Source: a virus. Taken from it: 64,000 nucleotides of DNA. Positions 1-64,000 of the stretch are shown in pieces (within the stretch, counting starts at the first letter, position 1; each line of letters starts with the position of its first letter). The position numbers were made by a program, and so were the translations under genes. Location: the IMG/VR virus record IMGVR_UViG_3300023174_000133, positions 18,535-82,534 of that record, one strand, 5' to 3'. The notes beneath the pieces are model-generated. The model searched no databases. It was not told the DNA's origin and saw nothing but the letters and a program-made list of their open reading frames with translations.

Positions 1-483
1 ACGTTTGTCCAAGCGAGGCTTAATGCCAGAAGTTCTTGTTCCATGTCGTCGAGGTTTTTCTTCAAGAACTGTTCGAAGCTTCTTGCGTTCTAAATCCGGA
101 AGGTTGAGAGAATCGAATAGATATTCGGCTAATTCGTCCAAGTCGATTTCTACATCGTAGAATTCTTCGCCCTTATCGTTACCAGCCTTTCGACCAGAAC
201 CTTGACCTTTTTCACCGCGTCGAACAATTTGGTCTTTTTCAAGATCCGTACCAGGACTTGAACCTGCGCTTTTTTGATTATTATCGCCGTAAACGAATTG
301 CCATTCTTTAATTCCTTTAACAGGAATTCTAACTTTTTTCTTTCCGTCTTGTCCGATAATAGACTCTTCGGAAACAATATCCACTATACCTTCGCGAATT
401 GCCTTTTCTATCTTTTGTTTATGTCTCGCTCGGTCAGAAGCAGAACGATCTGCTGTAGTTTTATGTTCTTTAAAAATAGACAT
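1..483 (-). CDS. DUF444 / YeaH-YhbH family protein (3' end outside window)
   Basis: Only the first ~161 residues are visible because the frame runs off the left edge. The ATG directly follows the TAA of the Nudix gene. The N-terminus (MSIFKEHKTTADRSASDR), the block DIVSEESIIGQDGKKKVRIP, a glycine-rich KGQGSGRKAG linker and the acidic helix DVEIDLDELAEYLFD in that order match the UPF0229/DUF444 family (E. coli YeaH, B. subtilis YhbH). In bacteria this family is co-expressed with a PrkA-type kinase and SpoVR in starvation and stress. Its biochemical role is not settled. Whether partner genes follow cannot be seen. Confidence in the family is high; function in a phage is unknown. Confidence 0.8.
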   Translation of the reverse strand, partial: MSIFKEHKTTADRSASDRARHKQKIEKAIREGIVDIVSEESIIGQDGKKKVRIPVKGIKEWQFVYGDNNQKSAGSSPGTDLEKDQIVRRGEKGQGSGRKAGNDKGEEFYDVEIDLDELAEYLFDSLNLPDLERKKLRTVLEEKPRRHGTRTSGIKPRLDKR

Positions 484-906
484 TTATGACCTCTTCTTGC
501 GTGGCATAACGGCCGTTAAAGCAAGACCATGAAATAATGCAGGCTTTAAAAATTCTGGCGATCTATCAATCGCCTTACGCCAAGGAAGCCAAATTGCTTT
601 ATCATGTTCTAAAATACCCGTTTTAGGATTTCGCGCAATTGTAGGAACGCCATCCCAAAAAACGTAATAAAATTGAATATTATCAAAAATTCCTGGCTGA
701 TCGCTTACCAATTCGCAATCTTCTTCGCGTATGCCCGCTTCTTCGTGTGCCTCTCGAAACGCCGCCTGAAACGCAGTTTCTCCTCGTTCAATAGCACCTT
801 TGGGTAGGTCTAATCTTTCACCAACCCAAAGTGTTAACACTTTTTTCATATCATAAGACATAGCCACAAGACCTGCCCCATTGATTTTATTATTTCTATT
901 CCTCAT
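484..906 (-). CDS. Nudix hydrolase
   Basis: 140 residues, the usual size for a single Nudix domain. A complete Nudix box GX5EX7REXXEEXG is visible (GAIERGE, then REAHEEAGI, residues ~37-59). It binds the metal and hydrolyses nucleoside diphosphates linked to another moiety. The DNA sequence does not reveal the substrate; housecleaning of damaged nucleotides or mRNA decapping are known roles of phage Nudix enzymes. The C-terminus is basic (PRKKRS). The gene is followed without a gap by the DUF444 gene. Confidence 0.9.
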   Translation of the reverse strand: MRNRNNKINGAGLVAMSYDMKKVLTLWVGERLDLPKGAIERGETAFQAAFREAHEEAGIREEDCELVSDQPGIFDNIQFYYVFWDGVPTIARNPKTGILEHDKAIWLPWRKAIDRSPEFLKPALFHGLALTAVMPRKKRS

Positions 907-997
907 GGGACAATCTTAGCTCGTAATTGTGAAATGTTATAGGTTTTGTGCATATAATAGACCTTAAAATGTGCGACTCCTGCGGAATCTACATAGA

Positions 998-1339
998 CTA
1001 TCTATTATAATCGTCCTCTAATCTTACAACGTCGTTTGGATAATACGTGCTCACTTCTAATAGCTTGACTTCCACTTGTTCTGCACAAAATCTATGGATT
1101 GTTCCTGGTTTGACGTGAAAAGATTCACCAGGTATCAAAAACTCTACACGTAAATCATCTTGCGAACCGACTTCTAACCTAAGCACGCCCTCGAGGACTC
1201 GTATCGTCTCTTCTTTATTAACGTGATATTGTCTTGATAATCTAAAGCCCGGGTTAATTGTGATAATCTTTCCAAGATATGCTTCACATTCTGCCCAAAT
1301 TTCCTCGTTACCCCATGGCTTTTCAATAAATTTACTCAC
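998..1339 (-). CDS. Cupin, mannose-6-phosphate isomerase type II-like
   Basis: 113 residues, GTG start with an upstream GGAG, overlapping the previous stop by 8 nt. The N-terminal KPWGNEEIW, the central QYHVNKEET metal-binding region, PGTIHRF, and the closing VVRLEDDYNR follow the C-terminal cupin domain of GDP-mannose pyrophosphorylase/phosphomannose isomerase. It is a stand-alone cupin, so sugar-phosphate isomerisation or epimerisation is likely but the substrate is not proved. It lies two genes downstream of a sugar-type nucleotidyltransferase, which supports a role in sugar-nucleotide metabolism. Confidence 0.8.
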   Translation of the reverse strand: MSKFIEKPWGNEEIWAECEAYLGKIITINPGFRLSRQYHVNKEETIRVLEGVLRLEVGSQDDLRVEFLIPGESFHVKPGTIHRFCAEQVEVKLLEVSTYYPNDVVRLEDDYNR

Positions 1340-1766
1340 TTTCTAACTCCTTTTCATATACTTTGTTATGTCCCATAACTTCTGTGAAAGCATTTAATAA
1401 CTTGCCAGCGACTTCGTTCGCGCCATCTTCGAGTTCTGACGAGAAATGCAAATCGCTTTTTTTAGGATGTAATCCACTTTCGAGTTGTTTTAAATGAAAC
1501 ATTTCGTGTGCGATACTTCGTAGAACATCGGGAAGCAATCTACCACGACAAAATATTTTTATTTTCTTTAGTTCGAACTGACAGACTGCTGTTGTTTCTA
1601 TGTTGTGTTTCTTACGATCTCCAACAAGATAACATTTGTATTCGTCGTGCAGCGAAAGCGCTCTTGAACAATATTGAACGTATAACTCCAATATTCGTTT
1701 AACTTCATCGTTAATACGAAGGTTCTTTTCAAGAAAAATTCTTACGCTTACATTATTTGTCGACAT
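1332..1766 (-). CDS. Putative zinc metallopeptidase (HExxH)
   Basis: 144 residues with a clear HEMFHLKQ motif near residue 94, preceded by a hydrophobic LRSIA helix. A later ELEDGANEVA helix could supply a third zinc ligand (Glu). The layout resembles small SprT-like or gluzincin-type phage peptidases. There is no signal peptide, so it probably acts in the cytoplasm. It overlaps the genes on both sides by 8-14 nt and so belongs to the same operon. The exact family is uncertain. Confidence 0.65.
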   Translation of the reverse strand: MSTNNVSVRIFLEKNLRINDEVKRILELYVQYCSRALSLHDEYKCYLVGDRKKHNIETTAVCQFELKKIKIFCRGRLLPDVLRSIAHEMFHLKQLESGLHPKKSDLHFSSELEDGANEVAGKLLNAFTEVMGHNKVYEKELESE

Positions 1767-2265
1767 TTGATGCTGACTCTATTAGCCACGATGACGACTG
1801 GATTTTGCCACCACCTACTCCGAAAATTACTTTACAACCGATTTCTTCGCATAAATCGAATTCAGGCACATTCGCAGCAGCGTCTCTATCGCCACCTTTT
1901 GTAAATGCAACGGGCTTTAGTATTGCTATAGCTCCGACAACTGTTTGTGAACCATCATCCCATGGGACAACATAATCTACACCACGAACGCCAGCTATAA
2001 TTTCAATACGCTCAGCCTCAGGCATAAATGGTTTGCCTTTTTTGCGCACTAAAAATCCGTCGCTATTAACGATAACTGCAAATTTAATTTTTTTTCCCTT
2101 AAAATATTTTTGCTCTTGACAAATTTTCGCGCTCTCTTGAAGACAGCGAAGATGTCCAATGTGCATGGGATCGAATCCACCTGACGTTACGATAAGTTCT
2201 TCGTTAAAAACGTCAGCGTGCATCCTAAGTTCTTGCACATCTTTAAAGATATTGTGTTCATTCAT
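1753..2265 (-). CDS. Cytidylyl/adenylyltransferase, HldE (RfaE) C-terminal domain-like
   Basis: 170 residues. GGFDPMHIGHL near residue 29 is the HxGH nucleotide-binding motif of the cytidylyltransferase superfamily. VKKGDY-like FTKGGDRD, and the GGGKIQSSSWLI region standing where HldE has YSTTxLI, point to the heptose-1-phosphate adenylyltransferase branch rather than to NMN or phosphopantetheine enzymes. It likely transfers a nucleotide to a sugar phosphate. Start ATG has GAGGATCAC upstream. It shares an operon with a sugar-isomerase-like cupin. Confidence 0.8.
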   Translation of the reverse strand: MNEHNIFKDVQELRMHADVFNEELIVTSGGFDPMHIGHLRCLQESAKICQEQKYFKGKKIKFAVIVNSDGFLVRKKGKPFMPEAERIEIIAGVRGVDYVVPWDDGSQTVVGAIAILKPVAFTKGGDRDAAANVPEFDLCEEIGCKVIFGVGGGKIQSSSWLIESASNVDK

Positions 2266-2293
2266 GTGATCCTCGCAATTTAATACTAACTAT

Positions 2294-3931
2294 CTATTGT
2301 AAACTCTTCTTAAATGTCTCTGGGAATAGATGCGAGTTACTACCATAAAATCGTTGCCAGTCGACATCAAGAATGTAACTCGCAGCATGATCGTTTTCGT
2401 TTCTAATAGAACGACCTAAGGACTGAACAACAGTTTTCGCGGTCTCAAAGGCGTACCACCAACCCCAGCGGTGCATACGCTTCTTGACAATTTTATCTCC
2501 AAGATAAGGGTACGGAACCTTGCAAATAATTTGAAAGCGAGATAAATTATCCTTCAAGTCTACGCCTTCCTGCATCGAAGGAGACACGATTACGGTAGGT
2601 TCTTTTGAGCGCATGTGCTCTTCTAATTTCTTGTGTCGATCCTCAGAACCATGGAAAATCAGTCGTTTATTCTTAATGTGTTGTTTAATGTAAGAGGCGA
2701 TTTTATAGCTATGAGCGTGAATGATTCCCTTCTCTTTTGGGTGTTGTTCAAGGATGCTTTTGATTGCCTCGACCAATTTAGGAAGGTCAGCATCGATCGT
2801 CCCAGCTGACATTTTAGCGATTGGAAAAGCGAAAATTGGATGATTGTTAGAATCGAATGGAGACGGAATCGACATAAACGAAACATCGTCGTCGGCGATG
2901 CCAAGCATTCTACAAAAACCTGTTTGATTAATAATGGTAGCAGACATCATTAATACCTTACGACCACTTTTAAACAAAATTTGTTCGGCGTATGGCGAAA
3001 TGTCGATCGACTTAAACTCGAGTTTTCGCATTCCCTTTCCTTCGCCATCAGAAAGATTAAACACCCAATTCTCTTCATCGTAGAGCGAAAGGAATTGCTC
3101 GATCTTCGTAAGATGTTTACTCAACATATCGTACTGTTTCGTAATTTTTTCGAACTCTCCGTTACCTTTTTCGTTGAGTTTGAACTTCTCGATAATCATT
3201 TCATATTGAGCAACATGAACTTTCAACTGCTGAATATAAACGTTTTTAACCCAATCAAAAGATTGCTTTTGAGTAGAGAGTTCTGGCATTTCAAGCTTGA
3301 GCGCGCTCAAAGCGAATCGCTCAGATACCGAGATTTCGATGAACTTACACAGCTCGCCGTCTGCGTTATGCGCTTCGTCGACGACAAGTAGGTTACGAGG
3401 CTCAAGCTTTCCGGAATACGCAGTTTCGGTTAGAAAATAACTGAAATTTGTCACCGACTCGTCTGATGAAATAAACTTCGTCTTTTCTTCTCTGTACGTA
3501 CAGTGAAATTTGCAGGTGCGATAAAACTTCGACGTTGTATCAGTCTCTGCCTTTAATTGTTGTAGGGATTCACCACAGTTTTGTTTTTTGTGATGCTTGC
3601 ACTGATAATTTGCAGCCGACATAATTTGTCGCATGCCACCGTCAGGTTCACCGAAATCGTGGATGTATTGTTCTTGAAGCAGCTTCTGAGTAGTCAAAAA
3701 ATAAGCACCGTTTTTATACCCAGAGTCTGAGTTTTGCGGTTGCGTCGCAGTGAGGTAACGTGCGATAGTCATACCGATAGCAGATTTTCCAACGCCCGTC
3801 GCAGCTTCCAAAACCATGAAGCGTTTATTTTCTGTAACGAATGCGTTAAGAGCAGCGTTAATCGCATTTTCCTGCGCTTCACGACACTCGGCATAAGGAA
3901 AATACTGAATCCAATCGCTCTTCGTAATCAA
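2294..3931 (-). CDS. DinG/XPD-type superfamily 2 helicase
   Basis: 545 residues. Walker A EAATGVGKSAIG (~43-54) and a DEAH box (VVDEAHNAD) are followed by the C-terminal motif VI QSLGRSIRNE. Four cysteines between the two ATPase motifs (QC, NC, TC, HC around residues 110-145) sit where XPD/DinG helicases hold an Fe-S cluster, so 5'-3' DNA unwinding is likely. The start is a TTG preceded by GGAGAG; no better ATG lies in frame. It probably acts in phage DNA replication or repair. Confidence 0.88.
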   Translation of the reverse strand: MITKSDWIQYFPYAECREAQENAINAALNAFVTENKRFMVLEAATGVGKSAIGMTIARYLTATQPQNSDSGYKNGAYFLTTQKLLQEQYIHDFGEPDGGMRQIMSAANYQCKHHKKQNCGESLQQLKAETDTTSKFYRTCKFHCTYREEKTKFISSDESVTNFSYFLTETAYSGKLEPRNLLVVDEAHNADGELCKFIEISVSERFALSALKLEMPELSTQKQSFDWVKNVYIQQLKVHVAQYEMIIEKFKLNEKGNGEFEKITKQYDMLSKHLTKIEQFLSLYDEENWVFNLSDGEGKGMRKLEFKSIDISPYAEQILFKSGRKVLMMSATIINQTGFCRMLGIADDDVSFMSIPSPFDSNNHPIFAFPIAKMSAGTIDADLPKLVEAIKSILEQHPKEKGIIHAHSYKIASYIKQHIKNKRLIFHGSEDRHKKLEEHMRSKEPTVIVSPSMQEGVDLKDNLSRFQIICKVPYPYLGDKIVKKRMHRWGWWYAFETAKTVVQSLGRSIRNENDHAASYILDVDWQRFYGSNSHLFPETFKKSLQ

Positions 3932-4007
3932 GTGACTCTCCAGGTATAATTTTAGACACTATGATAGAATCAAAGACTATATCACAGTTACATTGTAGCG
4001 ATAAATC

Positions 4008-4328
4008 TTAAATTTTATATTGTATGAAATTAGCAGGGAAATCTTTTTCACCCTGCATTTTCTTTAGACGTTCTTCGGAGCGCTTTCTTGCGTAAAATTT
4101 TGCTTCGGTCTCGTCTTTAAATGACATCGATTCGCTATTTTCTTCATCTTCTTCGTCGTTTATAACAACTCGCCATGCTCCATGAGCAACATCAGGCGAA
4201 ATATTTGCGTCGACGCCAGGGACACTTCTCCAATTAAACATACTATCTTCCGGCGGAAGTGTTGTTTTATAACTTCTACCGATTTCTTCTGCTATAATTT
4301 CGCGAACAAGGGCCCTGAGATTTGTCAT
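4008..4328 (-). CDS. Tagged hypothetical protein (LRxLVRE motif at N-terminus)
   Basis: I place the start at the ATG at 4328, giving MTNLRALVREIIAEE, because this aligns with the N-terminal tag of many other proteins in the window. A TTG at 4352 would add eight residues. The rest is a small acidic and basic domain with no recognised fold (DEEDEENSES, then a helical KFYARKRSEERLKKM). The start codon lies in the loop of a perfect 12-bp inverted repeat (4310-4350), suggesting translational control. Confidence 0.75.
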   Translation of the reverse strand: MTNLRALVREIIAEEIGRSYKTTLPPEDSMFNWRSVPGVDANISPDVAHGAWRVVINDEEDEENSESMSFKDETEAKFYARKRSEERLKKMQGEKDFPANFIQYKI

Positions 4329-4350
4329 ATTATTAACTATCTCAGGGCCC
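4310..4350 (-). promoter_or_regulatory. Perfect 12-bp hairpin around a start codon
   Basis: GGGCCCTGAGAT and its exact complement ATCTCAGGGCCC (4310-4321 and 4339-4350) enclose a 17-nt loop. On the minus strand that loop contains the ATG of the tagged gene. No clear U-run follows, so it is a poor intrinsic terminator. A role in attenuation or start-site control is inferred. Confidence 0.6.
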
Positions 4351-4358
4351 AAGAAAAA

Positions 4359-4775
4359 TTACTCTACTGAAATTTTTCGCTTACTTGGGCGCTTCACAGG
4401 AACTTCTAAATGAAGGACACCAGCTTCATACTTCGCAGAAATATTTTCATAGTTTGTACCGTCAGGTAGAGACCACGACTTTTCATAAGTCGCCTTATTC
4501 GTCTCCGAATTTTTCGCAGCATTTACAGGACTCGGAATAAACGAATACATACTCGACGAATTTCGAATTTCACGAGATGCACTAACTCGTAGTGTATTCG
4601 AAACGATCTCAACGTCGATATCAGAACGAGAAAGGCCGGGCAAATCGATGTCGATTTCAAACCCTTCATCCGTCCTACGAACGTTTGAATTCGCAAGCCA
4701 GGAATTTTCGAACGTGTTCTTGGTATTGCCAAACATATTATCAATCATATCGTAGTGAATAAGACCAAACATCAT
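4359..4775 (-). CDS. Small heat-shock protein (Hsp20/alpha-crystallin)
   Basis: 138 residues. The DEGFEIDIDLPGLSRSDIDVE strand region and the closing YEAGVLHLEVPV (G-x-L motif) define an alpha-crystallin domain. The C-terminus is basic (KRPSKRKISVE). It is an ATP-independent holdase chaperone; T4-like and marine phages often carry one. The start ATG-ATG follows AGGAGAAA. Where bacterial homologues often have a C-terminal I-x-I, only KISV is present. Confidence 0.88.
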   Translation of the reverse strand: MMFGLIHYDMIDNMFGNTKNTFENSWLANSNVRRTDEGFEIDIDLPGLSRSDIDVEIVSNTLRVSASREIRNSSSMYSFIPSPVNAAKNSETNKATYEKSWSLPDGTNYENISAKYEAGVLHLEVPVKRPSKRKISVE

Positions 4776-4863
4776 TTTCTCCTAATTTTGCCGAATTCTA
4801 TCATTCGGACCCATATAAAGTAATCACGCTGGAGAAAAAGAACATAGTCTTAGAGAAAAATTA

Positions 4864-5355
4864 TTAGAAAAGTTTACTCAATAATTCAACTCTTTCTTTC
4901 ATTTTCACTTTCTTATCTTTAGGACGTAAAACAGTCGAACAAATCATTCTTGTAGCCTGTTTTTCTCCCATTTTATTGTAATTTAATTTTTGATCGTTCA
5001 TAAAATCGACGATCACGTTTGTCGACGTTTCAACATCGAACATCTCTTTACGAGACATCTTATAGCCCAAACCATCTACATGTAGTTGAAATATTCCAAA
5101 CGATTTATGACCAGGAGAAGTCGCTCTCGGATCGAGCTCACTTTCAGCGAATGCGTTAACGATTAGACCACGAATGACATGTTCCGACTTAAATCCTCGC
5201 TTTCTTGCTACTTTTTCAATAGCACATGCTACGATTCTTTGTTTTTCCGTCACGTTTGCTTTAAGACACACTGGTTCAATAATCTCGCTCTTATCCAAAC
5301 CAGGTGCATACGCCATTTTAGTAAAAAATAAACACAGAATTAGAAAATTCATCAT
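4864..5355 (-). CDS. Secreted lysozyme/lytic transglycosylase-like protein
   Basis: 163 residues with a short hydrophobic N-terminal signal (NFLILCLFF). The segment AFAESELDP followed by SFGIFQLH fits the SLT/goose-type lysozyme core: catalytic Glu, then the S-x-G-x-x-Q strand. It would cleave peptidoglycan in the periplasm. With the adjacent lipoprotein it may form part of lysis or of virion entry. The catalytic Glu assignment is from motif position only. Confidence 0.7.
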   Translation of the reverse strand: MMNFLILCLFFTKMAYAPGLDKSEIIEPVCLKANVTEKQRIVACAIEKVARKRGFKSEHVIRGLIVNAFAESELDPRATSPGHKSFGIFQLHVDGLGYKMSRKEMFDVETSTNVIVDFMNDQKLNYNKMGEKQATRMICSTVLRPKDKKVKMKERVELLSKLF

Positions 5356-5408
5356 TTTCCTTATTGTATTTGTTTAATTATACAGCGAAAAGCATTTGAA
5401 TGATACAG

Positions 5409-5436
5409 AAAAAAGAAAGGGGAGCAATTGCTCCCC
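5409..5436 (-). terminator. Intrinsic terminator
   Basis: Perfect 7-bp stem GGGGAGC-AATT-GCTCCCC at 5419-5436. It is followed on the minus strand by a T-rich run (5409-5418), just after the lipoprotein gene. Confidence 0.85.
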
Positions 5437-5457
5437 TTCCTAAAGGATTTATTTAAA

Positions 5458-5718
5458 TCACTGCGTAACTGTCGTAGAGGTAGCACCGACCTGTGGACAT
5501 ACGCCATCGACAGGCGTTGAACCATCGGCGCAGCTCGTAGCTGGAGTCGTAACAGTCGACGAACCCGTTGCAGTTACTGTGACGTCAGCAGCAGGAGAAG
5601 TCGCATCTACTGGCGCGGGAGTTTGCGTAACACTATCGGTAATTTGGTCATTGACCGCGGTTTCAGAAGCACAACCAGCAACCATCATGAAAACTACTGC
5701 ACTAAGACTCTTGAACAA
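5458..5718 (-). CDS. Small Thr/Ala-rich lipoprotein
   Basis: 86 residues. TTG start behind GGAGGGCAAA. A hydrophobic signal ends in a lipobox VAGC-A near residue 16, so lipid attachment and membrane anchoring are expected. The mature part is low-complexity Thr/Val/Ala with two cysteines in CADGSTPVDGVC, which could form a disulfide. It lies just upstream of the lysozyme-like gene on the same strand, so an outer-membrane lysis role (o-spanin-like) is possible but not shown. Confidence 0.7.
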   Translation of the reverse strand: MFKSLSAVVFMMVAGCASETAVNDQITDSVTQTPAPVDATSPAADVTVTATGSSTVTTPATSCADGSTPVDGVCPQVGATSTTVTQ

Positions 5719-5783
5719 TTTGCCCTCCTTGTTAATGTGGCATACAGATTATTATCAGACATCTCAAATTTTATATCGAAAAG

Positions 5784-5874
5784 TGGCGGGTGTGAGGTGA
5801 TTCGAACACCTGACTGCCTTTCGACAGTGCCACGGTTCCAGCGTGGTGCATTAGACCAACTATGCTACACACCC
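5784..5874 (-). tRNA. tRNA-Ser(GGA)
   Basis: Acceptor GGGTGTG/CACACCC, anticodon loop CTGGAAC (anticodon GGA), a long variable arm typical of tRNA-Ser, T-loop TTCGAAT and an encoded CCA end. Confidence 0.95.
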
Positions 5875-5949
5875 AAAGTTACAAACATTTACAACAATAA
5901 TTATTCTCGAGACTATGTAAATAAATGAGCTGCGTCACGAGGTGATTTT

Positions 5950-6684
5950 ATGAGGGTAGCTTCGACATTATTCTTATTATTCTCTATATTTTTTCTCACC
6001 TCGTTTAGTGAAGTGAGAACTATCGTTAGACAAGACGGAATTAACCCTCCATCTAATTCATTTGGATTTGTAGTTTCGATAGTCACTATAAAAAATGCTG
6101 AAAAATGTTTAAAAGATGGTTGTCAAGAAGGCATGACTGCTGTCTCTTCTGCGTCTTCAACGATAGTACAACAAGAGAACGGATTTACAAGATTACTCAC
6201 GGCCGGTCACGCATGCGCAGTATCAGAAGCCGGAGATACCGTAACGATGATCGAGGATTTCGAAGGACAAAAGCACTTCGTAACATCACAAGTCTATTCG
6301 GGTGATCCTGATTTGTGTTTACTCGAAACAGATGGGACTTGGGGCACTCCCCTCGGCATCTCGCTTGTAACTCCACAACATGGAGATAGGGTTTGGAATA
6401 TGGCTGCGCCAAGTGGAATATTCGCACCAGGCATGTTATTAATTTTCGAAGGATATTATTCTGGCGAAAAAGACGGGAGCGACTACTACACAGTTCCAGC
6501 CGCGCCAGGATCTTCAGGCAGCGCCATACTAAATTCTAAAGGCGATATAATCGGAGTAATACATTCTGCTATACTAAAGTTTCCAAATTTAGCAGCTTGT
6601 GTAACTCAAGAACAAATTATATCTTTTTTGAAAAAAGCAACCGCGATTCTGGACGAGAGACACTCAAATCCTGATCAGGAATAG
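5950..6684 (+). CDS. Secreted trypsin-like serine protease
   Basis: 244 residues on the plus strand among minus genes. A signal peptide (LFLLFSIFFLTSFS) is followed by a chymotrypsin-fold peptidase. The catalytic triad is readable: His in LLTAGHAC (~80), Asp in GDPDLCLLE (~118) and Ser in APGSSGSAIL (~190). The protein would act in the periplasm or outside the cell, or be carried on the virion. Start ATG follows GAGGTGATTTT. Secreted S1 peptidases are unusual in tailed phages. The family call is firm; the target is unknown. Confidence 0.85.
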   Translation: MRVASTLFLLFSIFFLTSFSEVRTIVRQDGINPPSNSFGFVVSIVTIKNAEKCLKDGCQEGMTAVSSASSTIVQQENGFTRLLTAGHACAVSEAGDTVTMIEDFEGQKHFVTSQVYSGDPDLCLLETDGTWGTPLGISLVTPQHGDRVWNMAAPSGIFAPGMLLIFEGYYSGEKDGSDYYTVPAAPGSSGSAILNSKGDIIGVIHSAILKFPNLAACVTQEQIISFLKKATAILDERHSNPDQE

Positions 6685-6856
6685 AAAAATAAACGCCGCT
6701 GCACAAGTTATAAGAAAGCTCGTTGTTTAACATTAAATGCCCACTAACAAGCTCAGCGGGTCTATTAAACGGGCTTACAATAACTCCAAAACTAAATAAT
6801 AAATTTGTGAGTAACAAAGTGACTCCAAAAAAGTTGAATGCGTTTTTATATATCAA
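6617..6856 (-). CDS. Possible small membrane protein
   Basis: 79 residues from a TTG that overlaps the stop of the upstream deaminase as TTGA, the coupling pattern used elsewhere here. A single hydrophobic stretch (FFGVTLLLTNLLFSFGVIVS) suggests one membrane helix. The 3' end overlaps the plus-strand protease gene by 68 nt, which lowers confidence. No family recognised. Confidence 0.45.
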   Translation of the reverse strand: MIYKNAFNFFGVTLLLTNLLFSFGVIVSPFNRPAELVSGHLMLNNELSYNLCSGVYFSIPDQDLSVSRPESRLLFSKKI

Positions 6857-7224
6857 CCAAGAGTCATTTCTTCCCACTCACCATCCCAATTTGTGTATCG
6901 AACGACTTCAACACCACGCAATCGAAGAAATTTTTGACAATGAATACAAGGTTTGGCCATCGTAATTTCGCCCGTCGACTTAAAACGAGTAACAAAAATT
7001 TTTCTTGGGATATTTTTTCCCATCTTTAGTATCAAATCGACTTCTGCATGTCGTTCATGACAAGAACCCTTCCATCCTTGATACCATTTTTTATATTTTG
7101 CAGTCTGTTTCCAGCTACAAATACCGCGAGTCTCACTTTTTTTATCCGCCCAAGCCACTACGTGGAATGGATGACCATTCGCAAGTGCAGCGTTGAGCAG
7201 TTCATAGTAGAGAGTTGGACACAC
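6853..7224 (-). CDS. Cytidine/deoxycytidylate deaminase-like zinc enzyme
   Basis: 123 residues, GTG start after GGAGGTGG. CHERHAEVDLI supplies the His and catalytic Glu of the H-A-E motif, and KPCIHCQKF supplies the two zinc cysteines of the PCxxC motif. This is the core of the CDA superfamily. The substrate (dCMP, cytidine or a modified base) is not evident. The domain is short and may belong to a divergent phage branch. Confidence 0.75.
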   Translation of the reverse strand: MCPTLYYELLNAALANGHPFHVVAWADKKSETRGICSWKQTAKYKKWYQGWKGSCHERHAEVDLILKMGKNIPRKIFVTRFKSTGEITMAKPCIHCQKFLRLRGVEVVRYTNWDGEWEEMTLG

Positions 7225-7271
7225 CCACCTCCAAAACTAATATAACTCGTATTTAAAAAATGAACATCTTT

Positions 7272-8159
7272 TTAGAAAAGATTACTGAAATATCTCTCGC
7301 CCCGGTCGCAGAGTACGGTCGCGACATTTTTAGCACCTGTCTTACGAGCCCATCGTTCTGCGGCTATCAAATTTGCGCAAGCAGAAAATCCAACAAATAA
7401 ACCCGACGACGCCGCCAATATTCTTGAGCGTTCTTCGGCTTCATGAGTCTTGACAAGGATTATATCGTCGACTTTTTTCAAATCCACGAGAAATTTTGAA
7501 CCATCGCCGATTCCCTGAATGCCATGAAGACCTTTTTGTCCACCACTCATAACTGGAGATTCGGCTGGTTCGACAGCAACTAATTTCGTATTGGGAGAAA
7601 GCGTTCTAAATACATGCCCGACTCCCATCAATGTGCCACCTGTACCAGTCCCGGCTACGAAAGCATCGAGCGTAATACCTTGTTCACGAAGCTGATTCCA
7701 GAGCTCACTACCTGTACCATCAATGTGAGCCCTAATATTCCAATGATTATGAAATTGATTACCGTTAAACCAACCATTCGTCTCAGCCATTTCGTTCCTA
7801 AGCGCAATCGCTCCCTCAAAATCTCCATCTCCCACCTCTATGAGCTTTGCACCATAAGCCTTAAACGCTTTCTTCCTTTCCTCACTCATGTTCTTCGGCA
7901 TAATAAGCGTGCAAGAAATTCCATAATACGCGCAAAACATCGCAAATGAAATACCTGCGTTACCAGAAGTCGCCTCTATGAGATTTCCACCTCTGGCAAG
8001 TTTACCTTCTCGCATTGCCTCTTGCATAATTCTTAACATCGGACGGTCTTTTATCGAACCACTTGGATTTAAAAATTCTGCCTTCGCCCAAATAACTAAA
8101 TCGCCCAAGTCAAATTTTAGTAGTGGAGTATTTCCAACAAGGTCGGGTAACGTTAACAT
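7272..8159 (-). CDS. PLP-dependent cysteine synthase family enzyme
   Basis: 295 residues, close to normal length for CysK/CysM. NPSGSIKDRP holds the PLP lysine, TSGNAGIS binds the substrate and GTGTGGTLMG the phosphate of PLP. It would join O-acetylserine (or O-phosphoserine) with sulfide to make cysteine. It is the only amino-acid biosynthetic gene here, so it looks like an auxiliary metabolic gene. Cystathionine beta-synthase or another fold-type II activity remains possible. Confidence 0.88.
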   Translation of the reverse strand: MLTLPDLVGNTPLLKFDLGDLVIWAKAEFLNPSGSIKDRPMLRIMQEAMREGKLARGGNLIEATSGNAGISFAMFCAYYGISCTLIMPKNMSEERKKAFKAYGAKLIEVGDGDFEGAIALRNEMAETNGWFNGNQFHNHWNIRAHIDGTGSELWNQLREQGITLDAFVAGTGTGGTLMGVGHVFRTLSPNTKLVAVEPAESPVMSGGQKGLHGIQGIGDGSKFLVDLKKVDDIILVKTHEAEERSRILAASSGLFVGFSACANLIAAERWARKTGAKNVATVLCDRGERYFSNLF

Positions 8160-8194
8160 AAGGATAAGTATTTAGAAATATCTGGAGATTTAAA

Positions 8195-9211
8195 TTGTTA
8201 TTAAAAGAATTTCGCGCACTAATCAGAGAGATCATTCTTGAATCGACCCCAAGAATTCCTGACCTATCAAGGGAAGACATAATCGAAGTACTACAAGACA
8301 TCTTGGGTCGCGATCCTCTAATTTCTTATACTGAAAAATTAGCAGGTCAATTCCTGGAAATCAAAATACAAGACGGAGAAGTCGGAAGCATATTCAAGGA
8401 TGCAAAAGAAAAAGGAGTCCCGCACGGACTTAGATATGACACGGGAGGTACTGCGCGCAGTCTTCGTTCGATAACGCTGCCACCTGAAATGGAAGGAAAA
8501 ACATATCAGTTTGAAATCCTAAAACCAGATAATAGGCCTGACTATGTCAATTATACTGTTGGCGACAAAACTCTCGCGATTGAATTTACGGGAGCGTTAA
8601 CACCAGAAGTCGCGTCGAAATTGAACGCTGCACAACCGCATGTTACATTTATGTCGAAGGCTGATATTACTCGCAAACCAAAACCTCTTTCGCCTGAACT
8701 CGCCGAAAAGGTTAAGGCTGCATTAGTTGGCGTCTCATCTTCTCCGAAAATGAAGAGAGCCGATAAAGAAGCTATTGAATCTCTAATTTCGACAGCACTC
8801 GTAGAAATATTTGGAGACTCGATACTTGGCGGTGCACCAGAAGGTATATTCGCAACTGGCACTTCGAAATCATTTAAAATACCAGAAGCTTCTTACGCGT
8901 TAGTACAAAGGTTACAAGCTCCAATTTATGCCGTATTCTCAGAAAAGAGCACATACGATCTCCACGAGCTCGAAAATAGGATAGCTTCATTCACACCTGA
9001 AGATAAAATGGCGAAGCAAATAAAACAATACTTAGAAGCCACTGCTAACGGTTTACCGAAAGGATTCAGAACGTTCTTCACGCCTGAAGAAGCATCAGGA
9101 TTATTGCAACAATTAGAATCGATCCTCACGGGCGACCCGACAACCGCTTCAAGTTTCTATAGGCAATTCCGCCGCCGCGTTAGTAACAAAACACAGTGGG
9201 TCGCGACCTGA
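8195..9211 (+). CDS. Tagged protein of unknown function (N-terminal LRxLIRE-type motif)
   Basis: 338 residues, TTG start with GGAG upstream. The first residues LLKEFRALIREIILES carry the recurrent tag. The body is unrecognised. A C-terminal segment (APEGIFATGTSKSFKIP, then ASYALVQRLQAPIY) is reminiscent of the EGVVFRYNGKTYKFTG segment of the ligase-like protein at 28696, which hints at a remote relationship; no N-terminal KxDG is present. Plus-strand orientation among minus genes. Confidence 0.75.
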   Translation: MLLKEFRALIREIILESTPRIPDLSREDIIEVLQDILGRDPLISYTEKLAGQFLEIKIQDGEVGSIFKDAKEKGVPHGLRYDTGGTARSLRSITLPPEMEGKTYQFEILKPDNRPDYVNYTVGDKTLAIEFTGALTPEVASKLNAAQPHVTFMSKADITRKPKPLSPELAEKVKAALVGVSSSPKMKRADKEAIESLISTALVEIFGDSILGGAPEGIFATGTSKSFKIPEASYALVQRLQAPIYAVFSEKSTYDLHELENRIASFTPEDKMAKQIKQYLEATANGLPKGFRTFFTPEEASGLLQQLESILTGDPTTASSFYRQFRRRVSNKTQWVAT

Positions 9212-9213
9212 TT

Positions 9214-9287
9214 TGGTAGGGCCACCAGGATTTGAACCTAGATTCTCAGAGTCAAAGTCTGATGTCCTACCCTTGGACGATAGCCCT
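9214..9287 (-). tRNA. tRNA-Gln(TTG)
   Basis: Acceptor AGGGCTA/TGGCCCT, anticodon loop CTTTGAC (TTG), T-loop TTCAAAT and an encoded CCA. Confidence 0.94.
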
Positions 9288-9292
9288 AAAAT

Positions 9293-9367
9293 TGGAGCGG
9301 GCGACGTGGATTGAACACGCGACCGGGAGGTTGGAAACCTCCAGCTCTACCGCTGAGCTACACCCGC
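9293..9367 (-). tRNA. tRNA-Gly(TCC)
   Basis: Acceptor GCGGGTG/CGCCCGC, anticodon loop TTTCCAA (TCC), T-loop TTCAATC and an encoded CCA. It lies 5 nt from tRNA-Gln. Confidence 0.94.
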
Positions 9368-9413
9368 ACAAATAAAATATAAAAAGTTTTTATTCTTTGT
9401 TTATTATGAATAA

Positions 9414-10730
9414 TTAGACTTTCGATTTTAGAATAGAAACTTTCGAAGCCGCAGCTATAAGAGCTTTTAAAGCCGGAGCTGTGATTACTAATTTAGCCAC
9501 GCTAGTAGTCCCAACAGTCGTTGGAGCTATGCTTTTTGCTATTTGCGAAGTCGAATCAGGAACTGAAGAAATCGTTTTTTCTGCAGTATCTTTCGAACTT
9601 TCTATAATCTTCTGCGAATTATATTGTTCAAGTGTGGTAGAAATTAATCGATTAATAAGAACAAGACCACCGTAGTCTTCATTCAACGGGTCACTTGACA
9701 TTTTTTGAGACACTTCGATTGCGCAATCAAGTCCTGAATCTACGACTTTTTTGGCAAACTCGTAAGACAACTCTGTGTCTTTAAGAGCTTCGGGCGTCGG
9801 TTTCGACATCGACGCAGTCTTTTTGAAAGATTCAATATCATTAACTAGAGCTTTCTTAAGAGTTTCGAAAAAAGAATCTTTGTCGATTGAGTCAAACAAA
9901 CTTTTATCAATCACGACTTGCTTCCCACCACGTCTTGCTGCGATATCTGACACGACGCCCTTCGCAACCTGTCGCGCAAAAACAGCAAATTGAAAATCTA
10001 AAGAACCGATTTCATTCGATGGTTTATCTAGAACCTGCCTCACAGATTCTACTGAAGAAACAGACTTTAAGAAATAATTCAGCGTCTTCGAATCATAGAT
10101 GCTCAAACCTCGCGTAGACAAATTAATTTCTTGCTTTAAGATTGTAATAGATTTTTCAATCGTATTCTTTAATAATTCATCGTTACCAGTATTAGATGTC
10201 CCAATGTCAATATGAGTATAACTCTTGGTATTAACGTAATTAGTGCTTACATCTTTAAGAGATAGATAACTTGATGCAGCCGACTGAACGATGGATGCAA
10301 CTCTACCATCTACTGTGCTCAAAGACGACGGTGGACTAACCAAATATTTCTTTATCGCGTCGAGGCTCTTCGATATAGAATACAAAGACATTCTCGTTGA
10401 ATAATCCATCGTCGAACTTCCATACCCAGCCAACGTCGTCTGTCTCGTATACGTGTCTAATAACATCTTCTGCACACTCGCGAGCATCTCTGGCGTGATA
10501 TCTTTCGAGTCGAATGGCGTTAACTTCGTCGACGATGCAGCGTCCGCCTCGACCTTTCCCGTCGCTTCTAGAGCCGCCTGACTAATCGAGACAATGACTG
10601 CAGGAGTGTTATCAACTGTTTGACTCGCTGCAGCTTTAATAGCAGTTGAAGCTGAAGGAGTAAGAGTCTTCATAATACTCGAACTCGGACTAACGAACTT
10701 CATCCCACTCAACGTTGCAACACTCGGCAT
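9414..10730 (-). CDS. Ser/Ala/Thr-rich helical protein, possibly structural
   Basis: 438 residues with no recognised domain. Composition is rich in Ser, Thr, Ala and Lys, with long predicted helices and both ends low in complexity. There is no signal peptide or transmembrane helix. Size and composition would suit a virion or scaffold component, but this is only inference. It is flanked by tRNA genes on both sides and has its own intergenic leader (GGGGGTGGAAG before ATG). Confidence 0.7.
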   Translation of the reverse strand: MPSVATLSGMKFVSPSSSIMKTLTPSASTAIKAAASQTVDNTPAVIVSISQAALEATGKVEADAASSTKLTPFDSKDITPEMLASVQKMLLDTYTRQTTLAGYGSSTMDYSTRMSLYSISKSLDAIKKYLVSPPSSLSTVDGRVASIVQSAASSYLSLKDVSTNYVNTKSYTHIDIGTSNTGNDELLKNTIEKSITILKQEINLSTRGLSIYDSKTLNYFLKSVSSVESVRQVLDKPSNEIGSLDFQFAVFARQVAKGVVSDIAARRGGKQVVIDKSLFDSIDKDSFFETLKKALVNDIESFKKTASMSKPTPEALKDTELSYEFAKKVVDSGLDCAIEVSQKMSSDPLNEDYGGLVLINRLISTTLEQYNSQKIIESSKDTAEKTISSVPDSTSQIAKSIAPTTVGTTSVAKLVITAPALKALIAAASKVSILKSKV

Positions 10731-10786
10731 CTTCCACCCCCTAATACATTATATTATTAAGTATGCGCTTTATACAAAACGCGAGG

Positions 10787-10872
10787 TGGTGGGTGAAGAA
10801 GGATTCGAACCTCCGTAGGCGTAAGCCGGCGGGTTTACAGCCCGCTCCCTTTGGCCGCTCGGGCATTCACCC
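10787..10872 (-). tRNA. tRNA-Tyr(GTA)
   Basis: Acceptor GGGTGAA/TTCACCC, anticodon loop TGTAAAC (GTA), long variable arm as in bacterial tRNA-Tyr, encoded CCA. Confidence 0.95.
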
Positions 10873-10886
10873 AAAACTATATTAAA

Positions 10887-10961
10887 TGGTGGAGGATAGG
10901 GGAGTCAAACCCCTGACCCCCTGCGTGCAAAGCAGGTGCTCTCTCACTGAGCTAATCCCCC
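10887..10961 (-). tRNA. tRNA-Ala(TGC)
   Basis: Acceptor GGGGGAT/ATCCTCC with one G-U pair, anticodon loop TTTGCAC (TGC), encoded CCA. Confidence 0.94.
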
Positions 10962-10965
10962 GAAG

Positions 10966-11053
10966 TGGCGGAATCGGCCTGATTCGAACAGGCGGTATCT
11001 TTCGATACGGAAGTTTTCAAGACTTCTGGAATAAACCGCTCTCCCACGATTCC
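10966..11053 (-). tRNA. tRNA-Ser(TGA)
   Basis: Acceptor GGAATCG/CGATTCC, anticodon loop CTTGAAA (TGA), long variable arm, encoded CCA. Confidence 0.95.
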
Positions 11054-11087
11054 TCTGAAAGAATATAATACAATAAATTCTACATTT

Positions 11088-11357
11088 TTAAACTAAAATA
11101 TCCCAATCATCGCTCCAATCCCGGTCAAGGCTATCGTACGACCAAGTGGTGCCACCCGCCAACACCGTCCACACGAAACCGTATTCTTCACCACCCTCAA
11201 TGGCCACCAGCAACGCCCTATCACCCGGTGCAAAGTAGATAAAATCCCCAGGCTCGTTCGGTCCAATGGGCGTCACAATAAAATTAATCAAGTGAATCCG
11301 ACACTTCGCGACTAAAATATCACCGGGTTTGGGTTGACGATTCATTTCGTTATTCAC
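11088..11357 (-). CDS. Small SH3-like barrel protein (paralogue 3 of a trio)
   Basis: 89 residues. KPGDILVAKCRIHL near the N-terminus, a central GDRALLVAIE strand and a C-terminal SLDRDWSDDWDILV resemble the two genes upstream, so the three are paralogues. The short alternating strands with GD turns suggest an SH3/KOW-type beta-barrel (inferred). The start overlaps the preceding stop as ATGA, implying translational coupling. No function known. Confidence 0.8.
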   Translation of the reverse strand: MNNEMNRQPKPGDILVAKCRIHLINFIVTPIGPNEPGDFIYFAPGDRALLVAIEGGEEYGFVWTVLAGGTTWSYDSLDRDWSDDWDILV

Positions 11358-11629
11358 TCTTCATCGCTCCCGATTAGGTCCCAATCATCGTCCCATACAC
11401 TCGGCGTCTCATAATCATAGATGTTCCCATCCGAAAATACACGCCAAATCCCAGTATTAAAAAAGATATCGACGATGATAACAGCATCACCCATTTCAAA
11501 ATCTCGTACGCTGGAATAGGAATAGGTCGTGTGGTTCTTCTCGTCGATGCACGGCACCCATAGGGTCAAGTTCTCCCTCGCCACGAGGATATCACCGACA
11601 CGAGGTATTCGAGGTTCGTCGGCACTCAT
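11354..11629 (-). CDS. Small SH3-like barrel protein (paralogue 2)
   Basis: 91 residues from the ATG that overlaps the upstream stop by ATGA; a longer upstream reading frame is ignored because it lies inside the preceding gene. RVGDILVAREN, MGDAVIIVDIF and the C-terminal VWDDDWDLIG mirror the neighbouring gene. Probable beta-barrel of unknown role. Confidence 0.8.
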   Translation of the reverse strand: MSADEPRIPRVGDILVARENLTLWVPCIDEKNHTTYSYSSVRDFEMGDAVIIVDIFFNTGIWRVFSDGNIYDYETPSVWDDDWDLIGSDEE

Positions 11630-11868
11630 TCCTTCCCCCAACTCACGACGTCCCAATTGTTCTTCCAGCCTTCGTCGTGAACCCAGAGATTGAACCAATG
11701 CACGATTCCACGGCGGGAAGATAGCGTCCAGCATCCTGGGTAAGGTCTCTTTGAAACCTCAAGAAGTAGAAATCGCTCGCCACGCTCGGTCGACGTCCAC
11801 TCGTTTAAACCGAACGAGAGGTCATTCTTGCACCGGGCATTAAGAATCGTTCCGGACGGAGGCGACAT
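11626..11868 (-). CDS. Small SH3-like barrel protein (paralogue 1)
   Basis: 80 residues and first gene of a three-gene coupled operon. GTILNARCKNDLSF, RGERFLLLEVSK and the end WKNNWDVVSWGKE match the layout of the two following paralogues. The promoter at 11897-11925 lies just upstream. Confidence 0.78.
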   Translation of the reverse strand: MSPPSGTILNARCKNDLSFGLNEWTSTERGERFLLLEVSKRPYPGCWTLSSRRGIVHWFNLWVHDEGWKNNWDVVSWGKE

Positions 11869-11896
11869 CGTGACACCTTAATCGTGGTTACAAAAT

Positions 11897-11925
11897 AATA
11901 TAACCCGCGAATCCAAAAATGGACA
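11897..11925 (-). promoter_or_regulatory. TGTCCA-N17-TATATT promoter
   Basis: -35 TGTCCA (11920-11925), 17-nt spacer, -10 TATATT (11897-11902), overlapping a 9-bp inverted repeat ATAACCCGC/GCGGGTTAT. It faces the SH3-like trio. Confidence 0.75.
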
Positions 11926-11961
11926 GGCGGGTTATGAGATTGTATCAAATTAAGTAGAGAA

Positions 11962-12780
11962 CTAGACTCTCGCGCAAATCATCTTGCCTCGAGCGTTCTT
12001 ACGGAACTCGTCACCAGCTCGCTTGACCAATGCGCGTAGTTCTTCGAGCTCAGGAATGGTCTCACCTGTCGCATCTTGATTGTAATGAAACCCTCGACCC
12101 GTAATGAGTTCCTGACACATAATTTCTGAGGAAACATCTTCAGTTGAAGACTCAGGTAACGTGCCATCTCTCGCCGATGCCATCGTCAAAGCTTTAAATT
12201 TCGTCGCGACAAGACACTTTTTCTGGACTAGTCTAAAAGTTGGTGCCAACTTATACGCGATATCAGAACCACCACCAGACGCTTGCGAATCAAATATTGC
12301 GTGCATTACCATCCAAGGAGACGGCAACGCACCCTGAAACATATTGATGTTTGAAATAAGTATGATTAAATCATTAGAACCAACTTGATTCACTAATGCG
12401 GGGTCGTACCCAACAGTTATGAGAGCTTCCTTGCCATCCTCAATGGGCATAATCATCGCTCGGCCGGCCCAATCATCACTATCGTCAACATTGATTCCTA
12501 CTTCCTCGAAAGCGCTCCCACCGCCCGCGATACCCGCAACAGTCGCAATCCATACATTAAATGGAATATTCTTGTAGTAAGCAGACGCTTTCTTCAACCA
12601 AGAACCAGACTGCGTGTATTTTTTTACTGCGAGTTGCTGCTTGGCGTCAGCAGGTTCTCCACCAAAATCCGTACCATCGACCGCGCCAAGACTACCCGCA
12701 AATGCCATCTCATCCAGACTACGCTCGATTTCCTCTCGAACGATTCGTCGCAATCTAGACTCTGTCAATCTAATCGCCAT
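11962..12780 (-). CDS. Tagged protein, paralogue of the 51.7-52.5 kb gene
   Basis: 272 residues from the ATG at 12780 behind a GAGG. The N-terminus AIRLTESRLRRIVREEIERS is a clear tag, then a DEMAFAGSL linker. The body matches the protein at 51718-52539 through NIPFNVWIA, SPWMVMHAIFDSQ, LTMASARDG, CQELITGRGF and the end EFRKNARGKMI. No known fold recognised. The upstream leader contains two blocks repeated elsewhere (near 11.9 and 13.3 kb). Confidence 0.85.
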   Translation of the reverse strand: MAIRLTESRLRRIVREEIERSLDEMAFAGSLGAVDGTDFGGEPADAKQQLAVKKYTQSGSWLKKASAYYKNIPFNVWIATVAGIAGGGSAFEEVGINVDDSDDWAGRAMIMPIEDGKEALITVGYDPALVNQVGSNDLIILISNINMFQGALPSPWMVMHAIFDSQASGGGSDIAYKLAPTFRLVQKKCLVATKFKALTMASARDGTLPESSTEDVSSEIMCQELITGRGFHYNQDATGETIPELEELRALVKRAGDEFRKNARGKMICARV

Positions 12781-12799
12781 ATCATAACCTCGCAGCGTG

Positions 12800-12835
12800 G
12801 AAACATTCAACACACTTATTGGTATATATGGGGCA
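12800..12835 (-). repeat. Leader repeat shared with 13.3 kb
   Basis: A ~36-bp block containing TTATTGGTATATATGGGGCA recurs almost unchanged at 13299-13335. Each copy lies just upstream of a tagged gene on the minus strand, where it reads CCCCATATATACC. It is a candidate promoter or common 5' leader. Confidence 0.7.
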
Positions 12836-12864
12836 TTGTGGCATGTTGGATGCGGTTGCAAAAT

Positions 12865-12893
12865 AATATAACCCGCGAATCCAAAAATGGACA
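12865..12893 (-). promoter_or_regulatory. TGTCCA-N17-TATATT promoter
   Basis: Identical core to 11897-11925, within a ~48-bp direct repeat. -10 at 12865-12870, -35 at 12888-12893. It faces the tagged gene 11962-12780. Confidence 0.75.
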
Positions 12894-12931
12894 GGCGGGT
12901 TACAAATTTTATTTAACGTTTTTAGTCGTTA

Positions 12932-13279
12932 TCAGACGCTGGAGATGAGAGCCGAGTCCCATAACAAATCGATATCTACGTCTTTGCGAGAACCCGTTTC
13001 ATCTTCAATCGTCGCAAGACCCTCTTCTTCATCGACAGCGACAACCTTAAAAGAATCAGCAACCCAGCAACGTCTCTGCCCAACCTTTAATTCAGGCGCA
13101 GTCTCTTTCGGAGCATTTGCCCAAGGAGCATAATCCATAGGGTCATCATAACCACCCGGAGCCATCGCACCCTTACCAACTCGTTTCTTATATCCAGCGG
13201 CGACGCTAATCTCACTAATCCTACGAGCTTCTTCCCTAATAATCTGACGCAACTTAGACTCTGACAACTTAATAGCCAT
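12932..13279 (-). CDS. Tagged protein with SH3-like C-terminal domain
   Basis: 115 residues from ATG at 13279. AIKLSESKLRQIIREEARR is a full tag. After a Gly/Pro-rich linker comes a small domain (VGQRRCWVADSFKVVAVDEE, then ATIEDETG) that looks like the SH3-like barrels found throughout the window. It links the tag family with the barrel family. Confidence 0.82.
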   Translation of the reverse strand: MAIKLSESKLRQIIREEARRISEISVAAGYKKRVGKGAMAPGGYDDPMDYAPWANAPKETAPELKVGQRRCWVADSFKVVAVDEEEGLATIEDETGSRKDVDIDLLWDSALISSV

Positions 13280-13298
13280 CTTGTAATCCCCCGGCGCT

Positions 13299-13335
13299 GA
13301 AACATTCAACGCGCTTATTGGTATATATGGGGCAC
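13299..13335 (-). repeat. Leader repeat shared with 12.8 kb
   Basis: Second copy of the TTATTGGTATATATGGGGCA-containing block, upstream of the tagged gene 12932-13279 and next to tRNA-Arg(CCT). Confidence 0.7.
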
Positions 13336-13347
13336 AGACTATCAGAA

Positions 13348-13420
13348 TATCCCCGACACGAATTGAACGTGCGACCTACTGATTAGGAATCAGTTGCTCT
13401 ATCCACTGAGCTACGGAGAC
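13348..13420 (-). tRNA. tRNA-Arg(CCT)
   Basis: Acceptor GTCTCCG/CGGGGAT, anticodon loop TTCCTAA (CCT), T-loop TTCAATT. CCA is not encoded. Confidence 0.92.
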
Positions 13421-13424
13421 AAAA

Positions 13425-14081
13425 TTAAAAATTAAATTTTCTACCCTTAATCCATCCTTGAGAAAGCCACTGCTCAAGTTCTTCTTTTTTGATTTTTTTA
13501 CTAACCTTCTCTTCTAAAGAATGGACCCAACAAGTTCCATATTGCGAATTCTTTTCACCTAATTGACTAATCGCATTCGCTTTACCAATTTTTTCTTTGG
13601 TTTCTTCTCGATGCGTTTTACCAGTCCAGTCAGGAGCTTTGAACTTCCCTTCTTTAAAATACTGTCGATTTCTTTCTGCAACTCGTAAAGATGTATTTTT
13701 TCTAAACTCTGGATTTTGCCAACACTTAAAGAAGGCTATAGAACCAGCTTTCGCTTTATTAGCTTTTATTATTTTTTCATCGCCATGATTCGCAGCGTAC
13801 CACCCGCCGTTTCCACCTGTTGTCATATTATAAGTTTCATTTGATTTTACGAAATCTTCAGTAACCAATGACTTTTCAAATAGAAATGCTTCGTCACTAG
13901 TATCAAAAAATTGTATTATTTCTTTTTTAAAGTTTTCAATACCATATTTTTTGATAGCTCTATTTAAAAGTAGACCACTTCCCATATATTCATCGTCGAT
14001 TTTGGAAGTTGAATGTTTACCGATATAGATTTTACCATCTAATAGATTCGTGATTTTATAGACATAATGATAGTGTTGCAT
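13425..14081 (-). CDS. GIY-YIG homing endonuclease (Seg-like)
   Basis: 218 residues from the ATG at 14081. VYKITNLLDGKIYIGKHS is the GIY-YIG nuclease core, with catalytic Arg/Glu region downstream. GKTHREETKEKIGKAN is a NUMOD3-type DNA-binding repeat, and the C-terminal WLSQGWIKGRKFNF is common in such enzymes. It sits only 4 nt from tRNA-Arg(CCT) and 43 nt from tRNA-Lys, splitting the tRNA cluster, as expected of a free-standing mobile endonuclease. Confidence 0.9.
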   Translation of the reverse strand: MQHYHYVYKITNLLDGKIYIGKHSTSKIDDEYMGSGLLLNRAIKKYGIENFKKEIIQFFDTSDEAFLFEKSLVTEDFVKSNETYNMTTGGNGGWYAANHGDEKIIKANKAKAGSIAFFKCWQNPEFRKNTSLRVAERNRQYFKEGKFKAPDWTGKTHREETKEKIGKANAISQLGEKNSQYGTCWVHSLEEKVSKKIKKEELEQWLSQGWIKGRKFNF

Positions 14082-14123
14082 ATCATTATATATCAATGAT
14101 TAGTTCGAATCGCGAAAAAAGAA

Positions 14124-14198
14124 TGGGATTGACGGGGTTCGAACCCGTGACTGTCGGCTTAAAAGGCCGCTACTCTTCCTAAACTGAGTTACAATCCC
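14124..14198 (-). tRNA. tRNA-Lys(TTT)
   Basis: Acceptor GGGATTG/CAATCCC, anticodon loop CTTTTAA (TTT), T-loop TTCGAAC. The anticodon stem has one G-A mismatch at its base; no encoded CCA. Confidence 0.9.
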
Positions 14199-14206
14199 GT
14201 GAAATA

Positions 14207-14278
14207 TGCGTCCACCTGGATTCGAACCAGGAATGCAAGTTTAGAAGACTCGTGTGATATCCCTTTCACCATGAACGC
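14207..14278 (-). tRNA. tRNA-Arg(TCT)
   Basis: Acceptor GCGTTCA/TGGACGC, anticodon loop CTTCTAA (TCT), T-loop TTCGAAT; no encoded CCA. Confidence 0.92.
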
Positions 14279-14302
14279 GCAAAACGATTTAAAAGAAAAA
14301 AG

Positions 14303-14377
14303 TGGAGCCAGCACGCGGATTTGAACCGCGGACCTACAGATTACAAATCTGTTGCACTGCCGCTGTGCTATGCTGGC
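14303..14377 (-). tRNA. tRNA-Thr(TGT)
   Basis: Acceptor GCCAGCA/TGCTGGC, anticodon loop TTTGTAA (TGT), encoded CCA. Confidence 0.94.
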
Positions 14378-14392
14378 TTTTAAAGTTTTAAA

Positions 14393-14465
14393 TGCCGAAG
14401 GTGAGATTCGAACTCACGCTTGATCGATTTTGAGTCGATGGCCTCTGCCGCTGGGCTACTTCGGC
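14393..14465 (-). tRNA. tRNA with CAA anticodon (Leu), short variable loop
   Basis: Acceptor GCCGAAG/CTTCGGC, anticodon loop CTCAAAA (CAA, Leu codon UUG), T-loop TTCGAAT, discriminator A. The variable loop is only CAAGC, whereas bacterial tRNA-Leu normally has a long variable arm. No encoded CCA. Confidence 0.85.
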
Positions 14466-14478
14466 GTAAAAATTAAAG

Positions 14479-14555
14479 TGGCGTCCGAGGTGTGACTTGA
14501 ACACACGACCCTCTGATTAACAGTCAAATGCTCTAACCAACTGAGCTACACGGAC
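14479..14555 (-). tRNA. tRNA-Asn(GTT)
   Basis: Acceptor GTCCGTG/CTCGGAC with one T-T mismatch, anticodon loop CTGTTAA (GTT), encoded CCA. First tRNA after the promoter at 14598. Confidence 0.94.
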
Positions 14556-14597
14556 GTTTTATCTTTTATTGTCTCCTTATTGGCGACTGACAAAGAT

Positions 14598-14625
14598 AAT
14601 ATAACCTGTTTATCCCGTCTTTACA
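14598..14625 (-). promoter_or_regulatory. Promoter of the tRNA cluster
   Basis: -35 TGTAAA (14620-14625), 16-nt spacer, -10 TATATT (14598-14603), with the upstream AAAAAAGTGCGCAGGC block seen at many copies on the right. It faces tRNA-Asn and the following tRNAs. Confidence 0.78.
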
Positions 14626-14700
14626 GGTTGCCTGCGCACTTTTTTGAGATTATTTTGTGTCCCGGCGCCTGTATATTTAGTGATATTACGGAGAACTATT

Positions 14701-16587
14701 GTGAGCTATAGAAACTTGCGCCTTATTATCGAGTCCCTTTTATTAGAGGGAGTCAAGGACGACCTGATTGAGCTGTATCCAGACCACGCTCAAGACATTA
14801 AATTGTTGCAGCCGAAGTGGTTCGGTTGGTTGAGTGCTAGGTTTGGAAAGAATCCAAGCAGGGAAGAGACCCATCCATTCGCTGATGCATTAGAAACAGT
14901 GAAGGCATTTTCAATGAAGGATTCTGCGATAAGTGCAAAATACAAGACAAACGAGCAATTTAAGACAGCTGTTGACGAGGCATTCCCACCAGATTCTCGC
15001 TCTTGGGAAAATCCCTCCGATCCGTCTAATATGACTGTCGACGAGATGGAGACAATCCTCTCGCTATCAGAGAGAAAGAAACAACGGTTCGAAGTAAAGA
15101 CGGCGGCGGTCGAGAACGATAAGGTAGGGAAGGTTGGTCCCTGGAATTTGTGGTTACCATCTTCTAGAGACAATAGTTGTTACATAGCCGGATATGACCC
15201 AGAGACGATGCAACCGAAGACGACATGGTGCACGGCAAGAATGTCTGGTTCTAATTTATTCTATAGTTACGCCAGTAATCCAAAATTAATTTTATTTTAT
15301 GTAATCAAAGATGACGCGATAGATTACAAAGATAGATTGTCTATTGGATTTATGGATGGGAAACCTGTTCTTGAAGGAACGTATGGTGGTTTGTCAGTTG
15401 ATGCAACAAACAAAGGATTGACAGATAAAATACTTCGCGAAATTTTAGGTTCACATTACGAAGGGGTCATGAAGGTTCTCGAAGACAAAGTAAAAGAGAG
15501 TAAAGGTGTAAGTCCTTACGGTGAAAAATTCGCAGAAGCAGCAATATCAGTCGAAGCATTTAAGGGAATGACCACAGGACTTTCAAAGGATGAACAAGCA
15601 GACTTGATATCGCAGATTCTAAAAGAGAAAAAAATCTCAGATGAAGTATATCTCTACTGTGCCCAGAACAAACATCCGAAAGTCGTTGACAGTCTTATGC
15701 GAAGCAATGCACCAGCATACATTAAGAAGAAGGTCGCAGAGAGTGACGACCCAGTCGTTATGAAACGAACTGTGCATAGCGAGTTCTTCCCAGAAGAGAA
15801 TTTTCGTAAATTGTTTAATATTGCTATAAAGAATCCTGGTGAATATTGGGAAGCGCTTAAGGAAATGTCATCTAATAAAAATACGCCAGAAGACGTTCTA
15901 GAAAAATTGGCAGATGTTGATATTGATGATACTAACATGATACAAACCAAGTTAGCAAAAAATCCATCTATTCCACATAATATTTTAACAAAACTATTCG
16001 ACAGAGCGTTAAATGGAAAAGAGCGCATTAATATTAGCATTATTACTGCTATCGTGTCGAACAAAGGCGCATCGAGCGATATCTTGAAAAAAATGTTTGA
16101 GATTCGTTCGAAATTTTCCTCGCCAGAAGACATGGTGGTGCGGATTGCAGGTAATCCGTCGACGCCAGAGGAAATTTTAAGGAAAATAATGGATGGCGAA
16201 GAGTCAAAACAGAATGGTAAGAAAAGATCTTTGCGTGCGAGCCTGGCGTTAGCTGGAAATCCCGCAATACCAAACGACATTTTAGATACTCTAGTTAATG
16301 AGGGAAATATAGATGTACTTCACGTGGCTATAAGTAATCCTGCAACGTCAGAAAGTCTTCTAAAGAAAATAATCAGTTTCGGAAACGATGAATTAACCCT
16401 ACGCATACTTTATGCAGCAGAAAAAAATCTCAATTTATCGAACGAAGTGTTACATGATTTTGCGAAGTCTACAAATGATAAGTTGAGGAAGGCAGCGAAA
16501 CAAAGCGTCAAAGCAAGAAAGTTAATGAAATCAGGAGCCAGTCAAAATGAATCCAGACTCAGAGAGTTCATTAGAATGATTTTATGA
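14701..16587 (+). CDS. Large double-tagged repeat protein of unknown function
   Basis: 628 residues from GTG at 14701, preceded by ACGGAGAAC. The N-terminus SYRNLRLIIESLLLE is a tag variant and the last residues NESRLREFIRMIL are a second, C-terminal copy. A middle domain carries TTWCTARMSGSNLFYSYAS, which I do not recognise as a named family. The C-terminal third has helical repeats with NPSTPEEILRKIM, NPAIPNDILDTLV and NPATSESLLKKII, like leucine-rich-repeat-variant or HEAT-type solenoids. A large plus-strand gene, perhaps a virion or scaffold-interacting protein (inference). Confidence 0.8.
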   Translation: MSYRNLRLIIESLLLEGVKDDLIELYPDHAQDIKLLQPKWFGWLSARFGKNPSREETHPFADALETVKAFSMKDSAISAKYKTNEQFKTAVDEAFPPDSRSWENPSDPSNMTVDEMETILSLSERKKQRFEVKTAAVENDKVGKVGPWNLWLPSSRDNSCYIAGYDPETMQPKTTWCTARMSGSNLFYSYASNPKLILFYVIKDDAIDYKDRLSIGFMDGKPVLEGTYGGLSVDATNKGLTDKILREILGSHYEGVMKVLEDKVKESKGVSPYGEKFAEAAISVEAFKGMTTGLSKDEQADLISQILKEKKISDEVYLYCAQNKHPKVVDSLMRSNAPAYIKKKVAESDDPVVMKRTVHSEFFPEENFRKLFNIAIKNPGEYWEALKEMSSNKNTPEDVLEKLADVDIDDTNMIQTKLAKNPSIPHNILTKLFDRALNGKERINISIITAIVSNKGASSDILKKMFEIRSKFSSPEDMVVRIAGNPSTPEEILRKIMDGEESKQNGKKRSLRASLALAGNPAIPNDILDTLVNEGNIDVLHVAISNPATSESLLKKIISFGNDELTLRILYAAEKNLNLSNEVLHDFAKSTNDKLRKAAKQSVKARKLMKSGASQNESRLREFIRMIL

Positions 16588-16691
16588 TTCGAGTCTATTG
16601 CGTTTTATATTAGTTCTTCAAAATTTTACAATTTTTCTAGATAATTTTGACTGTCTGCACACTTTTTGAGAAATTATTCTACATATGTATT
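16588..16691. other. Intergenic region between convergent genes
   Basis: AT-rich. Contains a decayed copy of the promoter upstream block (GCACACTTTTTGAG) without a -10 element. No clear terminator hairpin seen. Confidence 0.5.
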
Positions 16692-17366
16692 TTAAAATCT
16701 ATAAAGATATCCTGTCGTACAGTTCGAAGTTTTGTCGCAGATAATTTCATCGCCGACGCTGTCGTAAAAGACGAAGACAGGTTCTCCTAAAATACTTAGG
16801 TAAGGTTCTTGATTTAGATTAATTCCTCTACTAGAGAATCCATCATAATCAAAGAGTTCGTTATTTTCTTTTTGGCTACTATTTGTTATTAGAGCGAATT
16901 TTGTCTTTCTTTTGATTGTTTCTAAAGCTCTGACGTTATAACGAGTAATGAGATGTTCTAGTGTGTGTCGACACATGATAAGGTCAAAGTAACCGTCTTC
17001 ATATTTTTCTAGAGAATCGATCATATCACCACAGATAAATTTTATTCGATCGTTGGAGAACTTTTCGTTATTTGTATTCACGAGTGCTTCTACGATGTCA
17101 TTACCCACGTAATCAGGTAGTTTATCTTCGATGGTTCGCATCCAATTCCAGTCACCAGATGAACAGTCGAAGATTTTTTTTATATTTTCTCGTCTGATTA
17201 TATCTAGTAAGTTTTTTCTAAAAGATTGCGTATAGAGCATAGATGACCCAAGACCTGATTTCGATTCGCCACTGCCCATATTCCATCGATCTTTGACATA
17301 AGTTCTAGTAAAAACAATTCTATTAAAATCTCTAAAGTGAAGCGCAACTACTTTTTCATCGTTCAT
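16692..17366 (-). CDS. SAM-dependent methyltransferase
   Basis: 224 residues. FDCSSGDWNWM stands for the glycine-rich motif I, GNDIVEALV for the acidic post-I strand and FDLIMCRHTLEHL for motif IV/post-IV of class I methyltransferases. Motif I lacks the usual GxGxG. The EHL signature is more typical of small-molecule, sugar or lipid methyltransferases than of DNA enzymes. Substrate unknown. Confidence 0.75.
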   Translation of the reverse strand: MNDEKVVALHFRDFNRIVFTRTYVKDRWNMGSGESKSGLGSSMLYTQSFRKNLLDIIRRENIKKIFDCSSGDWNWMRTIEDKLPDYVGNDIVEALVNTNNEKFSNDRIKFICGDMIDSLEKYEDGYFDLIMCRHTLEHLITRYNVRALETIKRKTKFALITNSSQKENNELFDYDGFSSRGINLNQEPYLSILGEPVFVFYDSVGDEIICDKTSNCTTGYLYRF

Positions 17367-17451
17367 GTATACCTCGATTACACTTTTTAAAATGTAATGA
17401 GATTATCGAAGCTTTACATATCGATCATAAACTTTTCAGATCGAATGCGTA

Positions 17452-17721
17452 TTAAGTAGACTCTGTAATTTTTAAGACCAGGTCGCCTCGACCTTTAATC
17501 AATCTGTGCCATTCGTCTCGAGGAATCCAGAACTTATCGCCTTCGTTCATCACGCGGGGTAATTTGTCCTCTAATTGTATTTGCCAGCCAGAAGACGATA
17601 CAACTTCGACCAGTCTATCATTTGCGTCTCGATGCCAGACGAGTTCTTCATCGATCGTATTGCCTGAGAACGTTCTCACTTTTACGTCACCAGCGAGCAC
17701 GTCCCTATAGGGCTTCGACAA
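17452..17721 (-). CDS. Small cupin-like protein
   Basis: 89 residues, TTG start behind GGCAGGTGG. ELVWHRDANDRLVEVV, SGWQIQLEDKLPRVM and WIPRDEWHRLIKG contain regularly placed His and Glu on strands, as in a single-domain cupin that binds a metal. Function unknown. It directly follows the next gene with a 1-nt gap. Confidence 0.65.
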   Translation of the reverse strand: MSKPYRDVLAGDVKVRTFSGNTIDEELVWHRDANDRLVEVVSSSGWQIQLEDKLPRVMNEGDKFWIPRDEWHRLIKGRGDLVLKITEST

Positions 17722-17722
17722 A

Positions 17723-18292
17723 TTACCACCTGCCCTTGAAATTTAGACCGAGTTGTTTCTTATAACGGTGCAGGTTACAGCTCCACCACCGAGCTTTCCA
17801 GCGAGGTCCGGGACTATCACAGTTGTGTCTGGCCAAGAATGATTTGACGCGTTCTGGGTTGTGCGTCTTTATTCGCATCCCTGATTGTCCGAATCCTAGT
17901 TTTATGACGTTTCCCTTATCGTTTTTGACATAGACTGCAAACTTTTTGCCACCACCAGAGTCGCGAAATGGTTTATTGAGCGTGACAGTCTTGCCACGAT
18001 ACTCTGCTTCGTTTAGATTTTCTTCAAATGGACAATCTAACGGCACAACTTGACCTTCGAATATCCCCCAGCGACCGATGTCGGTGTTTTCTAAGAGCCA
18101 CGCGTCGTTTTCACAGAGTTGTATTTCGCCAAGTTCCCATAGCATCCTTGCTTCTGACATAAGCGTGACGTGGCCCAGAGAACCCCAACGATAGACGGAT
18201 TCGAATAACGGCACATCATTTTTAGCGTGCCATAGTAGGCCTTCGCTGGCTATAGACGCATTTTCAAGACGGATTTTTTTATTGTTTCGCAT
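17723..18292 (-). CDS. Phage protein with ARHNC-type (DUF5872-like) C-terminal domain
   Basis: 189 residues. The second half (GGKKFAVYVKNDKGNVIKLG, RIKTHNPERVKSFLARHNC, SPGPRWKARWWSC) matches, from memory, a conserved domain in many marine phage proteins, sometimes joined to prohead proteases. The invariant-looking cysteines in RHNC and WWSC may bind metal. The first half has no recognised fold. The DUF number is from recall and should be checked. Confidence 0.7.
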   Translation of the reverse strand: MRNNKKIRLENASIASEGLLWHAKNDVPLFESVYRWGSLGHVTLMSEARMLWELGEIQLCENDAWLLENTDIGRWGIFEGQVVPLDCPFEENLNEAEYRGKTVTLNKPFRDSGGGKKFAVYVKNDKGNVIKLGFGQSGMRIKTHNPERVKSFLARHNCDSPGPRWKARWWSCNLHRYKKQLGLNFKGRW

Positions 18293-18308
18293 GATATTAA
18301 ATATCTAA

Positions 18309-18566
18309 TCACACGCCTTTGAAATGTTCTATGAGACGAAGAATATCATTGTGTGGTTCAAGCCCAGTGCTTTTCATTTTTGCGACTTCATCGTGACATG
18401 CGTTTATGAGGTGTTGGCGTTCGCCCCATGCCTCAACGAATCCCTGACATTGGAACGATCTAAGGACAGTAAGGAGCGAGAGGAGAGTATCGGGCACATC
18501 GGCTTGTGAGCCTGGTTTGTTTCGACGCATCTCCTCTAGCATTTTGTTGATTTCTTCACAATTCAT
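18309..18566 (-). CDS. Small helical hypothetical protein
   Basis: 85 residues from ATG at 18566 with GGAG upstream. Mostly helical, no membrane segment, no recognised family. Forms a run with the other small minus-strand genes at 18.3-19.3 kb. Confidence 0.6.
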   Translation of the reverse strand: MNCEEINKMLEEMRRNKPGSQADVPDTLLSLLTVLRSFQCQGFVEAWGERQHLINACHDEVAKMKSTGLEPHNDILRLIEHFKGV

Positions 18567-18615
18567 GATGACTCCATACTTCAAATGTTAAATATGGAGC
18601 TAAACAACATGAATG

Positions 18616-18867
18616 CTACGCGAGTGTTCTCGTAGAAATCCACGTCTGTAAAACGCCGATAAAAGCTTTACGAACGTCAGAGGATTCCAGTCCTTCTAAA
18701 ATTCCTTTTGCCTCTGTCGCTTCCACGATTTGCTCTTCTTCTGTCAATCCGTCTCTTGACATTTCTGCAGAAAATGAATCCATCGCTACGATGGGTAGAA
18801 GCATGTCTTCGACTGATTCTGTGGCTTCAACTTTTAAAATAAACGTATCGATTCTTTGAGATGGCAT
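18616..18867 (-). CDS. Small acidic hypothetical protein
   Basis: 83 residues, acidic and helical (TEEEQIVEATEAKGILEGLE). ATG after GGAGGTTAG, a strong ribosome-binding site. No family recognised. Confidence 0.65.
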   Translation of the reverse strand: MPSQRIDTFILKVEATESVEDMLLPIVAMDSFSAEMSRDGLTEEEQIVEATEAKGILEGLESSDVRKAFIGVLQTWISTRTLA

Positions 18868-18893
18868 CCTAACCTCCGGATTTAAATATCAGT

Positions 18894-19115
18894 TTAATTA
18901 TTGATTTTCTCTTCTGCGATCGGGTCTAAATCATCACCCATGAACACGTAAGTTTCACCATCTCCAAATAACACCCACCAGTCTCCGCCTTGCCGAAGGT
19001 CCCATTCTGTAGCGTCATCTATCTTTCTAACTACGAATCCTACACCCATGTAGCGTAACTCTTCGTCGTACGCTTTCACGAGCATTCCGGATTTGATTTT
19101 TTTATTTTTAGTCAT
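18894..19115 (-). CDS. Small SH3-like protein
   Basis: 73 residues. KSGMLVKAYDEE, GVGFVVRKIDD and WWVLFGDGETYVFMGDDL give the alternating strand pattern shared by the barrel family here. The start overlaps the upstream gene by 4 nt (ATGA). Confidence 0.68.
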   Translation of the reverse strand: MTKNKKIKSGMLVKAYDEELRYMGVGFVVRKIDDATEWDLRQGGDWWVLFGDGETYVFMGDDLDPIAEEKINN

Positions 19116-19333
19116 TTATCTAAATATGGATAGTTCCATTCAAGCTCATTCCACTTTTCGAGCTTTCCCTCGTTCGTCATGACTGAAAAATACACGAGAT
19201 CTTCATGACCTATGGTCGGCAGTGGCTCATGAATTTCGACGACGATACCATTTAATCTATCTTTTAGAAATAGACTGTAATACTGGACTATCTCGCCGAC
19301 TTTTGGAAGTCGTCGCCCAGTACTATTTTGCAC
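19112..19333 (-). CDS. Small SH3-like protein
   Basis: 73 residues. LPKVGEIVQYYSLF, NGIVVEIHEP and VYFSVMTNEGKLEKW fit the same barrel pattern. Begins 11 nt inside the TilS gene's 3' end and ends by coupling with the next SH3-like gene. Confidence 0.68.
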   Translation of the reverse strand: MQNSTGRRLPKVGEIVQYYSLFLKDRLNGIVVEIHEPLPTIGHEDLVYFSVMTNEGKLEKWNELEWNYPYLDK

Positions 19334-19943
19334 CCGATTCCTCCTCTAACCTCGCCATGACCCGACCTAAAACCGTCTTTCTAATCCCTGGATTGATATG
19401 TAGGATGTGTGGCATCATGGTATGACGTATGTAATTCCGGTCGTAATCTGTGTCATCATTAGAAGGGTCTTGGGCCCATTGGACGCTGTTTTTATTTGCC
19501 CATGCGATGAGGTCATCTCGAGTAGTTGAGAGGAAGGGGCGAATAAATCTTTCTCTTTTTACTGGAATCGCCTTTGGGTTCCCTCTTAACGAGGTCATGA
19601 CCCACCATTCTACAGCATCGTCGAGGTGGTGACATGTTACGATAGTGCCTTGTCCCGTAGATTCGAACCACTCGTAGCGAGATTTACGCCAGAAGTCTTC
19701 AGGTGATTGATTTTTCTCGCACTCTCCGTCGATTTTCCCGACGAGAAGTGGAATATTCCACGTTTCGCAGTATTTTTTAACGCAAGCCTCGGCTTCTTCT
19801 GCGTGTTTTGTCCCGTGGTTGAAGTGTAGGACGGTTAATTCTTTTTTGCCGCGACGTAAAAAATCAAGACAGGCCATTGAGTCCCTACCACCAGAGACAG
19901 CAATGGCCGTTTTAATTGGAATTTTACACGCCAAGTGAATCAT
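19323..19943 (-). CDS. tilS: tRNA(Ile)-lysidine synthetase
   Basis: 206 residues from an ATG that overlaps the lipoprotein stop as ATGA. The PP-loop SGGRDSMAC, VTCHHLDDAVE, RPFLSTTRDDL and the NYIRHTMMPHI stretch are the conserved TilS blocks. It converts C34 of CAU-anticodon tRNA-Ile to lysidine so that AUA is read as Ile. It lacks the extra C-terminal domains of E. coli TilS, as minimal forms do. A CAU tRNA is encoded on the same strand ~540 nt upstream. Confidence 0.88.
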   Translation of the reverse strand: MIHLACKIPIKTAIAVSGGRDSMACLDFLRRGKKELTVLHFNHGTKHAEEAEACVKKYCETWNIPLLVGKIDGECEKNQSPEDFWRKSRYEWFESTGQGTIVTCHHLDDAVEWWVMTSLRGNPKAIPVKRERFIRPFLSTTRDDLIAWANKNSVQWAQDPSNDDTDYDRNYIRHTMMPHILHINPGIRKTVLGRVMARLEEESGAK

Positions 19944-20203
19944 TTTGGAGAGCGTGGAAGGGAGTGACCGGTGTACTTCGAACACTCTTCTGTCACAATC
20001 GCAGGACCACTGTCAGTTTCGAAAATCTCACCAGATTCTGAGCATGAACAGACAACGCATCGATCGCCACATCGCCAGAAAGTACCAGGTTCGTGTTTGT
20101 ATCCTCGACTATCAACGCATGCAATGGCATCGATTGCTGTATCGAACGTGTCATTTTCAATCTCTTGATTCGCGCATGCAAACAAGAAGAGTAACATTGA
20201 CAT
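19940..20203 (-). CDS. Cys-rich lipoprotein with VWC-like domain
   Basis: 87 residues. MSMLLFLFACAN is a short signal with lipobox LFAC. The mature part has CVDSRGYKHEPGTFWRCGDR then CVVCSCSESG and a final Cys. This cysteine spacing with the GxxxxPGTxW core resembles von Willebrand factor C domains, rarely seen in phages. It would be membrane-anchored with disulfides in the periplasm or outside. Overlaps tilS by ATGA. Confidence 0.7.
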   Translation of the reverse strand: MSMLLFLFACANQEIENDTFDTAIDAIACVDSRGYKHEPGTFWRCGDRCVVCSCSESGEIFETDSGPAIVTEECSKYTGHSLPRSPK

Positions 20204-20224
20204 TTTCTTCTCTCTTTTTAAAGG

Positions 20225-20470
20225 GGCCCTGGGTCGCATCACGTCTGGTGCAAACCCTTCCAGTTACTTGTGATTAGCTGTCGCCCGGGACCAGGCGAAG
20301 TCGAACAAAGACACTCCGACGACCAAGGAGGGATTGGGTACACGCAGCCAATCCCCTGCGACGAGAACGGTAAGGAAACAAATCCAAACTCAAAGTGGGA
20401 CCTTGCGGGGTCGTCGCACTCTTTTCTCGATTTTAGCCGGCAAAAAGCCGACTGTAACAGTACTATTTTA
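20225..20470. ncRNA. Candidate structured RNA next to tRNA(CAT)
   Basis: ~245 nt without a plausible gene, with several complementary pairs: TGCGACGA with TCGTCGCA ~55 nt apart, GATTGG with CCAATC, CGCC with GGCG, GGGTTTGCA with TGCGACCC, and AGTCGGC-TTTTT-GCCGGCT. A transcript from the promoter at 20636 would run through it on the minus strand, between tRNA(CAT) and the lipoprotein. Identity and strand are unproved. Confidence 0.4.
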
Positions 20471-20484
20471 TAGAACTATATAAG

Positions 20485-20561
20485 TGGTAGGGCGTCTCGG
20501 ACTTGAACCGAGAACCCGCGGCTTATGAGACCGCTGCTCTAACCGATTGAGCTAACGCCCT
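20485..20561 (-). tRNA. tRNA with CAT anticodon (Met or lysidine-modified Ile)
   Basis: Acceptor AGGGCGT/ACGCCCT, anticodon loop CTCATAA (CAT), T-loop TTCAAGT, discriminator A, encoded CCA. It could be elongator Met or, given the nearby tilS, tRNA-Ile2. Confidence 0.93.
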
Positions 20562-20635
20562 TCGAAACTAAGTTTTAGCGAATCAACAAATTCTTTTTTA
20601 TTTCTTCGTGTTCGTTACCAACCAAAGACTTAGAT

Positions 20636-20663
20636 AATATAACTTATTTCTCTCTGCTTTACA
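20636..20663 (-). promoter_or_regulatory. Promoter of tRNA(CAT)-lipoprotein-tilS unit
   Basis: -35 TGTAAA (20658-20663), 16-nt spacer, -10 TATATT (20636-20641). Confidence 0.65.
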
Positions 20664-20672
20664 CGTCTTTGA

Positions 20673-20984
20673 TTAAATTTTCTTATTTATTTTTTCGCCG
20701 TGTTCAAGTGTGTAAGTCACTACCGAAGCGTTTCGAGTGTAGATGTCCAGTCGAACAAAACGAAAGTTACTAGAAATCAAGTCTAATTGCTCAATATCTT
20801 TATTCTCTATCGCGTGAAAACTTGAAAAATACGAGACGTTTTTTGATGCTCGTTTTTTATCGCTTGTCTCTTCTGCCTCGTCAATCGCTTCATGTGAAAT
20901 AAGACCTGGTTTAAACTTTCCTTTTCTAAATCGGGACATGTCGACCACAAAGTCAGGAAATAATTCAATAACGTTGAAGCTCAC
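20673..20984 (-). CDS. Hypothetical protein
   Basis: 103 residues, GTG start with GGGGA upstream. A basic N-terminal half (RKGKFKPGL) and a mixed strand/helix C-terminal half. No family recognised. It stands between the tail-fibre gene and the tRNA(CAT) unit. Confidence 0.6.
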   Translation of the reverse strand: MSFNVIELFPDFVVDMSRFRKGKFKPGLISHEAIDEAEETSDKKRASKNVSYFSSFHAIENKDIEQLDLISSNFRFVRLDIYTRNASVVTYTLEHGEKINKKI

Positions 20985-21032
20985 AATATGAATCCCCTAC
21001 TAATTAAATTATTGTATTGAACGTTCGAGATA

Positions 21033-24000
21033 TTAATACTTAATCCACGAAATAGAGTCCAAGAATATAGTACCACCTGGTGTACTTAAGATATATACAT
21101 CACCGTCTGACTGTACTGCGATAGCAGCTACGCCAGAAGATGTCGGAACTGAAAACACGTGTGTTTTATCAGGATACAAACCAGTTGTAAGAGTCGATAT
21201 AACGGTGTGATTATTACCGCCTGTGACAGCTCCTGATAAGCTTACACGACCGGTCACATCTTTAGAAATCGAAGCATCATCATAATTCCCGCCAGCGTTT
21301 GACCATCCATTTTTTAGGTTCAAGGCAACTTTTTTCCTTGGAGAAGCGGGAACTGTTAAAAGATCGTCAGAGATGATACATGAACCATCGAAGTAAGTTG
21401 AACCTTCGGTCGCTTTAGAATCATATCGACCGAAGATGTCTCCGTTAGTTGAAGTTCTATATACGTCATTTTCAAGCGATAATCTATATTGTTGAGCCCA
21501 ACCCGCTGGAAAAATCGTGTATGGTGCCTTCGCTTCTTGGATATCTTGGGGCGTAGTAGAAGACATGAGCGCTGTATTAGCCATAACTTTAGAACCCTTC
21601 GAAGCCCAAATGTCCCAGTTCCAGTCCGCCCCAGCAGGAGCTCCTACTACATTAGTTCTATAAATCGGCCCTAAATAAGATGGAGAACAATCCTCTAAAC
21701 GAAAGGCGTACGCCGTCTCATCAAACCAGTTCCAATGCCCACCTTGTGGGTTATAAACTACTTTCGACGAAGTTATATCAACGCCCATCATTTCGCGCCA
21801 GGTATTACCTGCCCTAAGATTAAGAAGAGAATTCGAAGCCACTACGAATCTATGAGATATTCCACCGTATCCAGATGGGGTAGAACCGTAGAATATCACT
21901 TGCGTTCCTAATACACCGTCGACTGCGACTCCTTCCATCTCGAGAATTCCCGTGTGTCGACAAATCTGCCAGAACCCTTGATTATAACCGCCACCGTGTG
22001 GAGCGAAATAACTTCTTCGTAAATATAAAATTCCACCATTTCTACAACATAAATTTAAATCTCGCCATTCAACGCCTACGACAACAACCTGTGAACCACC
22101 TGTAATATTAAGCATCGGGCTATCGTAATTGTAAGGTTGCGTATTATTGTAATCAGTAGAACCAATCGTGTATGGATTTCCTTTAAAAAATTTAACGCCT
22201 GTTAATATAACATCGACAAACTTTAAATCCCAACAATTAGAAATGAATTGAAATCTATCGAATGAATATTCAAGAGTAGTTAGGTGTTTAATTAAACCGA
22301 GCGTTTGACCCGGGGTCAAAAGACCAGCTTCATAAATTTCGCCTGGCCGTTCAGCTGCACAATATAATACGTTTCCGACGTTTTTAGAAACGATTAACCG
22401 TCGATACGTAGGCTCGTCTGCATTATTAAACTGTAACAGTCTTCCGCGCCAGGCGTCGTTCTGCAACGTGCTACCATCTATAGTTACAATGATAGGTCCA
22501 ACGCTTAAGTGACCCGTTCTTTGAACAGATAAAATTGTTCTATTATCTTCTATAGCTATTGTGCCTCTAATCTGTGTAGAGTGCACACCTTCTATAGAAG
22601 GTATACGATAAGTTCCTGGTCCAATTTCTATAAATTTAGAGGGAACTCCATGTCCATCACCAATTTGAAAAGAGTTGACGAGACCATTGGCTCTGGTAGG
22701 TACATCTTTGAATCGTTCCAGAGCCTCATTTAACGTTTTTATTTGAGATTTATAGTGTCTACCATGATTCGCATCATTTCCACTTGAGGAAACATAAAGA
22801 ACCTGTTCTCTATCCGAGACTTTCGTATGAGTCCCGGAAGTTTTTTTCATTTCTTTTTCAATCCACGATGTTAATTTTTCTAGTTCAACTCTTGTTAATT
22901 CTCTATTAAACTGAAAATAGAATCTCATATCGACGTTATCGATATCAACGCTCGAATTACCTGAACCGTAATTATTCATACCAAACATGACGAATCGATA
23001 GTTTGAAGGGTCGCCGATCTTTAAATCGTCGAAATCCATAGCAGTAGGAACTTCCTGCGGATTCCAGCTTCCGTCAGAATTATCTCTTAAAGGACCGCCG
23101 AAACGATTTTGTTCATAAAATGAAGTTTTATTTGCATGATTGATACAATTAGTCAAAACGTGCCAATTACCATCAATCACATCATTACCCTGAAATACGA
23201 TACCTGCCCCGCTCGCTTTGGCAGTTATAAACGAAGTGTGATTTTGTTCAGTATGACCAGGTTGCGCAAGATAAAAACTCCAACCTGTATTAATAGTTCC
23301 TTGAACGAATGGGTAATCTGTGTGACTTATTAGTAATTGTCCATTTGTTCTGGCTCGCGCAGTAGATTTAATAACAGTGACTATCGTAATGCCATTTTCG
23401 GATAGACCAAGATTATTATTGGGAGGCTCTATGTGCATGCGTTGATTCCAAGAACGAACGCTGACGACGGGAGCGTCGCCAAAACCTTCAGTCGCTTGTA
23501 GTATGTTAGGTCTATTCGCGGCCGTTGGTTGAACGAGAAGTCTACCTGCAGGACTTCTATCTCTCCATGATTCAACTTTACCGTTAATGTCGAGTGTAAT
23601 TCCGACGTTACTATCGAACCAAAGTTGCAAACCAGGTATATCAAGTGGAGACCACTGCGTGTCTATCCACTGTTGTAAATTAATATCGCCCGACGGGACT
23701 TGAACAAGCGAAATACTATTCGCGGACGTAGGAGAAATACTCGGGACCGAAGTAGCCGCCCACTGTGTTCCATTCCAAACTAATGCCTTGCCGTTATCTT
23801 GTTGTCCCAACGTAGCGTTTGAAACAGCATTCCCTCTTATAGCTTTTACGTTCGGATTCGGAAAATTGCCATCTAAATCACCGGCAGCTATGCCCGTTGA
23901 TGGACCAGTCGCACCTTGCGCTCCATTTTGACCAGCTGCGCCTTGAGGACCTTGCGCGCCAGTTGCTCCTTGAGGGCCGGAGATACCATCGATACCTCTT

Positions 24001-24389
24001 GCACCCTGAACTCCTGTAGCTCCCGTATCACCTTTAGGACCTTGTGGACCGGTCGCGCCTTGTGCACCTGTAGCTCCCGTATCACCTTTAGGACCTTGTA
24101 CTCCTGCGCCTTGTCCTGATGGTCCTTGCGGACCTTGCTGTCCCGGATTGCCCTGTTCGCCCTTAGGACCTCGTAATCCTTGCGATCCACGAGCACCGGC
24201 AGGACCCTGAGGCCCTTGTCTACCTTCGACGAGTGTATTAAAATCTACAGCATTAGTGCCCTGATTTTTAAACTGTAGTTGACCACCTTCGTTGATGTAT
24301 ATCGAAGCAGATACACTACCACTTTCGAAATTTAAAGAACCACTATTGACTAACGTGATATTGTTATTTCCAAATCTAAGCTTAGACAT
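21033..24389 (-). CDS. Tail fibre with collagen-like repeats, lectin-like and beta-helix domains
   Basis: 1118 residues from ATG at 24389 (AGGATACTC upstream). An N-terminal ~70-residue beta-rich part is followed by ~100 residues of Gly-X-Y repeats ([17 protein letters not shown] and similar), a collagen-like trimer stalk. Then [15 protein letters not shown] begins a concanavalin/LamG-like lectin domain, and [12 protein letters not shown] with [10 protein letters not shown] begins a right-handed beta-helix typical of receptor-binding tailspikes. This is the host-recognition candidate and the largest gene here. Confidence 0.88.
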
Positions 24390-24420
24390 GAGTATCCTAA
24401 TTTGTTGACAGATATACCTA

Positions 24421-24699
24421 TCAATCAAGGACATCTATATTCGGGTCTATTGGCAACGATTCTGACATTCTTAAAGCATGATCGGCTGCGTTTTTAAATG
24501 ATTCGGCCATCCATCGACGAGTGGTAATCGACTGTCTTACGTTTTCTTTGGCAAGCATGCCGTTTTCACAAGCTTTAAGCTCGAGTTTTTCTGCGTCTTC
24601 TCTATAAGACGAATACATTTCCATCGCCCACTTCGCGAAGGAAATAAGTCCATCACGATTTCCACGTTGATACGCGGTTAGAACGACGTCACTTTCCAT
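24421..24699 (-). CDS. Helical hypothetical protein
   Basis: 92 residues, helical and charged with three Met-rich amphipathic segments. No family recognised. It overlaps its upstream neighbour by 11 nt and precedes the tail fibre. Confidence 0.62.
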
Positions 24700-24907
24700 A
24701 CTTCATCTCGATTACGCCCGGGTTTCTTTCTTCGCAGGCGCAGTCGTAACCATTAATGCCTTGCTTTACGTGATAAGCGAGAGGCATACACATAGAATGG
24801 CATTCTTTTTCAATTTCTTTATTTTTAGAATGCATTATGAAGAGAAACATGAGTATTAAGACTACGAAAAATGCGACTTCGATGAATTCTTGTCTGTCTT
24901 TGCTCAT
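24689..24907 (-). CDS. Small membrane protein with Cys-rich tail
   Basis: 72 residues. One transmembrane helix (VAFFVVLILMFLFIM) and a C-terminal part with four Cys (CHSMCMPLA, DCAC) that would be in an oxidising compartment if exported. It could be spanin- or inhibitor-like but nothing specific is seen. Confidence 0.65.
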   Translation of the reverse strand: MSKDRQEFIEVAFFVVLILMFLFIMHSKNKEIEKECHSMCMPLAYHVKQGINGYDCACEERNPGVIEMKYGK

Positions 24908-24942
24908 GATTCACCTAAAATATTTATCAAACGCGTCTACTA

Positions 24943-25104
24943 CTACGCATGAACTGATACAAGTCGACCCGTGCCGTTAAATTCATTTTGAATTTTAGCA
25001 ATCGCCTCGAGGACAGTAACGTAAGTCCTTTGAGGCCTAATGACTTCTTCGCGCGCGGGTAAAGAAGGCACTTGATAGTATTGCTGGATAAAATTGACTT
25101 GCAT
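24943..25104 (-). CDS. Small hypothetical protein
   Basis: 53 residues, ATG behind GGAGAAAAC. Begins MQVNFIQQYYQVPSLP and continues with a helix VTVLEAIAKIQNEF. Unknown function; reading frame and ribosome-binding site are good. Confidence 0.6.
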   Translation of the reverse strand: MQVNFIQQYYQVPSLPAREEVIRPQRTYVTVLEAIAKIQNEFNGTGRLVSVHA

Positions 25105-25113
25105 GTTTTCTCC

Positions 25114-25323
25114 TTATTCTTTTCCTAAAACACGACGGCAAATATCTCGCCAGATCCCATTAAATTGTTGTCGAAGTTCCCTGGATTTTGGGGGAAGTAA
25201 GTGTGAAGTTCCAATAGCAATATTTCTAAGTTCTTGTTTCGTTAAGTTCGGGTGTAATTCTAACATTTTCTCGAGAGCTTCATCATCAATGGCCAGTTCT
25301 TCTTCGAACGTCAAAAAACGCAA
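25114..25323 (-). CDS. Small helical hypothetical protein
   Basis: 69 residues, TTG start after GGGAGG. Helical, acidic first half and basic second half (RDICRRVLGKE). No family recognised. Confidence 0.6.
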   Translation of the reverse strand: MRFLTFEEELAIDDEALEKMLELHPNLTKQELRNIAIGTSHLLPPKSRELRQQFNGIWRDICRRVLGKE

Positions 25324-25367
25324 TAAAACCTCCCAGTAATTTATTATAGGACAGTTATGATAGTTTT

Positions 25368-25751
25368 TTAAACATTTCTATTAGTAGCTGATTTTATGAA
25401 TTCTATCGTAGTCTGGAGATTAGCAACTATCTTGGTCGCTTCGTGTGTCGCGTGGACCCATTCTTCGTGCGATTCTGGTCGTGTTTCTTCTTTTAAGATG
25501 AAAGTGAGAAGATCTTTAAATAGAGTGACCTTCTCAGTATTAGTTTCTATAGGAACTTCGATGATTCTCGTTTCTAATTTTTCACCACGAAGTTTTTCTT
25601 CAAGAGATATTATGTAATTTGCTTGTGAACGAATCACAGACAATAAATCCACAGGAGCAAGATACTCGTGTAAAGGATTTGATTGATAGTGAGTCTGTGG
25701 TGGACATGCAGTTGAATCATGTCGTCGACCACAAAATGAGCAAAAAATCAT
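25368..25751 (-). CDS. Zinc-finger hypothetical protein
   Basis: 127 residues. An N-terminal MIFCSFCGRRHDSTAC forms a CxxC-H-C zinc knuckle, followed by a long helical domain (SLEEKLRGEK, EATKIVANLQTT). Possibly nucleic-acid binding; no specific family. Confidence 0.65.
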   Translation of the reverse strand: MIFCSFCGRRHDSTACPPQTHYQSNPLHEYLAPVDLLSVIRSQANYIISLEEKLRGEKLETRIIEVPIETNTEKVTLFKDLLTFILKEETRPESHEEWVHATHEATKIVANLQTTIEFIKSATNRNV

Positions 25752-25758
25752 ATTATTT

Positions 25759-26031
25759 TTAACGATTCTCTGGAGGAAGCGCGCCCAACGCTTCGTCTTT
25801 CATCATTTTTACTTTCGCGAGGACTTTATCGATCATGGGTTTTGACATCCCCGCCGCGGCGAGAGCTGACACGAGAACAGCCGGTGCAATCATACCGAGA
25901 TCCATGCCCGCCATCGAAGAGCCAACATTGCTGAAAGCAGCTGCGACTTCTGGACCCATTTCGTTTAACTTTTTCTTTGCAACAATTTCTTCGCGAATGA
26001 TCTTACGAAGTTGTGACTCTGTGATTTTCAT
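25759..26031 (-). CDS. Tagged small protein with hydrophobic middle
   Basis: 90 residues. The N-terminus MKITESQLRKIIREEIVAKK is an archetypal tag. The rest is Ala/Met-rich (GLMIAP-like GMIAPAVLVSALAAAG), a possible membrane-associated helix pair. ATG overlaps the upstream stop (ATGA), so it is coupled to another tagged gene. Confidence 0.8.
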   Translation of the reverse strand: MKITESQLRKIIREEIVAKKKLNEMGPEVAAAFSNVGSSMAGMDLGMIAPAVLVSALAAAGMSKPMIDKVLAKVKMMKDEALGALPPENR

Positions 26032-26282
26032 TTGACCCTCTGGTTTGATTTGTTTTGTTGAGTAGAAGCTAATTTAGCTATGCGATCTTTCATTCGCATC
26101 CAAGTAGAAAAAAGAAACGTACCTGTAAGTGCTGCTGTAATTATTTCAATTGCGTACATCACCTGCTCGGGCGTCGCAGTGGCCTGATTAAATCCACTCA
26201 CAACTTGAGAAGCGACGTCAGCCGACTCGTTAATACTTTTTAATTCTTTTCTAATAGCAAGTCGTAATTCGTTTTCGTTCAT
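26028..26282 (-). CDS. Tagged membrane protein
   Basis: 84 residues. MNENELRLAIRKELKSINE is a divergent tag in which Glu after I-R is replaced by Lys. A transmembrane helix (MYAIEIITAALTGTFLFSTW) follows and the tail is basic. A TATATAG element lies 22 nt upstream (26304-26310). Confidence 0.75.
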   Translation of the reverse strand: MNENELRLAIRKELKSINESADVASQVVSGFNQATATPEQVMYAIEIITAALTGTFLFSTWMRMKDRIAKLASTQQNKSNQRVK

Positions 26283-26303
26283 CGTTCCGCCATAAAATTA
26301 TAT

Positions 26304-26310
26304 CTATATA
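26304..26310 (-). promoter_or_regulatory. TATATAG element (candidate late promoter)
   Basis: TATATAG 22 nt upstream of a tagged gene; the same element precedes tagged genes at 27.9, 50.3, 52.6 and 59.2 kb. Confidence 0.5.
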
Positions 26311-26343
26311 GTATCAACGCATCGGTGTTGAATATTATTCACG

Positions 26344-26643
26344 CTATATTTTATTCTGCAACGAAATATCGATTAGGTGTCGACCATCGAACCAATAGTA
26401 ACCACCACGAATTAATACTTTGAACCAAGACGTCCCGCTAAGATTGTCGCCTCTCTCGACGACCAGGCCAACTTCGTTTTTGTCAGGAGTTATTTGTTTT
26501 TCTTTTGTTGAAGCTCGAATCCACGCATTTTGTAAAGACGTATAGCCACTCAGCGGCTCTAAAAAACCCACAGGTGGCTCGATGTCTATACCGAAGTCTA
26601 CATCCATAAACGAGACTATGTCACCTATTCTGACGTCTTTCAT
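26344..26643 (-). CDS. SH3-like protein
   Basis: 99 residues from the ATG at 26643, overlapping the upstream gene by 23 nt. MKDVRIGDIVSFMDVD, NEVGLVVERGDN and WFKVLIRGGYYWFDGRHL follow the SH3-like barrel pattern of the small proteins in the window. Confidence 0.68.
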   Translation of the reverse strand: MKDVRIGDIVSFMDVDFGIDIEPPVGFLEPLSGYTSLQNAWIRASTKEKQITPDKNEVGLVVERGDNLSGTSWFKVLIRGGYYWFDGRHLIDISLQNKI

Positions 26644-27040
26644 TTCTGCTCTGTAAACATGATTCACAAGTCGTCGACCACCATCCAGCAGTATCCAGTT
26701 TACCAGGCGCACCACAATCTTCACACGTCTTACAAGATTCTTTTTCTGCCGTGCCAATCAATTTGTAGATGTAGTCGTCGCCACCGTTTACGTAAAAACG
26801 AAGGCCTCCGAACTTCTCCTTAACTTGCACTGCGACGACTTGAAATTCAGGGGCACCGTTTGTCTTCTTCTCATCGCAATATGTCTGAATGCCTTCACAC
26901 AAATTGTCAATGATTCCATACCACCCATCGCCGTGACAGAATCCATAACACATCAAGGTCGCCCTATCATCGTTAAGAGTCCTGTCTTTAAAAATTAGAG
27001 GATACTTCTGACAAAGCTTTTCATCAAGTTCCGGACTCAT
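26621..27040 (-). CDS. Phage hypothetical protein with zinc ribbon
   Basis: 139 residues from the ATG behind GGAGAAG. CHGDGWYGIIDNLCEGI, VKEKFGGLRFYVNGGDDYI and a C-terminal CEDCGAPG...CESC zinc ribbon give a pattern common in conserved phage proteins of unknown role. Likely metal binding. Confidence 0.72.
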   Translation of the reverse strand: MSPELDEKLCQKYPLIFKDRTLNDDRATLMCYGFCHGDGWYGIIDNLCEGIQTYCDEKKTNGAPEFQVVAVQVKEKFGGLRFYVNGGDDYIYKLIGTAEKESCKTCEDCGAPGKLDTAGWWSTTCESCLQSRNERRQNR

Positions 27041-27233
27041 TTCTCTTCTCCTCGATAAATTTCGAAAGCTCACGAGTTAAAATTTCATTCAAAGATGCGT
27101 CGTCACCAGGTTCCAGCCCAAACGCACGGTAAAACTCGTCATCTCTTTCTGACTCTATTTTAATTTCGACACTCGTCCTATTAAGCTCGACGCTCTTCAA
27201 CCAGTCTGGATTCTTACCCTTCATTTGAGACAT
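27024..27233 (-). CDS. Small acidic protein, paralogue of next upstream gene
   Basis: 69 residues. FYRAFGLEPGDDASLNEILT and its final helix parallel FYASFGLKLGDEEGLRNVII in the gene at 27214-27420, so the two arose by tandem duplication. Unknown function. Confidence 0.65.
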   Translation of the reverse strand: MSQMKGKNPDWLKSVELNRTSVEIKIESERDDEFYRAFGLEPGDDASLNEILTRELSKFIEEKRNESGT

Positions 27234-27420
27234 CTTGCTTTTGGCTCATGAAATTTTCTAAGGCCTGTATGATTACATTTCGCAGCCCTTCTTCATCGCC
27301 TAACTTAAGACCAAAAGAAGCATAAAACTGTTCTTCCATTCCATCTTCGATCTCCAAATCAAACGTCCCGTCTTCGTTTTCTACGATGCCTTTGAGTCCT
27401 GGTACTTTTTGATCACTCAT
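27214..27420 (-). CDS. Small acidic protein (tandem paralogue)
   Basis: 68 residues. Similar to its downstream neighbour over the C-terminal 45 residues. It overlaps genes on both sides by 8-20 nt. No family recognised. Confidence 0.65.
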   Translation of the reverse strand: MSDQKVPGLKGIVENEDGTFDLEIEDGMEEQFYASFGLKLGDEEGLRNVIIQALENFMSQKQDVSNEG

Positions 27421-27718
27421 TTTTGTTCTCCTTTTTACTCTTGAAATTTTTGATTAATTCTTCGATGTATTCGGTATCGATTTCTATTTTCTGGTGGTCT
27501 CGATCAGGATTTTTTGCCCAATGTGATTGTAACCATGCTTCGACGATCTTACGCCAGACAGTAACGTCGATTCCAACGATAAGTTCTCCACACGGAGAGC
27601 TCCGGTATTCTACATCTGATACTTTACTTTCAATTTCAAGCCACACTTTGTCAGTGTCGAAACACTCTTCGTATAGATGATAATCGTCTCCGTATCCAAT
27701 CGTGCAGCGGGTGCTCAT
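27413..27718 (-). CDS. Hypothetical protein
   Basis: 101 residues from the ATG at 27718 (GAGG upstream). Begins MSTRCTIGYGDDYHLYEECF with an acidic alpha/beta domain and ends in a Lys-rich helix. Similar starts occur in conserved phage proteins but no function is known. Confidence 0.65.
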   Translation of the reverse strand: MSTRCTIGYGDDYHLYEECFDTDKVWLEIESKVSDVEYRSSPCGELIVGIDVTVWRKIVEAWLQSHWAKNPDRDHQKIEIDTEYIEELIKNFKSKKENKNE

Positions 27719-27884
27719 TTTCTTTGACCTCTGTAATATATTTTTCGAATTCTGTGTTGAAATCTTCGACCAACATTTCAACATAAGCTGCTAATACAAT
27801 AGTAACAAATAGAGCAGATAATGAACACGTCAGAGAAGAAATAATGCATGAAAAAATACGAGACCTTAGGGTAGGCTTTTCCAT
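27651..27884 (-). CDS. Possible small membrane protein
   Basis: 77 residues with one strong transmembrane helix (LSALFVTIVLAAYVEMLV) and a charged tail rich in Arg. It overlaps the next gene by 68 nt. The start has only a G-rich stretch upstream, so it is less certain. Confidence 0.5.
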   Translation of the reverse strand: MEKPTLRSRIFSCIISSLTCSLSALFVTIVLAAYVEMLVEDFNTEFEKYITEVKENEHPLHDWIRRRLSSIRRVFRH

Positions 27885-27909
27885 ACAAATTTACCCCCAT
27901 ATTTAAGAA

Positions 27910-27916
27910 TATATAG
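27910..27916 (+). promoter_or_regulatory. TATATAG element upstream of the NTase-ligase pair
   Basis: TATATAG followed by TATCAGAAGGACAAT and ATG 16 nt later. Confidence 0.5.
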
Positions 27917-27931
27917 TATCAGAAGGACAAT

Positions 27932-28693
27932 ATGAATAAATTTTCTTTAGGTGTATTCGCGGGTGGATACAAACCATTCACGCTCGGACATTTTTCTATG
28001 CTTGCGTTAGCAGCTAACGAAAATGATAGGGCAGTTTTATTATACGGTTTGTCGGCCCGTGAAACGCCTGGTTCTGAATTCGAATACACTTCGCAAATGG
28101 CAAAAGAAATATTCGAAATAAACAAAACTGCGATAGAAAGAGAGATGGGTAACGTCGAAGTTTTAGAAGCGAAACCAACGCCCATCGCTGCAGTCTTTCT
28201 AACAATTGAAGCGATGAAAGATAATATGACTTCGGGAATAAACCCGTTAGTTCAACTCGGAATAAATCCAGCGTCTATCTCAAAATTGACAATTTACGAC
28301 GGCCCTGATGATATCACAAGATATTCAAAATACGCAGGCGACCCAGTAAAACGAGAAAAATATTTCGGTGATATGTTAGAGACGGGACGAATTAGGTTCG
28401 ACAGCGGCCCAGGAGAATCCCGAGGATACGCGGGAATGTTGGCTGTCGTTAAAAAATGGGCAAAAAAAGACATGAGCGATGTAGATCTCCAACAAATTCG
28501 TGGGACAGCTATTAGAAAGATGGTCGCATCGGGAGCTGGACTCGAAGAATTTAAGAATGTAATACCACCGATTTATAACGACGAAGAAGCCTCGAGAATA
28601 TTCGAAATTATGAAAACTGGTGTGAAAAATAAAATACAATCGAATGTTTCTGAAACACTTAGGGCGACCATTCGCGCCTTGATTATGGGATAA
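27932..28693 (+). CDS. HxGH-type nucleotidyltransferase with C-terminal tag
   Basis: 253 residues. GGYKPFTLGHF near the N-terminus is the nucleotidyltransferase T/HxGH motif and IRGTAIR the later (I)SSTxxR-like motif, as in NMN/phosphopantetheine adenylyltransferases. The final residues SETLRATIRALIMG repeat the tag at the C-terminus. Separated by 2 nt from the ligase-like gene, so the two are co-transcribed. Confidence 0.8.
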   Translation: MNKFSLGVFAGGYKPFTLGHFSMLALAANENDRAVLLYGLSARETPGSEFEYTSQMAKEIFEINKTAIEREMGNVEVLEAKPTPIAAVFLTIEAMKDNMTSGINPLVQLGINPASISKLTIYDGPDDITRYSKYAGDPVKREKYFGDMLETGRIRFDSGPGESRGYAGMLAVVKKWAKKDMSDVDLQQIRGTAIRKMVASGAGLEEFKNVIPPIYNDEEASRIFEIMKTGVKNKIQSNVSETLRATIRALIMG

Positions 28694-28695
28694 AA

Positions 28696-29952
28696 ATGAG
28701 CGGTGCAGCTGGACATTTAATGCATTTGTATGATGACACCGAATTAACGTTCGCTGAAATCAAAGACATATTGACGCGTGCCTCAAAAGGACAACTCGAA
28801 CAAGTCACAGAAAAATTAGACGGTCGAAACATAGTCTTCACGTGGAATATCGAACAAAACGACCTTAAAGTTGCAAGGTCAGCTGGAGATATTAAATCGG
28901 GTGGCATGAACGCGACGGAACTCGCGCAAAAATTTCAAGGTCGTGAGTCTTTAGAAGAAGCTTTCAATTCTGCGTTTTCTGTTCTAAGAACTTCGATATC
29001 ATCATTAGATGATGCGCAACGCTTCAAAGTATTCGGTTCTACAGGAAATAAATGGTATTCTGCAGAAATAATTTATGCTGCAAGTCCGAACGTCGTTAGT
29101 TATGACTCGAATTCAGTTGTGTTTCACGGGTTCCCAGTATTCGATGTCGATTCTGCAGGAAACGTAGAACAAATTGACGATTCATCTGGTATAGAGATAT
29201 TATCTTCGAATATCGAAAAGATGCAGCGCGCGCTAAAAGGAAAAGATTGGACGGTACACGGACCCGCGATCGTTTCTATGAAAGAAATGTCCGATGGTTC
29301 TGCACTATCACGCGCGATTTCTGCGATAGACAATCTGTTAAGTCAAAATCGAATTACGGACGCCGAAACGATACAGGACTTCATCGAAGTAGCGCTTACG
29401 AAAAAATTAATCGAACTAGGGTTTTCCGGCTCGTTACTTAACTCAGTACAATCAAGAATCTTAAGAAAGCCTGGTGCTCCCGACCTTAGAGTACTCAAAA
29501 AGACTGCTCCAAATTCGAGTGATTTGCTTGACAAAACGATAAAAGGCGGAGATAAGATGATAACGTCTATACTCTTGCCACTCGATAAAATCATAGGAGC
29601 TTTTGCTATTAAAGTACTCGAAGGATTAAAGTCATCGTTCATCGGAGACAATGAAAGAGAAGTTTCGAGATTAAAACAGGCAACTGACGAAGCCATATCG
29701 ACAATTAATGGTAGCGGTGACCAAGGCGCAATCGATTTTTTGAATAGACAGCTTGAAAGATTGGGTTCGACAGAAAATATAAAGTCTGCAGTCGAAGGCG
29801 TCGTATTCAGGTATAACGGAAAAACATATAAATTTACAGGTGCGTTCGCCGCCGCAAATCAAATATTGGGATTTTATAGATATCGCCGACCGGCTAAAGA
29901 ACCAATCGGCGAATCGTACTTACGAAATGTTATAAGGCTAATGTTATTTTAG
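28696..29952 (+). CDS. Ligase-superfamily-like protein (KxDG) with C-terminal tag
   Basis: 418 residues. VTEKLDGRNIVF near residue 36 fits motif I (KxDG) of covalent nucleotidyltransferases, where Lys carries the AMP. A C-terminal VEGVVFRYNGKTYKFTG looks like motifs IV and V. It resembles RNA/DNA ligases but is too divergent to assign a substrate. The end GESYLRNVIRLMLF is a C-terminal tag. It converges on the gene at 29949 with a 4-nt overlap. Confidence 0.72.
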   Translation: MSGAAGHLMHLYDDTELTFAEIKDILTRASKGQLEQVTEKLDGRNIVFTWNIEQNDLKVARSAGDIKSGGMNATELAQKFQGRESLEEAFNSAFSVLRTSISSLDDAQRFKVFGSTGNKWYSAEIIYAASPNVVSYDSNSVVFHGFPVFDVDSAGNVEQIDDSSGIEILSSNIEKMQRALKGKDWTVHGPAIVSMKEMSDGSALSRAISAIDNLLSQNRITDAETIQDFIEVALTKKLIELGFSGSLLNSVQSRILRKPGAPDLRVLKKTAPNSSDLLDKTIKGGDKMITSILLPLDKIIGAFAIKVLEGLKSSFIGDNEREVSRLKQATDEAISTINGSGDQGAIDFLNRQLERLGSTENIKSAVEGVVFRYNGKTYKFTGAFAAANQILGFYRYRRPAKEPIGESYLRNVIRLMLF

Positions 29953-30443
29953 TCTACGAAGATAGAACGAACTGACATCTGGACAGAAATTAGCCATGGT
30001 GTCTTTTCTGAACGAGACACTTCGCCCCATCCAATGCCTTCAGGAAGCGCCTGCATACGCCATTTTTCAACGTGCGTATCTTCGTGATCAACAATTCGAA
30101 TGTCAATGCGCTTCGATTCTGAACTTTGCATCCACTTTCGAAAGAACTTACTCATCTTTTGGACACCCTTCGTTTCAAAAACAAGGATGCCAGTGTCCGG
30201 AGAGCCAACAGTCAATACTGGAAGTTTAAGACCAGTGAGTTCGATTTCGTCTTCCCATCCATCGATGGTGATAAATGCTCCTGGAGATTCATCTGGTGCA
30301 GAATCATCTTCGACAGATTCGATAATTCCATGTTCAATTAGAGATTGAATGGTCTCTGGACTAAGCTCATCAGGCGTAATTTCACCGGCAACGAGCTTCT
30401 TTCCAATCTCTTCTGGCGTCAAAGTGGAAAATTCAGGGTTCAA
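29949..30443 (-). CDS. Hypothetical protein
   Basis: 164 residues, TTG start after GGAGAAA. Acidic helical N-terminal half (TPEEIGKKLVAGEITPDEL) and an alpha/beta C-terminal half with KMSKFFRKWMQ. No domain recognised. Confidence 0.65.
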   Translation of the reverse strand: MNPEFSTLTPEEIGKKLVAGEITPDELSPETIQSLIEHGIIESVEDDSAPDESPGAFITIDGWEDEIELTGLKLPVLTVGSPDTGILVFETKGVQKMSKFFRKWMQSSESKRIDIRIVDHEDTHVEKWRMQALPEGIGWGEVSRSEKTPWLISVQMSVRSIFVD

Positions 30444-30486
30444 TTTTTCTCCTATGTTAGTATTTTATTACTTTGCTGATTAATGT

Positions 30487-31242
30487 TCAACTTGACTTTT
30501 GTTTGGGTTTACGTTTAAGCAATGAACTGAGTGGAAAGACCTGCGACTTCCCATCGATTAATACGTCAACAGAGACCTGATAAATTCCTGTGCTATCGAG
30601 TCGTTTATTCAATACTAATACCGGTTCACCAGCTCTTGAATACATGATTTTGCCAGCAAAACCATCGGCACCTTGCCATTCTTCTGTAAATCCTTTAAAG
30701 ATAGAGCGAAGAAAGTTGAAATCGTTCTCGTCAATCTTTCCGGTTTTTTCGAAAAAATTCATGACCTGAATGGCTCGATTGTAAGTCCCAGGCCGTTCAC
30801 TCCAGTAATATGATGTCGTTCCAAACCTTACTTTATTCTTAAGTAGAGAGATAAACCCTTCAATATCAGGGGTTAATTCGACATATACGGCTTCTGTTCT
30901 GGCTCGTTCCATCAATTTTTCGAGAAACGAGGCTTGACGTTCGGTGAGAGTCCTGCCTTGAGAAATCTTGCGGGAAAAGTCTCGAAGCGTTTCTGCGTCG
31001 TCCGGTTTTTGAGTTTGCGCGGCACACTTTTCAATTTCTTCTACTCGACGTAGAACATCTTCATTCATGGGGTCAGGAATTCCTTTCGAAAATATATCTT
31101 CAAGCCATTCCTTACCTCGACCTCGAGGCGGTGAGCAACTTTCAACAAGCGAAGTAAGGAATAGGCCATTTGAAGTCTGGCCTTTGCCTGCTGCATTATA
31201 AGCAGACGCAAAAATCTTTACCTTTTCGATATCGAAGCTCAT
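30487..31242 (-). CDS. Hypothetical protein, possibly DNA-metabolic
   Basis: 251 residues, ATG behind AGGAGG. A segment SQGRTLTERQASFLEKLM and later ENDFNFLRSIFKGF are helical and resemble regulatory parts of phage replication proteins, but no catalytic motif is seen. Ends in a Lys-rich tail (KRKPKQKSS). It lies next to DNA ligase, suggesting a replication-linked role. Confidence 0.6.
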   Translation of the reverse strand: MSFDIEKVKIFASAYNAAGKGQTSNGLFLTSLVESCSPPRGRGKEWLEDIFSKGIPDPMNEDVLRRVEEIEKCAAQTQKPDDAETLRDFSRKISQGRTLTERQASFLEKLMERARTEAVYVELTPDIEGFISLLKNKVRFGTTSYYWSERPGTYNRAIQVMNFFEKTGKIDENDFNFLRSIFKGFTEEWQGADGFAGKIMYSRAGEPVLVLNKRLDSTGIYQVSVDVLIDGKSQVFPLSSLLKRKPKQKSS

Positions 31243-31293
31243 CGCAACCTCCTGATGTTAGTCTAATAACATCATTAGGAAATAATGTACATA

Positions 31294-32616
31294 CTACTTC
31301 GACGTTTCTTTCCACGAATGATAAGCTTCGATTATTTTTGGATCGACATCGGACTCTTCACGAAATCTGGAGAAGACCGGGAATCTCATGCATCCGTCGG
31401 GCGTTAATAGTTGCGCTTCACACTCTACGATTTTACCGATATATGAATCTGGTCCTTCGTTTTGGACCGTGCGTTTAATATCATCGGTGTATCCACCACC
31501 AACACGAGTAGTCACACCATTAGGCAACAAAACGTTGAACCCTCCGAATTGACCGGCTCTTTTCGTGGATTCTTTGGAGTTATACCAACCTACGATGACA
31601 CCTTCATGAGTAGTGACTGGCTTTAGTTTTAAGATTGACTTAGACCGTTTCCATTGATACACCGAGTCATAGCTCTTCAGCATAACTCCTTCGTATCCGT
31701 CTTCTAAACATTCCAAATAAAAATCTTGAATTTCTTTTTCATTTTCACAATCTTTATTTTTCACAAGCCGAAATTTAGAGTCGTCCATATAGTTTTCTAA
31801 AGAAGCGATAAGAAGATCTAATCTTTCTCGATACGTCATATCACATTTTTGGGCTTTCCACGACTCAAGCGGGACTACATCAAAGATGTGATACAACATA
31901 TCAGCATCATCTTTTTTCTTTTTCGACGACATTAGGACGGATGCAGAATCATTCCAATCTCGGCCCATGACCTCCCCATCGAAAACAATATCATCTCGGG
32001 AAATAGATTCAAGTGAGGATTTCAATGTAGGCAACGTATCTAAGACGGTTCCATTTCTCGTGTAAAAAGTGACGACGCCAGATTCTTTTACTGCGATTAC
32101 CCGAAGGCCATCTAATTTGGCCTCGACTCTAACGGGATATTTTACGTCTTCTACGATTTTAAAGTTTCCATTTTTATATTCGGTTTCTAACGTATCAGCG
32201 AGCGCAACAGCGAAAGGAACGACCGTATTTGGCCAAAATTTATTGACAAGCGTAGAAGAAACACCACACCTGAGATTTCTCCAGAGGATCCGCTCGAACC
32301 ACTTCTGCGCTAACTCATCGCCAGAATGAATCCACCTTTCAGCAGCTGCTCGGGCCGCATTTCCGGTGTATTCTCTGTTATTTAGAGATTCTAAACAATC
32401 TAAAAATGATGAAAGGAGTTCATCAGAATGACCACCTTCACCAATCGATTTCGGCTTATCGTACTTAGAAATCCCCCAGTTCTTCCAGGGGTCAAGAGTT
32501 AATGCGAAACAACGTTTAAGCAACTCGTTTGAAACGTTACTCTTTAGAACTGATTCTTTAAAGAGTCGAGAATTGTCCGATTCAAGTAACTCGAGAATTT
32601 CAACTACGCTTGTCAT
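31294..32616 (-). CDS. ATP-dependent DNA ligase
   Basis: 440 residues, similar in length to T4 gp30. VEAKLDGLRVIAV contains the KxDGxR AMP-binding lysine (~165), followed by FDGEVMGRDW (motif III), YEGVMLKSYDS (motif IV) and LKLKP (motif V). A C-terminal OB-fold region follows. It seals nicks in replication and repair. Confidence 0.92.
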   Translation of the reverse strand: MTSVVEILELLESDNSRLFKESVLKSNVSNELLKRCFALTLDPWKNWGISKYDKPKSIGEGGHSDELLSSFLDCLESLNNREYTGNAARAAAERWIHSGDELAQKWFERILWRNLRCGVSSTLVNKFWPNTVVPFAVALADTLETEYKNGNFKIVEDVKYPVRVEAKLDGLRVIAVKESGVVTFYTRNGTVLDTLPTLKSSLESISRDDIVFDGEVMGRDWNDSASVLMSSKKKKDDADMLYHIFDVVPLESWKAQKCDMTYRERLDLLIASLENYMDDSKFRLVKNKDCENEKEIQDFYLECLEDGYEGVMLKSYDSVYQWKRSKSILKLKPVTTHEGVIVGWYNSKESTKRAGQFGGFNVLLPNGVTTRVGGGYTDDIKRTVQNEGPDSYIGKIVECEAQLLTPDGCMRFPVFSRFREESDVDPKIIEAYHSWKETSK

Positions 32617-32670
32617 TTTTCGCTCTCGTTTATTATCTAATAACCGCTTTTATGAAATTGAACACTAAAT

Positions 32671-33600
32671 TTAGCGACTATTTTTAAACCATTCAACAGT
32701 TCGAGCGACGCCGTCTTCGAAAGAAATACGAGGCTCCCAATTTAATTGAGATTTTGCTAAATCAATATTAGGCTTACGCTGCGTTGGGTCGTCTTGAGGA
32801 AGCGGTTTATGAATGATACCAGCACTATTGTTAGTAAAACGATTGATATATTCTGCGAGTTGTAGCATCGTCATTTCGTGTGGATTGCCGATATTACAGG
32901 GAGTGTTTAGATTTGATTCCATCAAAGCATTAATACCCCTGACAAGATCTTCGACATAACAAAAACTACGAGTTTGTTTACCGTCTCCGAACACAGTCAA
33001 TGGTTCTCCGTTCAACGCCTGATTGATAAACGCCGGCATTACTCGACCATCATTCGGACGCATTCTGGGGCCATACGTATTGAAGATTCGAACAATGCGT
33101 GTATCAACATTTTTATATCGTTGGTATGCCATCGTCAAAGCTTCGGCATAACGTTTGGCCTCGTCGTACACACTTCGAGGCCCGATTGGATTCACATTAC
33201 CCCAATACGTTTCAACTTGAGGGTGTACGGCGGGGTCACCGTACACCTCGGAAGTACTGGCGAATAAGAATCTTGCGCCATCACTAACGCATCGATTCAA
33301 ACACACTTCTGACGCTTTCGAACCGGCTTCGAGAGTCTCAAATGGCAATTCAACATAGTCAATCGGCGATGCTGGAGATGCCATGTGATAGATGCGTTCA
33401 AATTTTACATCGCTTGGAATTCCATTGATGACGTTAAATTCGAAAAAATGAAAATTCGAATTATTTTTTAGATGCGCAATGTTATCTGGTTTTCCTGTGA
33501 TGAAATTATCAACTCCCCACACCTCGTGACCTTGCAATAACAACAAATCTATGAGATGTGAAGGAACAAATCCAGCAGCGCCAGTGACTAAAATTTTCAT
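32671..33600 (-). CDS. NAD-dependent epimerase, UDP-glucuronate decarboxylase-like
   Basis: 309 residues, short-chain dehydrogenase fold. [40 protein letters not shown] (catalytic YxxxK) and [10 protein letters not shown] are strongly like UDP-xylose synthase/UXS. It would make UDP-xylose or a related sugar. The N-terminal nucleotide motif is GAAGFVPS, so the third Gly of GxxGxxG is Pro. It overlaps the next gene by 1 nt (TGATG). Confidence 0.9.
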
Positions 33601-33830
33601 CAGTTGTCGTCGTCCTCGAGTTGGACGAATCGAACGTTCTTAATCCAGTAACCTCGACGCTTAAGTGTGCTGACAATCTCGGTCGCATCGCACATGCTGG
33701 CGTAACCATACGAGACCTTGATTTCATTTACCATCGTCTTCTGTAGTTCAGATAGATTATGCGCAGTAATAGTCGTAGCGCCTTGTTCTTGTGGACGGGT
33801 AATCATCACTGGGAAACGAACTTCACTCAT
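33600..33830 (-). CDS. Small hypothetical protein
   Basis: 76 residues. Begins [14 protein letters not shown] and ends in an acidic tail (LEDDDN) with a [12 protein letters not shown] strand. Its stop is joined to the epimerase start. No family recognised. Confidence 0.65.
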
Positions 33831-33891
33831 GTTTTCTCCTTCTGTTTGCTTAATATAACAATCTTTTTCTAAATTAACAACTATCGATCGA

Positions 33892-35271
33892 TTACTTTTT
33901 AGAGTTTTTTACGATTTTCTTTTTGAGTTCCTTTAGATCTCCTCGATACATTTCAATTGGCAACGTTTTTTCGACCTTCGAAACTTCTTCTTTCTTTTCT
34001 TCGAGCGATTGCTTTAGTTCTTCAAACTTTTCTTTCGTTAGAGTGTGCACTGGAAGCGAAGTCAAATAGTTCCAGGTGCCTTCCCGTTTATTAAACTTGA
34101 ATTTATCCAAGTCGCTTTCTAAATCACTCTTCTTTCTTCCGTTTATTTCGAGTTCGCCGTCGATAATCATTTTAATAAAGCGCGCGCGATTATCAAGAAC
34201 CAACAACTCATCTTTGAGATTCGACAACATCTTTTGTTTGCGGATTTCGTAATAACCAGCACGAAACGCTACGAAGTATCGAACGATGTCATGCGCACTA
34301 TCGAAAATCTTTAGTTTGCCGGACTCGTCCAGAGTCGTAAAATTCTCCGTCTCACGTTCGCTCATTTTCAGAACATCGTCAAGTTTCTTTTTCTTGATGA
34401 GTTCGGAGAGGTTCTGGCGAGGGAATTTAAGGACGTAATTTACCTTTTCTGATGAATTGTCGTCGTACGAATGTATGACGCCCTTCTCGATGAGCGAATC
34501 GAGGTGCTGTTCATACTTTTCATAAGTAAAAGACGGAGGCACTTCGAAGATTTCGACCGTCGAAGTATTCTTCACATCGTATCGACCGCGAATAACCCAG
34601 CTCTTAGGAGAGTCCGGGACAGTTGAGTAAGCGCCGTCGAAGCCTTTAATCCACGGATTGAGCGCGGGCATTTCTTTGTCTTCGAGAACTGCGAGGCAAG
34701 CATCGATCAAATCGACAGGATTACGATTCAAGATGTTCGTTGCAAAGCCGACTGCGATACCAGAGCCACCATTCAAGAGCACAGTCGGAATGATGGGTAA
34801 GAAAAACTTCGGTTCAATCTCTTCTCCCTCTTCGAATTGAGGGTCGACGAGGTCGAAATCCTTATAGAGTAGTCGAAAGTTTTCGTTGAACTTTACGCCG
34901 ACGTAACGGGGAGCTCCTGCCTCTGGCGATCGAAGCGAACCGAACTGACCGACACCTTCGAAGATGGGCATTGAGTTCTTAAAGTCCTGAGCCATAGCAG
35001 TGATGGCCGACTCCAAAGACCCTCCCCCGTGATGATAGAAGGCTTCTGAAGCCACTCGACCCGCAAGTTGGAATACCTTAAGGGGCTTCTCATTCCCACT
35101 CTTAAAGACCCTATTAGCGACGAATGCGATCTTCCTTTGCGACGGTTTGAAACCGTCGATAACACTTGGGATAGCGCGCGATGTGATCGTATAAACTGCG
35201 TAATTTCGAAGCTCGTTGTCGAAGAAATCGTCAATCTGTCGCGACGGAATCTGATTGCTCTGCACTTTCAT
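33892..35271 (-). CDS. Type II topoisomerase, GyrA/ParC-like subunit (T4 gp52-type)
   Basis: 459 residues, matching the short phage type rather than full GyrA. APRYVGVKFN contains the active-site tyrosine. RAIPSVIDGFKPSQRKI and the GSLRSPEAGAPRYV neighbourhood form the breakage-reunion core. There is no long DNA-wrapping C-terminal domain. It makes the DNA gate with the ATPase subunit next to it and overlaps that gene by 41 nt. Confidence 0.93.
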   Translation of the reverse strand: MKVQSNQIPSRQIDDFFDNELRNYAVYTITSRAIPSVIDGFKPSQRKIAFVANRVFKSGNEKPLKVFQLAGRVASEAFYHHGGGSLESAITAMAQDFKNSMPIFEGVGQFGSLRSPEAGAPRYVGVKFNENFRLLYKDFDLVDPQFEEGEEIEPKFFLPIIPTVLLNGGSGIAVGFATNILNRNPVDLIDACLAVLEDKEMPALNPWIKGFDGAYSTVPDSPKSWVIRGRYDVKNTSTVEIFEVPPSFTYEKYEQHLDSLIEKGVIHSYDDNSSEKVNYVLKFPRQNLSELIKKKKLDDVLKMSERETENFTTLDESGKLKIFDSAHDIVRYFVAFRAGYYEIRKQKMLSNLKDELLVLDNRARFIKMIIDGELEINGRKKSDLESDLDKFKFNKREGTWNYLTSLPVHTLTKEKFEELKQSLEEKKEEVSKVEKTLPIEMYRGDLKELKKKIVKNSKK

Positions 35272-37135
35272 CTCCAGAATTAAATTCTACACCGAGAATC
35301 TTAGATTTTCTAACATCAATTCCCGCAGGTGAAAACCAAGAATCTAAAGAAAATTTCAAATCGCTACCTGGTGCGATAGAGAACATCTTCGGATTCTGAA
35401 TAATTTCCTTATATTCTTGGTCATCGAGCGCGGCCAAACCTTTCTTGTATGATACGTCCCACTTTTCGATGTTCTTGCAAGTTGAGACCCACGCTTCGAA
35501 TTCTTGTGGAGTATAAAACCACTGTGTATCATTACCTTTTTTCGCGACGACCAATGGAGTTTGAACTCGACAAATCTTACCACCAGTCAATAGCTCTGGC
35601 CAATATCTTCCGAAGAAATTGACAAGCAATCCCGCGATCGAATCACCATCAGGGTCTGCGTCAGAGTAGATTAAGATCTTACCGTATCGTAAGTCCTTAG
35701 GTTCTTCACCGAGCTTAAGTCCAATAGCCATCAACATTTCTTTGACTTCGTTGTTCTGCATCACACGTGCAGCTGTCAGTTCAGACACGTTGATGAACTT
35801 TCCACGGAGTGGGAATGCACCCTGCGTCGTCGGGTCACGGAATTTACGAAAAGCTGAAGACGCCGAATCTCCCTCAAAGAGTGCGAGTGTACATCGATCG
35901 CGATTGAATCGAGCTTTTGCGTCGATTAGCTTAAGAACTTTCCCCTTCGCGAGGTTTTTATTAAGTTCTCGAAGTTGTTTACGCTCATCGGCCAAAGCTT
36001 TTTGCTGCGCCCAGTCGAGAATTCGTTGGACAAGTTCCGATTCCATAATCGACTTTAATGTTTTCTCACCGATTTCATACTTCGACCCGAACTCTCGAGA
36101 CTCGGTGATGAGCTTTTCCTTAGTCTGAGACGAAAACGCAGGATTGACTACGTCACACTGCACGAATACAAACAAGTGATTTCGAAGCTCGGAGGGCTTC
36201 AAGTCAACTTTATGTTTACGTTTGACCTTTTCTCGAAGCCAATCGATGACCTGATTCGCGATGTAATCTACGTGTGTTCCACCGTCTTTCGTCTCTACCG
36301 AGTTAACGAATGAAACCTGCGAAAACGAACCATTAGAGGGAGCAATTCCAATCTTCCAGCGTTCGCCTTCCTCTTCGTAAATCACGTTTTCGTCGAATAG
36401 GACGCAGTAATCCTTGAACGAAGTGAAGCTTTTTTCGACTGCATTAAAGTAAACTTTTAGTTTACCGTTGCACGCTGCGATGTCGATACAACGCTTACGC
36501 ATCATTTCTACGTGCGAATCATCGATAGTTTCCATGCCAAAGCGAGCGAGGTCAGGCTGGAAGGAAATTTCTGTATAACCGTCGCCAGGAATCTTACGAA
36601 CTTCGGCTTTTGTCCTGTCTCGCATATTATTCGTGAAGGTCTGCTCGAATTCATTCTTACCGTCGCAAGTCCGGACTTCGAAACGAGTCGAAAAGATGTT
36701 CGTAAGAGTCGAACCGACACCATTCGTACCGGCGACGAGACGTTCTTCGCTATCGTCGAAGTTCGAACCAGCCTTCAAGTTCGAAAAAATGAGCTCTGGG
36801 ACCCACTCATCGTACTCGGAATGCTTGACGACGGGAATACCACCGTTATCCCAGATGGTAACGGTCGAATTTTTCTGGTTCACCGTCACACGAATCTCGT
36901 TTAACTTTTTATTCCTGCGATGTTCATCGACGGAGTTCGAGACGATTTCATCAAAAATCTTCAGGAACGCTGGATTATACGTGACTTTATGGAGTTCAAA
37001 CTTACCCGTTTCAGGAGACAAAAAGTAGACATCGTCTTCTTTCGGTTTCGTAGACCCAATCCACATGCCAGGTCGAGCAAGTGCGTGGTCAATGTCGGAT
37101 AGTTTTTTATACTTTTCTTCAATAGACTTTGTCAT
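35231..37135 (-). CDS. Type II topoisomerase, GyrB/ParE-like ATPase subunit (T4 gp39/60-type)
   Basis: 634 residues with the GHKL ATPase (EIVSNSVDEHRR, DNGGIPV, GTNGVGSTLTN) and then the TOPRIM block (LFEGDSASSAF, DADPDGD). It hydrolyses ATP to drive strand passage with the GyrA-like subunit. Here it is a single uninterrupted gene, unlike the split T4 39/60. Probably relieves supercoiling in phage replication. Confidence 0.93.
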   Translation of the reverse strand: MTKSIEEKYKKLSDIDHALARPGMWIGSTKPKEDDVYFLSPETGKFELHKVTYNPAFLKIFDEIVSNSVDEHRRNKKLNEIRVTVNQKNSTVTIWDNGGIPVVKHSEYDEWVPELIFSNLKAGSNFDDSEERLVAGTNGVGSTLTNIFSTRFEVRTCDGKNEFEQTFTNNMRDRTKAEVRKIPGDGYTEISFQPDLARFGMETIDDSHVEMMRKRCIDIAACNGKLKVYFNAVEKSFTSFKDYCVLFDENVIYEEEGERWKIGIAPSNGSFSQVSFVNSVETKDGGTHVDYIANQVIDWLREKVKRKHKVDLKPSELRNHLFVFVQCDVVNPAFSSQTKEKLITESREFGSKYEIGEKTLKSIMESELVQRILDWAQQKALADERKQLRELNKNLAKGKVLKLIDAKARFNRDRCTLALFEGDSASSAFRKFRDPTTQGAFPLRGKFINVSELTAARVMQNNEVKEMLMAIGLKLGEEPKDLRYGKILIYSDADPDGDSIAGLLVNFFGRYWPELLTGGKICRVQTPLVVAKKGNDTQWFYTPQEFEAWVSTCKNIEKWDVSYKKGLAALDDQEYKEIIQNPKMFSIAPGSDLKFSLDSWFSPAGIDVRKSKILGVEFNSGDESAEQSDSVATD

Positions 37136-37136
37136 A

Positions 37137-37376
37137 TCAACACCCGATGATGATGGTCCTCATATTCTTATGCCAATGGCCACAAGTGTATCGTAATTCT
37201 TGAGCTTTATTTTCCTTACAGAAAATTTCTACGAACTTTCCACCGTCGTCGGAACCTTGCCGGACTCTCTCGACAGGAAAATCTTTATATAACTCAATGA
37301 TTTCTTGTGAGAGTCGCTCGGCAACTGGGTCGATTTCTTCTTCGACCTTGATACTAATCGGCTTTTGGTCTAACAA
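37137..37376 (-). CDS. Small hypothetical protein
   Basis: 79 residues from a TTG with GGAGG six nt upstream; longer frames starting further upstream lack a ribosome-binding site. Contains QEIIELYKDFPVERVRQG and a C-terminal RYTCGHWHKNMRTI with possible metal ligands. Unknown function; lies directly upstream of the topoisomerase pair. Confidence 0.6.
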   Translation of the reverse strand: MLDQKPISIKVEEEIDPVAERLSQEIIELYKDFPVERVRQGSDDGGKFVEIFCKENKAQELRYTCGHWHKNMRTIIIGC

Positions 37377-37426
37377 AAACAGCCTCCATGTAGAATATAA
37401 CACATCTTTGACGAAAAGAACATAGC

Positions 37427-38341
37427 CTAAACGATTTCTACTCGATTTTCGATCTTGTCAAGTGCCCAATCGACCTGAATGTGACGAGTCTGGCCATACC
37501 CGTCAGTGGCAACTTTCTTTGAAATAGTCCACTTATTCAACAGAATTACAATGTCTGCGAGTGAAATGTCACCACTGGATAATAACTGGTCAAGAGCTCG
37601 CATCATCATTTGTTTACGTGTGTGTTCTGCGTTAAAAATACTCGGCCATTCATCATTTTTAACGCGAGCGACCCATTCGATAAGTAAGTCTTTCGAGGCA
37701 TGTGTAATCGCATTGTAATTACGATGCATCAAATATTTCGCAAGACGGCGACCAAGGAATGGCGTCGAGCTTTTGTTAATCTCTATCACCTTAAATTCTT
37801 GAAGTTCAAACCATTTTTTAGGAAATACGATTCTCTCCCCGTCGAAACCAACCATACAATTCACCAGGTCGAAGTCGGAAATCGTATCGATAAGAGTGCG
37901 CTTAAACCCGTCAGGTGGATTCGTTACATACTGAATTTTGACCTCGTTAATGCGATTTTCGTCGATGTTAGTCGAAGTGGCATAATTACGAGTAAGTCTA
38001 TTCGGACGCAGGAGCCAGTCGGTCGCGAAACGACCAGTCGTGTTAAATTTAGGAGACCTAAAATTCGCTGTAGCATCTTCGTTCGCGTTCTTGGCAGAAA
38101 CAGCGTCAGGGAAAAAGATATCGATATCGCCAGGAAAATCGACGTCTCGACGGCGTTCAGGCCAGATGTAATCTACGATTGATTCACCTGCCAGGATGGT
38201 CCTCGCAAATCCCCCGGCAATCCAACCTCCGTTTCTAATCCCGATAGAAACAGTTTGGTCTGTGATAATGTGGTAAAAAAGCCCAAACTCTTCAGGTCTA
38301 ATGAATTCTGACAGAGGACGACTAACAAATTCGAGTGTCAT
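37427..38341 (-). CDS. Polymerase-beta-like nucleotidyltransferase domain protein
   Basis: 304 residues from ATG at 38341 behind GGAGAAA. IAGGFARTIL followed by GDIDIFFPDA fits the G-G...DxD motif of pol-beta-like nucleotidyltransferases. The remainder is unrecognised, with a C-terminal helical region. The substrate could be a nucleotide or tRNA end but nothing is shown. Not homologous to the HxGH-type enzyme at 27.9 kb. Confidence 0.68.
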   Translation of the reverse strand: MTLEFVSRPLSEFIRPEEFGLFYHIITDQTVSIGIRNGGWIAGGFARTILAGESIVDYIWPERRRDVDFPGDIDIFFPDAVSAKNANEDATANFRSPKFNTTGRFATDWLLRPNRLTRNYATSTNIDENRINEVKIQYVTNPPDGFKRTLIDTISDFDLVNCMVGFDGERIVFPKKWFELQEFKVIEINKSSTPFLGRRLAKYLMHRNYNAITHASKDLLIEWVARVKNDEWPSIFNAEHTRKQMMMRALDQLLSSGDISLADIVILLNKWTISKKVATDGYGQTRHIQVDWALDKIENRVEIV

Positions 38342-38433
38342 TTTTTCTCCACAGCCCAAATTTAATGTAACATCATTTTTATTCTTTGGACATAGCGAAA
38401 GAGCGAAATACTTAGATATTATTGGGAGTTAAA

Positions 38434-38979
38434 ATGATTGAAACCTTACGAGCATTGATTAGAGAATGCGTTTTGGAAGAAGCACGAACGCTTATGGGAA
38501 TAGATTTAACGGACTTATCTCTTAGCGAAATCGATGAGCTTGAATTATACCTAAGCGGTAACATTTCGCTTGATGATATCGAAAGCCCTATCGTTAAAAG
38601 AAGAGTTACTGGGATGCAGGCCAAGAATCAAAGAAAACAACCCGATGTTTTCGTGAGAAGAAGACAAGGTGATGATAAAGACGTCGTCGTCAAAAGAAAA
38701 GAGCCCGGTAATCAACCAAGTCTCATTACGAAACCCAACATAGCCAAACCGCCACCGCCAATGAATAGACTAATAAATGGTCAAACGATGGGGAAAAGAG
38801 AGCACACCGTAGACCTCGGAATGATGAACATAACGAATGATTATGGCGACCGTCTTAGAATACGTCACAAAGAAAGACAACAAGCTCCAGGATACTGGAT
38901 ATGGGATACAAATCTACGCGACGAAAAGGGTAAGGTCGGCGATTGGGTTTGGGTGCCAGGAAAGACTTACGGAAAGTAA
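38434..38979 (+). CDS. Tagged basic protein
   Basis: 181 residues on the plus strand from ATG at 38434 (GGGAG upstream). The N-terminus MIETLRALIRECVLEEARTL carries the tag. A basic central region (KNQRKQPDVFVRRRQG, Pro-rich) may bind nucleic acid, and a C-terminal GYWIWDTNLRDEKGK looks beta-rich. Function unknown. Confidence 0.75.
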   Translation: MIETLRALIRECVLEEARTLMGIDLTDLSLSEIDELELYLSGNISLDDIESPIVKRRVTGMQAKNQRKQPDVFVRRRQGDDKDVVVKRKEPGNQPSLITKPNIAKPPPPMNRLINGQTMGKREHTVDLGMMNITNDYGDRLRIRHKERQQAPGYWIWDTNLRDEKGKVGDWVWVPGKTYGK

Positions 38980-38984
38980 TTCGT

Positions 38985-39410
38985 TTACGCGTGACAGCCG
39001 ATTTTAACGAATCGGCCATCTCTAAGTCCGTAAGTATTCACGCAGCAACATCCATATGATCCTCCCTCCCCCATCCACGAGGGTTCGTCATCATCCGGAA
39101 GAATAGACAACCAGTCCTCATCGCCACCATTCGTCGATAACGCCCTGAGCTCGCCTGGGGCGTCGTAAAACTTCCAGGTAATGATTGAATTTCCTTGTTG
39201 TTCAATGGTTGGAACGGGTGGACCAGACCAACACCACTCGTCAAATTCCGAGATGTATTCCGTGCTTTTATGGTCTGGGTAGTGACGAAATTCGCTCTTA
39301 CCATCAGCCAAATAATACATATAGACCCTGTCGTACCTTACACCCGCGCGCCAGGCGATGATACAACCGCTCGCAGATTCGTCGGGTTCAATCTCGTTCC
39401 AATCATACAT
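38985..39410 (-). CDS. Hypothetical protein
   Basis: 141 residues. Acidic, Trp-rich and beta-rich (WCWSGPPVPT, EDWLSILPDDDEPSW) with a C-terminal Cys-rich GGSYGCCCVNTYG. No domain recognised. Its 5' end lies just inside the neighbouring small gene. Confidence 0.6.
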   Translation of the reverse strand: MYDWNEIEPDESASGCIIAWRAGVRYDRVYMYYLADGKSEFRHYPDHKSTEYISEFDEWCWSGPPVPTIEQQGNSIITWKFYDAPGELRALSTNGGDEDWLSILPDDDEPSWMGEGGSYGCCCVNTYGLRDGRFVKIGCHA

Positions 39411-39567
39411 CTTCTTTTCCTCGCCAGAATTCTGTCTCTAACCTACACAAAGGACAAGGATATTCAAGTGAACATTCTCGTTCAATGTAATCATTAGTGT
39501 AAGTCAATCTAACAAGATCTCTAATGATTTCGAGTAAAACCTGAAATTTATTCAATAACTTGGACAT
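39403..39567 (-). CDS. Small protein with CxxC
   Basis: 54 residues from ATG at 39567. Helical N-terminal part then YPCPLCRLE, a half zinc-ribbon. Overlaps both neighbours. Ribosome-binding site is weak, so moderate confidence. Confidence 0.52.
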   Translation of the reverse strand: MSKLLNKFQVLLEIIRDLVRLTYTNDYIERECSLEYPCPLCRLETEFWRGKEDV

Positions 39568-39817
39568 ATGATCGCCGAATCCAACCTTGCCCTTCACCAG
39601 GAACGATGACCTTCACCCACCATTCACCACGGGCGAATGCCGTATCGACGAGCAAGGACGACAAACCAGCCTTAAATTTAGGTCCTCGAGGTCGCCAATC
39701 AGCTGGGTCAACATCGTCTGATGGCACTTTGTTGAAGGTTGTGTAAGAACCATCAACCATTCGAAGCCTAACGAGGTCGCCCTGTTGCAAATCACATGGA
39801 ATATCACTTGAATTCAC
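39548..39817 (-). CDS. Small SH3-like protein
   Basis: 89 residues, GTG start behind GGAGAAGAAACC. LQQGDLVRLRMVDGS, GEWWVKVIVPGEGQGWI and RRSYVQVIE follow the barrel pattern. First of a run of small SH3-like genes at 39.5-41.1 kb. Confidence 0.68.
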   Translation of the reverse strand: MNSSDIPCDLQQGDLVRLRMVDGSYTTFNKVPSDDVDPADWRPRGPKFKAGLSSLLVDTAFARGEWWVKVIVPGEGQGWIRRSYVQVIE

Positions 39818-39831
39818 GGTTTCTTCTCCTT

Positions 39832-40101
39832 CTACATCTTGTAAAAATGCCACAACGTCCCCCAAAAAGTCTTAAGCTCGCCATTTAACATGACAGTAAC
39901 ATCGACAGCATCGCTTACACTCGCTTTCGATTTCGGGTGTTCAACCCCAGTAACGATACAAGGTCCATGAAAAGTATGCTCGGCACCAGTCGAATGGGTC
40001 GATAAAATAAATGGGTTGTGTATGAAAACTAAATCCCCTTCTTTCAATTTGTTAGCAGGAATCATCTTATTCGAATCTTTCGTTACGTCAAAGTTGAACA
40101 T
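39832..40101 (-). CDS. Small SH3-like protein
   Basis: 89 residues, ATG with GAGG upstream. LKEGDLVFIHNPF, GPCIVTGVEHP and DVTVMLNGELKTFWG fit the same fold. Unknown role. Confidence 0.68.
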   Translation of the reverse strand: MFNFDVTKDSNKMIPANKLKEGDLVFIHNPFILSTHSTGAEHTFHGPCIVTGVEHPKSKASVSDAVDVTVMLNGELKTFWGTLWHFYKM

Positions 40102-40319
40102 CGTTCTACCTCATCATCGAAATACTCTCTGATTATACCATCACCGAACATAATTGATACAACGTATATGGGTTCTCTTGAAACCCGTCCAGCGTCTCTC
40201 ACACTTTTCAATTCGTGGTCATTCGCGTTAACTACGTTCCAAACAATTCCTGTATTAGGACAATTTAGATCGTCAAAATAATCGTGTTTGATGACTACAA
40301 GTTCACCGATGCTAAACAT
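40083..40319 (-). CDS. Small SH3-like protein
   Basis: 78 residues. MFSIGELVVIKHDYF, TGIVWNVVNAN and IYVVSIMFGDGIIREYF match the family. Overlaps the upstream small gene by 8 nt. Confidence 0.68.
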   Translation of the reverse strand: MFSIGELVVIKHDYFDDLNCPNTGIVWNVVNANDHELKSVRDAGRVSREPIYVVSIMFGDGIIREYFDDEVERCSTLT

Positions 40320-40491
40320 GGAAACGTCGCAAATTCGACAGTTTATACCAGCGACACTCGCCGTCGGGTGTCATAACTTTCCACATTCCATCTAAAAAAG
40401 TATCATGACGTAAAACAATACAAGTCGTCCCGTCGCTATCAGAAAATCCACCAGTATCGATCTTCGCCAAGTCTCCCGTTTTGATTGTCAT
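40312..40491 (-). CDS. Small SH3-like protein
   Basis: 59 residues, a short gene with GAGGTAG before its ATG. MTIKTGDLAKIDTGGFSDSD, TTCIVLRHD, MWKVMTPDGECRWY. The promoter at 40509 lies just upstream. Confidence 0.68.
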   Translation of the reverse strand: MTIKTGDLAKIDTGGFSDSDGTTCIVLRHDTFLDGMWKVMTPDGECRWYKLSNLRRFHV

Positions 40492-40508
40492 TTCTACCTC
40501 ACAAGAAC

Positions 40509-40537
40509 AATATAACCTGTATCAAACATCTTTGACA
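40509..40537 (-). promoter_or_regulatory. TGTCAA-N17-TATATT promoter
   Basis: -10 at 40509-40514, -35 at 40532-40537. Faces the SH3-like genes at 40.1-40.5 kb. Confidence 0.7.
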
Positions 40538-40830
40538 TAGCAATCTTTGCCTCTATACCAAGTTTTTCCAGTCCTAATTTTTTTATAGACCGGTTCTACG
40601 GCATACTCGCCCCACCCCTCGGTTACGATTCCGTTGGGTAGTAAGAGTTTCATTTCATATCCACTATACTCAGGAATGTCTATCCACTCGAAATCGATAA
40701 CGACACCACACGTATCGTAAGGAATCTGATTGTCGTGTTGATCTGTCCAGCATCCATTAGAATACGGACTTTCAGTTTTATAAAATTTCATAATGTCTCC
40801 AATAGAGACTTTTTTCGGGTTCTTTTTCAC
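40522..40830 (-). CDS. Small SH3-like protein
   Basis: 102 residues from a GTG overlapping the upstream stop as GTGA. KKVSIGDIMKFYKTES, TCGVVIDFEWIDI and YEMKLLLPNGIVTEGW follow the barrel pattern with longer loops. Overlaps the promoter just downstream of it. Confidence 0.66.
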   Translation of the reverse strand: MKKNPKKVSIGDIMKFYKTESPYSNGCWTDQHDNQIPYDTCGVVIDFEWIDIPEYSGYEMKLLLPNGIVTEGWGEYAVEPVYKKIRTGKTWYRGKDCYVKDV

Positions 40831-41057
40831 GCAGTTTCCCAAGGAATCAGCGTATTCCAGCCGCATACAACGTACTCAATTTTTTCGCCTATTAAAACGA
40901 CATAATACCACATGTTCGTATTTTTTATGTTCGAAGAAAAATCGTACTTATCTGTGTGTTCTGCGGGTATTAATGGTCCATCGAGTAATACATACGGGCC
41001 CATTTTAGAACCATGTTGGTCTATCATCCCAACTAATTCGCCTTGCTTAAGAGTCAT
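40827..41057 (-). CDS. Small SH3-like protein
   Basis: 76 residues. MTLKQGELVGMIDQHG, MWYYVVLIGEKIEYVVCGW. Ribosome-binding site is weak; probably coupled to the membrane gene upstream. Confidence 0.64.
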   Translation of the reverse strand: MTLKQGELVGMIDQHGSKMGPYVLLDGPLIPAEHTDKYDFSSNIKNTNMWYYVVLIGEKIEYVVCGWNTLIPWETA

Positions 41058-41066
41058 ACAATCATT

Positions 41067-41288
41067 TTATTCTTCTGTAGACGTTTTTTCACGATTCAAG
41101 TAGTCGTAAAATTCGAAGGCCAACCAAGTGAAAGTAAACAATTCGATAGCAACAGGCCAGATCGCGAACCAGTAAAACGTTTCGTTTTTGTCCTTGTCTT
41201 CGCTAAAGTCTTCACTCGGGTAAGCCATCCGAAAGCGAGTGAAAAGATAGAACCAGGCGTAAAAACAGAAAAGGTGAAACATCAGCAT
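41067..41288 (-). CDS. Small two-helix membrane protein
   Basis: 73 residues with hydrophobic segments LMFHLFCFYAWFYLF and WFAIWPVAIELFTFTWLAF. ATG behind AGGAGAACG. Unknown; the promoter at 41319 drives this and the following genes. Confidence 0.66.
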   Translation of the reverse strand: MLMFHLFCFYAWFYLFTRFRMAYPSEDFSEDKDKNETFYWFAIWPVAIELFTFTWLAFEFYDYLNREKTSTEE

Positions 41289-41318
41289 CTTTCGTTCTCC
41301 TACGCTTTATCTTTAAAT

Positions 41319-41347
41319 AATATAACCCGTTGATCTTAAGCGTGACA
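41319..41347 (-). promoter_or_regulatory. TGTCAC-N17-TATATT promoter
   Basis: -10 at 41319-41324, -35 at 41342-41347. Confidence 0.65.
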
Positions 41348-41447
41348 TGTCATTCTGCATTTATTTTTAAATAAATTTTGAAATTTAGTGAAGATTGCGA
41401 ATATCTATATTTAATCGTAAGATAAACTAATAAAGGTAGAAATCAAA

Positions 41448-41825
41448 ATGAAAGATAAATGCTATTTTTATAGAGCCGTAGTATTGAAAGTCACAGACGG
41501 AGACACGATCATGGCCGACATAGACGTCGGATTCGGATTCAAAATGTCGAAGGCCCACGTCAGACTCGATGGAATAGATGCCGGCGAAGTGCACTCTAAA
41601 GACGAAGAAATAAAAAATAAAGGTCTGGCCGCAAAAGACTGGTTAGACAAGCAAATCATGGGTAAAGAAATCTACGTACAGTCAGGTGGATTCGACAAAT
41701 ATGGAAGAGTGTTAGCGAAAATCTACACGTTAGATGGATTGTGCTGTAACGAAGAGCTAATCAAATCCGGACTTGCTTTAGCATATGACGGCGGCACGAA
41801 GCATCAGGAATTGCTCAAGGGATAA
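41448..41825 (+). CDS. Staphylococcal nuclease-like thermonuclease
   Basis: 125 residues. VTDGDTIMADID, VRLDGIDAGEVH and DKYGRVLAKI are the conserved blocks of the SNase/OB fold, including the catalytic Arg/Glu positions. There is no signal peptide, so it is an intracellular or virion nuclease. It cuts DNA or RNA with Ca2+. Plus strand, converging on the next minus-strand gene. Confidence 0.88.
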   Translation: MKDKCYFYRAVVLKVTDGDTIMADIDVGFGFKMSKAHVRLDGIDAGEVHSKDEEIKNKGLAAKDWLDKQIMGKEIYVQSGGFDKYGRVLAKIYTLDGLCCNEELIKSGLALAYDGGTKHQELLKG

Positions 41826-42018
41826 ATTTTTTAAACTGGAATTCGGCCAGTGACCAAATTTGTCCGTCGGAACAGAGCACTCTCCATTCGTTACCACCGC
41901 TATCGTCATCGCGTATAGTCGTCATTTCCAGTAACAAACCGACCTGCTTTACACCTGGTGGCCTGGCGAGAGGAAATGCGAGTATAAGCTCTCCTGGTTT
42001 ATAGATATCGTCACTCAT
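41815..42018 (-). CDS. Small SH3-like protein
   Basis: 67 residues. YKPGELILAFPLARP, QVGLLLEMTTIRD, EWRVLCSDGQIWSLAEFQ. Same barrel pattern as above; overlaps its neighbours by 8-11 nt. Confidence 0.66.
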   Translation of the reverse strand: MSDDIYKPGELILAFPLARPPGVKQVGLLLEMTTIRDDDSGGNEWRVLCSDGQIWSLAEFQFKKFIP

Positions 42019-42403
42019 TCAACTTGGCTAATAGATTCATGGGGACGGGAGACGTAAGACCATCTCCCCACATGACGATAGCCTCAGGAATGTATTCGTA
42101 TTTAACAACCCACTCGCCTTTTTTCTTCGAAAAACGAACAGAAGATTCATGTCGTGCCCAGTGAGCGTCGATAACGATTCCCTGTTCGAAGTCTATTTCG
42201 AGTGATCCATTTTTGTATCGAAGTCTCGTAACCAAATCGCCAGGTGCAAGAGTCTTCTCATGCGTCTGGTGTGGTGGATATTCATCGATGGGAAGATATT
42301 CACGCGAAGTATCGAAACCATGGCGATTAAGGCTTTCATCAGCCATAGCCATTGATTTCGTTTTTCGTCGCCTAAGCTTGCTATCGATGTTTTTAGTAGT
42401 CAT
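42011..42403 (-). CDS. Protein with C-terminal SH3-like domain
   Basis: 130 residues: a basic N-terminal tail (KLRRRKTKSMAM) followed by APGDLVTRLRYKNG, GIVIDAHWARH and AIVMWGDGLTSPV. An SH3-like domain with an added basic extension, possibly nucleic-acid binding. Confidence 0.64.
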   Translation of the reverse strand: MTTKNIDSKLRRRKTKSMAMADESLNRHGFDTSREYLPIDEYPPHQTHEKTLAPGDLVTRLRYKNGSLEIDFEQGIVIDAHWARHESSVRFSKKKGEWVVKYEYIPEAIVMWGDGLTSPVPMNLLAKLNE

Positions 42404-42409
42404 AAAAAC

Positions 42410-42727
42410 CTATAGCTTTGAGACCATCTCGGCAATTTTTTGAATGTTATTAGTTGCCATGGAATCCACAACAGCACCACTTCGCATCGTCATAATAAAC
42501 GGTACAGCCTGGATATTGTGTTGCTGCGTGATTTCCATGTTCTTCTCGATATCCATCCAGAACGCTGTCACCTTATGTTCTTTCGCGATAGCTGGTATCT
42601 TCGGCTTTACCATCTTGCAAGGACCACACCATGAAGCAGTGAAAATAATTACACACTTTTCTGCGTTCAAAGTAAGATAGTCATAATCACTCGTAGTAAG
42701 TTCCTTAAAGTCGATGTCTTCCCACAT
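42410..42727 (-). CDS. Thioredoxin
   Basis: 105 residues from the ATG with GGAG nine nt upstream; ATGs further upstream fit the ribosome-binding site less well. FTASWCGPCKMV holds the redox CGPC and VPFIMTMRSG the cis-Pro loop. It would reduce disulfides or serve as a cofactor for phage ribonucleotide reductase or polymerase. No signal peptide. Confidence 0.92.
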   Translation of the reverse strand: MWEDIDFKELTTSDYDYLTLNAEKCVIIFTASWCGPCKMVKPKIPAIAKEHKVTAFWMDIEKNMEITQQHNIQAVPFIMTMRSGAVVDSMATNNIQKIAEMVSKL

Positions 42728-42740
42728 TCGATTCTCCATA

Positions 42741-43664
42741 CTATGCAACAATTTTAACGTGTTGCTTTGAAATGTATTGAATTACTGCGAGTTCTTTCAT
42801 TTTCGCCTCGATGTCGCAATCGAAAGACAGGCCATAGTCATTAACAGGTCCATCAACAAAATCAGAATGCGCCTGCGGGATGACATCTTTGCCTTCACGA
42901 AGTGATGCAGATTCGCTGTAGTGCGTCAACTGCCGAACACCTGCAGGCCAAGTAGACGCTGCAAGTCGGAGTTCTTCTTCCTCGTTCATTCCTTCGCTCT
43001 TTCGAAATTTTGCATGGTGGAAATCGTGCACGATGGGAATTCCAACACGCTTGTGAATCATCTCATAGAGGTCGAGAGTCGAAAAGAGAGATTCTTTGTC
43101 GTCGTTTTCAACGGTGAGTCGAGTCTTGACGCAGTCAGGAAGTCGTTCGAAATTTTTACAAAAGCGTTCAGCTGCAGACGTTCGATCACCATGGGCACCA
43201 CCGGCGTGAATGTTAATCAATGCTTCCGGACTACGGGGAAGACCGATGTAATCCATGATTTTACCGTGGATAGTCAGGTCTTTGATACAATTGAGAACAA
43301 CATGCTCGTGTGGCGAAGTAAGACAATTAAACTGGCCTGGATGGAACGTGAGACGCTGATTAGAACGTTTCGCGATTTCACCAACTTCACGAAGCACCTC
43401 ACTGATTTCTTGCCAATCTGGGAGCGACTCCATCTCGTATTCAGATGCCCACGGGAAGAGGTCTGAAGTCATGCGATATACTTCGAAACCGTTCTTCGCA
43501 TTCCATTCCACAATCCCGCGAAGGATTTTTACATTTTCGAGCGAGAGCTTCGAAGCGTGCGGCAAGCCTTTCTCAAGCCAGGTGCGCTTGATCATAGACC
43601 GAAAGCCGCCCTGCTTTCCGAGGGTAACGTTAAGACACGCATAACCGAAACGAACGTGAGACAA
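42741..43664 (-). CDS. uvsE: UV-damage endonuclease
   Basis: 307 residues from a TTG with AGGAGG five nt upstream; a longer ATG form has no ribosome-binding site. RFGYACLNVTL, LTFHPGQFN, NIHAGGAHGDR, VENDDK and VHDFHHAKF are typical of the UVDE/UvsE TIM-barrel. It nicks 5' to UV photoproducts using metal ions and belongs to a phage repair set with the ligase and helicase. Confidence 0.93.
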   Translation of the reverse strand: MSHVRFGYACLNVTLGKQGGFRSMIKRTWLEKGLPHASKLSLENVKILRGIVEWNAKNGFEVYRMTSDLFPWASEYEMESLPDWQEISEVLREVGEIAKRSNQRLTFHPGQFNCLTSPHEHVVLNCIKDLTIHGKIMDYIGLPRSPEALINIHAGGAHGDRTSAAERFCKNFERLPDCVKTRLTVENDDKESLFSTLDLYEMIHKRVGIPIVHDFHHAKFRKSEGMNEEEELRLAASTWPAGVRQLTHYSESASLREGKDVIPQAHSDFVDGPVNDYGLSFDCDIEAKMKELAVIQYISKQHVKIVA

Positions 43665-43713
43665 TCGAACCTCCTGTTCTACTAATAACATGTTTTACGA
43701 TAAAAGGGAAACG

Positions 43714-43875
43714 CTATTCGCAATCTTTTTCAATTTCTTTTTCTAATCGTCGAAGAAGAATAAGACAAAAAACACCAAAAATAGTGCAAAAAGATACAAA
43801 AGAAAATGCTCCCTCTCGGGTAAACAAGACCCACAATAATAAGTTAGTTAGCAACGTTATTATCGAATAGAGCAA
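43714..43875 (-). CDS. Small two-helix membrane protein (possible holin)
   Basis: 53 residues from TTG with GGGGGTGG upstream. Two transmembrane helices (LLYSIITLLTNLLLWVLF and SFVSFCTIFGVFCLILL) and a charged tail. It is divergent to the other holin-like gene and near a lysozyme-like gene, so a lysis role is plausible. Confidence 0.58.
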   Translation of the reverse strand: MLYSIITLLTNLLLWVLFTREGAFSFVSFCTIFGVFCLILLRRLEKEIEKDCE

Positions 43876-43920
43876 GGGATTCCACCCCCTATTCGATACA
43901 TAGTATGTGAGAGGGTGAAA

Positions 43921-44166
43921 ATGAGCGTCGCAAACGAAATAGAGAAAGCACCACTTCAATCGAAGAAGTTTATAGCCTATGTCTTGTCAAATATGACTTT
44001 GAAAGCTCTCATTTTCTATATGACATATAAAAATGAAGGAGATATAGTCATTATGACAAGTCTCACAGCTTCAACATTTTTAGATATAGGCTACATTCTT
44101 GGGCAGGCCGCGCTGGATCGATATGTTAGAGTAGCATCGATATCAAGGCCAAAACCCAAGCCTTAG
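43921..44166 (+). CDS. Holin-like membrane protein
   Basis: 81 residues, ATG after GAGAGGGTGAAA. Two hydrophobic segments (FIAYVLSNMTLKALIFYMTY and MTSLTASTFLDIGYILGQAA) with a basic end. Matches the shape of small class II holins or membrane regulators. It overlaps the end of the chitosanase-like gene on the opposite strand, supporting a lysis module. Confidence 0.6.
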   Translation: MSVANEIEKAPLQSKKFIAYVLSNMTLKALIFYMTYKNEGDIVIMTSLTASTFLDIGYILGQAALDRYVRVASISRPKPKP

Positions 44167-44870
44167 ATTTTGGGAATTGTTACACCACGAACTTTAAGTG
44201 GCGCTTTCAAATCCCAATTATCTGATTTTGCCAATTCCTCGAGCGCATCCATCCTATATACGGTCTTCTGCACAAGGGGATTCGAATTGGATAGTAACCA
44301 GTCGCGACGTGCCTTGATATATGCATGCACCCAAGCCTTCTCGTTCCCGCCCTTCGAAGGCGACGCTTCTGGGAACTTCGCACGAATGTTTGCGACCCCA
44401 GCAGGACCAGAATGGATACAAGTGTCGTATATAACAAGGTGGCCGAGCGCCGTCGTTAGACCAGCATTTTGGGCATGACCCACAGCAGGAATCCAATAAC
44501 CGGCGTCGAATACTTCGTCCTGCGCTTCTCGCATTAGCGGGTCTGCACCAGCCTGTTTTAAAACATCGATAAGGTTTGTAGCCCAGACGGGTTGCTTTTT
44601 CGGATCTAACTTCGCAGTCTCGTTCGCAGCCAAACGAGCGAGGAACGGTTTCAATTGCTCTGCAAAAATACCACCCTTTTCGATGTATAGTTGAACGATT
44701 TTATCAAGAGATCCAGCACGATCGGTAGCCTGGTGTTTGCCGTATGAAATGCCAGCGCCATCGGTCAAAATTGTACAAGTCGAATAAGACGCAGCAGATG
44801 GAATCTTGCCAGTCTCGAAAATAGAAAGTACACAATCAACAACGTATTTTTGTTCTTTAGTAATAGACAA
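44163..44870 (-). CDS. GH46 chitosanase-like endolysin
   Basis: 235 residues, TTG start behind GGAGAATCA. DGAGISYGKHQATD, AQDEVFDAGYWIPA, LGHLVIYDTCIHSG and WVHAYIKARRDWLL match the GH46 chitosanase fold, which has lysozyme-like architecture. In a phage this is likely an endolysin or virion-associated peptidoglycan hydrolase. Next to holin-like genes. Confidence 0.82.
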   Translation of the reverse strand: MSITKEQKYVVDCVLSIFETGKIPSAASYSTCTILTDGAGISYGKHQATDRAGSLDKIVQLYIEKGGIFAEQLKPFLARLAANETAKLDPKKQPVWATNLIDVLKQAGADPLMREAQDEVFDAGYWIPAVGHAQNAGLTTALGHLVIYDTCIHSGPAGVANIRAKFPEASPSKGGNEKAWVHAYIKARRDWLLSNSNPLVQKTVYRMDALEELAKSDNWDLKAPLKVRGVTIPKI

Positions 44871-44909
44871 TTGATTCTCCAGATTATATTCTACAAACGA
44901 AAGATTAAT

Positions 44910-45224
44910 TTACACGAACCAAGCGACGTCAATTTTATACATTTCTAATTTATCGATTTGTTCCTGTTCAAAAATATCGCAATCTCGAGATTCTATTACT
45001 TCATCTATGTCGGCATCGAATATGATTAAATCTACACCAGCGTCTGTATATAAAACAGCAGAACCAGTTTCGAGTTTTTTAACTAATTTCGCATCGCCAT
45101 CTGGATATTCGACGGCCCAAGACGGAGGTTGCACTAACACGTACGGTTTATTGTCTACCATGATGACTACACGATCATTGTTCTGAATCAATAAATGGGC
45201 TCTACTACTATCATCCTGGGGCAT
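44910..45224 (-). CDS. Hypothetical protein (SH3-like?)
   Basis: 104 residues, acidic. NDRVVIMVDNKPYVLVQPPS gives beta strands, but the rest (DADIDEVIESRDCDIFEQ) is unlike the barrel family. Unknown. Confidence 0.55.
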   Translation of the reverse strand: MPQDDSSRAHLLIQNNDRVVIMVDNKPYVLVQPPSWAVEYPDGDAKLVKKLETGSAVLYTDAGVDLIIFDADIDEVIESRDCDIFEQEQIDKLEMYKIDVAWFV

Positions 45225-45284
45225 AATAAAACTCTCGCTTTCATATTTCTAACTATCATTTAAAAAGATATAATCTTTATTATT

Positions 45285-45491
45285 TTACGAAGCGAGTGTA
45301 GTTCTAGACACCAATGTAAAATTCTTCGAATCGTACCAACGAGCCTCAGACGAGCTCGAAGAAAAAAATCTAACGAATAAATCCTCAGTACCCGTGATCG
45401 TAGCAACTCGTCTGTCCAAAACTATTCCGTAATCCTTCTCTTCGCGGCGCCAAGAGACGAGGTCCCCAATGTCGAATAGTTGGCCAGACAC
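45285..45491 (-). CDS. Small SH3-like protein
   Basis: 68 residues from GTG with GAGGAGGA upstream. FDIGDLVSWRREEKD, YGIVLDRRVA, LFVRFFSSSSSEARWYDSKN. Same barrel pattern. Confidence 0.68.
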   Translation of the reverse strand: MSGQLFDIGDLVSWRREEKDYGIVLDRRVATITGTEDLFVRFFSSSSSEARWYDSKNFTLVSRTTLAS

Positions 45492-45493
45492 TC

Positions 45494-45610
45494 TTACTTA
45501 TCCTCCTCGTTAATAGCTTTGATAAGTAATTTTTCAACTTCTGTTAGAGTTTGTATAATTTGAACTGCTTCATTTTGCGCCCGATCTAATCGTTTAGCAG
45601 CTCGAGACAT
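45494..45610 (-). CDS. Small helical hypothetical protein
   Basis: 38 residues: one amphipathic helix with AQNEAVQIIQTLTEVEKLL. ATG overlaps the end of the tagged gene by 17 nt with a GAGG upstream. Real but very short; unknown function. Confidence 0.55.
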   Translation of the reverse strand: MSRAAKRLDRAQNEAVQIIQTLTEVEKLLIKAINEEDK

Positions 45611-45854
45611 TGTACGGACCATCCTCAAAATTCTCTTCAAGTAATCCATCAAACAACCCCAACATTTGTTCTCGAATCAATTCACGCAATATCGATTCTT
45701 TCATTTCTATCGCACCAATTTGTGCGCGGGCAGATTTTTTAGAACGATGACAATTAGAGTGGTGCTTTCCCTTCTTGTCTGTGTAAGTCATAGTATAAGA
45801 ACCAGAACCACCGTCTGAACGCTTACACTTTCTTTTTCTTATACTATACGGCAT
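45594..45854 (-). CDS. Cys/His-rich domain with internal tag
   Basis: 86 residues. A basic N-terminal domain (MPYSIRKRKCKRSDGG, CHRSKKSARAQIGAIE) looks like a small metal-binding domain. The tag MKESILRELIREQMLGL begins near residue 51, so here it is internal. ATG after AGGAGATA. The tag might be a separable module or a linker. Confidence 0.7.
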   Translation of the reverse strand: MPYSIRKRKCKRSDGGSGSYTMTYTDKKGKHHSNCHRSKKSARAQIGAIEMKESILRELIREQMLGLFDGLLEENFEDGPYNVSSC

Positions 45855-45884
45855 ATTATCTCCTATTATTAAATATCGGAGACT

Positions 45885-46250
45885 TTATTTACGACCGCCC
45901 TCTTTCACTTCGAATTTCAGGACTCGTTCCTGGATCGATTTGTGAAAGTTTCCTTTAGGGTCGCGACCACGTTCATCACGAGCCAATGCGTCAAATTCTT
46001 CTCGATTCATGACAAGGTGAGGGCCATCCTGACCGGTTTTCGTTGAAAAATACAAGACGCTTTCAGGCCAGACTGCGACGACTCGGATCGTGCCCGTACC
46101 AGGGAGATGCCATTTCTGTCCGGCTGCGAGGTAACGACGGTTGGCAGGATCGACAAAGAAATTGATTACAATCGCGCCCCAACGTGCACCAGCGAAGAAG
46201 AAACCAGCACCCCACACGATCGCGAGTAACACCAGAGTCGCAGTTTCCAT
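45885..46250 (-). CDS. Membrane-anchored protein with beta-rich domain
   Basis: 121 residues. One N-terminal transmembrane helix (ATLVLLAIVWGAGFFFAGA) followed by a domain with GQKWHLPGTGTIRVVAVW and VLYFST strands, similar to the SH3-like proteins. Ends basic (EVKEGGRK). Confidence 0.66.
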   Translation of the reverse strand: METATLVLLAIVWGAGFFFAGARWGAIVINFFVDPANRRYLAAGQKWHLPGTGTIRVVAVWPESVLYFSTKTGQDGPHLVMNREEFDALARDERGRDPKGNFHKSIQERVLKFEVKEGGRK

Positions 46251-46334
46251 TAGACACGCTCCTTATGTTAACAATATAACATCGTCATAAGAAAAATGGA
46301 AACGAAAACTTCTTTTTTATCGATGTATTTCGAA

Positions 46335-46838
46335 TTAAATTGCGACGTGACTTTTAGATGTGCCCTGCAATTCCCCTTCAACGCCTCGCCAATCCAACGC
46401 AGCACCAAAAAACACGTCGAATCCAGAACCCGGTTCATCTTTAACCATAAACTCTGCACCCAAAACTTTCATTATTTGTTTTTCTATCAACTTAGCGTTC
46501 GGCGGCCCAAATTCAGCAGTAATTTTTGGATTTGACGCAGCTTCAAGAACGCTGTAGGCTTTATAAACGGGGCTGGTCTTATCTGGGTTGACAATAGAAT
46601 AGGCGCTAAGCGTCTGGGATGGTCTAGAAACTTTGTTAATTCTATCTAAAAATTCGTTCATGTGATCTAATGTCGGTGGCGAAGATTTTCGAGTTTCTGA
46701 ATACTCAACAAGCGCTTCGAATAATCTCCTTGTATCCAGGTCATAGTATATCACGCCACCATGGCCGCCTTCGCTTAAAGCATGAATGTGTTCCCTAATC
46801 AAGTTTCTCAAAGCGCTGACTGTTTTCGAAATTTTCAT
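46335..46838 (-). CDS. Tagged hypothetical protein
   Basis: 167 residues. MKISKTVSALRNLIREHIHALSE is the tag. A mixed alpha/beta domain follows (VIYYDLDTRRLFEALV, LDHMNEFLDRINKVS, ITAEFGPPNAKLIEKQI). Not recognised. Confidence 0.72.
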   Translation of the reverse strand: MKISKTVSALRNLIREHIHALSEGGHGGVIYYDLDTRRLFEALVEYSETRKSSPPTLDHMNEFLDRINKVSRPSQTLSAYSIVNPDKTSPVYKAYSVLEAASNPKITAEFGPPNAKLIEKQIMKVLGAEFMVKDEPGSGFDVFFGAALDWRGVEGELQGTSKSHVAI

Positions 46839-46863
46839 ATTTTTCCCGAATTAATATCTGTAT

Positions 46864-47271
46864 CTATCTAGCCCAACGCCCACCATCTCGATCGTTCCAC
46901 GGAATGGTCTCGAATCCAGATAATATCGCCTCTTCAGGCGTGGGAGCCCATAATTGACCGTTTCTCGTAATCAATGCCCAACCATTTCCAGATTCGACTA
47001 ACCTGACGCCAGGGTGTGACCACAACTCCTTAAGTCTTTCGATGGCAAGGTCAATCGTGGGTTGATGCGTCATATCCGGGACAGGATCTCGAACGCTCTG
47101 CATAAACTGATCACTGAACGGGCGACGACCGATGATGTCGTCAATGCGAGCACCAGCGCAATCGATCCTTTGACACTCGTTGCCTAGTCCCCATCCTTCA
47201 CAGACTTTCATCCCTTTCGACCACTCCCAACCCTTTACTTTCGCTAAGGCTCGACTAGCAGGCGTAGACAC
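46864..47271 (-). CDS. Hypothetical protein
   Basis: 135 residues. Begins STPASRALAKVKGWEWSKGM with three Cys (KVCEGW, NECQRIDC) and an alpha/beta end (LVESGNGWALITRNGQLW). Unknown. Confidence 0.6.
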   Translation of the reverse strand: MSTPASRALAKVKGWEWSKGMKVCEGWGLGNECQRIDCAGARIDDIIGRRPFSDQFMQSVRDPVPDMTHQPTIDLAIERLKELWSHPGVRLVESGNGWALITRNGQLWAPTPEEAILSGFETIPWNDRDGGRWAR

Positions 47272-47279
47272 GAGAGCTC

Positions 47280-47693
47280 CTACCTTATGCTATAAAGAGG
47301 TCTATCTTGTCCACCCGAAGTCTCGTCGACGTTAACAGGAACTTCACCGTGTGGTAACTCTTCCTCTGGGAACTCTTCTTCGTATTCGTCAGCGAGACTC
47401 TTCAACCACTCCGCATGTTTCGGGTCTTGCATGATGAATTCCGGATCTTCCTCAGAATACATCGGATCACGCTTAATTAAGTCAGCCAATGTATCCTGTA
47501 TGACTTCACGTAAAAGCGATTCTTTCGTGAGCTTCTTCCACGTCTTCGCGTCGGGATATCCCTTTTCGCCAGGACGATGCGGTCTCTTACCAGATGCCTG
47601 TCTCGCACGAATATTATTCCAGAGATTATTAATATTCGTCTTGCTTTTACTCTTCTTTTTCTTTTTTCTTTTCTTCTTTTCTTCTATGTTCAT
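47280..47693 (-). CDS. Basic hypothetical protein with internal tag variant
   Basis: 137 residues. A Lys-rich start, then LWNNIRARQASGKRPHRPGE, a basic motif seen in other phage proteins, then TKESLLREVIQDTLADLIK near residue 56, a tag variant with Gln-Asp in place of Arg-Glu. The C-terminal third is acidic. Confidence 0.65.
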   Translation of the reverse strand: MNIEEKKKRKKKKKSKSKTNINNLWNNIRARQASGKRPHRPGEKGYPDAKTWKKLTKESLLREVIQDTLADLIKRDPMYSEEDPEFIMQDPKHAEWLKSLADEYEEEFPEEELPHGEVPVNVDETSGGQDRPLYSIR

Positions 47694-47755
47694 GTTAAAT
47701 GATCCGATTTGAGCACGCAGGCGATTTTTTAATCCCAGGCGTCGCAGGAGTAGAA

Positions 47756-48382
47756 TTAAAATTTAGTCCTTGGTAACTCTAACTTACCAGGAGCAGAAAC
47801 AGGCTTCGCACGGCCCTTCAAGATTCGTGTATAATCATTCGCGCGACTAGTCGCTTTAATAGCGTCGCCGATTTCCGAAGCAGCGACTCCCGTGAACATG
47901 ACAGGCACAAGATATTTCACGCACTGCAACACATCTTCAAAAGGCACGCCAGATAGATCAGCCATCGATAACAACAAAGAACCGATACCACCAATAGCCA
48001 CTGCGGTCGCAGCATTTGACAAACCAAGCTTTCTATCACCGAGCGCGTACGCTCTCTGTTGACGAAGGTAATCACGTGCAGGATCGGACATACCATCACC
48101 TTCTTGAAGTTCACCAGCTTCCACTTTCGAAGCTTCACGATCTAACAACTTGCCAACTGCATCGGGATTTTTAGCAGCAGGACCCAACTGCGCTCGCACA
48201 GCTTTCGCAAGGTCGTTCAATAATTTCTCGCCCTTAGGAGAACCCATCAACTTTTGTTGAATCATGATTTCTTCAGGGGTCAAGTCCAAACCACGCGGAT
48301 TCATAGAACCATCGTTTAAACTCTCGAGAATTTCTTCACGAACGATCTGACGCAACTTCGCTTCCGTCAATTTTAAGGTCAT
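47756..48382 (-). CDS. Tagged membrane-associated protein
   Basis: 208 residues from ATG at 48382. MTLKLTEAKLRQIVREEILE is the tag. A hydrophobic stretch (TAVAIGGIGSLLLSM then VKYLVPVMFTGVAASEIG) suggests two membrane helices or an amphipathic pair. The N-terminal region is acidic. Confidence 0.75.
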   Translation of the reverse strand: MTLKLTEAKLRQIVREEILESLNDGSMNPRGLDLTPEEIMIQQKLMGSPKGEKLLNDLAKAVRAQLGPAAKNPDAVGKLLDREASKVEAGELQEGDGMSDPARDYLRQQRAYALGDRKLGLSNAATAVAIGGIGSLLLSMADLSGVPFEDVLQCVKYLVPVMFTGVAASEIGDAIKATSRANDYTRILKGRAKPVSAPGKLELPRTKF

Positions 48383-48392
48383 GCATATCTCC

Positions 48393-48430
48393 AAAATAAA
48401 AAGGCCGTATACAGCTATGTATACGGCCCG
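48393..48430 (-). terminator. Intrinsic terminator
   Basis: Stem GGCCGTATAC/GTATACGGCC (48403-48412 and 48419-48428) with a T-rich run on the minus strand (48396-48402). Ends the transcript of the gene at 48452. Confidence 0.85.
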
Positions 48431-48451
48431 AGATATTAATCGATGTTAGGC

Positions 48452-48829
48452 TTACTCTTCTGTAGAAGCCTGCTCGTCACCGAGCTCCAAATCGTCGGTT
48501 AGACCGGGCGCAAGTTCCTTAATGTTCGGAGGAGCCTCGAGGTGCACAACGCCACCAGTCTCGGCGATAACCGTCATGGTAAGGGTCGAATCACGGTGGA
48601 AACCCGCCGAATATAGAACGCCACGGGTGAAGAATGGAACGAGGTTTGAATTTAGGACATTAGGAAATGGTAGCGGGAAGTTTTTAACTCGAGCGTCATT
48701 CGTCGAAACTAAACGAACAAGAAGCTCTGTCAACCCCTTTCCATCGGTAACGTCGGCTAACTCAGAAGTAATGCTATTGGGATCAACGGCTACGATAACT
48801 AAATCTAAACTATCACGAGATGTCGACAA
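48452..48829 (-). CDS. Hypothetical protein
   Basis: 125 residues from a TTG with AGGAGAACACA upstream. Acidic, beta-rich (LDLVIVAVDPN, TLTMTVIAETGGVVHLE). It is followed by a strong terminator, so it is a separate transcript. Unknown. Confidence 0.65.
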   Translation of the reverse strand: MSTSRDSLDLVIVAVDPNSITSELADVTDGKGLTELLVRLVSTNDARVKNFPLPFPNVLNSNLVPFFTRGVLYSAGFHRDSTLTMTVIAETGGVVHLEAPPNIKELAPGLTDDLELGDEQASTEE

Positions 48830-48881
48830 TGTGTTCTCCTTTGCTCAATTGCAATAGTATAATACACATGTCTGGGAATGT

Positions 48882-49349
48882 TTATAATCTACTTACACTG
48901 TCGCAGCCGGTGCGCCTCACGACGCGCCACTCGGCCGCGAAATCCACAGGACCCCGCGTTCCCCCGCCCAATCCCCACATCACATGACACTCGTACCGCC
49001 CAGTCGTCATGACATTCGCGATCAACAATGACCTCCGCCCTCGCCAGGCGTCGTCACCCGCAAAGTGCCACATACCCGGTCGAGGGCTCGGCAACGCCCC
49101 AAAACACGACGTCACATCCATCTCAATCACATCAAACGACCGGTCAGGAGAAAAATCGACGACCGTCTTAGGAGGCTCAACCCGGATCTCAGAACACGCA
49201 GGAGCCCATCCCGCAACCGTCACTTCGTTCTCTAACCCACCAACAACCCTCGTGACATCGACATGACTCGCAATGACAGTGGGCACAGCAGCGACGGCAG
49301 CAAAACAAAAAAATGCGAATAATATAGATACGAATAAACTCAAACGCAC
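48882..49349 (-). CDS. Secreted or anchored hypothetical protein
   Basis: 155 residues from a GTG with GGAGG upstream. A signal sequence (LSLFVSILFAFFCFAAVAAV) and four cysteines (PACSE, TSCFG, YECHV, RTGCDS) that may pair. The start codon lies inside a perfect 12-bp hairpin (49345-49387). Confidence 0.62.
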   Translation of the reverse strand: MRLSLFVSILFAFFCFAAVAAVPTVIASHVDVTRVVGGLENEVTVAGWAPACSEIRVEPPKTVVDFSPDRSFDVIEMDVTSCFGALPSPRPGMWHFAGDDAWRGRRSLLIANVMTTGRYECHVMWGLGGGTRGPVDFAAEWRVVRRTGCDSVSRL

Positions 49350-49387
49350 GTGACGCCTCCACAAAATAGGTATCAGCGTCACGTGCG
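49345..49387 (-). promoter_or_regulatory. Perfect 12-bp hairpin covering a start codon
   Basis: CGCACGTGACGC and GCGTCACGTGCG (49345-49356 and 49376-49387) with a 19-nt loop. The GTG start of the gene at 49349 and part of its ribosome-binding site lie in the 3' arm and loop; only a weak T-rich stretch follows. Confidence 0.6.
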
Positions 49388-49414
49388 AAATTTTAAAATG
49401 ATGTCGACGACTAA

Positions 49415-49849
49415 TTACATCCCATAGGGTACGTGCATTCCAAGCGATATGCGAAGCTGCTTTTCAGGAATCCCATCTGCAATAAGCTTATCGTAGTGTT
49501 TATCGACAATCTTGTGCCACCTATCAAACGCCCTGTCACTGTACTCGGCATCTGCAGCGCGAATAGGAAGACCATTTCGCACCAGTTCGCTTCTGACAAC
49601 CTGTATTTTCGCCTTTTGCTCGGGAGTCAGACCATCGTCAGGAGTAGCATAGCGCCTTGGCTCGGGAGGAGTTGAGGCTCCTGCGGCGCTCGGTCTAGAC
49701 ACACCCCTACCACCACCAGCGCGACTACCATCATCAGGACCACCTGGTCCACGATCGAGCCACTTGTCATACGCGCTTGTCTCTTGAACTCTCGCGACCT
49801 CTTCACGAATAATCTGGCGAAGTCTCGCCTCTGTCAATTTAATAGCCAT
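49415..49849 (-). CDS. Tagged hypothetical protein
   Basis: 144 residues. MAIKLTEARLRQIIREEVARV, then a Gly/Pro-rich spacer (GGPDDGSRAGGGRGVSRP), then a C-terminal helical domain (KIQVVRSELVRNGLPI, WHKIVDKHYDKLIADG). ATG with GGAGACATT upstream. Confidence 0.76.
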   Translation of the reverse strand: MAIKLTEARLRQIIREEVARVQETSAYDKWLDRGPGGPDDGSRAGGGRGVSRPSAAGASTPPEPRRYATPDDGLTPEQKAKIQVVRSELVRNGLPIRAADAEYSDRAFDRWHKIVDKHYDKLIADGIPEKQLRISLGMHVPYGM

Positions 49850-49879
49850 CGCAATGTCTCCTTTAAAAGAAAGTTTAAA

Positions 49880-50263
49880 TCAAGCGGGAATAGAAAAGCG
49901 CTTCACGTCTCGTGTAGCGACGTCGAGGCCAACAGCAGATCCCGCAGAGACCCACTTTCCACCCTGCCACGCCATCGGTTGAATGCTAATCTTCATGGCG
50001 TCATTAACATCACCACCAGCACCCCCTTGTGCGCCACCCGACCAATCCATTGAACCATAACGACCACCCTGCGCAACTGACCAACCAGTCACACCGAGGA
50101 TCTTAAACGCGCGGAAAGGAAACCCCTTCATCGTCCCAGGTTTCCACTCGCGTACCTGTCCAACAGCCAATAAATCGCCACCCTCGACATTCTCTAATAA
50201 TTTCGCGACCTCTTCGTTTATAATGGCGCGAAGTTTCACAGCGCTTAACTTTGTAGTGCTCAT
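49880..50263 (-). CDS. Tagged protein with beta-rich body
   Basis: 127 residues. STTKLSAVKLRAIINEEVAK is a tag variant with Asn. The rest has repeated strands (GGDLLAVGQVREWKPG, AFKILGVTGWSVAQGG) and a C-terminal KWVSAGSAVGLDV, resembling the barrel proteins fused to the tag. A TATATAG element is 17 nt upstream. Confidence 0.74.
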   Translation of the reverse strand: MSTTKLSAVKLRAIINEEVAKLLENVEGGDLLAVGQVREWKPGTMKGFPFRAFKILGVTGWSVAQGGRYGSMDWSGGAQGGAGGDVNDAMKISIQPMAWQGGKWVSAGSAVGLDVATRDVKRFSIPA

Positions 50264-50279
50264 AGTATATCTCCAGTCT

Positions 50280-50286
50280 CTATATA
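50280..50286 (-). promoter_or_regulatory. TATATAG element upstream of a tagged gene
   Basis: TATATAG within AGTATATATAGAGAC, ~17 nt before the ATG at 50263. Confidence 0.5.
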
Positions 50287-50296
50287 TACTACGAAA

Positions 50297-50797
50297 TCAC
50301 AAACCCGTCGGTGGCAACAACTGCAGGCCAACAATAGTGTAACGGGCCCAGGGATCTGCCCCGGGATTGTGCGCGTCCCAATTCGGGGGCATCTTGTCCT
50401 TCAATCCGATGCTCGCGAATTCCGCATGTTCCCGCCTCGTTATCACCGCAACACGGCACACTCGGGCATAGAGCGCAGCAAGCTCCGCCGGGTCGGCACC
50501 CCGATCGGCCAGGGGCAACGTCAGCTCCCATATTAACTTCATGGGGACAGCATGCTCCAGATTCAGGAGTGTATGGGGACACCCCCGAGCCGCCCGCGTG
50601 TGGTAGTGATGCTGTGTCGAATACTTGATCGCGTCGCGGAGGTGCGTCTGGGGATGATCGAGGAGCGGTCGGTCGACGAAATACCGGATGTCGCCGGGTC
50701 GGCCACCATAGGCGTTTCGACCCCGAGCTATGTTGAGAATGATGGAAGCAAGAGCAAGACAACGAGCGTCGTCAGGAGACCAGAGGGGTTGACTCAC
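50297..50797 (-). CDS. Hypothetical protein
   Basis: 166 residues from GTG that overlaps the upstream stop as GTGA. Helical, with His-rich segments (YSTQHHYHTRAARGCPH, RREHAEFASIG) that could bind metal. No family recognised. Confidence 0.62.
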   Translation of the reverse strand: MSQPLWSPDDARCLALASIILNIARGRNAYGGRPGDIRYFVDRPLLDHPQTHLRDAIKYSTQHHYHTRAARGCPHTLLNLEHAVPMKLIWELTLPLADRGADPAELAALYARVCRVAVITRREHAEFASIGLKDKMPPNWDAHNPGADPWARYTIVGLQLLPPTGL

Positions 50798-50958
50798 TCT
50801 TCTTCCTCCCCCTCGTTCTCTTCTTCTTCCTCACCAATCCACACCTCAGGTTCCCAATGTCCAGAAGTGTCCTGGTGTTGCGCGACTTCGACGATTCGAA
50901 GCAACTCTTCCCTAATCATTTCACGAAGAATCTTTTCTGTCATCGAAGTCGCTCCCAT
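50794..50958 (-). CDS. Very small tagged protein
   Basis: 54 residues. MGATSMTEKILREMIREELL is the tag and the remainder is an acidic tail (VWIGEEEEENEGEEEE). GGGAGAT precedes ATG. It may be nothing but a tag plus tail. Its stop is coupled to the next start. Confidence 0.75.
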   Translation of the reverse strand: MGATSMTEKILREMIREELLRIVEVAQHQDTSGHWEPEVWIGEEEEENEGEEEE

Positions 50959-50987
50959 CTTTATCTCCCGTTACTCGAAACTACTAA

Positions 50988-51410
50988 TTAGTAATCAGCC
51001 AGACTTGCCTGTAGTCTTTCAATCTTCGCGGAGTTCTGAGCTTCCCAATCGTTAAGTTGTTCAAGACAAGCGACTCCACGCTCGCGAACGGGGAGCGACG
51101 CAGGCATCTCGAAGTACTCACCGGTTTGCTCGCCCCAAGCTTCGGCGAGGTTACTGAAGAACGCAACGAGATCACCATCCAGCATACCACTCCCGAAGTT
51201 TCTTGCATTATCGTCGTAACTAACGACTTTGAACGCCAACCCATCGGGTGACACCGGCGCGCCGCGACTTAGCTCGTTCTCGAGCGCCGCAAGGGCTTCG
51301 GAAGCCATCCAAGAATTATCATCATCCATCCCTTCCGCGTACTCAACAAGCTTGCGCGCTTCTTCGCGAATGATCTTACGAAGACGCGCCTCAGTTAACT
51401 TAATAGCCAT
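50988..51410 (-). CDS. Tagged hypothetical protein
   Basis: 140 residues from ATG at 51410 behind AAAGGAGATA. MAIKLTEARLRKIIREEARK is the tag, then a small mixed domain (LAFKVVSYDDNARNFGSG, LVAFFSNLAEAWGE) and a helical C-terminus. Confidence 0.76.
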   Translation of the reverse strand: MAIKLTEARLRKIIREEARKLVEYAEGMDDDNSWMASEALAALENELSRGAPVSPDGLAFKVVSYDDNARNFGSGMLDGDLVAFFSNLAEAWGEQTGEYFEMPASLPVRERGVACLEQLNDWEAQNSAKIERLQASLADY

Positions 51411-51597
51411 AGTTATCTCCTTTTTGTTTTGAACGCCAGTGCGCTCTTCATGTCGCATATCATCGCGATTTCTTACAACGCGATAACCGTATGTATCTCT
51501 ATTCTACAAGAACTCGAGAATAAGAACAAAACTATGACTGTTCGAACTTCGACATGTCGTCAAGTCGATATCGAGTCTTTCACGCTTCGCCGCGACT
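51411..51597. other. Intergenic region
   Basis: About 190 nt without a supported gene. On the minus strand it would hold the promoter of the tagged gene at 51410, but no copy of the two promoter types seen elsewhere is clear. Confidence 0.5.
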
Positions 51598-51705
51598 CTA
51601 AACTTTGAACAGAATATAGAATCCGACCATGTTTCCACCCATGTTCATGGCTAACACCGGATCGACGGTCGCCTCGATCACCTCGATCATGATCGAACAC
51701 GCCAT
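51598..51705 (-). CDS. Micro-protein, possibly membrane-associated
   Basis: 35 residues (MACSIMIEVIEATV then NMVGFYILFKV). Follows the tagged gene at 51718 with GGAG overlapping the stop. Hydrophobic ends. Could be a translated fragment only; moderate to low confidence. Confidence 0.45.
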   Translation of the reverse strand: MACSIMIEVIEATVDPVLAMNMGGNMVGFYILFKV

Positions 51706-51717
51706 TCGTCGTAACTC

Positions 51718-52539
51718 CTAGTTGACAGCGACGACGATGAGCTTGCCCTTGATGTTCCTGCGGAACTCCTCAGCGACTCTTTTCACATGCGTCTGTAAAA
51801 TTTTTAAAGCCTCAGCGACTTCGGGGTCGACAGCATCCGGATTGAACACAAATCCTCGGGTCGTCAGGAGCTCTTGACACACCACCTCGGCCAGCGCGTC
51901 TGACGGGCCCTGGATGACACCGTTTCTCGCAGATGCCATGGTGAGCGCGGGATACCACACGTTGTTGTCTTCTCCACCGATAAGCTCGAGGCCATCAATC
52001 TCACCACCTTCGTAGATCAGTGAATCACGAAGCGTCCCGTAGGACGGTGATATGGCGTATGTGTCGTTTTGATTGTCAAGCATCGCGTGGAAAATCATCC
52101 ACGGCGTCGCGAGGTTATCCTTCACTGTCGATGATGTTGTGTAGAGGATGACAACATCATTTGGCGATAGCGATTCTGGCACTTTAAACCCGTATGAGCG
52201 CAGGGTCTCGATTCCCTTCGTTCCCAGGGGCTCGATCCGGGCCCGGGTATCGTCAATGTAGTCGTACACACCGGCACCGACTCCAATCATCGGTGCAATC
52301 CATACATTGTAAGGAATGTGTGCGAGGTGCTTCGCAGCGAGGGTCTTGAATCGACCACTCTTCGCGAACCTCTCTGCACCGGGCTTATTCATTGTGCTAG
52401 TATCGTCAATGCTTGATACAAAGCTCGGCGCGTCGGTGCCACTATCGACCGGATCTAAGCTTCCGGCGTATGGCATCTCATCGATCCTACTCAATTCCTC
52501 ACGAATAATCTTTCTTAACTGTCCCTCTGCGATTCTCAT
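51718..52539 (-). CDS. Tagged protein, paralogue of the 12.0-12.8 kb gene
   Basis: 273 residues. MRIAEGQLRKIIREELSRID then DEMPYAGSLDPV. It matches the 12-kb protein at IPYNVWIAPMIG, TPWMIFHAMLDNQ, LTMASARNG, CQELLTTRGF and the final EEFRRNIKGKLIV. The pair indicates an old duplication within the genome. No fold recognised. Confidence 0.82.
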   Translation of the reverse strand: MRIAEGQLRKIIREELSRIDEMPYAGSLDPVDSGTDAPSFVSSIDDTSTMNKPGAERFAKSGRFKTLAAKHLAHIPYNVWIAPMIGVGAGVYDYIDDTRARIEPLGTKGIETLRSYGFKVPESLSPNDVVILYTTSSTVKDNLATPWMIFHAMLDNQNDTYAISPSYGTLRDSLIYEGGEIDGLELIGGEDNNVWYPALTMASARNGVIQGPSDALAEVVCQELLTTRGFVFNPDAVDPEVAEALKILQTHVKRVAEEFRRNIKGKLIVVAVN

Positions 52540-52560
52540 TTTTCTATGTCTCCTGCAATT

Positions 52561-52567
52561 CTATATA
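52561..52567 (-). promoter_or_regulatory. TATATAG element upstream of a tagged gene
   Basis: TATATAG inside GCTATATATATAG, 22 nt before the ATG at 52539. Confidence 0.5.
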
Positions 52568-52569
52568 TA

Positions 52570-52802
52570 TAGCTTTTCGCATGGAAAAAGCTTCCGGAAA
52601 TTTTTTGAGCGCGGGGGCACTCGGAAAACGCACGTGTACAGGAAAATTTGCCCTCTGGGGGCGGGAGGGACAGCGAGTCGGTTTGGGAAAAAGTTCCGGA
52701 AAAAATTTTCACGGGCTAAGCCCTAGGCAGGGCCAGAAGCGCCCCCAGAGTAGCCCCCAGACGGGGCCCTGAAGCCGGCCCTAGAGGGGGCCCTTGGGGG
52801 CC
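52570..52802. other. G+C-rich intergenic region with runs of GGGCCC
   Basis: ~230 nt with repeated GGGCC/GGCCC and GGGGGC blocks and two TTCCGGAA-like inverted half-sites (near 52590 and 52695). No plausible gene. May hold a strong structure, terminator or origin-like element. Confidence 0.45.
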
Positions 52803-52922
52803 TTATTTCCGGGTTGCCGCCACAGCCTGGCCGAGTACTGTACCGAGTACTGGTACGATGGCGAGGGGTGCCATTTTCCAGAGTGCGAGGCCGAGGGTGA
52901 CGAGTTGGGATTCGGTGGGCAT
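52803..52922 (-). CDS. Micro-membrane protein
   Basis: 39 residues with one hydrophobic helix (MAPLAIVPVLGTVLGQAVAA) and a good ribosome-binding site (GGAGGAAACC). Preceded by the TATATT promoter at 52957. Confidence 0.62.
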   Translation of the reverse strand: MPTESQLVTLGLALWKMAPLAIVPVLGTVLGQAVAATRK

Positions 52923-52956
52923 CTGGTTTCCTCCGTGGTGGGATTGTTATACAATC

Positions 52957-52984
52957 AATATAACATGCTTATGGGAGGTGGACA
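52957..52984 (-). promoter_or_regulatory. TGTCCA-N16-TATATT promoter
   Basis: -10 at 52957-52962, -35 at 52979-52984; A-rich block upstream. Faces the micro-membrane gene. Confidence 0.72.
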
Positions 52985-53001
52985 GGCGACGCGTACATTT
53001 T

Positions 53002-53262
53002 TTAGATGATTTGTCGGGCGAGTTCGGTTTTGCCTGTGACTGGGTGGGTGTATTCGAGGATGGCTTCGAGGTTGCCGTCCCAGCCCCAGACGACGCCTGT
53101 GATGGTGGCTGGGATGCGTTGGAGGGAGCCGATGAGGTCGAGGTCGTAGTGGGTGGGGGTGCCGCGGAGTTGGGTGGAGGCGCGATCGGCGATGGAGATG
53201 CGGGCTTGGCGGAGTTCGAGGTGGGCGGTGCGGAGGACGGATTCGATGTGTTCTTCGTTCAT
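53002..53262 (-). CDS. Small hypothetical protein
   Basis: 86 residues, ATG after AGGGGAGAGAAC. Helical first half (IESVLRTAHLELRQARIS) and strand-rich second half (GVVWGWDGNLEAILEYTH). Unknown. Confidence 0.62.
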   Translation of the reverse strand: MNEEHIESVLRTAHLELRQARISIADRASTQLRGTPTHYDLDLIGSLQRIPATITGVVWGWDGNLEAILEYTHPVTGKTELARQII

Positions 53263-53286
53263 TGTTCTCTCCCCTCTGGTGGAGAT

Positions 53287-53314
53287 AATATAACATGTCT
53301 ACTGGAAGGGGACA
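53287..53314 (-). promoter_or_regulatory. TGTCCC-N16-TATATT promoter
   Basis: -10 at 53287-53292, -35 at 53309-53314; upstream A-rich block AAAAAAGCGCC. Faces the gene at 53262. Confidence 0.68.
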
Positions 53315-53344
53315 GGTTATGGGGCGCTTTTTTGTCGGGGTTTT

Positions 53345-53578
53345 TTATTGTTTGCTTGCGCGTGATTCTTCGAGGGGAACGAGGCTGCTATGGATGACCC
53401 AACCGATTCGACCCCCGTAGAAGACTTTGAGGTAGGCCCGCGCGGCGGTGGATCGACCACGGGACTCGGGTGGTTCGCCCATGTCGAGAACGATGTCTCC
53501 GGGTTCTAACCTACCCCAGAGGTCGTCGAACTCTACCCGCCAGAAGGGTGCACTCTCGTATGTGCATTTATAGAGCAT
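53345..53578 (-). CDS. Small SH3-like protein (KC family)
   Basis: 77 residues. MLYKCTYESAPFWRVEF, LEPGDIVLDMG, LKVFYGGRIGWVIHSSL. Shares a signature with three neighbours: leading KC, a GDIVL strand and a late GxIGW. Overlaps the upstream member by 11 nt. Confidence 0.7.
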   Translation of the reverse strand: MLYKCTYESAPFWRVEFDDLWGRLEPGDIVLDMGEPPESRGRSTAARAYLKVFYGGRIGWVIHSSLVPLEESRASKQ

Positions 53579-53786
53579 CGGGTTCCGCCAGCACTTTGAG
53601 GCAGTCGCGTGTGAGCCAGCCGATGTGGCCCTTGTAGAAGACTCGTGAATAGGAACGGGAGAAGGGGTGGGGTGTTATTTCTGCATCCAGACTGAGGACG
53701 ACGTCTTCTGGTTCGAGGATGACGATGCTCTTTGAGAAGTTATCGTTCCATAGGGAGACTCCTTTGTACATGCACTTCAGGAGCAT
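53568..53786 (-). CDS. Small SH3-like protein (KC family)
   Basis: 72 residues. MLLKCMYKGVSLWNDNF, LEPEDVVLSLD, YSRVFYKGHIGWLTRDCL. Same signature as 53345-53578. Probably co-transcribed with 53790-53987. Confidence 0.7.
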   Translation of the reverse strand: MLLKCMYKGVSLWNDNFSKSIVILEPEDVVLSLDAEITPHPFSRSYSRVFYKGHIGWLTRDCLKVLAEPDAL

Positions 53787-53789
53787 AGG

Positions 53790-53987
53790 TCAGTCCGTCT
53801 CTTTTTCTTGCCAGCCTTGGCCCCACCACCAGCTGATGTGAGATTGGGGTTTATTGTCGAGGGAGATTCGCCAGTCGCTCCACTCGTCGAGGGGTGGGAG
53901 AACTGAGGTTACCTTAGCGGTGATGGGGTTGCCGCGGGAGTCTTCTCCAATCCAGATGTCACCGACTTGAGGAATGCGATCTGACAT
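53790..53987 (-). CDS. Small SH3-like protein (intact copy of a duplicated gene)
   Basis: 65 residues. IPQVGDIWIGEDSRG, TAKVTSVLPPLDEWSDW, SHISWWWGQGWQ. A second, truncated copy of its 3' half lies at 54342-54464, ~90% identical in DNA. Confidence 0.7.
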   Translation of the reverse strand: MSDRIPQVGDIWIGEDSRGNPITAKVTSVLPPLDEWSDWRISLDNKPQSHISWWWGQGWQEKETD

Positions 53988-54007
53988 TACCTAACCTCCA
54001 TGATAGC

Positions 54008-54036
54008 AATATAATATGCTCGCCCGTGGGTGGACA
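54008..54036 (-). promoter_or_regulatory. TGTCCA-N17-TATATT promoter
   Basis: -10 at 54008-54013, -35 at 54031-54036. Faces the gene at 53987. Confidence 0.72.
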
Positions 54037-54042
54037 GGTTAC

Positions 54043-54267
54043 TTACTCACTTTTATTCCCCCCAGACGAGATACAATGATCGACACCGATCAGTTTGGTG
54101 CAGAACTCCACGAATTGTTCCTCGGAGTCAAAGTGGAAAACAGATTGAGGGGCAGGAATTCCATCCGATGTACAGTTCCAAAGATGGAGGTGTAACCCGC
54201 CTTTACCGTCCTCGTTCACCTCAACTCCCACGTTACCCACGAGAAACTTTCTGTTGAATGTATCCAT
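54043..54267 (-). CDS. Small hypothetical protein
   Basis: 74 residues: strands VGNVGVEVNEDGKGGLHLHL and a helix HFDSEEQFVEFCTKLIG. Unknown; promoter at 54298 upstream. Confidence 0.62.
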   Translation of the reverse strand: MDTFNRKFLVGNVGVEVNEDGKGGLHLHLWNCTSDGIPAPQSVFHFDSEEQFVEFCTKLIGVDHCISSGGNKSE

Positions 54268-54297
54268 GTTTTACGTTTCCACCTGTTTGATGTTTAG

Positions 54298-54326
54298 AAT
54301 ATAATATGCTTGCCCATGGGTGAACA
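54298..54326 (-). promoter_or_regulatory. TGTTCA-N17-TATATT promoter
   Basis: -10 at 54298-54303, -35 at 54321-54326. Faces the gene at 54267. Confidence 0.72.
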
Positions 54327-54341
54327 GGAGGATGGCGAAGA

Positions 54342-54464
54342 TTATTCTGCTTCTTGCCAGCCTTGACCCCACCACCAGCTGATGTGAGCTGGTAGTTTGT
54401 TGTCGAGGGAGATTCGCCAGTCGCTCCACTCATCGAGGGGTGGGAGAACTGAGGTTACCTTAGC
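54342..54464 (-). pseudogene. Truncated duplicate of the 53790-53987 gene
   Basis: Encodes AKVTSVLPPLDEWSDWRISL and HISWWWGQGWQEAE nearly identically to the intact copy, but its 5' third is missing. The sequence runs straight into the end of the upstream gene (stop TAA of 54460-54711 lies at the junction). No start codon or ribosome-binding site of its own. A longer open frame through it is a chimera with antisense material. Confidence 0.75.
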
Positions 54465-54711
54465 GATCGACCTTGGAAAGGATAAAAACTCGGAGGGAGT
54501 GCGAGACAACATAGCCGACTTGGCCGTCGAAGAGGACTTTATAGTAAGACACGACGCCAAGGTCGAGTGGGCCGTCTGATGCATCCAGGACTAGGCAAAC
54601 CTTTCCTTCTCCTATTTTTCCGAGCTCGCGGTTTCCGACCCCTCTTCTGATTTGGGTATCGGCGACAGACCATATCGTTGTGCCACCTGAACGCATGCAC
54701 TTCATGAGCAT
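54460..54711 (-). CDS. Small SH3-like protein (KC family)
   Basis: 83 residues. MLMKCMRSGGTTIWSVAD, EGKVCLVLDASDGPL, YYKVLFDGQVGYVVSHSL. Its last codons run into the duplicated segment, so its C-terminus may be recent. Overlaps its upstream neighbour by 10 nt. Confidence 0.68.
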   Translation of the reverse strand: MLMKCMRSGGTTIWSVADTQIRRGVGNRELGKIGEGKVCLVLDASDGPLDLGVVSYYKVLFDGQVGYVVSHSLRVFILSKVDR

Positions 54712-54917
54712 GGGGAGTCCTCAAGGAGTTTGAGGCATGAGCGCCTGATGTGTCCGGTCCTTCCCTTGTGGAGGACCTCTACGTGGGCTGAGTGGGGGAA
54801 GGGGTCTATATCGAGGACTATGTCTCCCTCTCGGACGAGGTCAACGAAGCGACCGTCCGCGTTACTCCAGAGGTGTTCTGGAGCTGGAGATACACATAGG
54901 TAGAGCTGACCCTTCAT
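54702..54917 (-). CDS. Small SH3-like protein (KC-related)
   Basis: 71 residues. REGDIVLDIDPFPH, VEVLHKGRTGHIRRSCLKLL; same signature without the leading KC. Unknown role. Confidence 0.68.
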   Translation of the reverse strand: MKGQLYLCVSPAPEHLWSNADGRFVDLVREGDIVLDIDPFPHSAHVEVLHKGRTGHIRRSCLKLLEDSPCS

Positions 54918-54930
54918 CGTTGCTTCCCGC

Positions 54931-55383
54931 TCAGATGATGTGCATCACACGGGTGGATGTGTAGAGTGTGACCCGGTCTGGGTGTTCGTAGGGTGACCAC
55001 TCCGAATGTTGTTCTTCTACGACTTCGCGTGAGTAGGTCTCTCCGTCGACCACAACTTCTTTACGGGTCCGGGTCTGATTGATTTGTCGGCGTTCGACCC
55101 GGCGGGTGAGGTTCCACCATCCACCATCATCGCATTCGACAGTCGCGCCGTCCTGGGCGTAGCGGTATTCGAATGATTTGGAGTCAGGTCCGCAGGGATT
55201 GACCACATCCTCGCAGTAGTCGGCGAAGACGTCCCGGACGAATGACTCGACACCTTCACGGGTGGTGAAGTAGAGATTGAGCCAGTCCCCTTGTCCGGTG
55301 AGACGCTCGGACCATACCTCGAGGTTTTTGTGGAGCCAGTAGTTGTCCTGGGCGGAGTTGACGTAGTAGTATTCGGTCCGCAT
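54931..55383 (-). CDS. Hypothetical protein
   Basis: 150 residues: aromatic N-terminal half (EYYYVNSAQDNYWLHKN, WLNLYFTTREGVESF) and a basic middle (RRVERRQINQTRTRKEVV). Preceded by the promoter at 55410 and a strong ribosome-binding site (AGGGGAGAGGAACG). Unknown. Confidence 0.65.
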   Translation of the reverse strand: MRTEYYYVNSAQDNYWLHKNLEVWSERLTGQGDWLNLYFTTREGVESFVRDVFADYCEDVVNPCGPDSKSFEYRYAQDGATVECDDGGWWNLTRRVERRQINQTRTRKEVVVDGETYSREVVEEQHSEWSPYEHPDRVTLYTSTRVMHII

Positions 55384-55409
55384 CGTTCCTCTCCCCTTCT
55401 GATGGATAC

Positions 55410-55437
55410 AATATAACCTGCTTGCGTGAGGTGAACA
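55410..55437 (-). promoter_or_regulatory. TGTTCA-N16-TATATT promoter
   Basis: -10 at 55410-55415, -35 at 55432-55437, inside the inverted repeat AACCTG/CAGGTT. Faces the gene at 55383. Confidence 0.75.
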
Positions 55438-55444
55438 GGTTATA

Positions 55445-55750
55445 TTATAGGAAAGTGACTGCTCCGACGTGGAGCTCTGTCCAGGTCATGTGTCCTGAGT
55501 TGAGTGAACGGTGAACAACCTTGAGGTAGACGAGGTTGTTGTCTTCGCTGTCCATCCAGATTTGAGAGATGGTCCCTTCGACGTCCCTGAAGGTCGCCTT
55601 CCGGTCGGGAGTGCTGTATTCGTACGGCTGGGAGAAGGTGACCCGCTTTCCAATGAATGGTGCGAAGCGTTCCGCCTCGAGCGTCGCCTGGTAGTCTTCG
55701 ACGTCGGCTTCGATTCCAGCTGCGATGCGGTTGAGTTCGTGCTTGCTCAT
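55445..55750 (-). CDS. Hypothetical protein
   Basis: 101 residues. Helical start (AAGIEADVEDYQATLEAERF) and a strand-rich end (LVYLKVVHRSLNSGHMTWTE). Unknown. Confidence 0.62.
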   Translation of the reverse strand: MSKHELNRIAAGIEADVEDYQATLEAERFAPFIGKRVTFSQPYEYSTPDRKATFRDVEGTISQIWMDSEDNNLVYLKVVHRSLNSGHMTWTELHVGAVTFL

Positions 55751-55774
55751 CGTTCCTCTCCCCTTGATGGAGAT

Positions 55775-55802
55775 AATATAACCTGTCTGCCCGTGTTGAA
55801 CA
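55775..55802 (-). promoter_or_regulatory. TGTTCA-N16-TATATT promoter
   Basis: -10 at 55775-55780, -35 at 55797-55802. Faces the gene at 55750. Confidence 0.75.
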
Positions 55803-55817
55803 GGTCGCGGGGCACGT

Positions 55818-56579
55818 TTATTTTTCGAGTGTTACGCCGCCGTCTCTTGAGACAAAGCCTTTAGCGAAGCGTGAGCGATAGTACTCTTCGATGTCGGGAT
55901 CTGTCATCCTTCGGGTTGCCATGTCGTGATATTCGGTAGCGAGTTCTGCACCGATCCATTGTCTCCCAAGGAGTTTCGCTGCGAGTGTCGTTGAGCCTGA
56001 ACCGTTGAATGGGTCGAAGACCGTATCGCCTGGGTCTGTCCTGTTTTCGATGATGTATGAGAGGAGGCCAACAGGTTTCTGAGTTGGGTGGCCGACGTAT
56101 TCTTTTGTAGAGACTTTACCGACGTAGAAGGCTTTGGATCTCTTTTTCGGTTCGCCGTCGATTGTGACGAGTCGAGACTTTTCTGCCGTTCCTTTGCTCA
56201 GGCCGATTACAAGTTCGTGCGTTGTTCCGAAGACGTTTAGATTGCCTGATGCCATGTCTCCCTTTGACCACACGAAGTCGTGGTTGTACTTGAGAGGACC
56301 CCCGTGGATGTGTTGTGAGATGCGGAGGAAGAAGTCGAGGCGTCCGAACATGTAGAGGGATTTTTTCGGTTTAAGGACGCGATGAACTTCTGAGAAGAAG
56401 AGGTCCCAATCGAGTTGGGAGGAGTCTTTGTCGTTCTTGATCCTGGGGAGGATTCTTTCTTGCTTGGCGGTGATGTTGAGCTGATAGTCGATGCCGTATG
56501 GAGGGTCAGTTAGGACCAGGTCGATACTGGAGTCCGGTAGTTGTGCTAAGACTTCGAAACAGTCGGCGTGATGTAGCAT
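55818..56579 (-). CDS. DNA methyltransferase (beta-class, N6-adenine or N4-cytosine)
   Basis: 253 residues. Motif IV DPPYGIDY comes first and motif I FDPFNGSGSTTLAAK comes near the end, the beta-class order. HPTQKPVGLLSYII precedes motif I as usual. It would methylate an amino group in DNA. Its start overlaps the stop of the GIY-YIG-like gene (TAATG), so the two likely form a restriction-modification unit. Confidence 0.9.
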   Translation of the reverse strand: MLHHADCFEVLAQLPDSSIDLVLTDPPYGIDYQLNITAKQERILPRIKNDKDSSQLDWDLFFSEVHRVLKPKKSLYMFGRLDFFLRISQHIHGGPLKYNHDFVWSKGDMASGNLNVFGTTHELVIGLSKGTAEKSRLVTIDGEPKKRSKAFYVGKVSTKEYVGHPTQKPVGLLSYIIENRTDPGDTVFDPFNGSGSTTLAAKLLGRQWIGAELATEYHDMATRRMTDPDIEEYYRSRFAKGFVSRDGGVTLEK

Positions 56580-57235
56580 TATCTTCCTGAGAGGTAAGAG
56601 ATGAGTCTTGGGTGACCGTGGCGCTCACGCCATTTGATTTCGACAAAAGACGACATCGATTGATCACACTGGTAATAGTATACTCTCCATTCGTGGTTTA
56701 CATGTTTCGGCCACGTTACGTTGATACCGTTCCAGAGGAAGATGTTACCAGTCGATGTGTTGATCCAGGATACTTCTTGTTGAGTCAAGTTCATTTTGAG
56801 CAGGTCTTCTTTGTTTGAGACTCGAGATCCCTGGACGTAGATGACCTTGTCTTTTGGCTTCGTTGAGAATGCTTTCTTGACGTGTGAGCCCGGGCTTTGG
56901 GGTTGGGTGAATATGTCGACAGAGATCCCTGAGAGACCGGCGCATGTGTCTCTGAACAGGTGGTTTTTCATGCGCCCGCGCAAATCACCAGCGACGCCGT
57001 TATAGATGATTTCGAAGCCATCATTCATCTTTTGCGGGAACGGGTGCTTATGCATCGAGTGTTCAACGGGTTCTGTCGTGGCGATCCAGTACGCGCAGTT
57101 CTTTTTCGGTAGACTGAGCAGGTCAGTTTCGGTTTTGATCGTGGCGTATGGGAGTCCATCAAGACTCGCCTCGGGAGCCCATCCATCTTTATTGAGTTTG
57201 TTAAACAGCTCGATAGATTGTTGTTCTGTTAGCAT
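56579..57235 (-). CDS. Putative GIY-YIG restriction endonuclease
   Basis: 218 residues. CAYWIATTEP followed by EIIYNGVAGDLRGRMKNHLF fits the GIY-YIG core: two strands with Tyr, NG, then the catalytic Arg on the helix. A later WRVYYYQCDQSMSSFVEIKW could supply the catalytic Glu. The adjacent, co-translated methyltransferase makes a restriction enzyme more likely than a homing enzyme. Specificity cannot be read. Confidence 0.62.
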   Translation of the reverse strand: MLTEQQSIELFNKLNKDGWAPEASLDGLPYATIKTETDLLSLPKKNCAYWIATTEPVEHSMHKHPFPQKMNDGFEIIYNGVAGDLRGRMKNHLFRDTCAGLSGISVDIFTQPQSPGSHVKKAFSTKPKDKVIYVQGSRVSNKEDLLKMNLTQQEVSWINTSTGNIFLWNGINVTWPKHVNHEWRVYYYQCDQSMSSFVEIKWRERHGHPRLISYLSGR

Positions 57236-57250
57236 CTTGTTCCCTATTAG

Positions 57251-57278
57251 AATATAACCTGTCTACTCCTGATGGACA
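57251..57278 (-). promoter_or_regulatory. TGTCCA-N16-TATATT promoter
   Basis: -10 at 57251-57256, -35 at 57273-57278; A-rich block AAAAAAGCGCC upstream. Faces the R-M pair. Confidence 0.75.
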
Positions 57279-57295
57279 GGTCGCCCGGCGCTTTT

Positions 57296-57364
57296 TTAGA
57301 AGGATTCGAAGACCAACCAGAGGATGGTTACGATGATGATGACTGGGACAACGACACTCAGCAT
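57296..57364 (-). CDS. Micro-membrane protein (22 residues)
   Basis: MLSVVVPVIIIVTILWLVFE then SF: one transmembrane helix. GGAG lies nine nt upstream and the gene overlaps the end of the SH3-like gene before it. Very short but well formed. Confidence 0.52.
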   Translation of the reverse strand: MLSVVVPVIIIVTILWLVFESF

Positions 57365-57546
57365 TCGCCGCAACTCCTGCGGAGGTACACGTTCCTTGTG
57401 GGGGTTGAGAACACGAGACCCGACCTGTGGAAGAGGATATAACGTTTTTCGTCCGTCCCCCGTCTCCTCTCCACCTTTAGCACAAGAGCATCCATGTCGC
57501 TCCTCTTGCCCCGGATGCCCACACGGTCACCAGCCCTTATGGTCAT
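57358..57546 (-). CDS. Small SH3-like protein
   Basis: 62 residues. MTIRAGDRVGIRGKRSDMD, ALVLKVERRRG, RYILFHRSGLVFSTP. ATG overlaps the preceding stop (ATGA). Confidence 0.66.
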   Translation of the reverse strand: MTIRAGDRVGIRGKRSDMDALVLKVERRRGTDEKRYILFHRSGLVFSTPTRNVYLRRSCGEC

Positions 57547-57704
57547 AGGCGGACCTGGGGTTGGGGCACCTGGAAGACCCCTTCCAGGCGACGGAGGTCC
57601 ACTTCTGTGGGTTCCCGGTCCTTACGACGGAGTCGGGTCTCGTCCCCACTGAGGTCGAAGATGTCCCGGAAGGAGCCGCGTTCGGTGTATCGGAACTCAG
57701 TCAT
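57543..57704 (-). CDS. Small basic hypothetical protein
   Basis: 53 residues, Arg- and Glu-rich (MTEFRYTERGSFRDIFDLSG, RLRRKDREPTEVDLRRLEG). ATG behind GGAGAACAAG; coupled to the SH3-like gene. Too short for the usual cut-off but well supported. Confidence 0.62.
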   Translation of the reverse strand: MTEFRYTERGSFRDIFDLSGDETRLRRKDREPTEVDLRRLEGVFQVPQPQVRL

Positions 57705-57738
57705 CTTGTTCTCCATTCCATACGATTGTTATACAACC

Positions 57739-57766
57739 AATATAACCTGCTAGTGGGAGGCGGACA
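57739..57766 (-). promoter_or_regulatory. TGTCCG-N16-TATATT promoter
   Basis: -10 at 57739-57744, -35 at 57761-57766; A-rich block AAAAGTGCGC upstream. Faces the small-gene run at 57.3-57.7 kb. Confidence 0.74.
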
Positions 57767-57784
57767 GGTTGCCCGCGCACTTTT

Positions 57785-58207
57785 CTACTTCGAGTTGAAC
57801 AGGAACAGACCTGCGAACATAAGACCAGAAGCGACGAGTTTGTTGAGGGTGAGTTCTTCTCCCAGGAACAGGACGGTGAGGACCATAGTGATGGCTGGAC
57901 TCATCGAGACGAGTGTGACGATGACGCCCGGGTCGTCTGAGGCTTTGAGGAGGACACCTAACAGGACAGTCGCGACGATACCAAGGAAGACGCAGAGAGC
58001 ACCCCAAATGATGCCCCGTGTATCCCACCCAGCGACTCCTGTTTTGCTGATGATGTACAACCACACAGGGATGCACAACGCATACACAGCACCCGCGACT
58101 ACCTGGAGCTGGTAAGGGTGGATACGGTCGACCGCCAGTTTCCTGAAGAAAGACGAGACCCCGAAGAGACCGATAGACGCCAGGAGCATGTAGAGTTGTT
58201 TAGACAT
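57785..58207 (-). CDS. EamA-like small transporter (half-size)
   Basis: 140 residues from ATG at 58207. Four or more hydrophobic helices (LYMLLASIGLFGVSSFF, GVIVTLVSMSPAITMVL and the end EELTLNKLVASGLMFAGLFL) with the drug/metabolite transporter EamA pattern, half the usual two-domain length. It may pump or import small metabolites. Uncommon in phages. Confidence 0.7.
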   Translation of the reverse strand: MSKQLYMLLASIGLFGVSSFFRKLAVDRIHPYQLQVVAGAVYALCIPVWLYIISKTGVAGWDTRGIIWGALCVFLGIVATVLLGVLLKASDDPGVIVTLVSMSPAITMVLTVLFLGEELTLNKLVASGLMFAGLFLFNSK

Positions 58208-58218
58208 GTTTGTGTTTG

Positions 58219-58677
58219 TTACTTCATGAAGCAGAGTTCTGCGCAGACGTCGTTGCCCTTCTTGGACGTGAAGAGCGGGGCACCACACCCCTTGCAGCAA
58301 CCACCGGTTCCCACTGCCGCCCAGACGTCCCGAAGTCGCTGGATGGTCCGGTCTGCAATTGCGTCGATCTCACCGGTTCGGAAGACTCGGTGGTCTGCCT
58401 TCGCTACGGGTCGGGTGCCACCGTCTCGGGTGGTGTAGAGAGCACAGGCTCGGATGGCGTCAGTGCCGTGTTCTCGGACCTGGGGGACTCCACGTTCTTC
58501 TACGATGGTGGTGTAGACCACAACCCGGATACCCTGTTTCTTGTGAGGGCGGGAGAAGACCAGCTCCTTGGTCCCGGGTTGTGCAGCTTCGCGGATGAAG
58601 CCCGCGCTGTCGAGTCGGGTGAGGAGTTCGACAGCGAGGACTTGACGGTGCATCTCGATCTTGGGGTCGTACGGCAT
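58219..58677 (-). CDS. Zinc-ribbon hypothetical protein
   Basis: 152 residues from ATG at 58677. Alpha/beta body (IRVVVYTTIVEERGVPQV) and a C-terminal CCKGCGAPLF...CAELC zinc ribbon. Unknown; shares a transcript with the transporter gene. Confidence 0.65.
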   Translation of the reverse strand: MPYDPKIEMHRQVLAVELLTRLDSAGFIREAAQPGTKELVFSRPHKKQGIRVVVYTTIVEERGVPQVREHGTDAIRACALYTTRDGGTRPVAKADHRVFRTGEIDAIADRTIQRLRDVWAAVGTGGCCKGCGAPLFTSKKGNDVCAELCFMK

Positions 58678-58701
58678 GTTCACTCTCCGCTTGATGGAGT
58701 T

Positions 58702-58729
58702 AATATAACCTGTTAGAGGAGAGTGGACA
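58702..58729 (-). promoter_or_regulatory. TGTCCA-N16-TATATT promoter
   Basis: -10 at 58702-58707, -35 at 58724-58729. Faces the gene at 58677. Confidence 0.73.
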
Positions 58730-58747
58730 GGACGTGGACGAACTTTT

Positions 58748-59194
58748 TCAGTACATTCTGAGGTCGTCGAGACAGAGAGTCATCGTGCCGTGGTCAGTAT
58801 CGAGGACAACACATACCTGGTCTGTGTATTCGAAACCAACGATGCGGGGAGGCATTGAACCGTCAGTTAGTGATTCGATACCATCGACTGTCATTCCGAC
58901 GTATTCTTCGTAGGTCTCGGCGATCGACGTCGTATCATGTACTTCTTCGGGTCCCATCTCGAGGCCGTGGCCGTCGAACGCTGCCTTCCTCTCTTCTGGA
59001 GATGCTGCTGAACAGTCGTAGCCTAACTCTTCAAGACGGTCGTCGACGCCTTGTTCCATGGCATCAAGCATCATGCTTAGTTCTTCTGATGACAGTTCTG
59101 GTTCTCTTGGTGCTGCAACGCCTGGTGCCATCTCGACGAGGCGACGGGCTTCTTCGCGGATGATTTGACGTAGCTTTGATTCTGTGATACGCAT
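58748..59194 (-). CDS. Tagged acidic protein
   Basis: 148 residues from ATG at 59194. MRITESKLRQIIREEARRLVE is the tag. A helical acidic domain follows (ELSSEELSMMLDAMEQGV, ETYEEYVGMTVDGIE) and a C-terminal strand VCVVLDTDHGTMTLCL. TATATAG is 41 nt upstream. Confidence 0.78.
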   Translation of the reverse strand: MRITESKLRQIIREEARRLVEMAPGVAAPREPELSSEELSMMLDAMEQGVDDRLEELGYDCSAASPEERKAAFDGHGLEMGPEEVHDTTSIAETYEEYVGMTVDGIESLTDGSMPPRIVGFEYTDQVCVVLDTDHGTMTLCLDDLRMY

Positions 59195-59234
59195 TGGTTG
59201 TTTCCTTCTCGGGTGGGGATGGCACCCGTTGTTT

Positions 59235-59241
59235 CTATATA
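59235..59241 (-). promoter_or_regulatory. TATATAG element upstream of a tagged gene
   Basis: TATATAG in TTGATATATAGAAAC before the gene at 59194. Confidence 0.48.
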
Positions 59242-59253
59242 TCAAGTCCCGGT

Positions 59254-59463
59254 TCATTCTCCTGGACGAAGTTCTCGCCACCAACACTCGGCCAGTCCCA
59301 CAGCCCTGAAGTTCGCATCGACGAAGGGCGGTAGCGTCCTATCTGTCCCAGTGTACATCCCCTTTTGACCCACATCCCCCAGGACGAATGCTACCCAATA
59401 CCACTTCCCAACAACTGGCATCGGGTCCCCTGGATACATAATGAACTCGCTCAAATCTTCCAC
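59254..59463 (-). CDS. Small SH3-like protein
   Basis: 69 residues. The GTG at 59463 has AGGAGG seven nt upstream; the GTG six nt further upstream overlaps the previous stop as GTGA. VVGKWYWVAFVLGDVGQKGM and FRAVGLAECWW fit the barrel pattern. Confidence 0.62.
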   Translation of the reverse strand: MEDLSEFIMYPGDPMPVVGKWYWVAFVLGDVGQKGMYTGTDRTLPPFVDANFRAVGLAECWWRELRPGE

Positions 59464-59465
59464 AC

Positions 59466-59756
59466 TCACTCCTCCTTCGGTTGTTTTCTTGGTCTGCCTC
59501 GCCCTCGTTTCTGTGGCCGGTCCCATGGCAGGGTCTTCTTGACCGGTTCTGGAACGGGTTGCTGGACACTCTCTGTGACTTCTGAAGGTGTCCACTCGGG
59601 ATTTGCAGTGTAGTATACGGACCCTTCGTGCTGCACCTTCAGGACCTTACCCCCGTAGATTCGGGCGAGGACGAGGAGATGGGTGTCTGGCGGGACAAGG
59701 GTTCGTTTGCTGAGGTCGTTCGCCAGGTTGAGGCGGGTCGGTGCGGTGGTAATCAC
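59466..59756 (-). CDS. SH3-like protein with AT-hook-like tail
   Basis: 96 residues from GTG overlapping the upstream stop (GTGA). A beta-rich middle (HLLVLARIYGGKVLKVQHEG) and the C-terminal QKRGRGRPRKQPKEE, an AT-hook core GRPRK flanked by Lys/Arg. DNA-minor-groove binding is likely. The barrel may contact a partner protein. Confidence 0.64.
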   Translation of the reverse strand: MITTAPTRLNLANDLSKRTLVPPDTHLLVLARIYGGKVLKVQHEGSVYYTANPEWTPSEVTESVQQPVPEPVKKTLPWDRPQKRGRGRPRKQPKEE

Positions 59757-59959
59757 TTGGCCTCCACCCGACCGTACACCCCGGCGATGTAGGCGTCCAG
59801 CGCCATGCTGCGCTGGATCGGTGGGATGTTCCTTTCCGCGCACATGCTGCAATCGAAGAGGACTGGCGTCTCGTTGAAGAGCTCGAAGAACCCCCCAGTG
59901 CTCGGGTTCTTGCAGGTGTCGCAGGTGTGGGAGCCGCGGGTGTATTCGAAGGAAGCCAT
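59753..59959 (-). CDS. Small zinc-finger protein
   Basis: 68 residues from ATG behind GGAGAGAGAAC. CDTCKNPSTGG and CSMCAERNIPP give two CxxC pairs. Coupled to the AT-hook gene. Confidence 0.65.
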   Translation of the reverse strand: MASFEYTRGSHTCDTCKNPSTGGFFELFNETPVLFDCSMCAERNIPPIQRSMALDAYIAGVYGRVEAK

Positions 59960-60003
59960 GTTCTCTCTCCACGTTGCGGGCGGGATTGCCCTTCCATGAT
60001 TAG

Positions 60004-60031
60004 AATATAACCCGTTCCCATCCAGTGAACA
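60004..60031 (-). promoter_or_regulatory. TGTTCA-N16-TATATT promoter
   Basis: -10 at 60004-60009, -35 at 60026-60031; A-rich block CTAAAAAGTGTGC upstream. Faces the zinc-finger/AT-hook unit. Confidence 0.72.
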
Positions 60032-60048
60032 CCTCACCCGCACACTTT

Positions 60049-60222
60049 TTAGAGATTATCTTCGTCCCTCCCTTCCAGCATCTGACCAACGAACCCGAGG
60101 AGACTCGTCACAATGAGTGAGATGACCATCGCCTCGATGGCAGTACCACCCGCCCTGATGACCCAGAAACCGATGAAGTACCCAGTGGCCAGGAGCGACA
60201 CGAAACGTAGAGCTGCGCTCAC
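60049..60222 (-). CDS. Small two-helix membrane protein
   Basis: 57 residues from GTG overlapping the previous stop (GTGA). Hydrophobic helices LRFVSLLATGYFIGFWVI and AIEAMVISLIVTSLLGFVG. Unknown. Confidence 0.62.
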   Translation of the reverse strand: MSAALRFVSLLATGYFIGFWVIRAGGTAIEAMVISLIVTSLLGFVGQMLEGRDEDNL

Positions 60223-60347
60223 AAGAGCACTATCGCGACGCTTACCGCGACCATCTCGAAAGGCGATCGGCCGAGTTGGATAAGTTCGTAGCCGGCCGTG
60301 AATACGAGGATGCACCGTGCCAGCAAGTTAGCGAGTTCTTGATTCAT
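60219..60347 (-). CDS. Micro-membrane protein (42 residues)
   Basis: Two hydrophobic stretches (LANLLARCILVFTAGY and MVAVSVAIVLL). ATG overlaps the zinc-ribbon gene stop (ATGA) and its stop overlaps the next GTG. Part of a coupled membrane-protein unit. Confidence 0.6.
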   Translation of the reverse strand: MNQELANLLARCILVFTAGYELIQLGRSPFEMVAVSVAIVLL

Positions 60348-60592
60348 TCATTCTCCACTATGTTTATGTTTCGAGAAGTTTCGAGCAACGTCAAGTTGAA
60401 AGTCGCTGTATATCCACACGCCTGGCACGACCTGTAACCCGCCAGGAAGTTCACATGCATGTTCATGTCCTGGGGGATGAGTTGCACCTGAGTCGTGAAC
60501 AACTCGCCACGCTCGTCAACCATGGGATTCATAGTTCCAACTTTACACCACGGGCACACTGCCTGCCCGAACACACGATTCTTGTCACTCAT
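60344..60592 (-). CDS. Zinc-ribbon protein
   Basis: 82 residues. CPWCKVGTMNP and CQACGYTATFN form a classic four-Cys ribbon. May bind nucleic acid or a partner protein. Coupled on both sides. Confidence 0.68.
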   Translation of the reverse strand: MSDKNRVFGQAVCPWCKVGTMNPMVDERGELFTTQVQLIPQDMNMHVNFLAGYRSCQACGYTATFNLTLLETSRNINIVENE

Positions 60593-60819
60593 TCTTTCAC
60601 CAAAGTTATGTCGTTCTTGAAGACAACTCGCCGATCACCTGTGACTGTGTTCTGGATTGCCCAGGCGTGTTTGCCATGACAACCCCAGGGGAAGAAGTCG
60701 AGAACAATCCAGGGAGTTTCATCGACCGCGAAAGGTGGTCTCTGTTGGACGCCGATGTCGGATGGGCGCGCCCACCGGACCAGGTCTCCCTTCTGTGGAT
60801 TGTTCGCCGAAGCAGTCAT
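60589..60819 (-). CDS. Small SH3-like protein, apparently leaderless
   Basis: 76 residues. QKGDLVRWARPSDIG, PWIVLDFFPWGCHGKHAWAI and RRVVFKNDITLV fit the barrel family. The -10 of its promoter ends six nt before the ATG, so the transcript should begin at or near the start codon. Confidence 0.66.
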   Translation of the reverse strand: MTASANNPQKGDLVRWARPSDIGVQQRPPFAVDETPWIVLDFFPWGCHGKHAWAIQNTVTGDRRVVFKNDITLVKE

Positions 60820-60825
60820 GTTGTT

Positions 60826-60854
60826 ATTATACCTTGTCCTCACCCGTTTGAACA
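60826..60854 (-). promoter_or_regulatory. TGTTCA-N17-TATAAT promoter giving a leaderless mRNA
   Basis: -10 TATAAT at 60826-60831 and -35 at 60849-60854; ATG of the SH3-like gene starts at 60819. Lies within the 3' end of the gene at 60827-60958. Confidence 0.72.
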
Positions 60855-60958
60855 GGCGTAACTGCGCGTCCGCTCTCAAATCCTGCCTTGAACCCACGGT
60901 AGTGGAAGTAGAGGCAGGAGCCCATGTAGAACAGGGTCAGGCCACAAAAGATAATCAT
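60827..60958 (-). CDS. Micro-membrane protein (43 residues)
   Basis: One hydrophobic helix (MIIFCGLTLFYMGSCLYF), then a basic tail RGFKAGFESGRA. GGAG six nt before ATG. Contains a downstream promoter in its 3' codons. Confidence 0.58.
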   Translation of the reverse strand: MIIFCGLTLFYMGSCLYFHYRGFKAGFESGRAVTPVQTGEDKV

Positions 60959-60961
60959 TCA

Positions 60962-61183
60962 TTACTCCATTGGAAAGGGGAGGAAGCCATCTGGGTCCTC
61001 CCAGGCTAATAGGTCTACTGGGTCTGGGGGAGGGTTGGGCACCAACTTATGGATACCCTTCCAGTTCGCAACCTGTTCGTGCCACCCAACGGGACGGAAC
61101 CAGGCAGCCACAACACCAATGACACCCACAACAATCGCGCTATTGATGGTCGTGAGCTCTGAGATCGTATGAACGATGTTCAC
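60962..61183 (-). CDS. Small membrane protein
   Basis: 73 residues from GTG behind GGAGGCAAG. One helix (INSAIVVGVIGVVAAWF), then a Pro-rich PNPPPDPVDLLAWEDPDG tail. Unknown. Confidence 0.62.
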   Translation of the reverse strand: MNIVHTISELTTINSAIVVGVIGVVAAWFRPVGWHEQVANWKGIHKLVPNPPPDPVDLLAWEDPDGFLPFPME

Positions 61184-61200
61184 CTTGCCTCCACTCCAAC

Positions 61201-61228
61201 AATATAACCTGTCTGTGTCAGTTGAACA
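61201..61228 (-). promoter_or_regulatory. TGTTCA-N16-TATATT promoter
   Basis: -10 at 61201-61206, -35 at 61223-61228. Faces the gene at 61183; overlaps the end of the micro-gene at 61218. Confidence 0.72.
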
Positions 61229-61340
61229 GGACCTCAGCGCAATAAAGTCCGCACATGTACCAACCAAACAAGAGGGGTGGCGCCACGATGATGACCAGCC
61301 CCCACTTCTCAAAGAATTCGATGAAACGTACAAGGTTCAT
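61218..61340 (-). CDS. Micro-membrane protein (40 residues)
   Basis: One or two helices (WGLVIIVAPPLLFGWYMC). ATG overlaps the stop of the upstream gene (ATGA), so it is coupled. Contains Cys near the end. Confidence 0.6.
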   Translation of the reverse strand: MNLVRFIEFFEKWGLVIIVAPPLLFGWYMCGLYCAEVLFN

Positions 61341-61576
61341 TCTGAGTCCGCCCATTCGTAGGTGATTCGTTCTGTGGGTTCTTCTGATTGCTTGGCCGTT
61401 GCCCCGAAGCGTCCGGGGTCAACCCCCCACTTCTCACAGGCTCGACGGATCTCCGCTGCCTGGAAGGGACTCCACTGTACACCGTCACACCACCGCGAGT
61501 AATAGGCCCCAGCATAGTGCATGTCTCCAGTGAGGATGATCTTGACCAACTCATTCGACAGTGTGACGGCGTTCAT
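61337..61576 (-). CDS. Small hypothetical protein
   Basis: 79 residues from ATG at 61576. Helical, with LVKIILTGDMHYAGAYYSRW and an acidic Cys-containing middle (IRRACEKWGVDPGRFGATAK). Unknown. Confidence 0.6.
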   Translation of the reverse strand: MNAVTLSNELVKIILTGDMHYAGAYYSRWCDGVQWSPFQAAEIRRACEKWGVDPGRFGATAKQSEEPTERITYEWADSE

Positions 61577-61583
61577 GGTTACC

Positions 61584-61721
61584 CTACTTAGTGGTGTTGA
61601 AGTAGTCGGCCACGGCGTTGCGTGCCAGGTCCTCGGCCCGTTGGCGGGGATACCCGAGGGAGAGTGCACGGTAGAGGACCGATTCGAATACGATGTCGAG
61701 TTCTGGCTTGATGTCGTTCAT
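61584..61721 (-). CDS. Small hypothetical protein
   Basis: 45 residues from ATG behind CAGGAGGCAGGGACA. Helical (DIVFESVLYRALSLGYPRQR) with basic patch. Unknown. Confidence 0.58.
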   Translation of the reverse strand: MNDIKPELDIVFESVLYRALSLGYPRQRAEDLARNAVADYFNTTK

Positions 61722-61741
61722 TGTCCCTGCCTCCTGCTTAG

Positions 61742-61769
61742 AATATAACCGACTGAGTGTATGTGAACA
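61742..61769 (-). promoter_or_regulatory. TGTTCA-N16-TATATT promoter
   Basis: -10 at 61742-61747, -35 at 61764-61769; A-rich block upstream. Faces the genes at 61.2-61.7 kb. Confidence 0.72.
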
Positions 61770-61788
61770 GGTCGTCAGCACACTTTTT

Positions 61789-62079
61789 TCAATGTTGCTT
61801 GCGCAATTCCACTTCGATGGGGGTCTCCTTTACACACGAGAGCGAGGTCTCACGGTACCCCTTGAGAGCGAAGCACACCACGTCGTGGCGACCCTGGGGG
61901 TGGAGCTCGACCAACCGTCCACCCAGCCACGCCACCTCTGCCGACGCTTCCGAGATACCCTTCGTCTTCGAGGTGAACCAGGACGAGCCGAAGACGGAGC
62001 ATACAGTGACGAAGATGATTATCGAAAGGAAGACCAGAGCGGCAGTGGACTGGGATAGGAACTCTTTCAAGCGTTGCAT
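61789..62079 (-). CDS. Small membrane protein
   Basis: 96 residues from ATG behind GGAGAGAAG. One helix (STAALVFLSIIIFVTVCSVF), then a soluble domain with two Cys (VCFALKGYRETSLSC). Unknown. Confidence 0.62.
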   Translation of the reverse strand: MQRLKEFLSQSTAALVFLSIIIFVTVCSVFGSSWFTSKTKGISEASAEVAWLGGRLVELHPQGRHDVVCFALKGYRETSLSCVKETPIEVELRKQH

Positions 62080-62101
62080 CTTCTCTCCATTTGATACTAT
62101 C

Positions 62102-62129
62102 AATATAACCCGTCCTCGTCCAGTGGACA
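62102..62129 (-). promoter_or_regulatory. TGTCCA-N16-TATATT promoter
   Basis: -10 at 62102-62107, -35 at 62124-62129; A-rich block upstream. Faces the gene at 62079. Confidence 0.74.
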
Positions 62130-62149
62130 GGTCACCCGCTCACTTTTTT

Positions 62150-62494
62150 TCAGCTCGCGAGCGTTTCGAAAGCGTCGTCCAATTCCTCAGGGGTGCGGGC
62201 AGCGGGGACTTCAGCCACCTTCTTGGCCCGGGCTCGTTGACGCTTCGCCGTCAGGCTGGCACGGTCGGTGTAGATGGAACCAGCCTCGACGTCCTCCTTC
62301 CGAGCCGCCAGGGCCGCCCGGGCCACCATCCGGAAGTGCTCGGCCTGGTCGGCAGCCCAACGATAGAGCTGGTCCTTCGCCTCGAGGAGGGTCATGCCCC
62401 CGTCTTCGACAACCAAGTACGGGTCGTGCACGTGCTCAACAATCTGGGGGTAGGACTCGTCGTTCCATTCAACCGTGTATCGCTTCGTTGCCAT
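62150..62494 (-). CDS. Small hypothetical protein
   Basis: 114 residues from ATG behind GGAGGTCAACG. Begins MATKRYTVEWNDESYPQIVE; helical middle (LYRWAADQAEHFRMVARAAL) with a basic KRQRARAKKVAEVPAAR stretch. Possibly nucleic-acid binding. Confidence 0.6.
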   Translation of the reverse strand: MATKRYTVEWNDESYPQIVEHVHDPYLVVEDGGMTLLEAKDQLYRWAADQAEHFRMVARAALAARKEDVEAGSIYTDRASLTAKRQRARAKKVAEVPAARTPEELDDAFETLAS

Positions 62495-62520
62495 CGTTGA
62501 CCTCCGCTGTTGATGTTCTG

Positions 62521-62548
62521 AATATAACCGACTGACTGGACTTGGACA
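62521..62548 (-). promoter_or_regulatory. TGTCCA-N16-TATATT promoter
   Basis: -10 at 62521-62526, -35 at 62543-62548. Faces the gene at 62494 and is divergent from the next plus-strand promoter. Confidence 0.74.
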
Positions 62549-62604
62549 TATCACCCGCGCACTTTTTTTGCGAAAAAAAGTTTGAACTATTCGCACTTTC
62601 GATA

Positions 62605-62633
62605 TGTTCACGAACACACCAATCGGTTATATT
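62605..62633 (+). promoter_or_regulatory. TGTTCA-N17-TATATT promoter (plus strand)
   Basis: -35 at 62605-62610, -10 at 62628-62633; drives the first hairpin-leader gene. Confidence 0.74.
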
Positions 62634-62636
62634 ACT

Positions 62637-62667
62637 AACATCGGAAGGGCAATTCCGCCCGCCGATA
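62637..62667 (+). promoter_or_regulatory. 5' leader hairpin (copy 1)
   Basis: Pairs ATCGG/CCGAT and GGGC/GCCC with the conserved loop AAT(T)CC. The second copy at 62974-63000 has TTGG/CCAA in the outer stem, a compensatory change. Confidence 0.65.
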
Positions 62668-62683
62668 AAACGAGAGTGTGAAT

Positions 62684-62902
62684 ATGCTGCCGACCGACCT
62701 CAAGACTGGTGTCGTCTACTGCTGGTGCTACGACGACGGCCAAGGCCCCTACCCCGCCAACGACCAACGTTTCGTGCTCACGCGCATCGACCTGGCCGCC
62801 AACGAAGCCGACACCCTCGTCGTCGCGGGTCCGTGCACGGGCGAGACCGGCACCATCACCGACCTCGACCTGCTCTACGACGCGATGGTCGCCCCGGCCT
62901 AA
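62684..62902 (+). CDS. Small SH3-like hypothetical protein
   Basis: 72 residues from ATG at 62684 (an ATG after CGAGAG; a GTG two codons earlier is too close to the ribosome-binding site). TGVVYCWCYDDGQGPYPAND, RFVLTRIDLAANEADTLVV. Notably G+C-rich. Confidence 0.65.
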   Translation: MLPTDLKTGVVYCWCYDDGQGPYPANDQRFVLTRIDLAANEADTLVVAGPCTGETGTITDLDLLYDAMVAPA

Positions 62903-62938
62903 GGGCCAAAAAAGTTTTAAAAAAGTGCGAAAAAATCC

Positions 62939-62967
62939 TTTTCACCTTACACAAAACACATTATATT
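62939..62967 (+). promoter_or_regulatory. TTTTCA-N17-TATATT promoter (plus strand)
   Basis: -35 at 62939-62944, -10 at 62962-62967; an AAAAAAGTGCG block lies upstream as in the minus-strand copies. Confidence 0.72.
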
Positions 62968-62973
62968 AATAGT

Positions 62974-63000
62974 GTTGGAAGGGCAATCCGGCCCACCAAT
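62974..63000 (+). promoter_or_regulatory. 5' leader hairpin (copy 2)
   Basis: Outer stem TTGG/CCAA and inner stem GGGC/GCCC around AATCCG. Matches copy 1 in structure but not in every base. Confidence 0.65.
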
Positions 63001-63017
63001 AAAAAGGGGTGCACACA

Positions 63018-63251
63018 ATGGCTAAATTTAACTTTGCCTATGACCTTTTCGAATTCGATGCCAAGGCCCACTCATCACTCCTTTTCAAATCCGGGGTGGC
63101 CCGTCACACCCAAGGTGAGTGCACCACCATCCTCTCCCCCACCAAAAAGGGCCTCATCAAATTCCTTTCGGAAATGGAATATGCACACAGCGGCCAATAC
63201 CCTAATGAATTCGACCTCGAAGAAATCCAGGAAGGCATCTATAAGCTCTAA
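63018..63251 (+). CDS. Small hypothetical protein
   Basis: 77 residues from ATG at 63018 behind AAGGGG. FNFAYDLFEFDAKAHSSLLF and KKGLIKFLSEMEYAHSGQY; helical with hydrophobic repeats. Followed by a strong terminator. Confidence 0.66.
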   Translation: MAKFNFAYDLFEFDAKAHSSLLFKSGVARHTQGECTTILSPTKKGLIKFLSEMEYAHSGQYPNEFDLEEIQEGIYKL

Positions 63252-63276
63252 TAGCGCATCCCATCCATAAACCCCA

Positions 63277-63300
63277 GGGGAGCTCCGGCTCCCCTTTTTT
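63277..63300 (+). terminator. Intrinsic terminator
   Basis: GGGGAGC-TCCG-GCTCCCC (63277-63294) followed by TTTTTT. Ends the plus-strand transcript. Confidence 0.9.
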
Positions 63301-63332
63301 GTGCCCGCCGCCCGGAGTCCGGGACATCGGTG

Positions 63333-63752
63333 TCAAAGACTGGGGGTTGCTACTACTAACCTCTCGAGGTCGCGACCCTTGTAGAGTAGGGGTAGGGTCC
63401 CATCGAGTTCGTTCCAGTCGTGGAGGAGTTGGTGGTCCTTGTGGACGAGGATTCGGGCGTATCCCCATTCTTCTTTGATGCCCATGAGACGGGTGTTGTC
63501 GTCCCAGTCCCTGTTGCCATACAGGATGGGGTGTTCTGGTCTGAAGTGGGGAAACTCATGGTAGAGCTCTTGGATGTATGCCCTTCCGCAGAACTGGACG
63601 GATGAAACCACCATTCCTGTTACTTCTACTGGCCCTTGGACACGTTGGCCACGAGCCGAGTAGAATGGTATACCCCAGGTGAGGGAGCCCCTGATGAGAC
63701 TCCCTTGGCCCTCGTTACGCAGCACTCGGGTCGTCTTCGTCGTCGCTGCCAT
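63333..63752 (-). CDS. Hypothetical protein
   Basis: 139 residues, ATG behind GGAGAGGGATACGACG. Alpha/beta with RAYIQELYHEFPHFRPEH and GNRDWDDNTRLMGIKEEW. Unknown. Overlaps its upstream neighbour by 38 nt. Confidence 0.62.
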   Translation of the reverse strand: MAATTKTTRVLRNEGQGSLIRGSLTWGIPFYSARGQRVQGPVEVTGMVVSSVQFCGRAYIQELYHEFPHFRPEHPILYGNRDWDDNTRLMGIKEEWGYARILVHKDHQLLHDWNELDGTLPLLYKGRDLERLVVATPSL

Positions 63753-63891
63753 CGTCGTATCCCTCTCCGGTCCAGTAGAGTTTCACCTGTTCTTGAGCGT
63801 AGCGCTTTGCCTCAGCGTCGTTGTATCCCTGTTTCTTGGCACGGATGTAGGCGCTTTCGTAGACGACATCGGTGGTGGATTCGTTAGACAT
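63715..63891 (-). CDS. Small acidic hypothetical protein
   Basis: 58 residues. Starts SNESTTDVVYESAYIRAKKQ and ends in acidic DDGSDDEDDPSAA. Its start shares one nt with the stop of the gene to the right (TAATG). Confidence 0.6.
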   Translation of the reverse strand: MSNESTTDVVYESAYIRAKKQGYNDAEAKRYAQEQVKLYWTGEGYDDGSDDEDDPSAA

Positions 63892-64000
63892 TAGTAGACC
63901 TCCTCTTCTTCTTCAAGTTGTCCTTCTTCTTCTGCTCGGCGGAGTTCTGCCTGGCGTTCCTGTTCGAGTTCATACTGGACCATGAGTTCCTCAAAGAGTT
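63891..64000 (-). CDS. Partial gene at the right edge
   Basis: The last ~36 residues of a minus-strand gene are visible (ELMVQYELEQERQAELRRA, then acidic EEEGQLEEEEEVY). It would begin outside the window. Highly charged; function unknown. Confidence 0.62.
   Translation of the reverse strand, partial: LFEELMVQYELEQERQAELRRAEEEGQLEEEEEVY

Follow-up and report, generated by a model that had tools for sequence, protein, structure and literature searches.

The gene pair and its phage setting

The two genes described here lie on the minus strand of a 64,000-nucleotide stretch of DNA, which we call the window and which spans positions 18535-82534 of a virus record 82.5 kb long. The first gene, ORF1 (56579..57235), encodes a protein of 218 amino acids that we read as a divergent, GIY_YIG_2-like member of the GIY-YIG nucleases. 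The second, ORF2 (55818..56579), encodes a beta-class N6A/N4C DNA methyltransferase (MTase) of 253 amino acids. The stop codon of ORF1 and the start codon of ORF2 share one base, the A in the centre of a TAATG junction (56577..56581, minus strand), and Shine-Dalgarno-like stretches precede both ATGs (AGGGA at 57245-57241 for ORF1, AGGAAG at 56588-56583 for ORF2). The gene order and the TAATG joint had been pointed out in the initial annotation; coordinates, strand and one-base overlap proved exact, and the observation as a whole was confirmed.

Upstream of ORF1 lies a promoter-like element (AAAAAAGCGCCGGGCGACCTGTCCATCAGGAGTAGACAGGTTATATT, 57251..57297, minus strand), in which a -35-like CTGTCC (57279-57274) and a -10-like TATATT (57256-57251) are separated by a 17-nt spacer. 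This element, about 47 bases long, is recurrent. Its core, RACAGGTTATATT / ACAGGTTATATT, was found 18 times in the window (2.7 would be expected on the basis of shuffles), and most of the listed copies are followed by an ATG at a distance of a few tens of bases. An A-run is followed by a GCGGGTGACCTGTCCAC-like segment, about 11 nt and then ACAGGTTATATT, so that part of the element resembles a CCTGT...ACAGG inverted repeat with a -10 box. The copies are located at window positions 52900-62700 and scattered elsewhere, mostly on the minus strand and ahead of many small genes. Judging from these sequence features, the element is likely to represent a phage promoter family. No copy separates the two genes, and the next one, recognized by the recurrence of the core, directly follows ORF2 (55775..55821, minus strand); the pair therefore appears to be one two-gene unit. 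In this sense, the earlier proposal of a single promoter for both genes holds, with promoter function itself remaining putative.

The large subunit of topoisomerase II encoded in the window is 55% identical to its counterpart in LR756502, a 642 kb uncultured phage, and the window also contains T4-like replication genes (DNA ligase, both topoisomerase II subunits and a helicase). Gene content and similarity thus indicate that the window most likely belongs to a jumbo phage and that its relatives are the metagenomic phages of 630-640 kb. Within the region 51700-62700, the accessory genes at 52-59 kb have a GC content of about 52-62%, compared with 41-47% for replication and tail-fibre genes sampled from other parts of the window, and the nuclease-methylase pair is intermediate (48-51%, with 48% for ORF1).

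Several other genes on the minus strand of the window are worth recording. Positions 42741-43691 encode a phage-borne UV-endonuclease, UvdE (PF03851, 2.4e-55), and positions 57785-58213, in the accessory region, a small EamA-like transporter (PF00892, 4.4e-10). Small paralogous genes (M.LKCMY..., GDIVLD...) stand in tandem at 53345-54917, where a stretch coding for AKVTSVLPPLDEWSDWRISLDNK is present twice, which suggests recent local duplication. Finally, a SegE-type GIY-YIG homing-like endonuclease gene (PF19835, PF01541; 32% GC) is located at 13425-14096. Its product is 47% identical to an enzyme in LR756502, and its relatives carry homing endonuclease annotation.

ORF1 and its Bacteroidota homolog

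ORF1 itself had no match in Pfam, PHROG, NCBIfam, PADLOC or PDB, and direct homology searches in phages, plasmids and IMG/VR were equally blank; nor was a solved structure for its nuclease family found by sequence search. Motifs are more informative. Both GIY-YIG half-motifs, followed by an arginine in the helix, are present as is expected of the superfamily: a GIY-equivalent CAYWI at residues 47-51 (57083..57097, minus strand; Y49, W50 and I51 are conserved in the homolog described below) and the YIG half-motif with its helix, GFEIIYNGVAGDLRGRMKNHLF, at residues 73-94 (56954..57019, minus strand; Y78, G80, R88 and H92 conserved). On a matrix of 22 columns built from 21 GIY-YIG sequences, the half-motif IIYNGVAGDLRGRMKNHL of ORF1 scored 17.1 bits, a value reached by one in 3,000 shuffles of ORF1 (mean -2.4 bits). 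Three of 8,904 control ORFs scored higher: a clear GIY-YIG protein that is itself one of the 21 sequences in the matrix (L068), an ORF inside a gene annotated as GIY-YIG endonuclease (L056), and an ORF without annotation that looks like GIY-YIG by motif (L132, SYIGITNHYIRRCRQHQK).

Further towards the C-terminus, alignment places a putative metal-binding residue, Glu199 (56639..56641, minus strand), in VEIKWRERHGHPRLISY; its catalytic role is predicted from the GIY-YIG superfamily. In its surroundings E, W, R, G, P, L, S and Y are conserved in the homolog (VEIKWR..G.P). The C-terminal asparagine of many GIY-YIG nucleases is missing from the expected place after Glu199 in both ORF1 and the homolog, but this residue is not universal in the superfamily and is absent, for example, in Slx1 (survey, PMC1564403). 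AlphaFold runs without an alignment gave mean pLDDT values of 33 and 32.

The homolog came from about 400 genomes searched within a single phylum, which includes a Paludibacter genome and is hence Bacteroidota. One genome (G729) had relatives of ORF1, in two adjacent pieces (1.1e-12 and 9.9e-9) that tblastn joins at 4e-23; the joined match extends across two frames and some 190 residues, at about 35% identity. The reading frame of this homolog is broken near a poly-A run, and there may be a second break at the start, close to another such run. Sequencing error and decay are possible causes. The N-terminal piece matches GIY_YIG_2 (PF20815, 9.1e-6, 26.2 bits versus a cut-off of 22.4). Common to both proteins are YWI.T..PV.HS.H, IIYNG.A.D, the R and H of the helix, SGIS.DI and a C-terminal E..WR...G.P.L.SY. 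A profile of ORF1 and the homolog, compared with the GIY-YIG set by profile-profile alignment (hhalign), gave P = 1.2e-5 over the YIG part. Together with the half-motif score and the PF20815 match, this supports the GIY-YIG-like core proposed in the initial annotation, and we conclude, on sequence grounds and by way of the homolog, that ORF1 is of GIY-YIG ancestry.

Other leads were followed and dropped. Marginal matches in the same genome search (G473) and in further searches are not counted as homologs, and weak matches in the first phylum sample (E 0.016-0.1) appear to be chance, as are Salmonella phage matches with E of about 2, which lie in antisense frames. Pattern scans guided by an auxiliary alignment that contained invented conservative substitutions and served purely as a search aid returned 119 viral and 41 genome stretches, none of which was confirmed. 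Nearly all matches to the pattern YNGxAGDL are capsid-like proteins, and E.xWR...GHP gave two matches, both by chance. The three related 630-640 kb phages (LR756502, LR745206 and LR756504) have MTases but no relative of ORF1.

The homolog locus (L276:6800-9377, contig C60) consists of three abutting genes on one strand, in the order PF01555 MTase, GIY_YIG_2 homolog and MjaI restriction enzyme. The MTase gene codes for 431 amino acids, with a PF01555 domain (8.7e-45) and an SNase tail (4.8e-7), and matches one of PADLOC's Type II MTase models at 6.7e-186. The gene directly downstream of the homolog encodes the MjaI restriction endonuclease (RE_MjaI, PF09568, 1.8e-48). By reading, the flanks are ordinary chromosomal genes (gamma-glutamyltransferase-like and holo-ACP-synthase-like). 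As in the phage pair, a full-length homolog of ORF1 adjoins a beta-class MTase gene on the same strand; unlike in the phage pair, the MTase precedes the nuclease, MjaI follows, the locus is chromosomal and the frame of the homolog is broken.

The ORF1 family thus adjoins a beta-class MTase at two of two known sites, a small sample. As one of these sites is a canonical Type II restriction-modification (R-M) operon, the association supports a restriction-linked role. However, since the Bacteroidota operon already holds a restriction enzyme, the family may be accessory, for example a nicking or processing helper of R-M loci that is recruited beside different MTases. That MjaI fills the restriction role next to a homolog with a broken frame would also fit a decaying or accessory gene. 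The partner MTases indeed differ, with DPPY in ORF2 versus SPPY and an SNase tail in the Bacteroidota enzyme, and with different best PADLOC models. On the other hand, nothing next to the phage pair looks like a further restriction enzyme, the direct neighbours tested being without a Pfam nuclease match, and we regard an accessory role as unlikely, if worth keeping in mind. Why some R-M loci should have a third nuclease-like gene, as in this M / GIY-YIG / MjaI operon, is a question raised by the arrangement itself.

The initial annotation had also considered a homing enzyme, that is, a homing or free-standing mobile endonuclease located by chance ahead of an orphan MTase. The SegE-type gene at 13425-14096 shows that the same phage fragment carries a true homing-like GIY-YIG enzyme, and the position of the bacterial homolog between M and R genes is a possible spot for an inserted element. 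However, the SegE-type gene is far richer in AT than ORF1, the homolog likewise adjoins an MTase, and ORF1 shares stop-start coupling and a promoter-like element with its MTase. The architecture is also different. According to a survey of the superfamily (PMC1564403), orthodox homing enzymes have an N-terminal GIY-YIG domain and C-terminal NUMODs, and restriction enzymes are "GIY-YIG with insertions and terminal extensions". ORF1 has an N-terminal extension of 46 amino acids, about 100 amino acids separating the YIG helix from Glu199, and no more than 19 residues thereafter, which leaves no room for a C-terminal DNA-binding module in this protein; Pfam finds no NUMOD in it. Extension, internal insertion and lack of NUMOD correspond to the restriction enzyme layout and favour restriction over homing, which we consider improbable.

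The methyltransferase

ORF2 matches Pfam PF01555 (9e-33), a PADLOC Type II MTase model (5.5e-43) and, in PDB, CcrM (3.7e-22). Motif IV, TDPPY (56496..56510, minus strand), in which DPP is invariant in an alignment of 10 MTases, precedes the SAM-binding motif DPFNGSGST, which the same kind of alignment locates C-terminal to it (55989..56015, minus strand). Both motifs are intact and stand in beta-class order. By these sequence criteria ORF2 is an intact beta-class N6-adenine/N4-cytosine DNA methyltransferase, in agreement with its earlier classification.

The best relatives of ORF2 are 30-37% identical, and none has a known target site. The nearest phage relatives, at 30-36% identity, are mostly lone MTases, some of them near capsid, terminase or metabolic genes. 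An ORF1-like neighbour was sought beside about 160-170 MTase relatives and found beside none; MTases of this kind are usually orphans. Each of the huge phages LR756502, LR745206 and LR756504 has several PF01555 MTases, at best 29% identical to ORF2 in the comparison made, and among the neighbours of eight MTases in these three phages there is no ORF1-like gene. In one of them, the 636 kb LR756504 (W03, loci L256 and L259), two PF01555 MTase genes lie in tandem.

These findings raise the possibility that ORF2, too, is an orphan, serving as protection from restriction by the host, and that the small gene preceding it is inactive or unrelated. Such MTases are common in phages (1,633 phage records), including jumbo phages (PMC7824862), and ORF1 has no library matches of its own. 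Against this, ORF1 overlaps the MTase gene, and its putative catalytic Y, Y, R, H and E have been kept between two proteins of 35% identity. Of all the readings discussed here, we give this one the least credence.

A proposed phage-borne restriction-modification-like module

On balance, we favour a reading of the pair as a phage-borne Type II R-M-like module. It combines an MTase that has intact catalytic motifs with a genetically linked nuclease gene, as Type II systems do. In this model, transcription from one promoter would yield one mRNA carrying both genes, and stop-start coupling at TAATG would have the MTase translated after the nuclease. The MTase would mark phage DNA with m6A or m4C at a short site, and the GIY-YIG nuclease would cut DNA lacking the mark, at this site or one overlapping it, so that the host chromosome or rival phages and plasmids would be attacked and phage DNA spared. 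The R-M pair of the initial annotation is supported with respect to a predicted nuclease fold, MTase class, operon structure, phage host and a relative in a bacterial Type II R-M operon. Its remaining part, in which ORF1 is the cognate restriction enzyme and ORF2 the protecting methylase, is predicted, and has to reckon with the MjaI enzyme already present in the bacterial operon.

A precedent exists in cyanophage S-PM2, which is included among the 19 members next to MTases in a survey of the Hpy188I family (PMC2630997). In S-PM2, the nuclease gene (S-PM2p241) runs into a Dam gene (S-PM2p001) across the record start, with an ATGA-type overlap. The likeness consists in a phage-borne nuclease of the GIY-YIG superfamily followed by an overlapping adenine MTase gene; the difference is that the MTase is of the D12 class (PF02086), whereas ORF2 belongs to PF01555. 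ORF1 itself is without similarity to the Hpy188I family as represented by the S-PM2 nuclease, with which BLASTP gave only a short chance match (E 1.3). The S-PM2 nuclease has no match in Pfam either, and a blank library result is therefore no argument against such enzymes. R.Eco29kI and R.Hpy188I resemble ORF1 in having a GIY-YIG core with insertions and terminal extensions as well as an MTase partner (PMC1952068, PMC2630997), but they represent separate subfamilies with no detectable similarity to it (PDB search, and the S-PM2 member as tested).

A GIY-YIG nuclease may also serve a phage without a strict Type II match of sites. T4 endonuclease II (DenA) belongs to the GIY-YIG nucleases and degrades the DNA of the host, whereas modified T4 DNA is spared (PMC1564403). 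ORF1 could be a host-degrading enzyme of this type, for which the coupled MTase would supply the mark. The T4 enzyme acts together with hydroxymethylcytosine, whereas ORF1 has a linked methyltransferase instead; moreover, no phage protein is detectably related to ORF1, and its one relative belongs to a Type II R-M operon. We judge this explanation improbable. A bolder version of the R-M-like module, in which an uncharacterised GIY_YIG_2-like nuclease is the jumbo phage's offensive weapon and destroys host or rival DNA while the phage's own DNA is methylated, is conceivable, and we put it forward as speculation.

To our knowledge, complete nuclease-methylase pairs in lytic-type phages have rarely been reported and hardly been tested. 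New in the present case are the nuclease subfamily, its location on a jumbo phage, and its odd place as the third gene of a bacterial MjaI operon. If the R-M-like reading is correct, the pair would be a second, independent case of a GIY-YIG nuclease and MTase on a phage after S-PM2, it would provide a candidate restriction-enzyme family, and it would represent a testable system for phage-phage exclusion or for attack on host DNA by methylation marking.

Viruses of eukaryotes offer a further comparison. Chloroviruses and marseilleviruses have complete R-M systems on adjacent genes, although with another nuclease family than the phage pair (PMC7253447). Degradation of host DNA is aided by the chlorovirus nucleases but not by those of marseilleviruses, which are, however, able to cut DNA from other marseilleviruses (PMC7253447). 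In melbournevirus, the nuclease, which is without recognisable motif, is transcribed before the MTase (PMC7253447).
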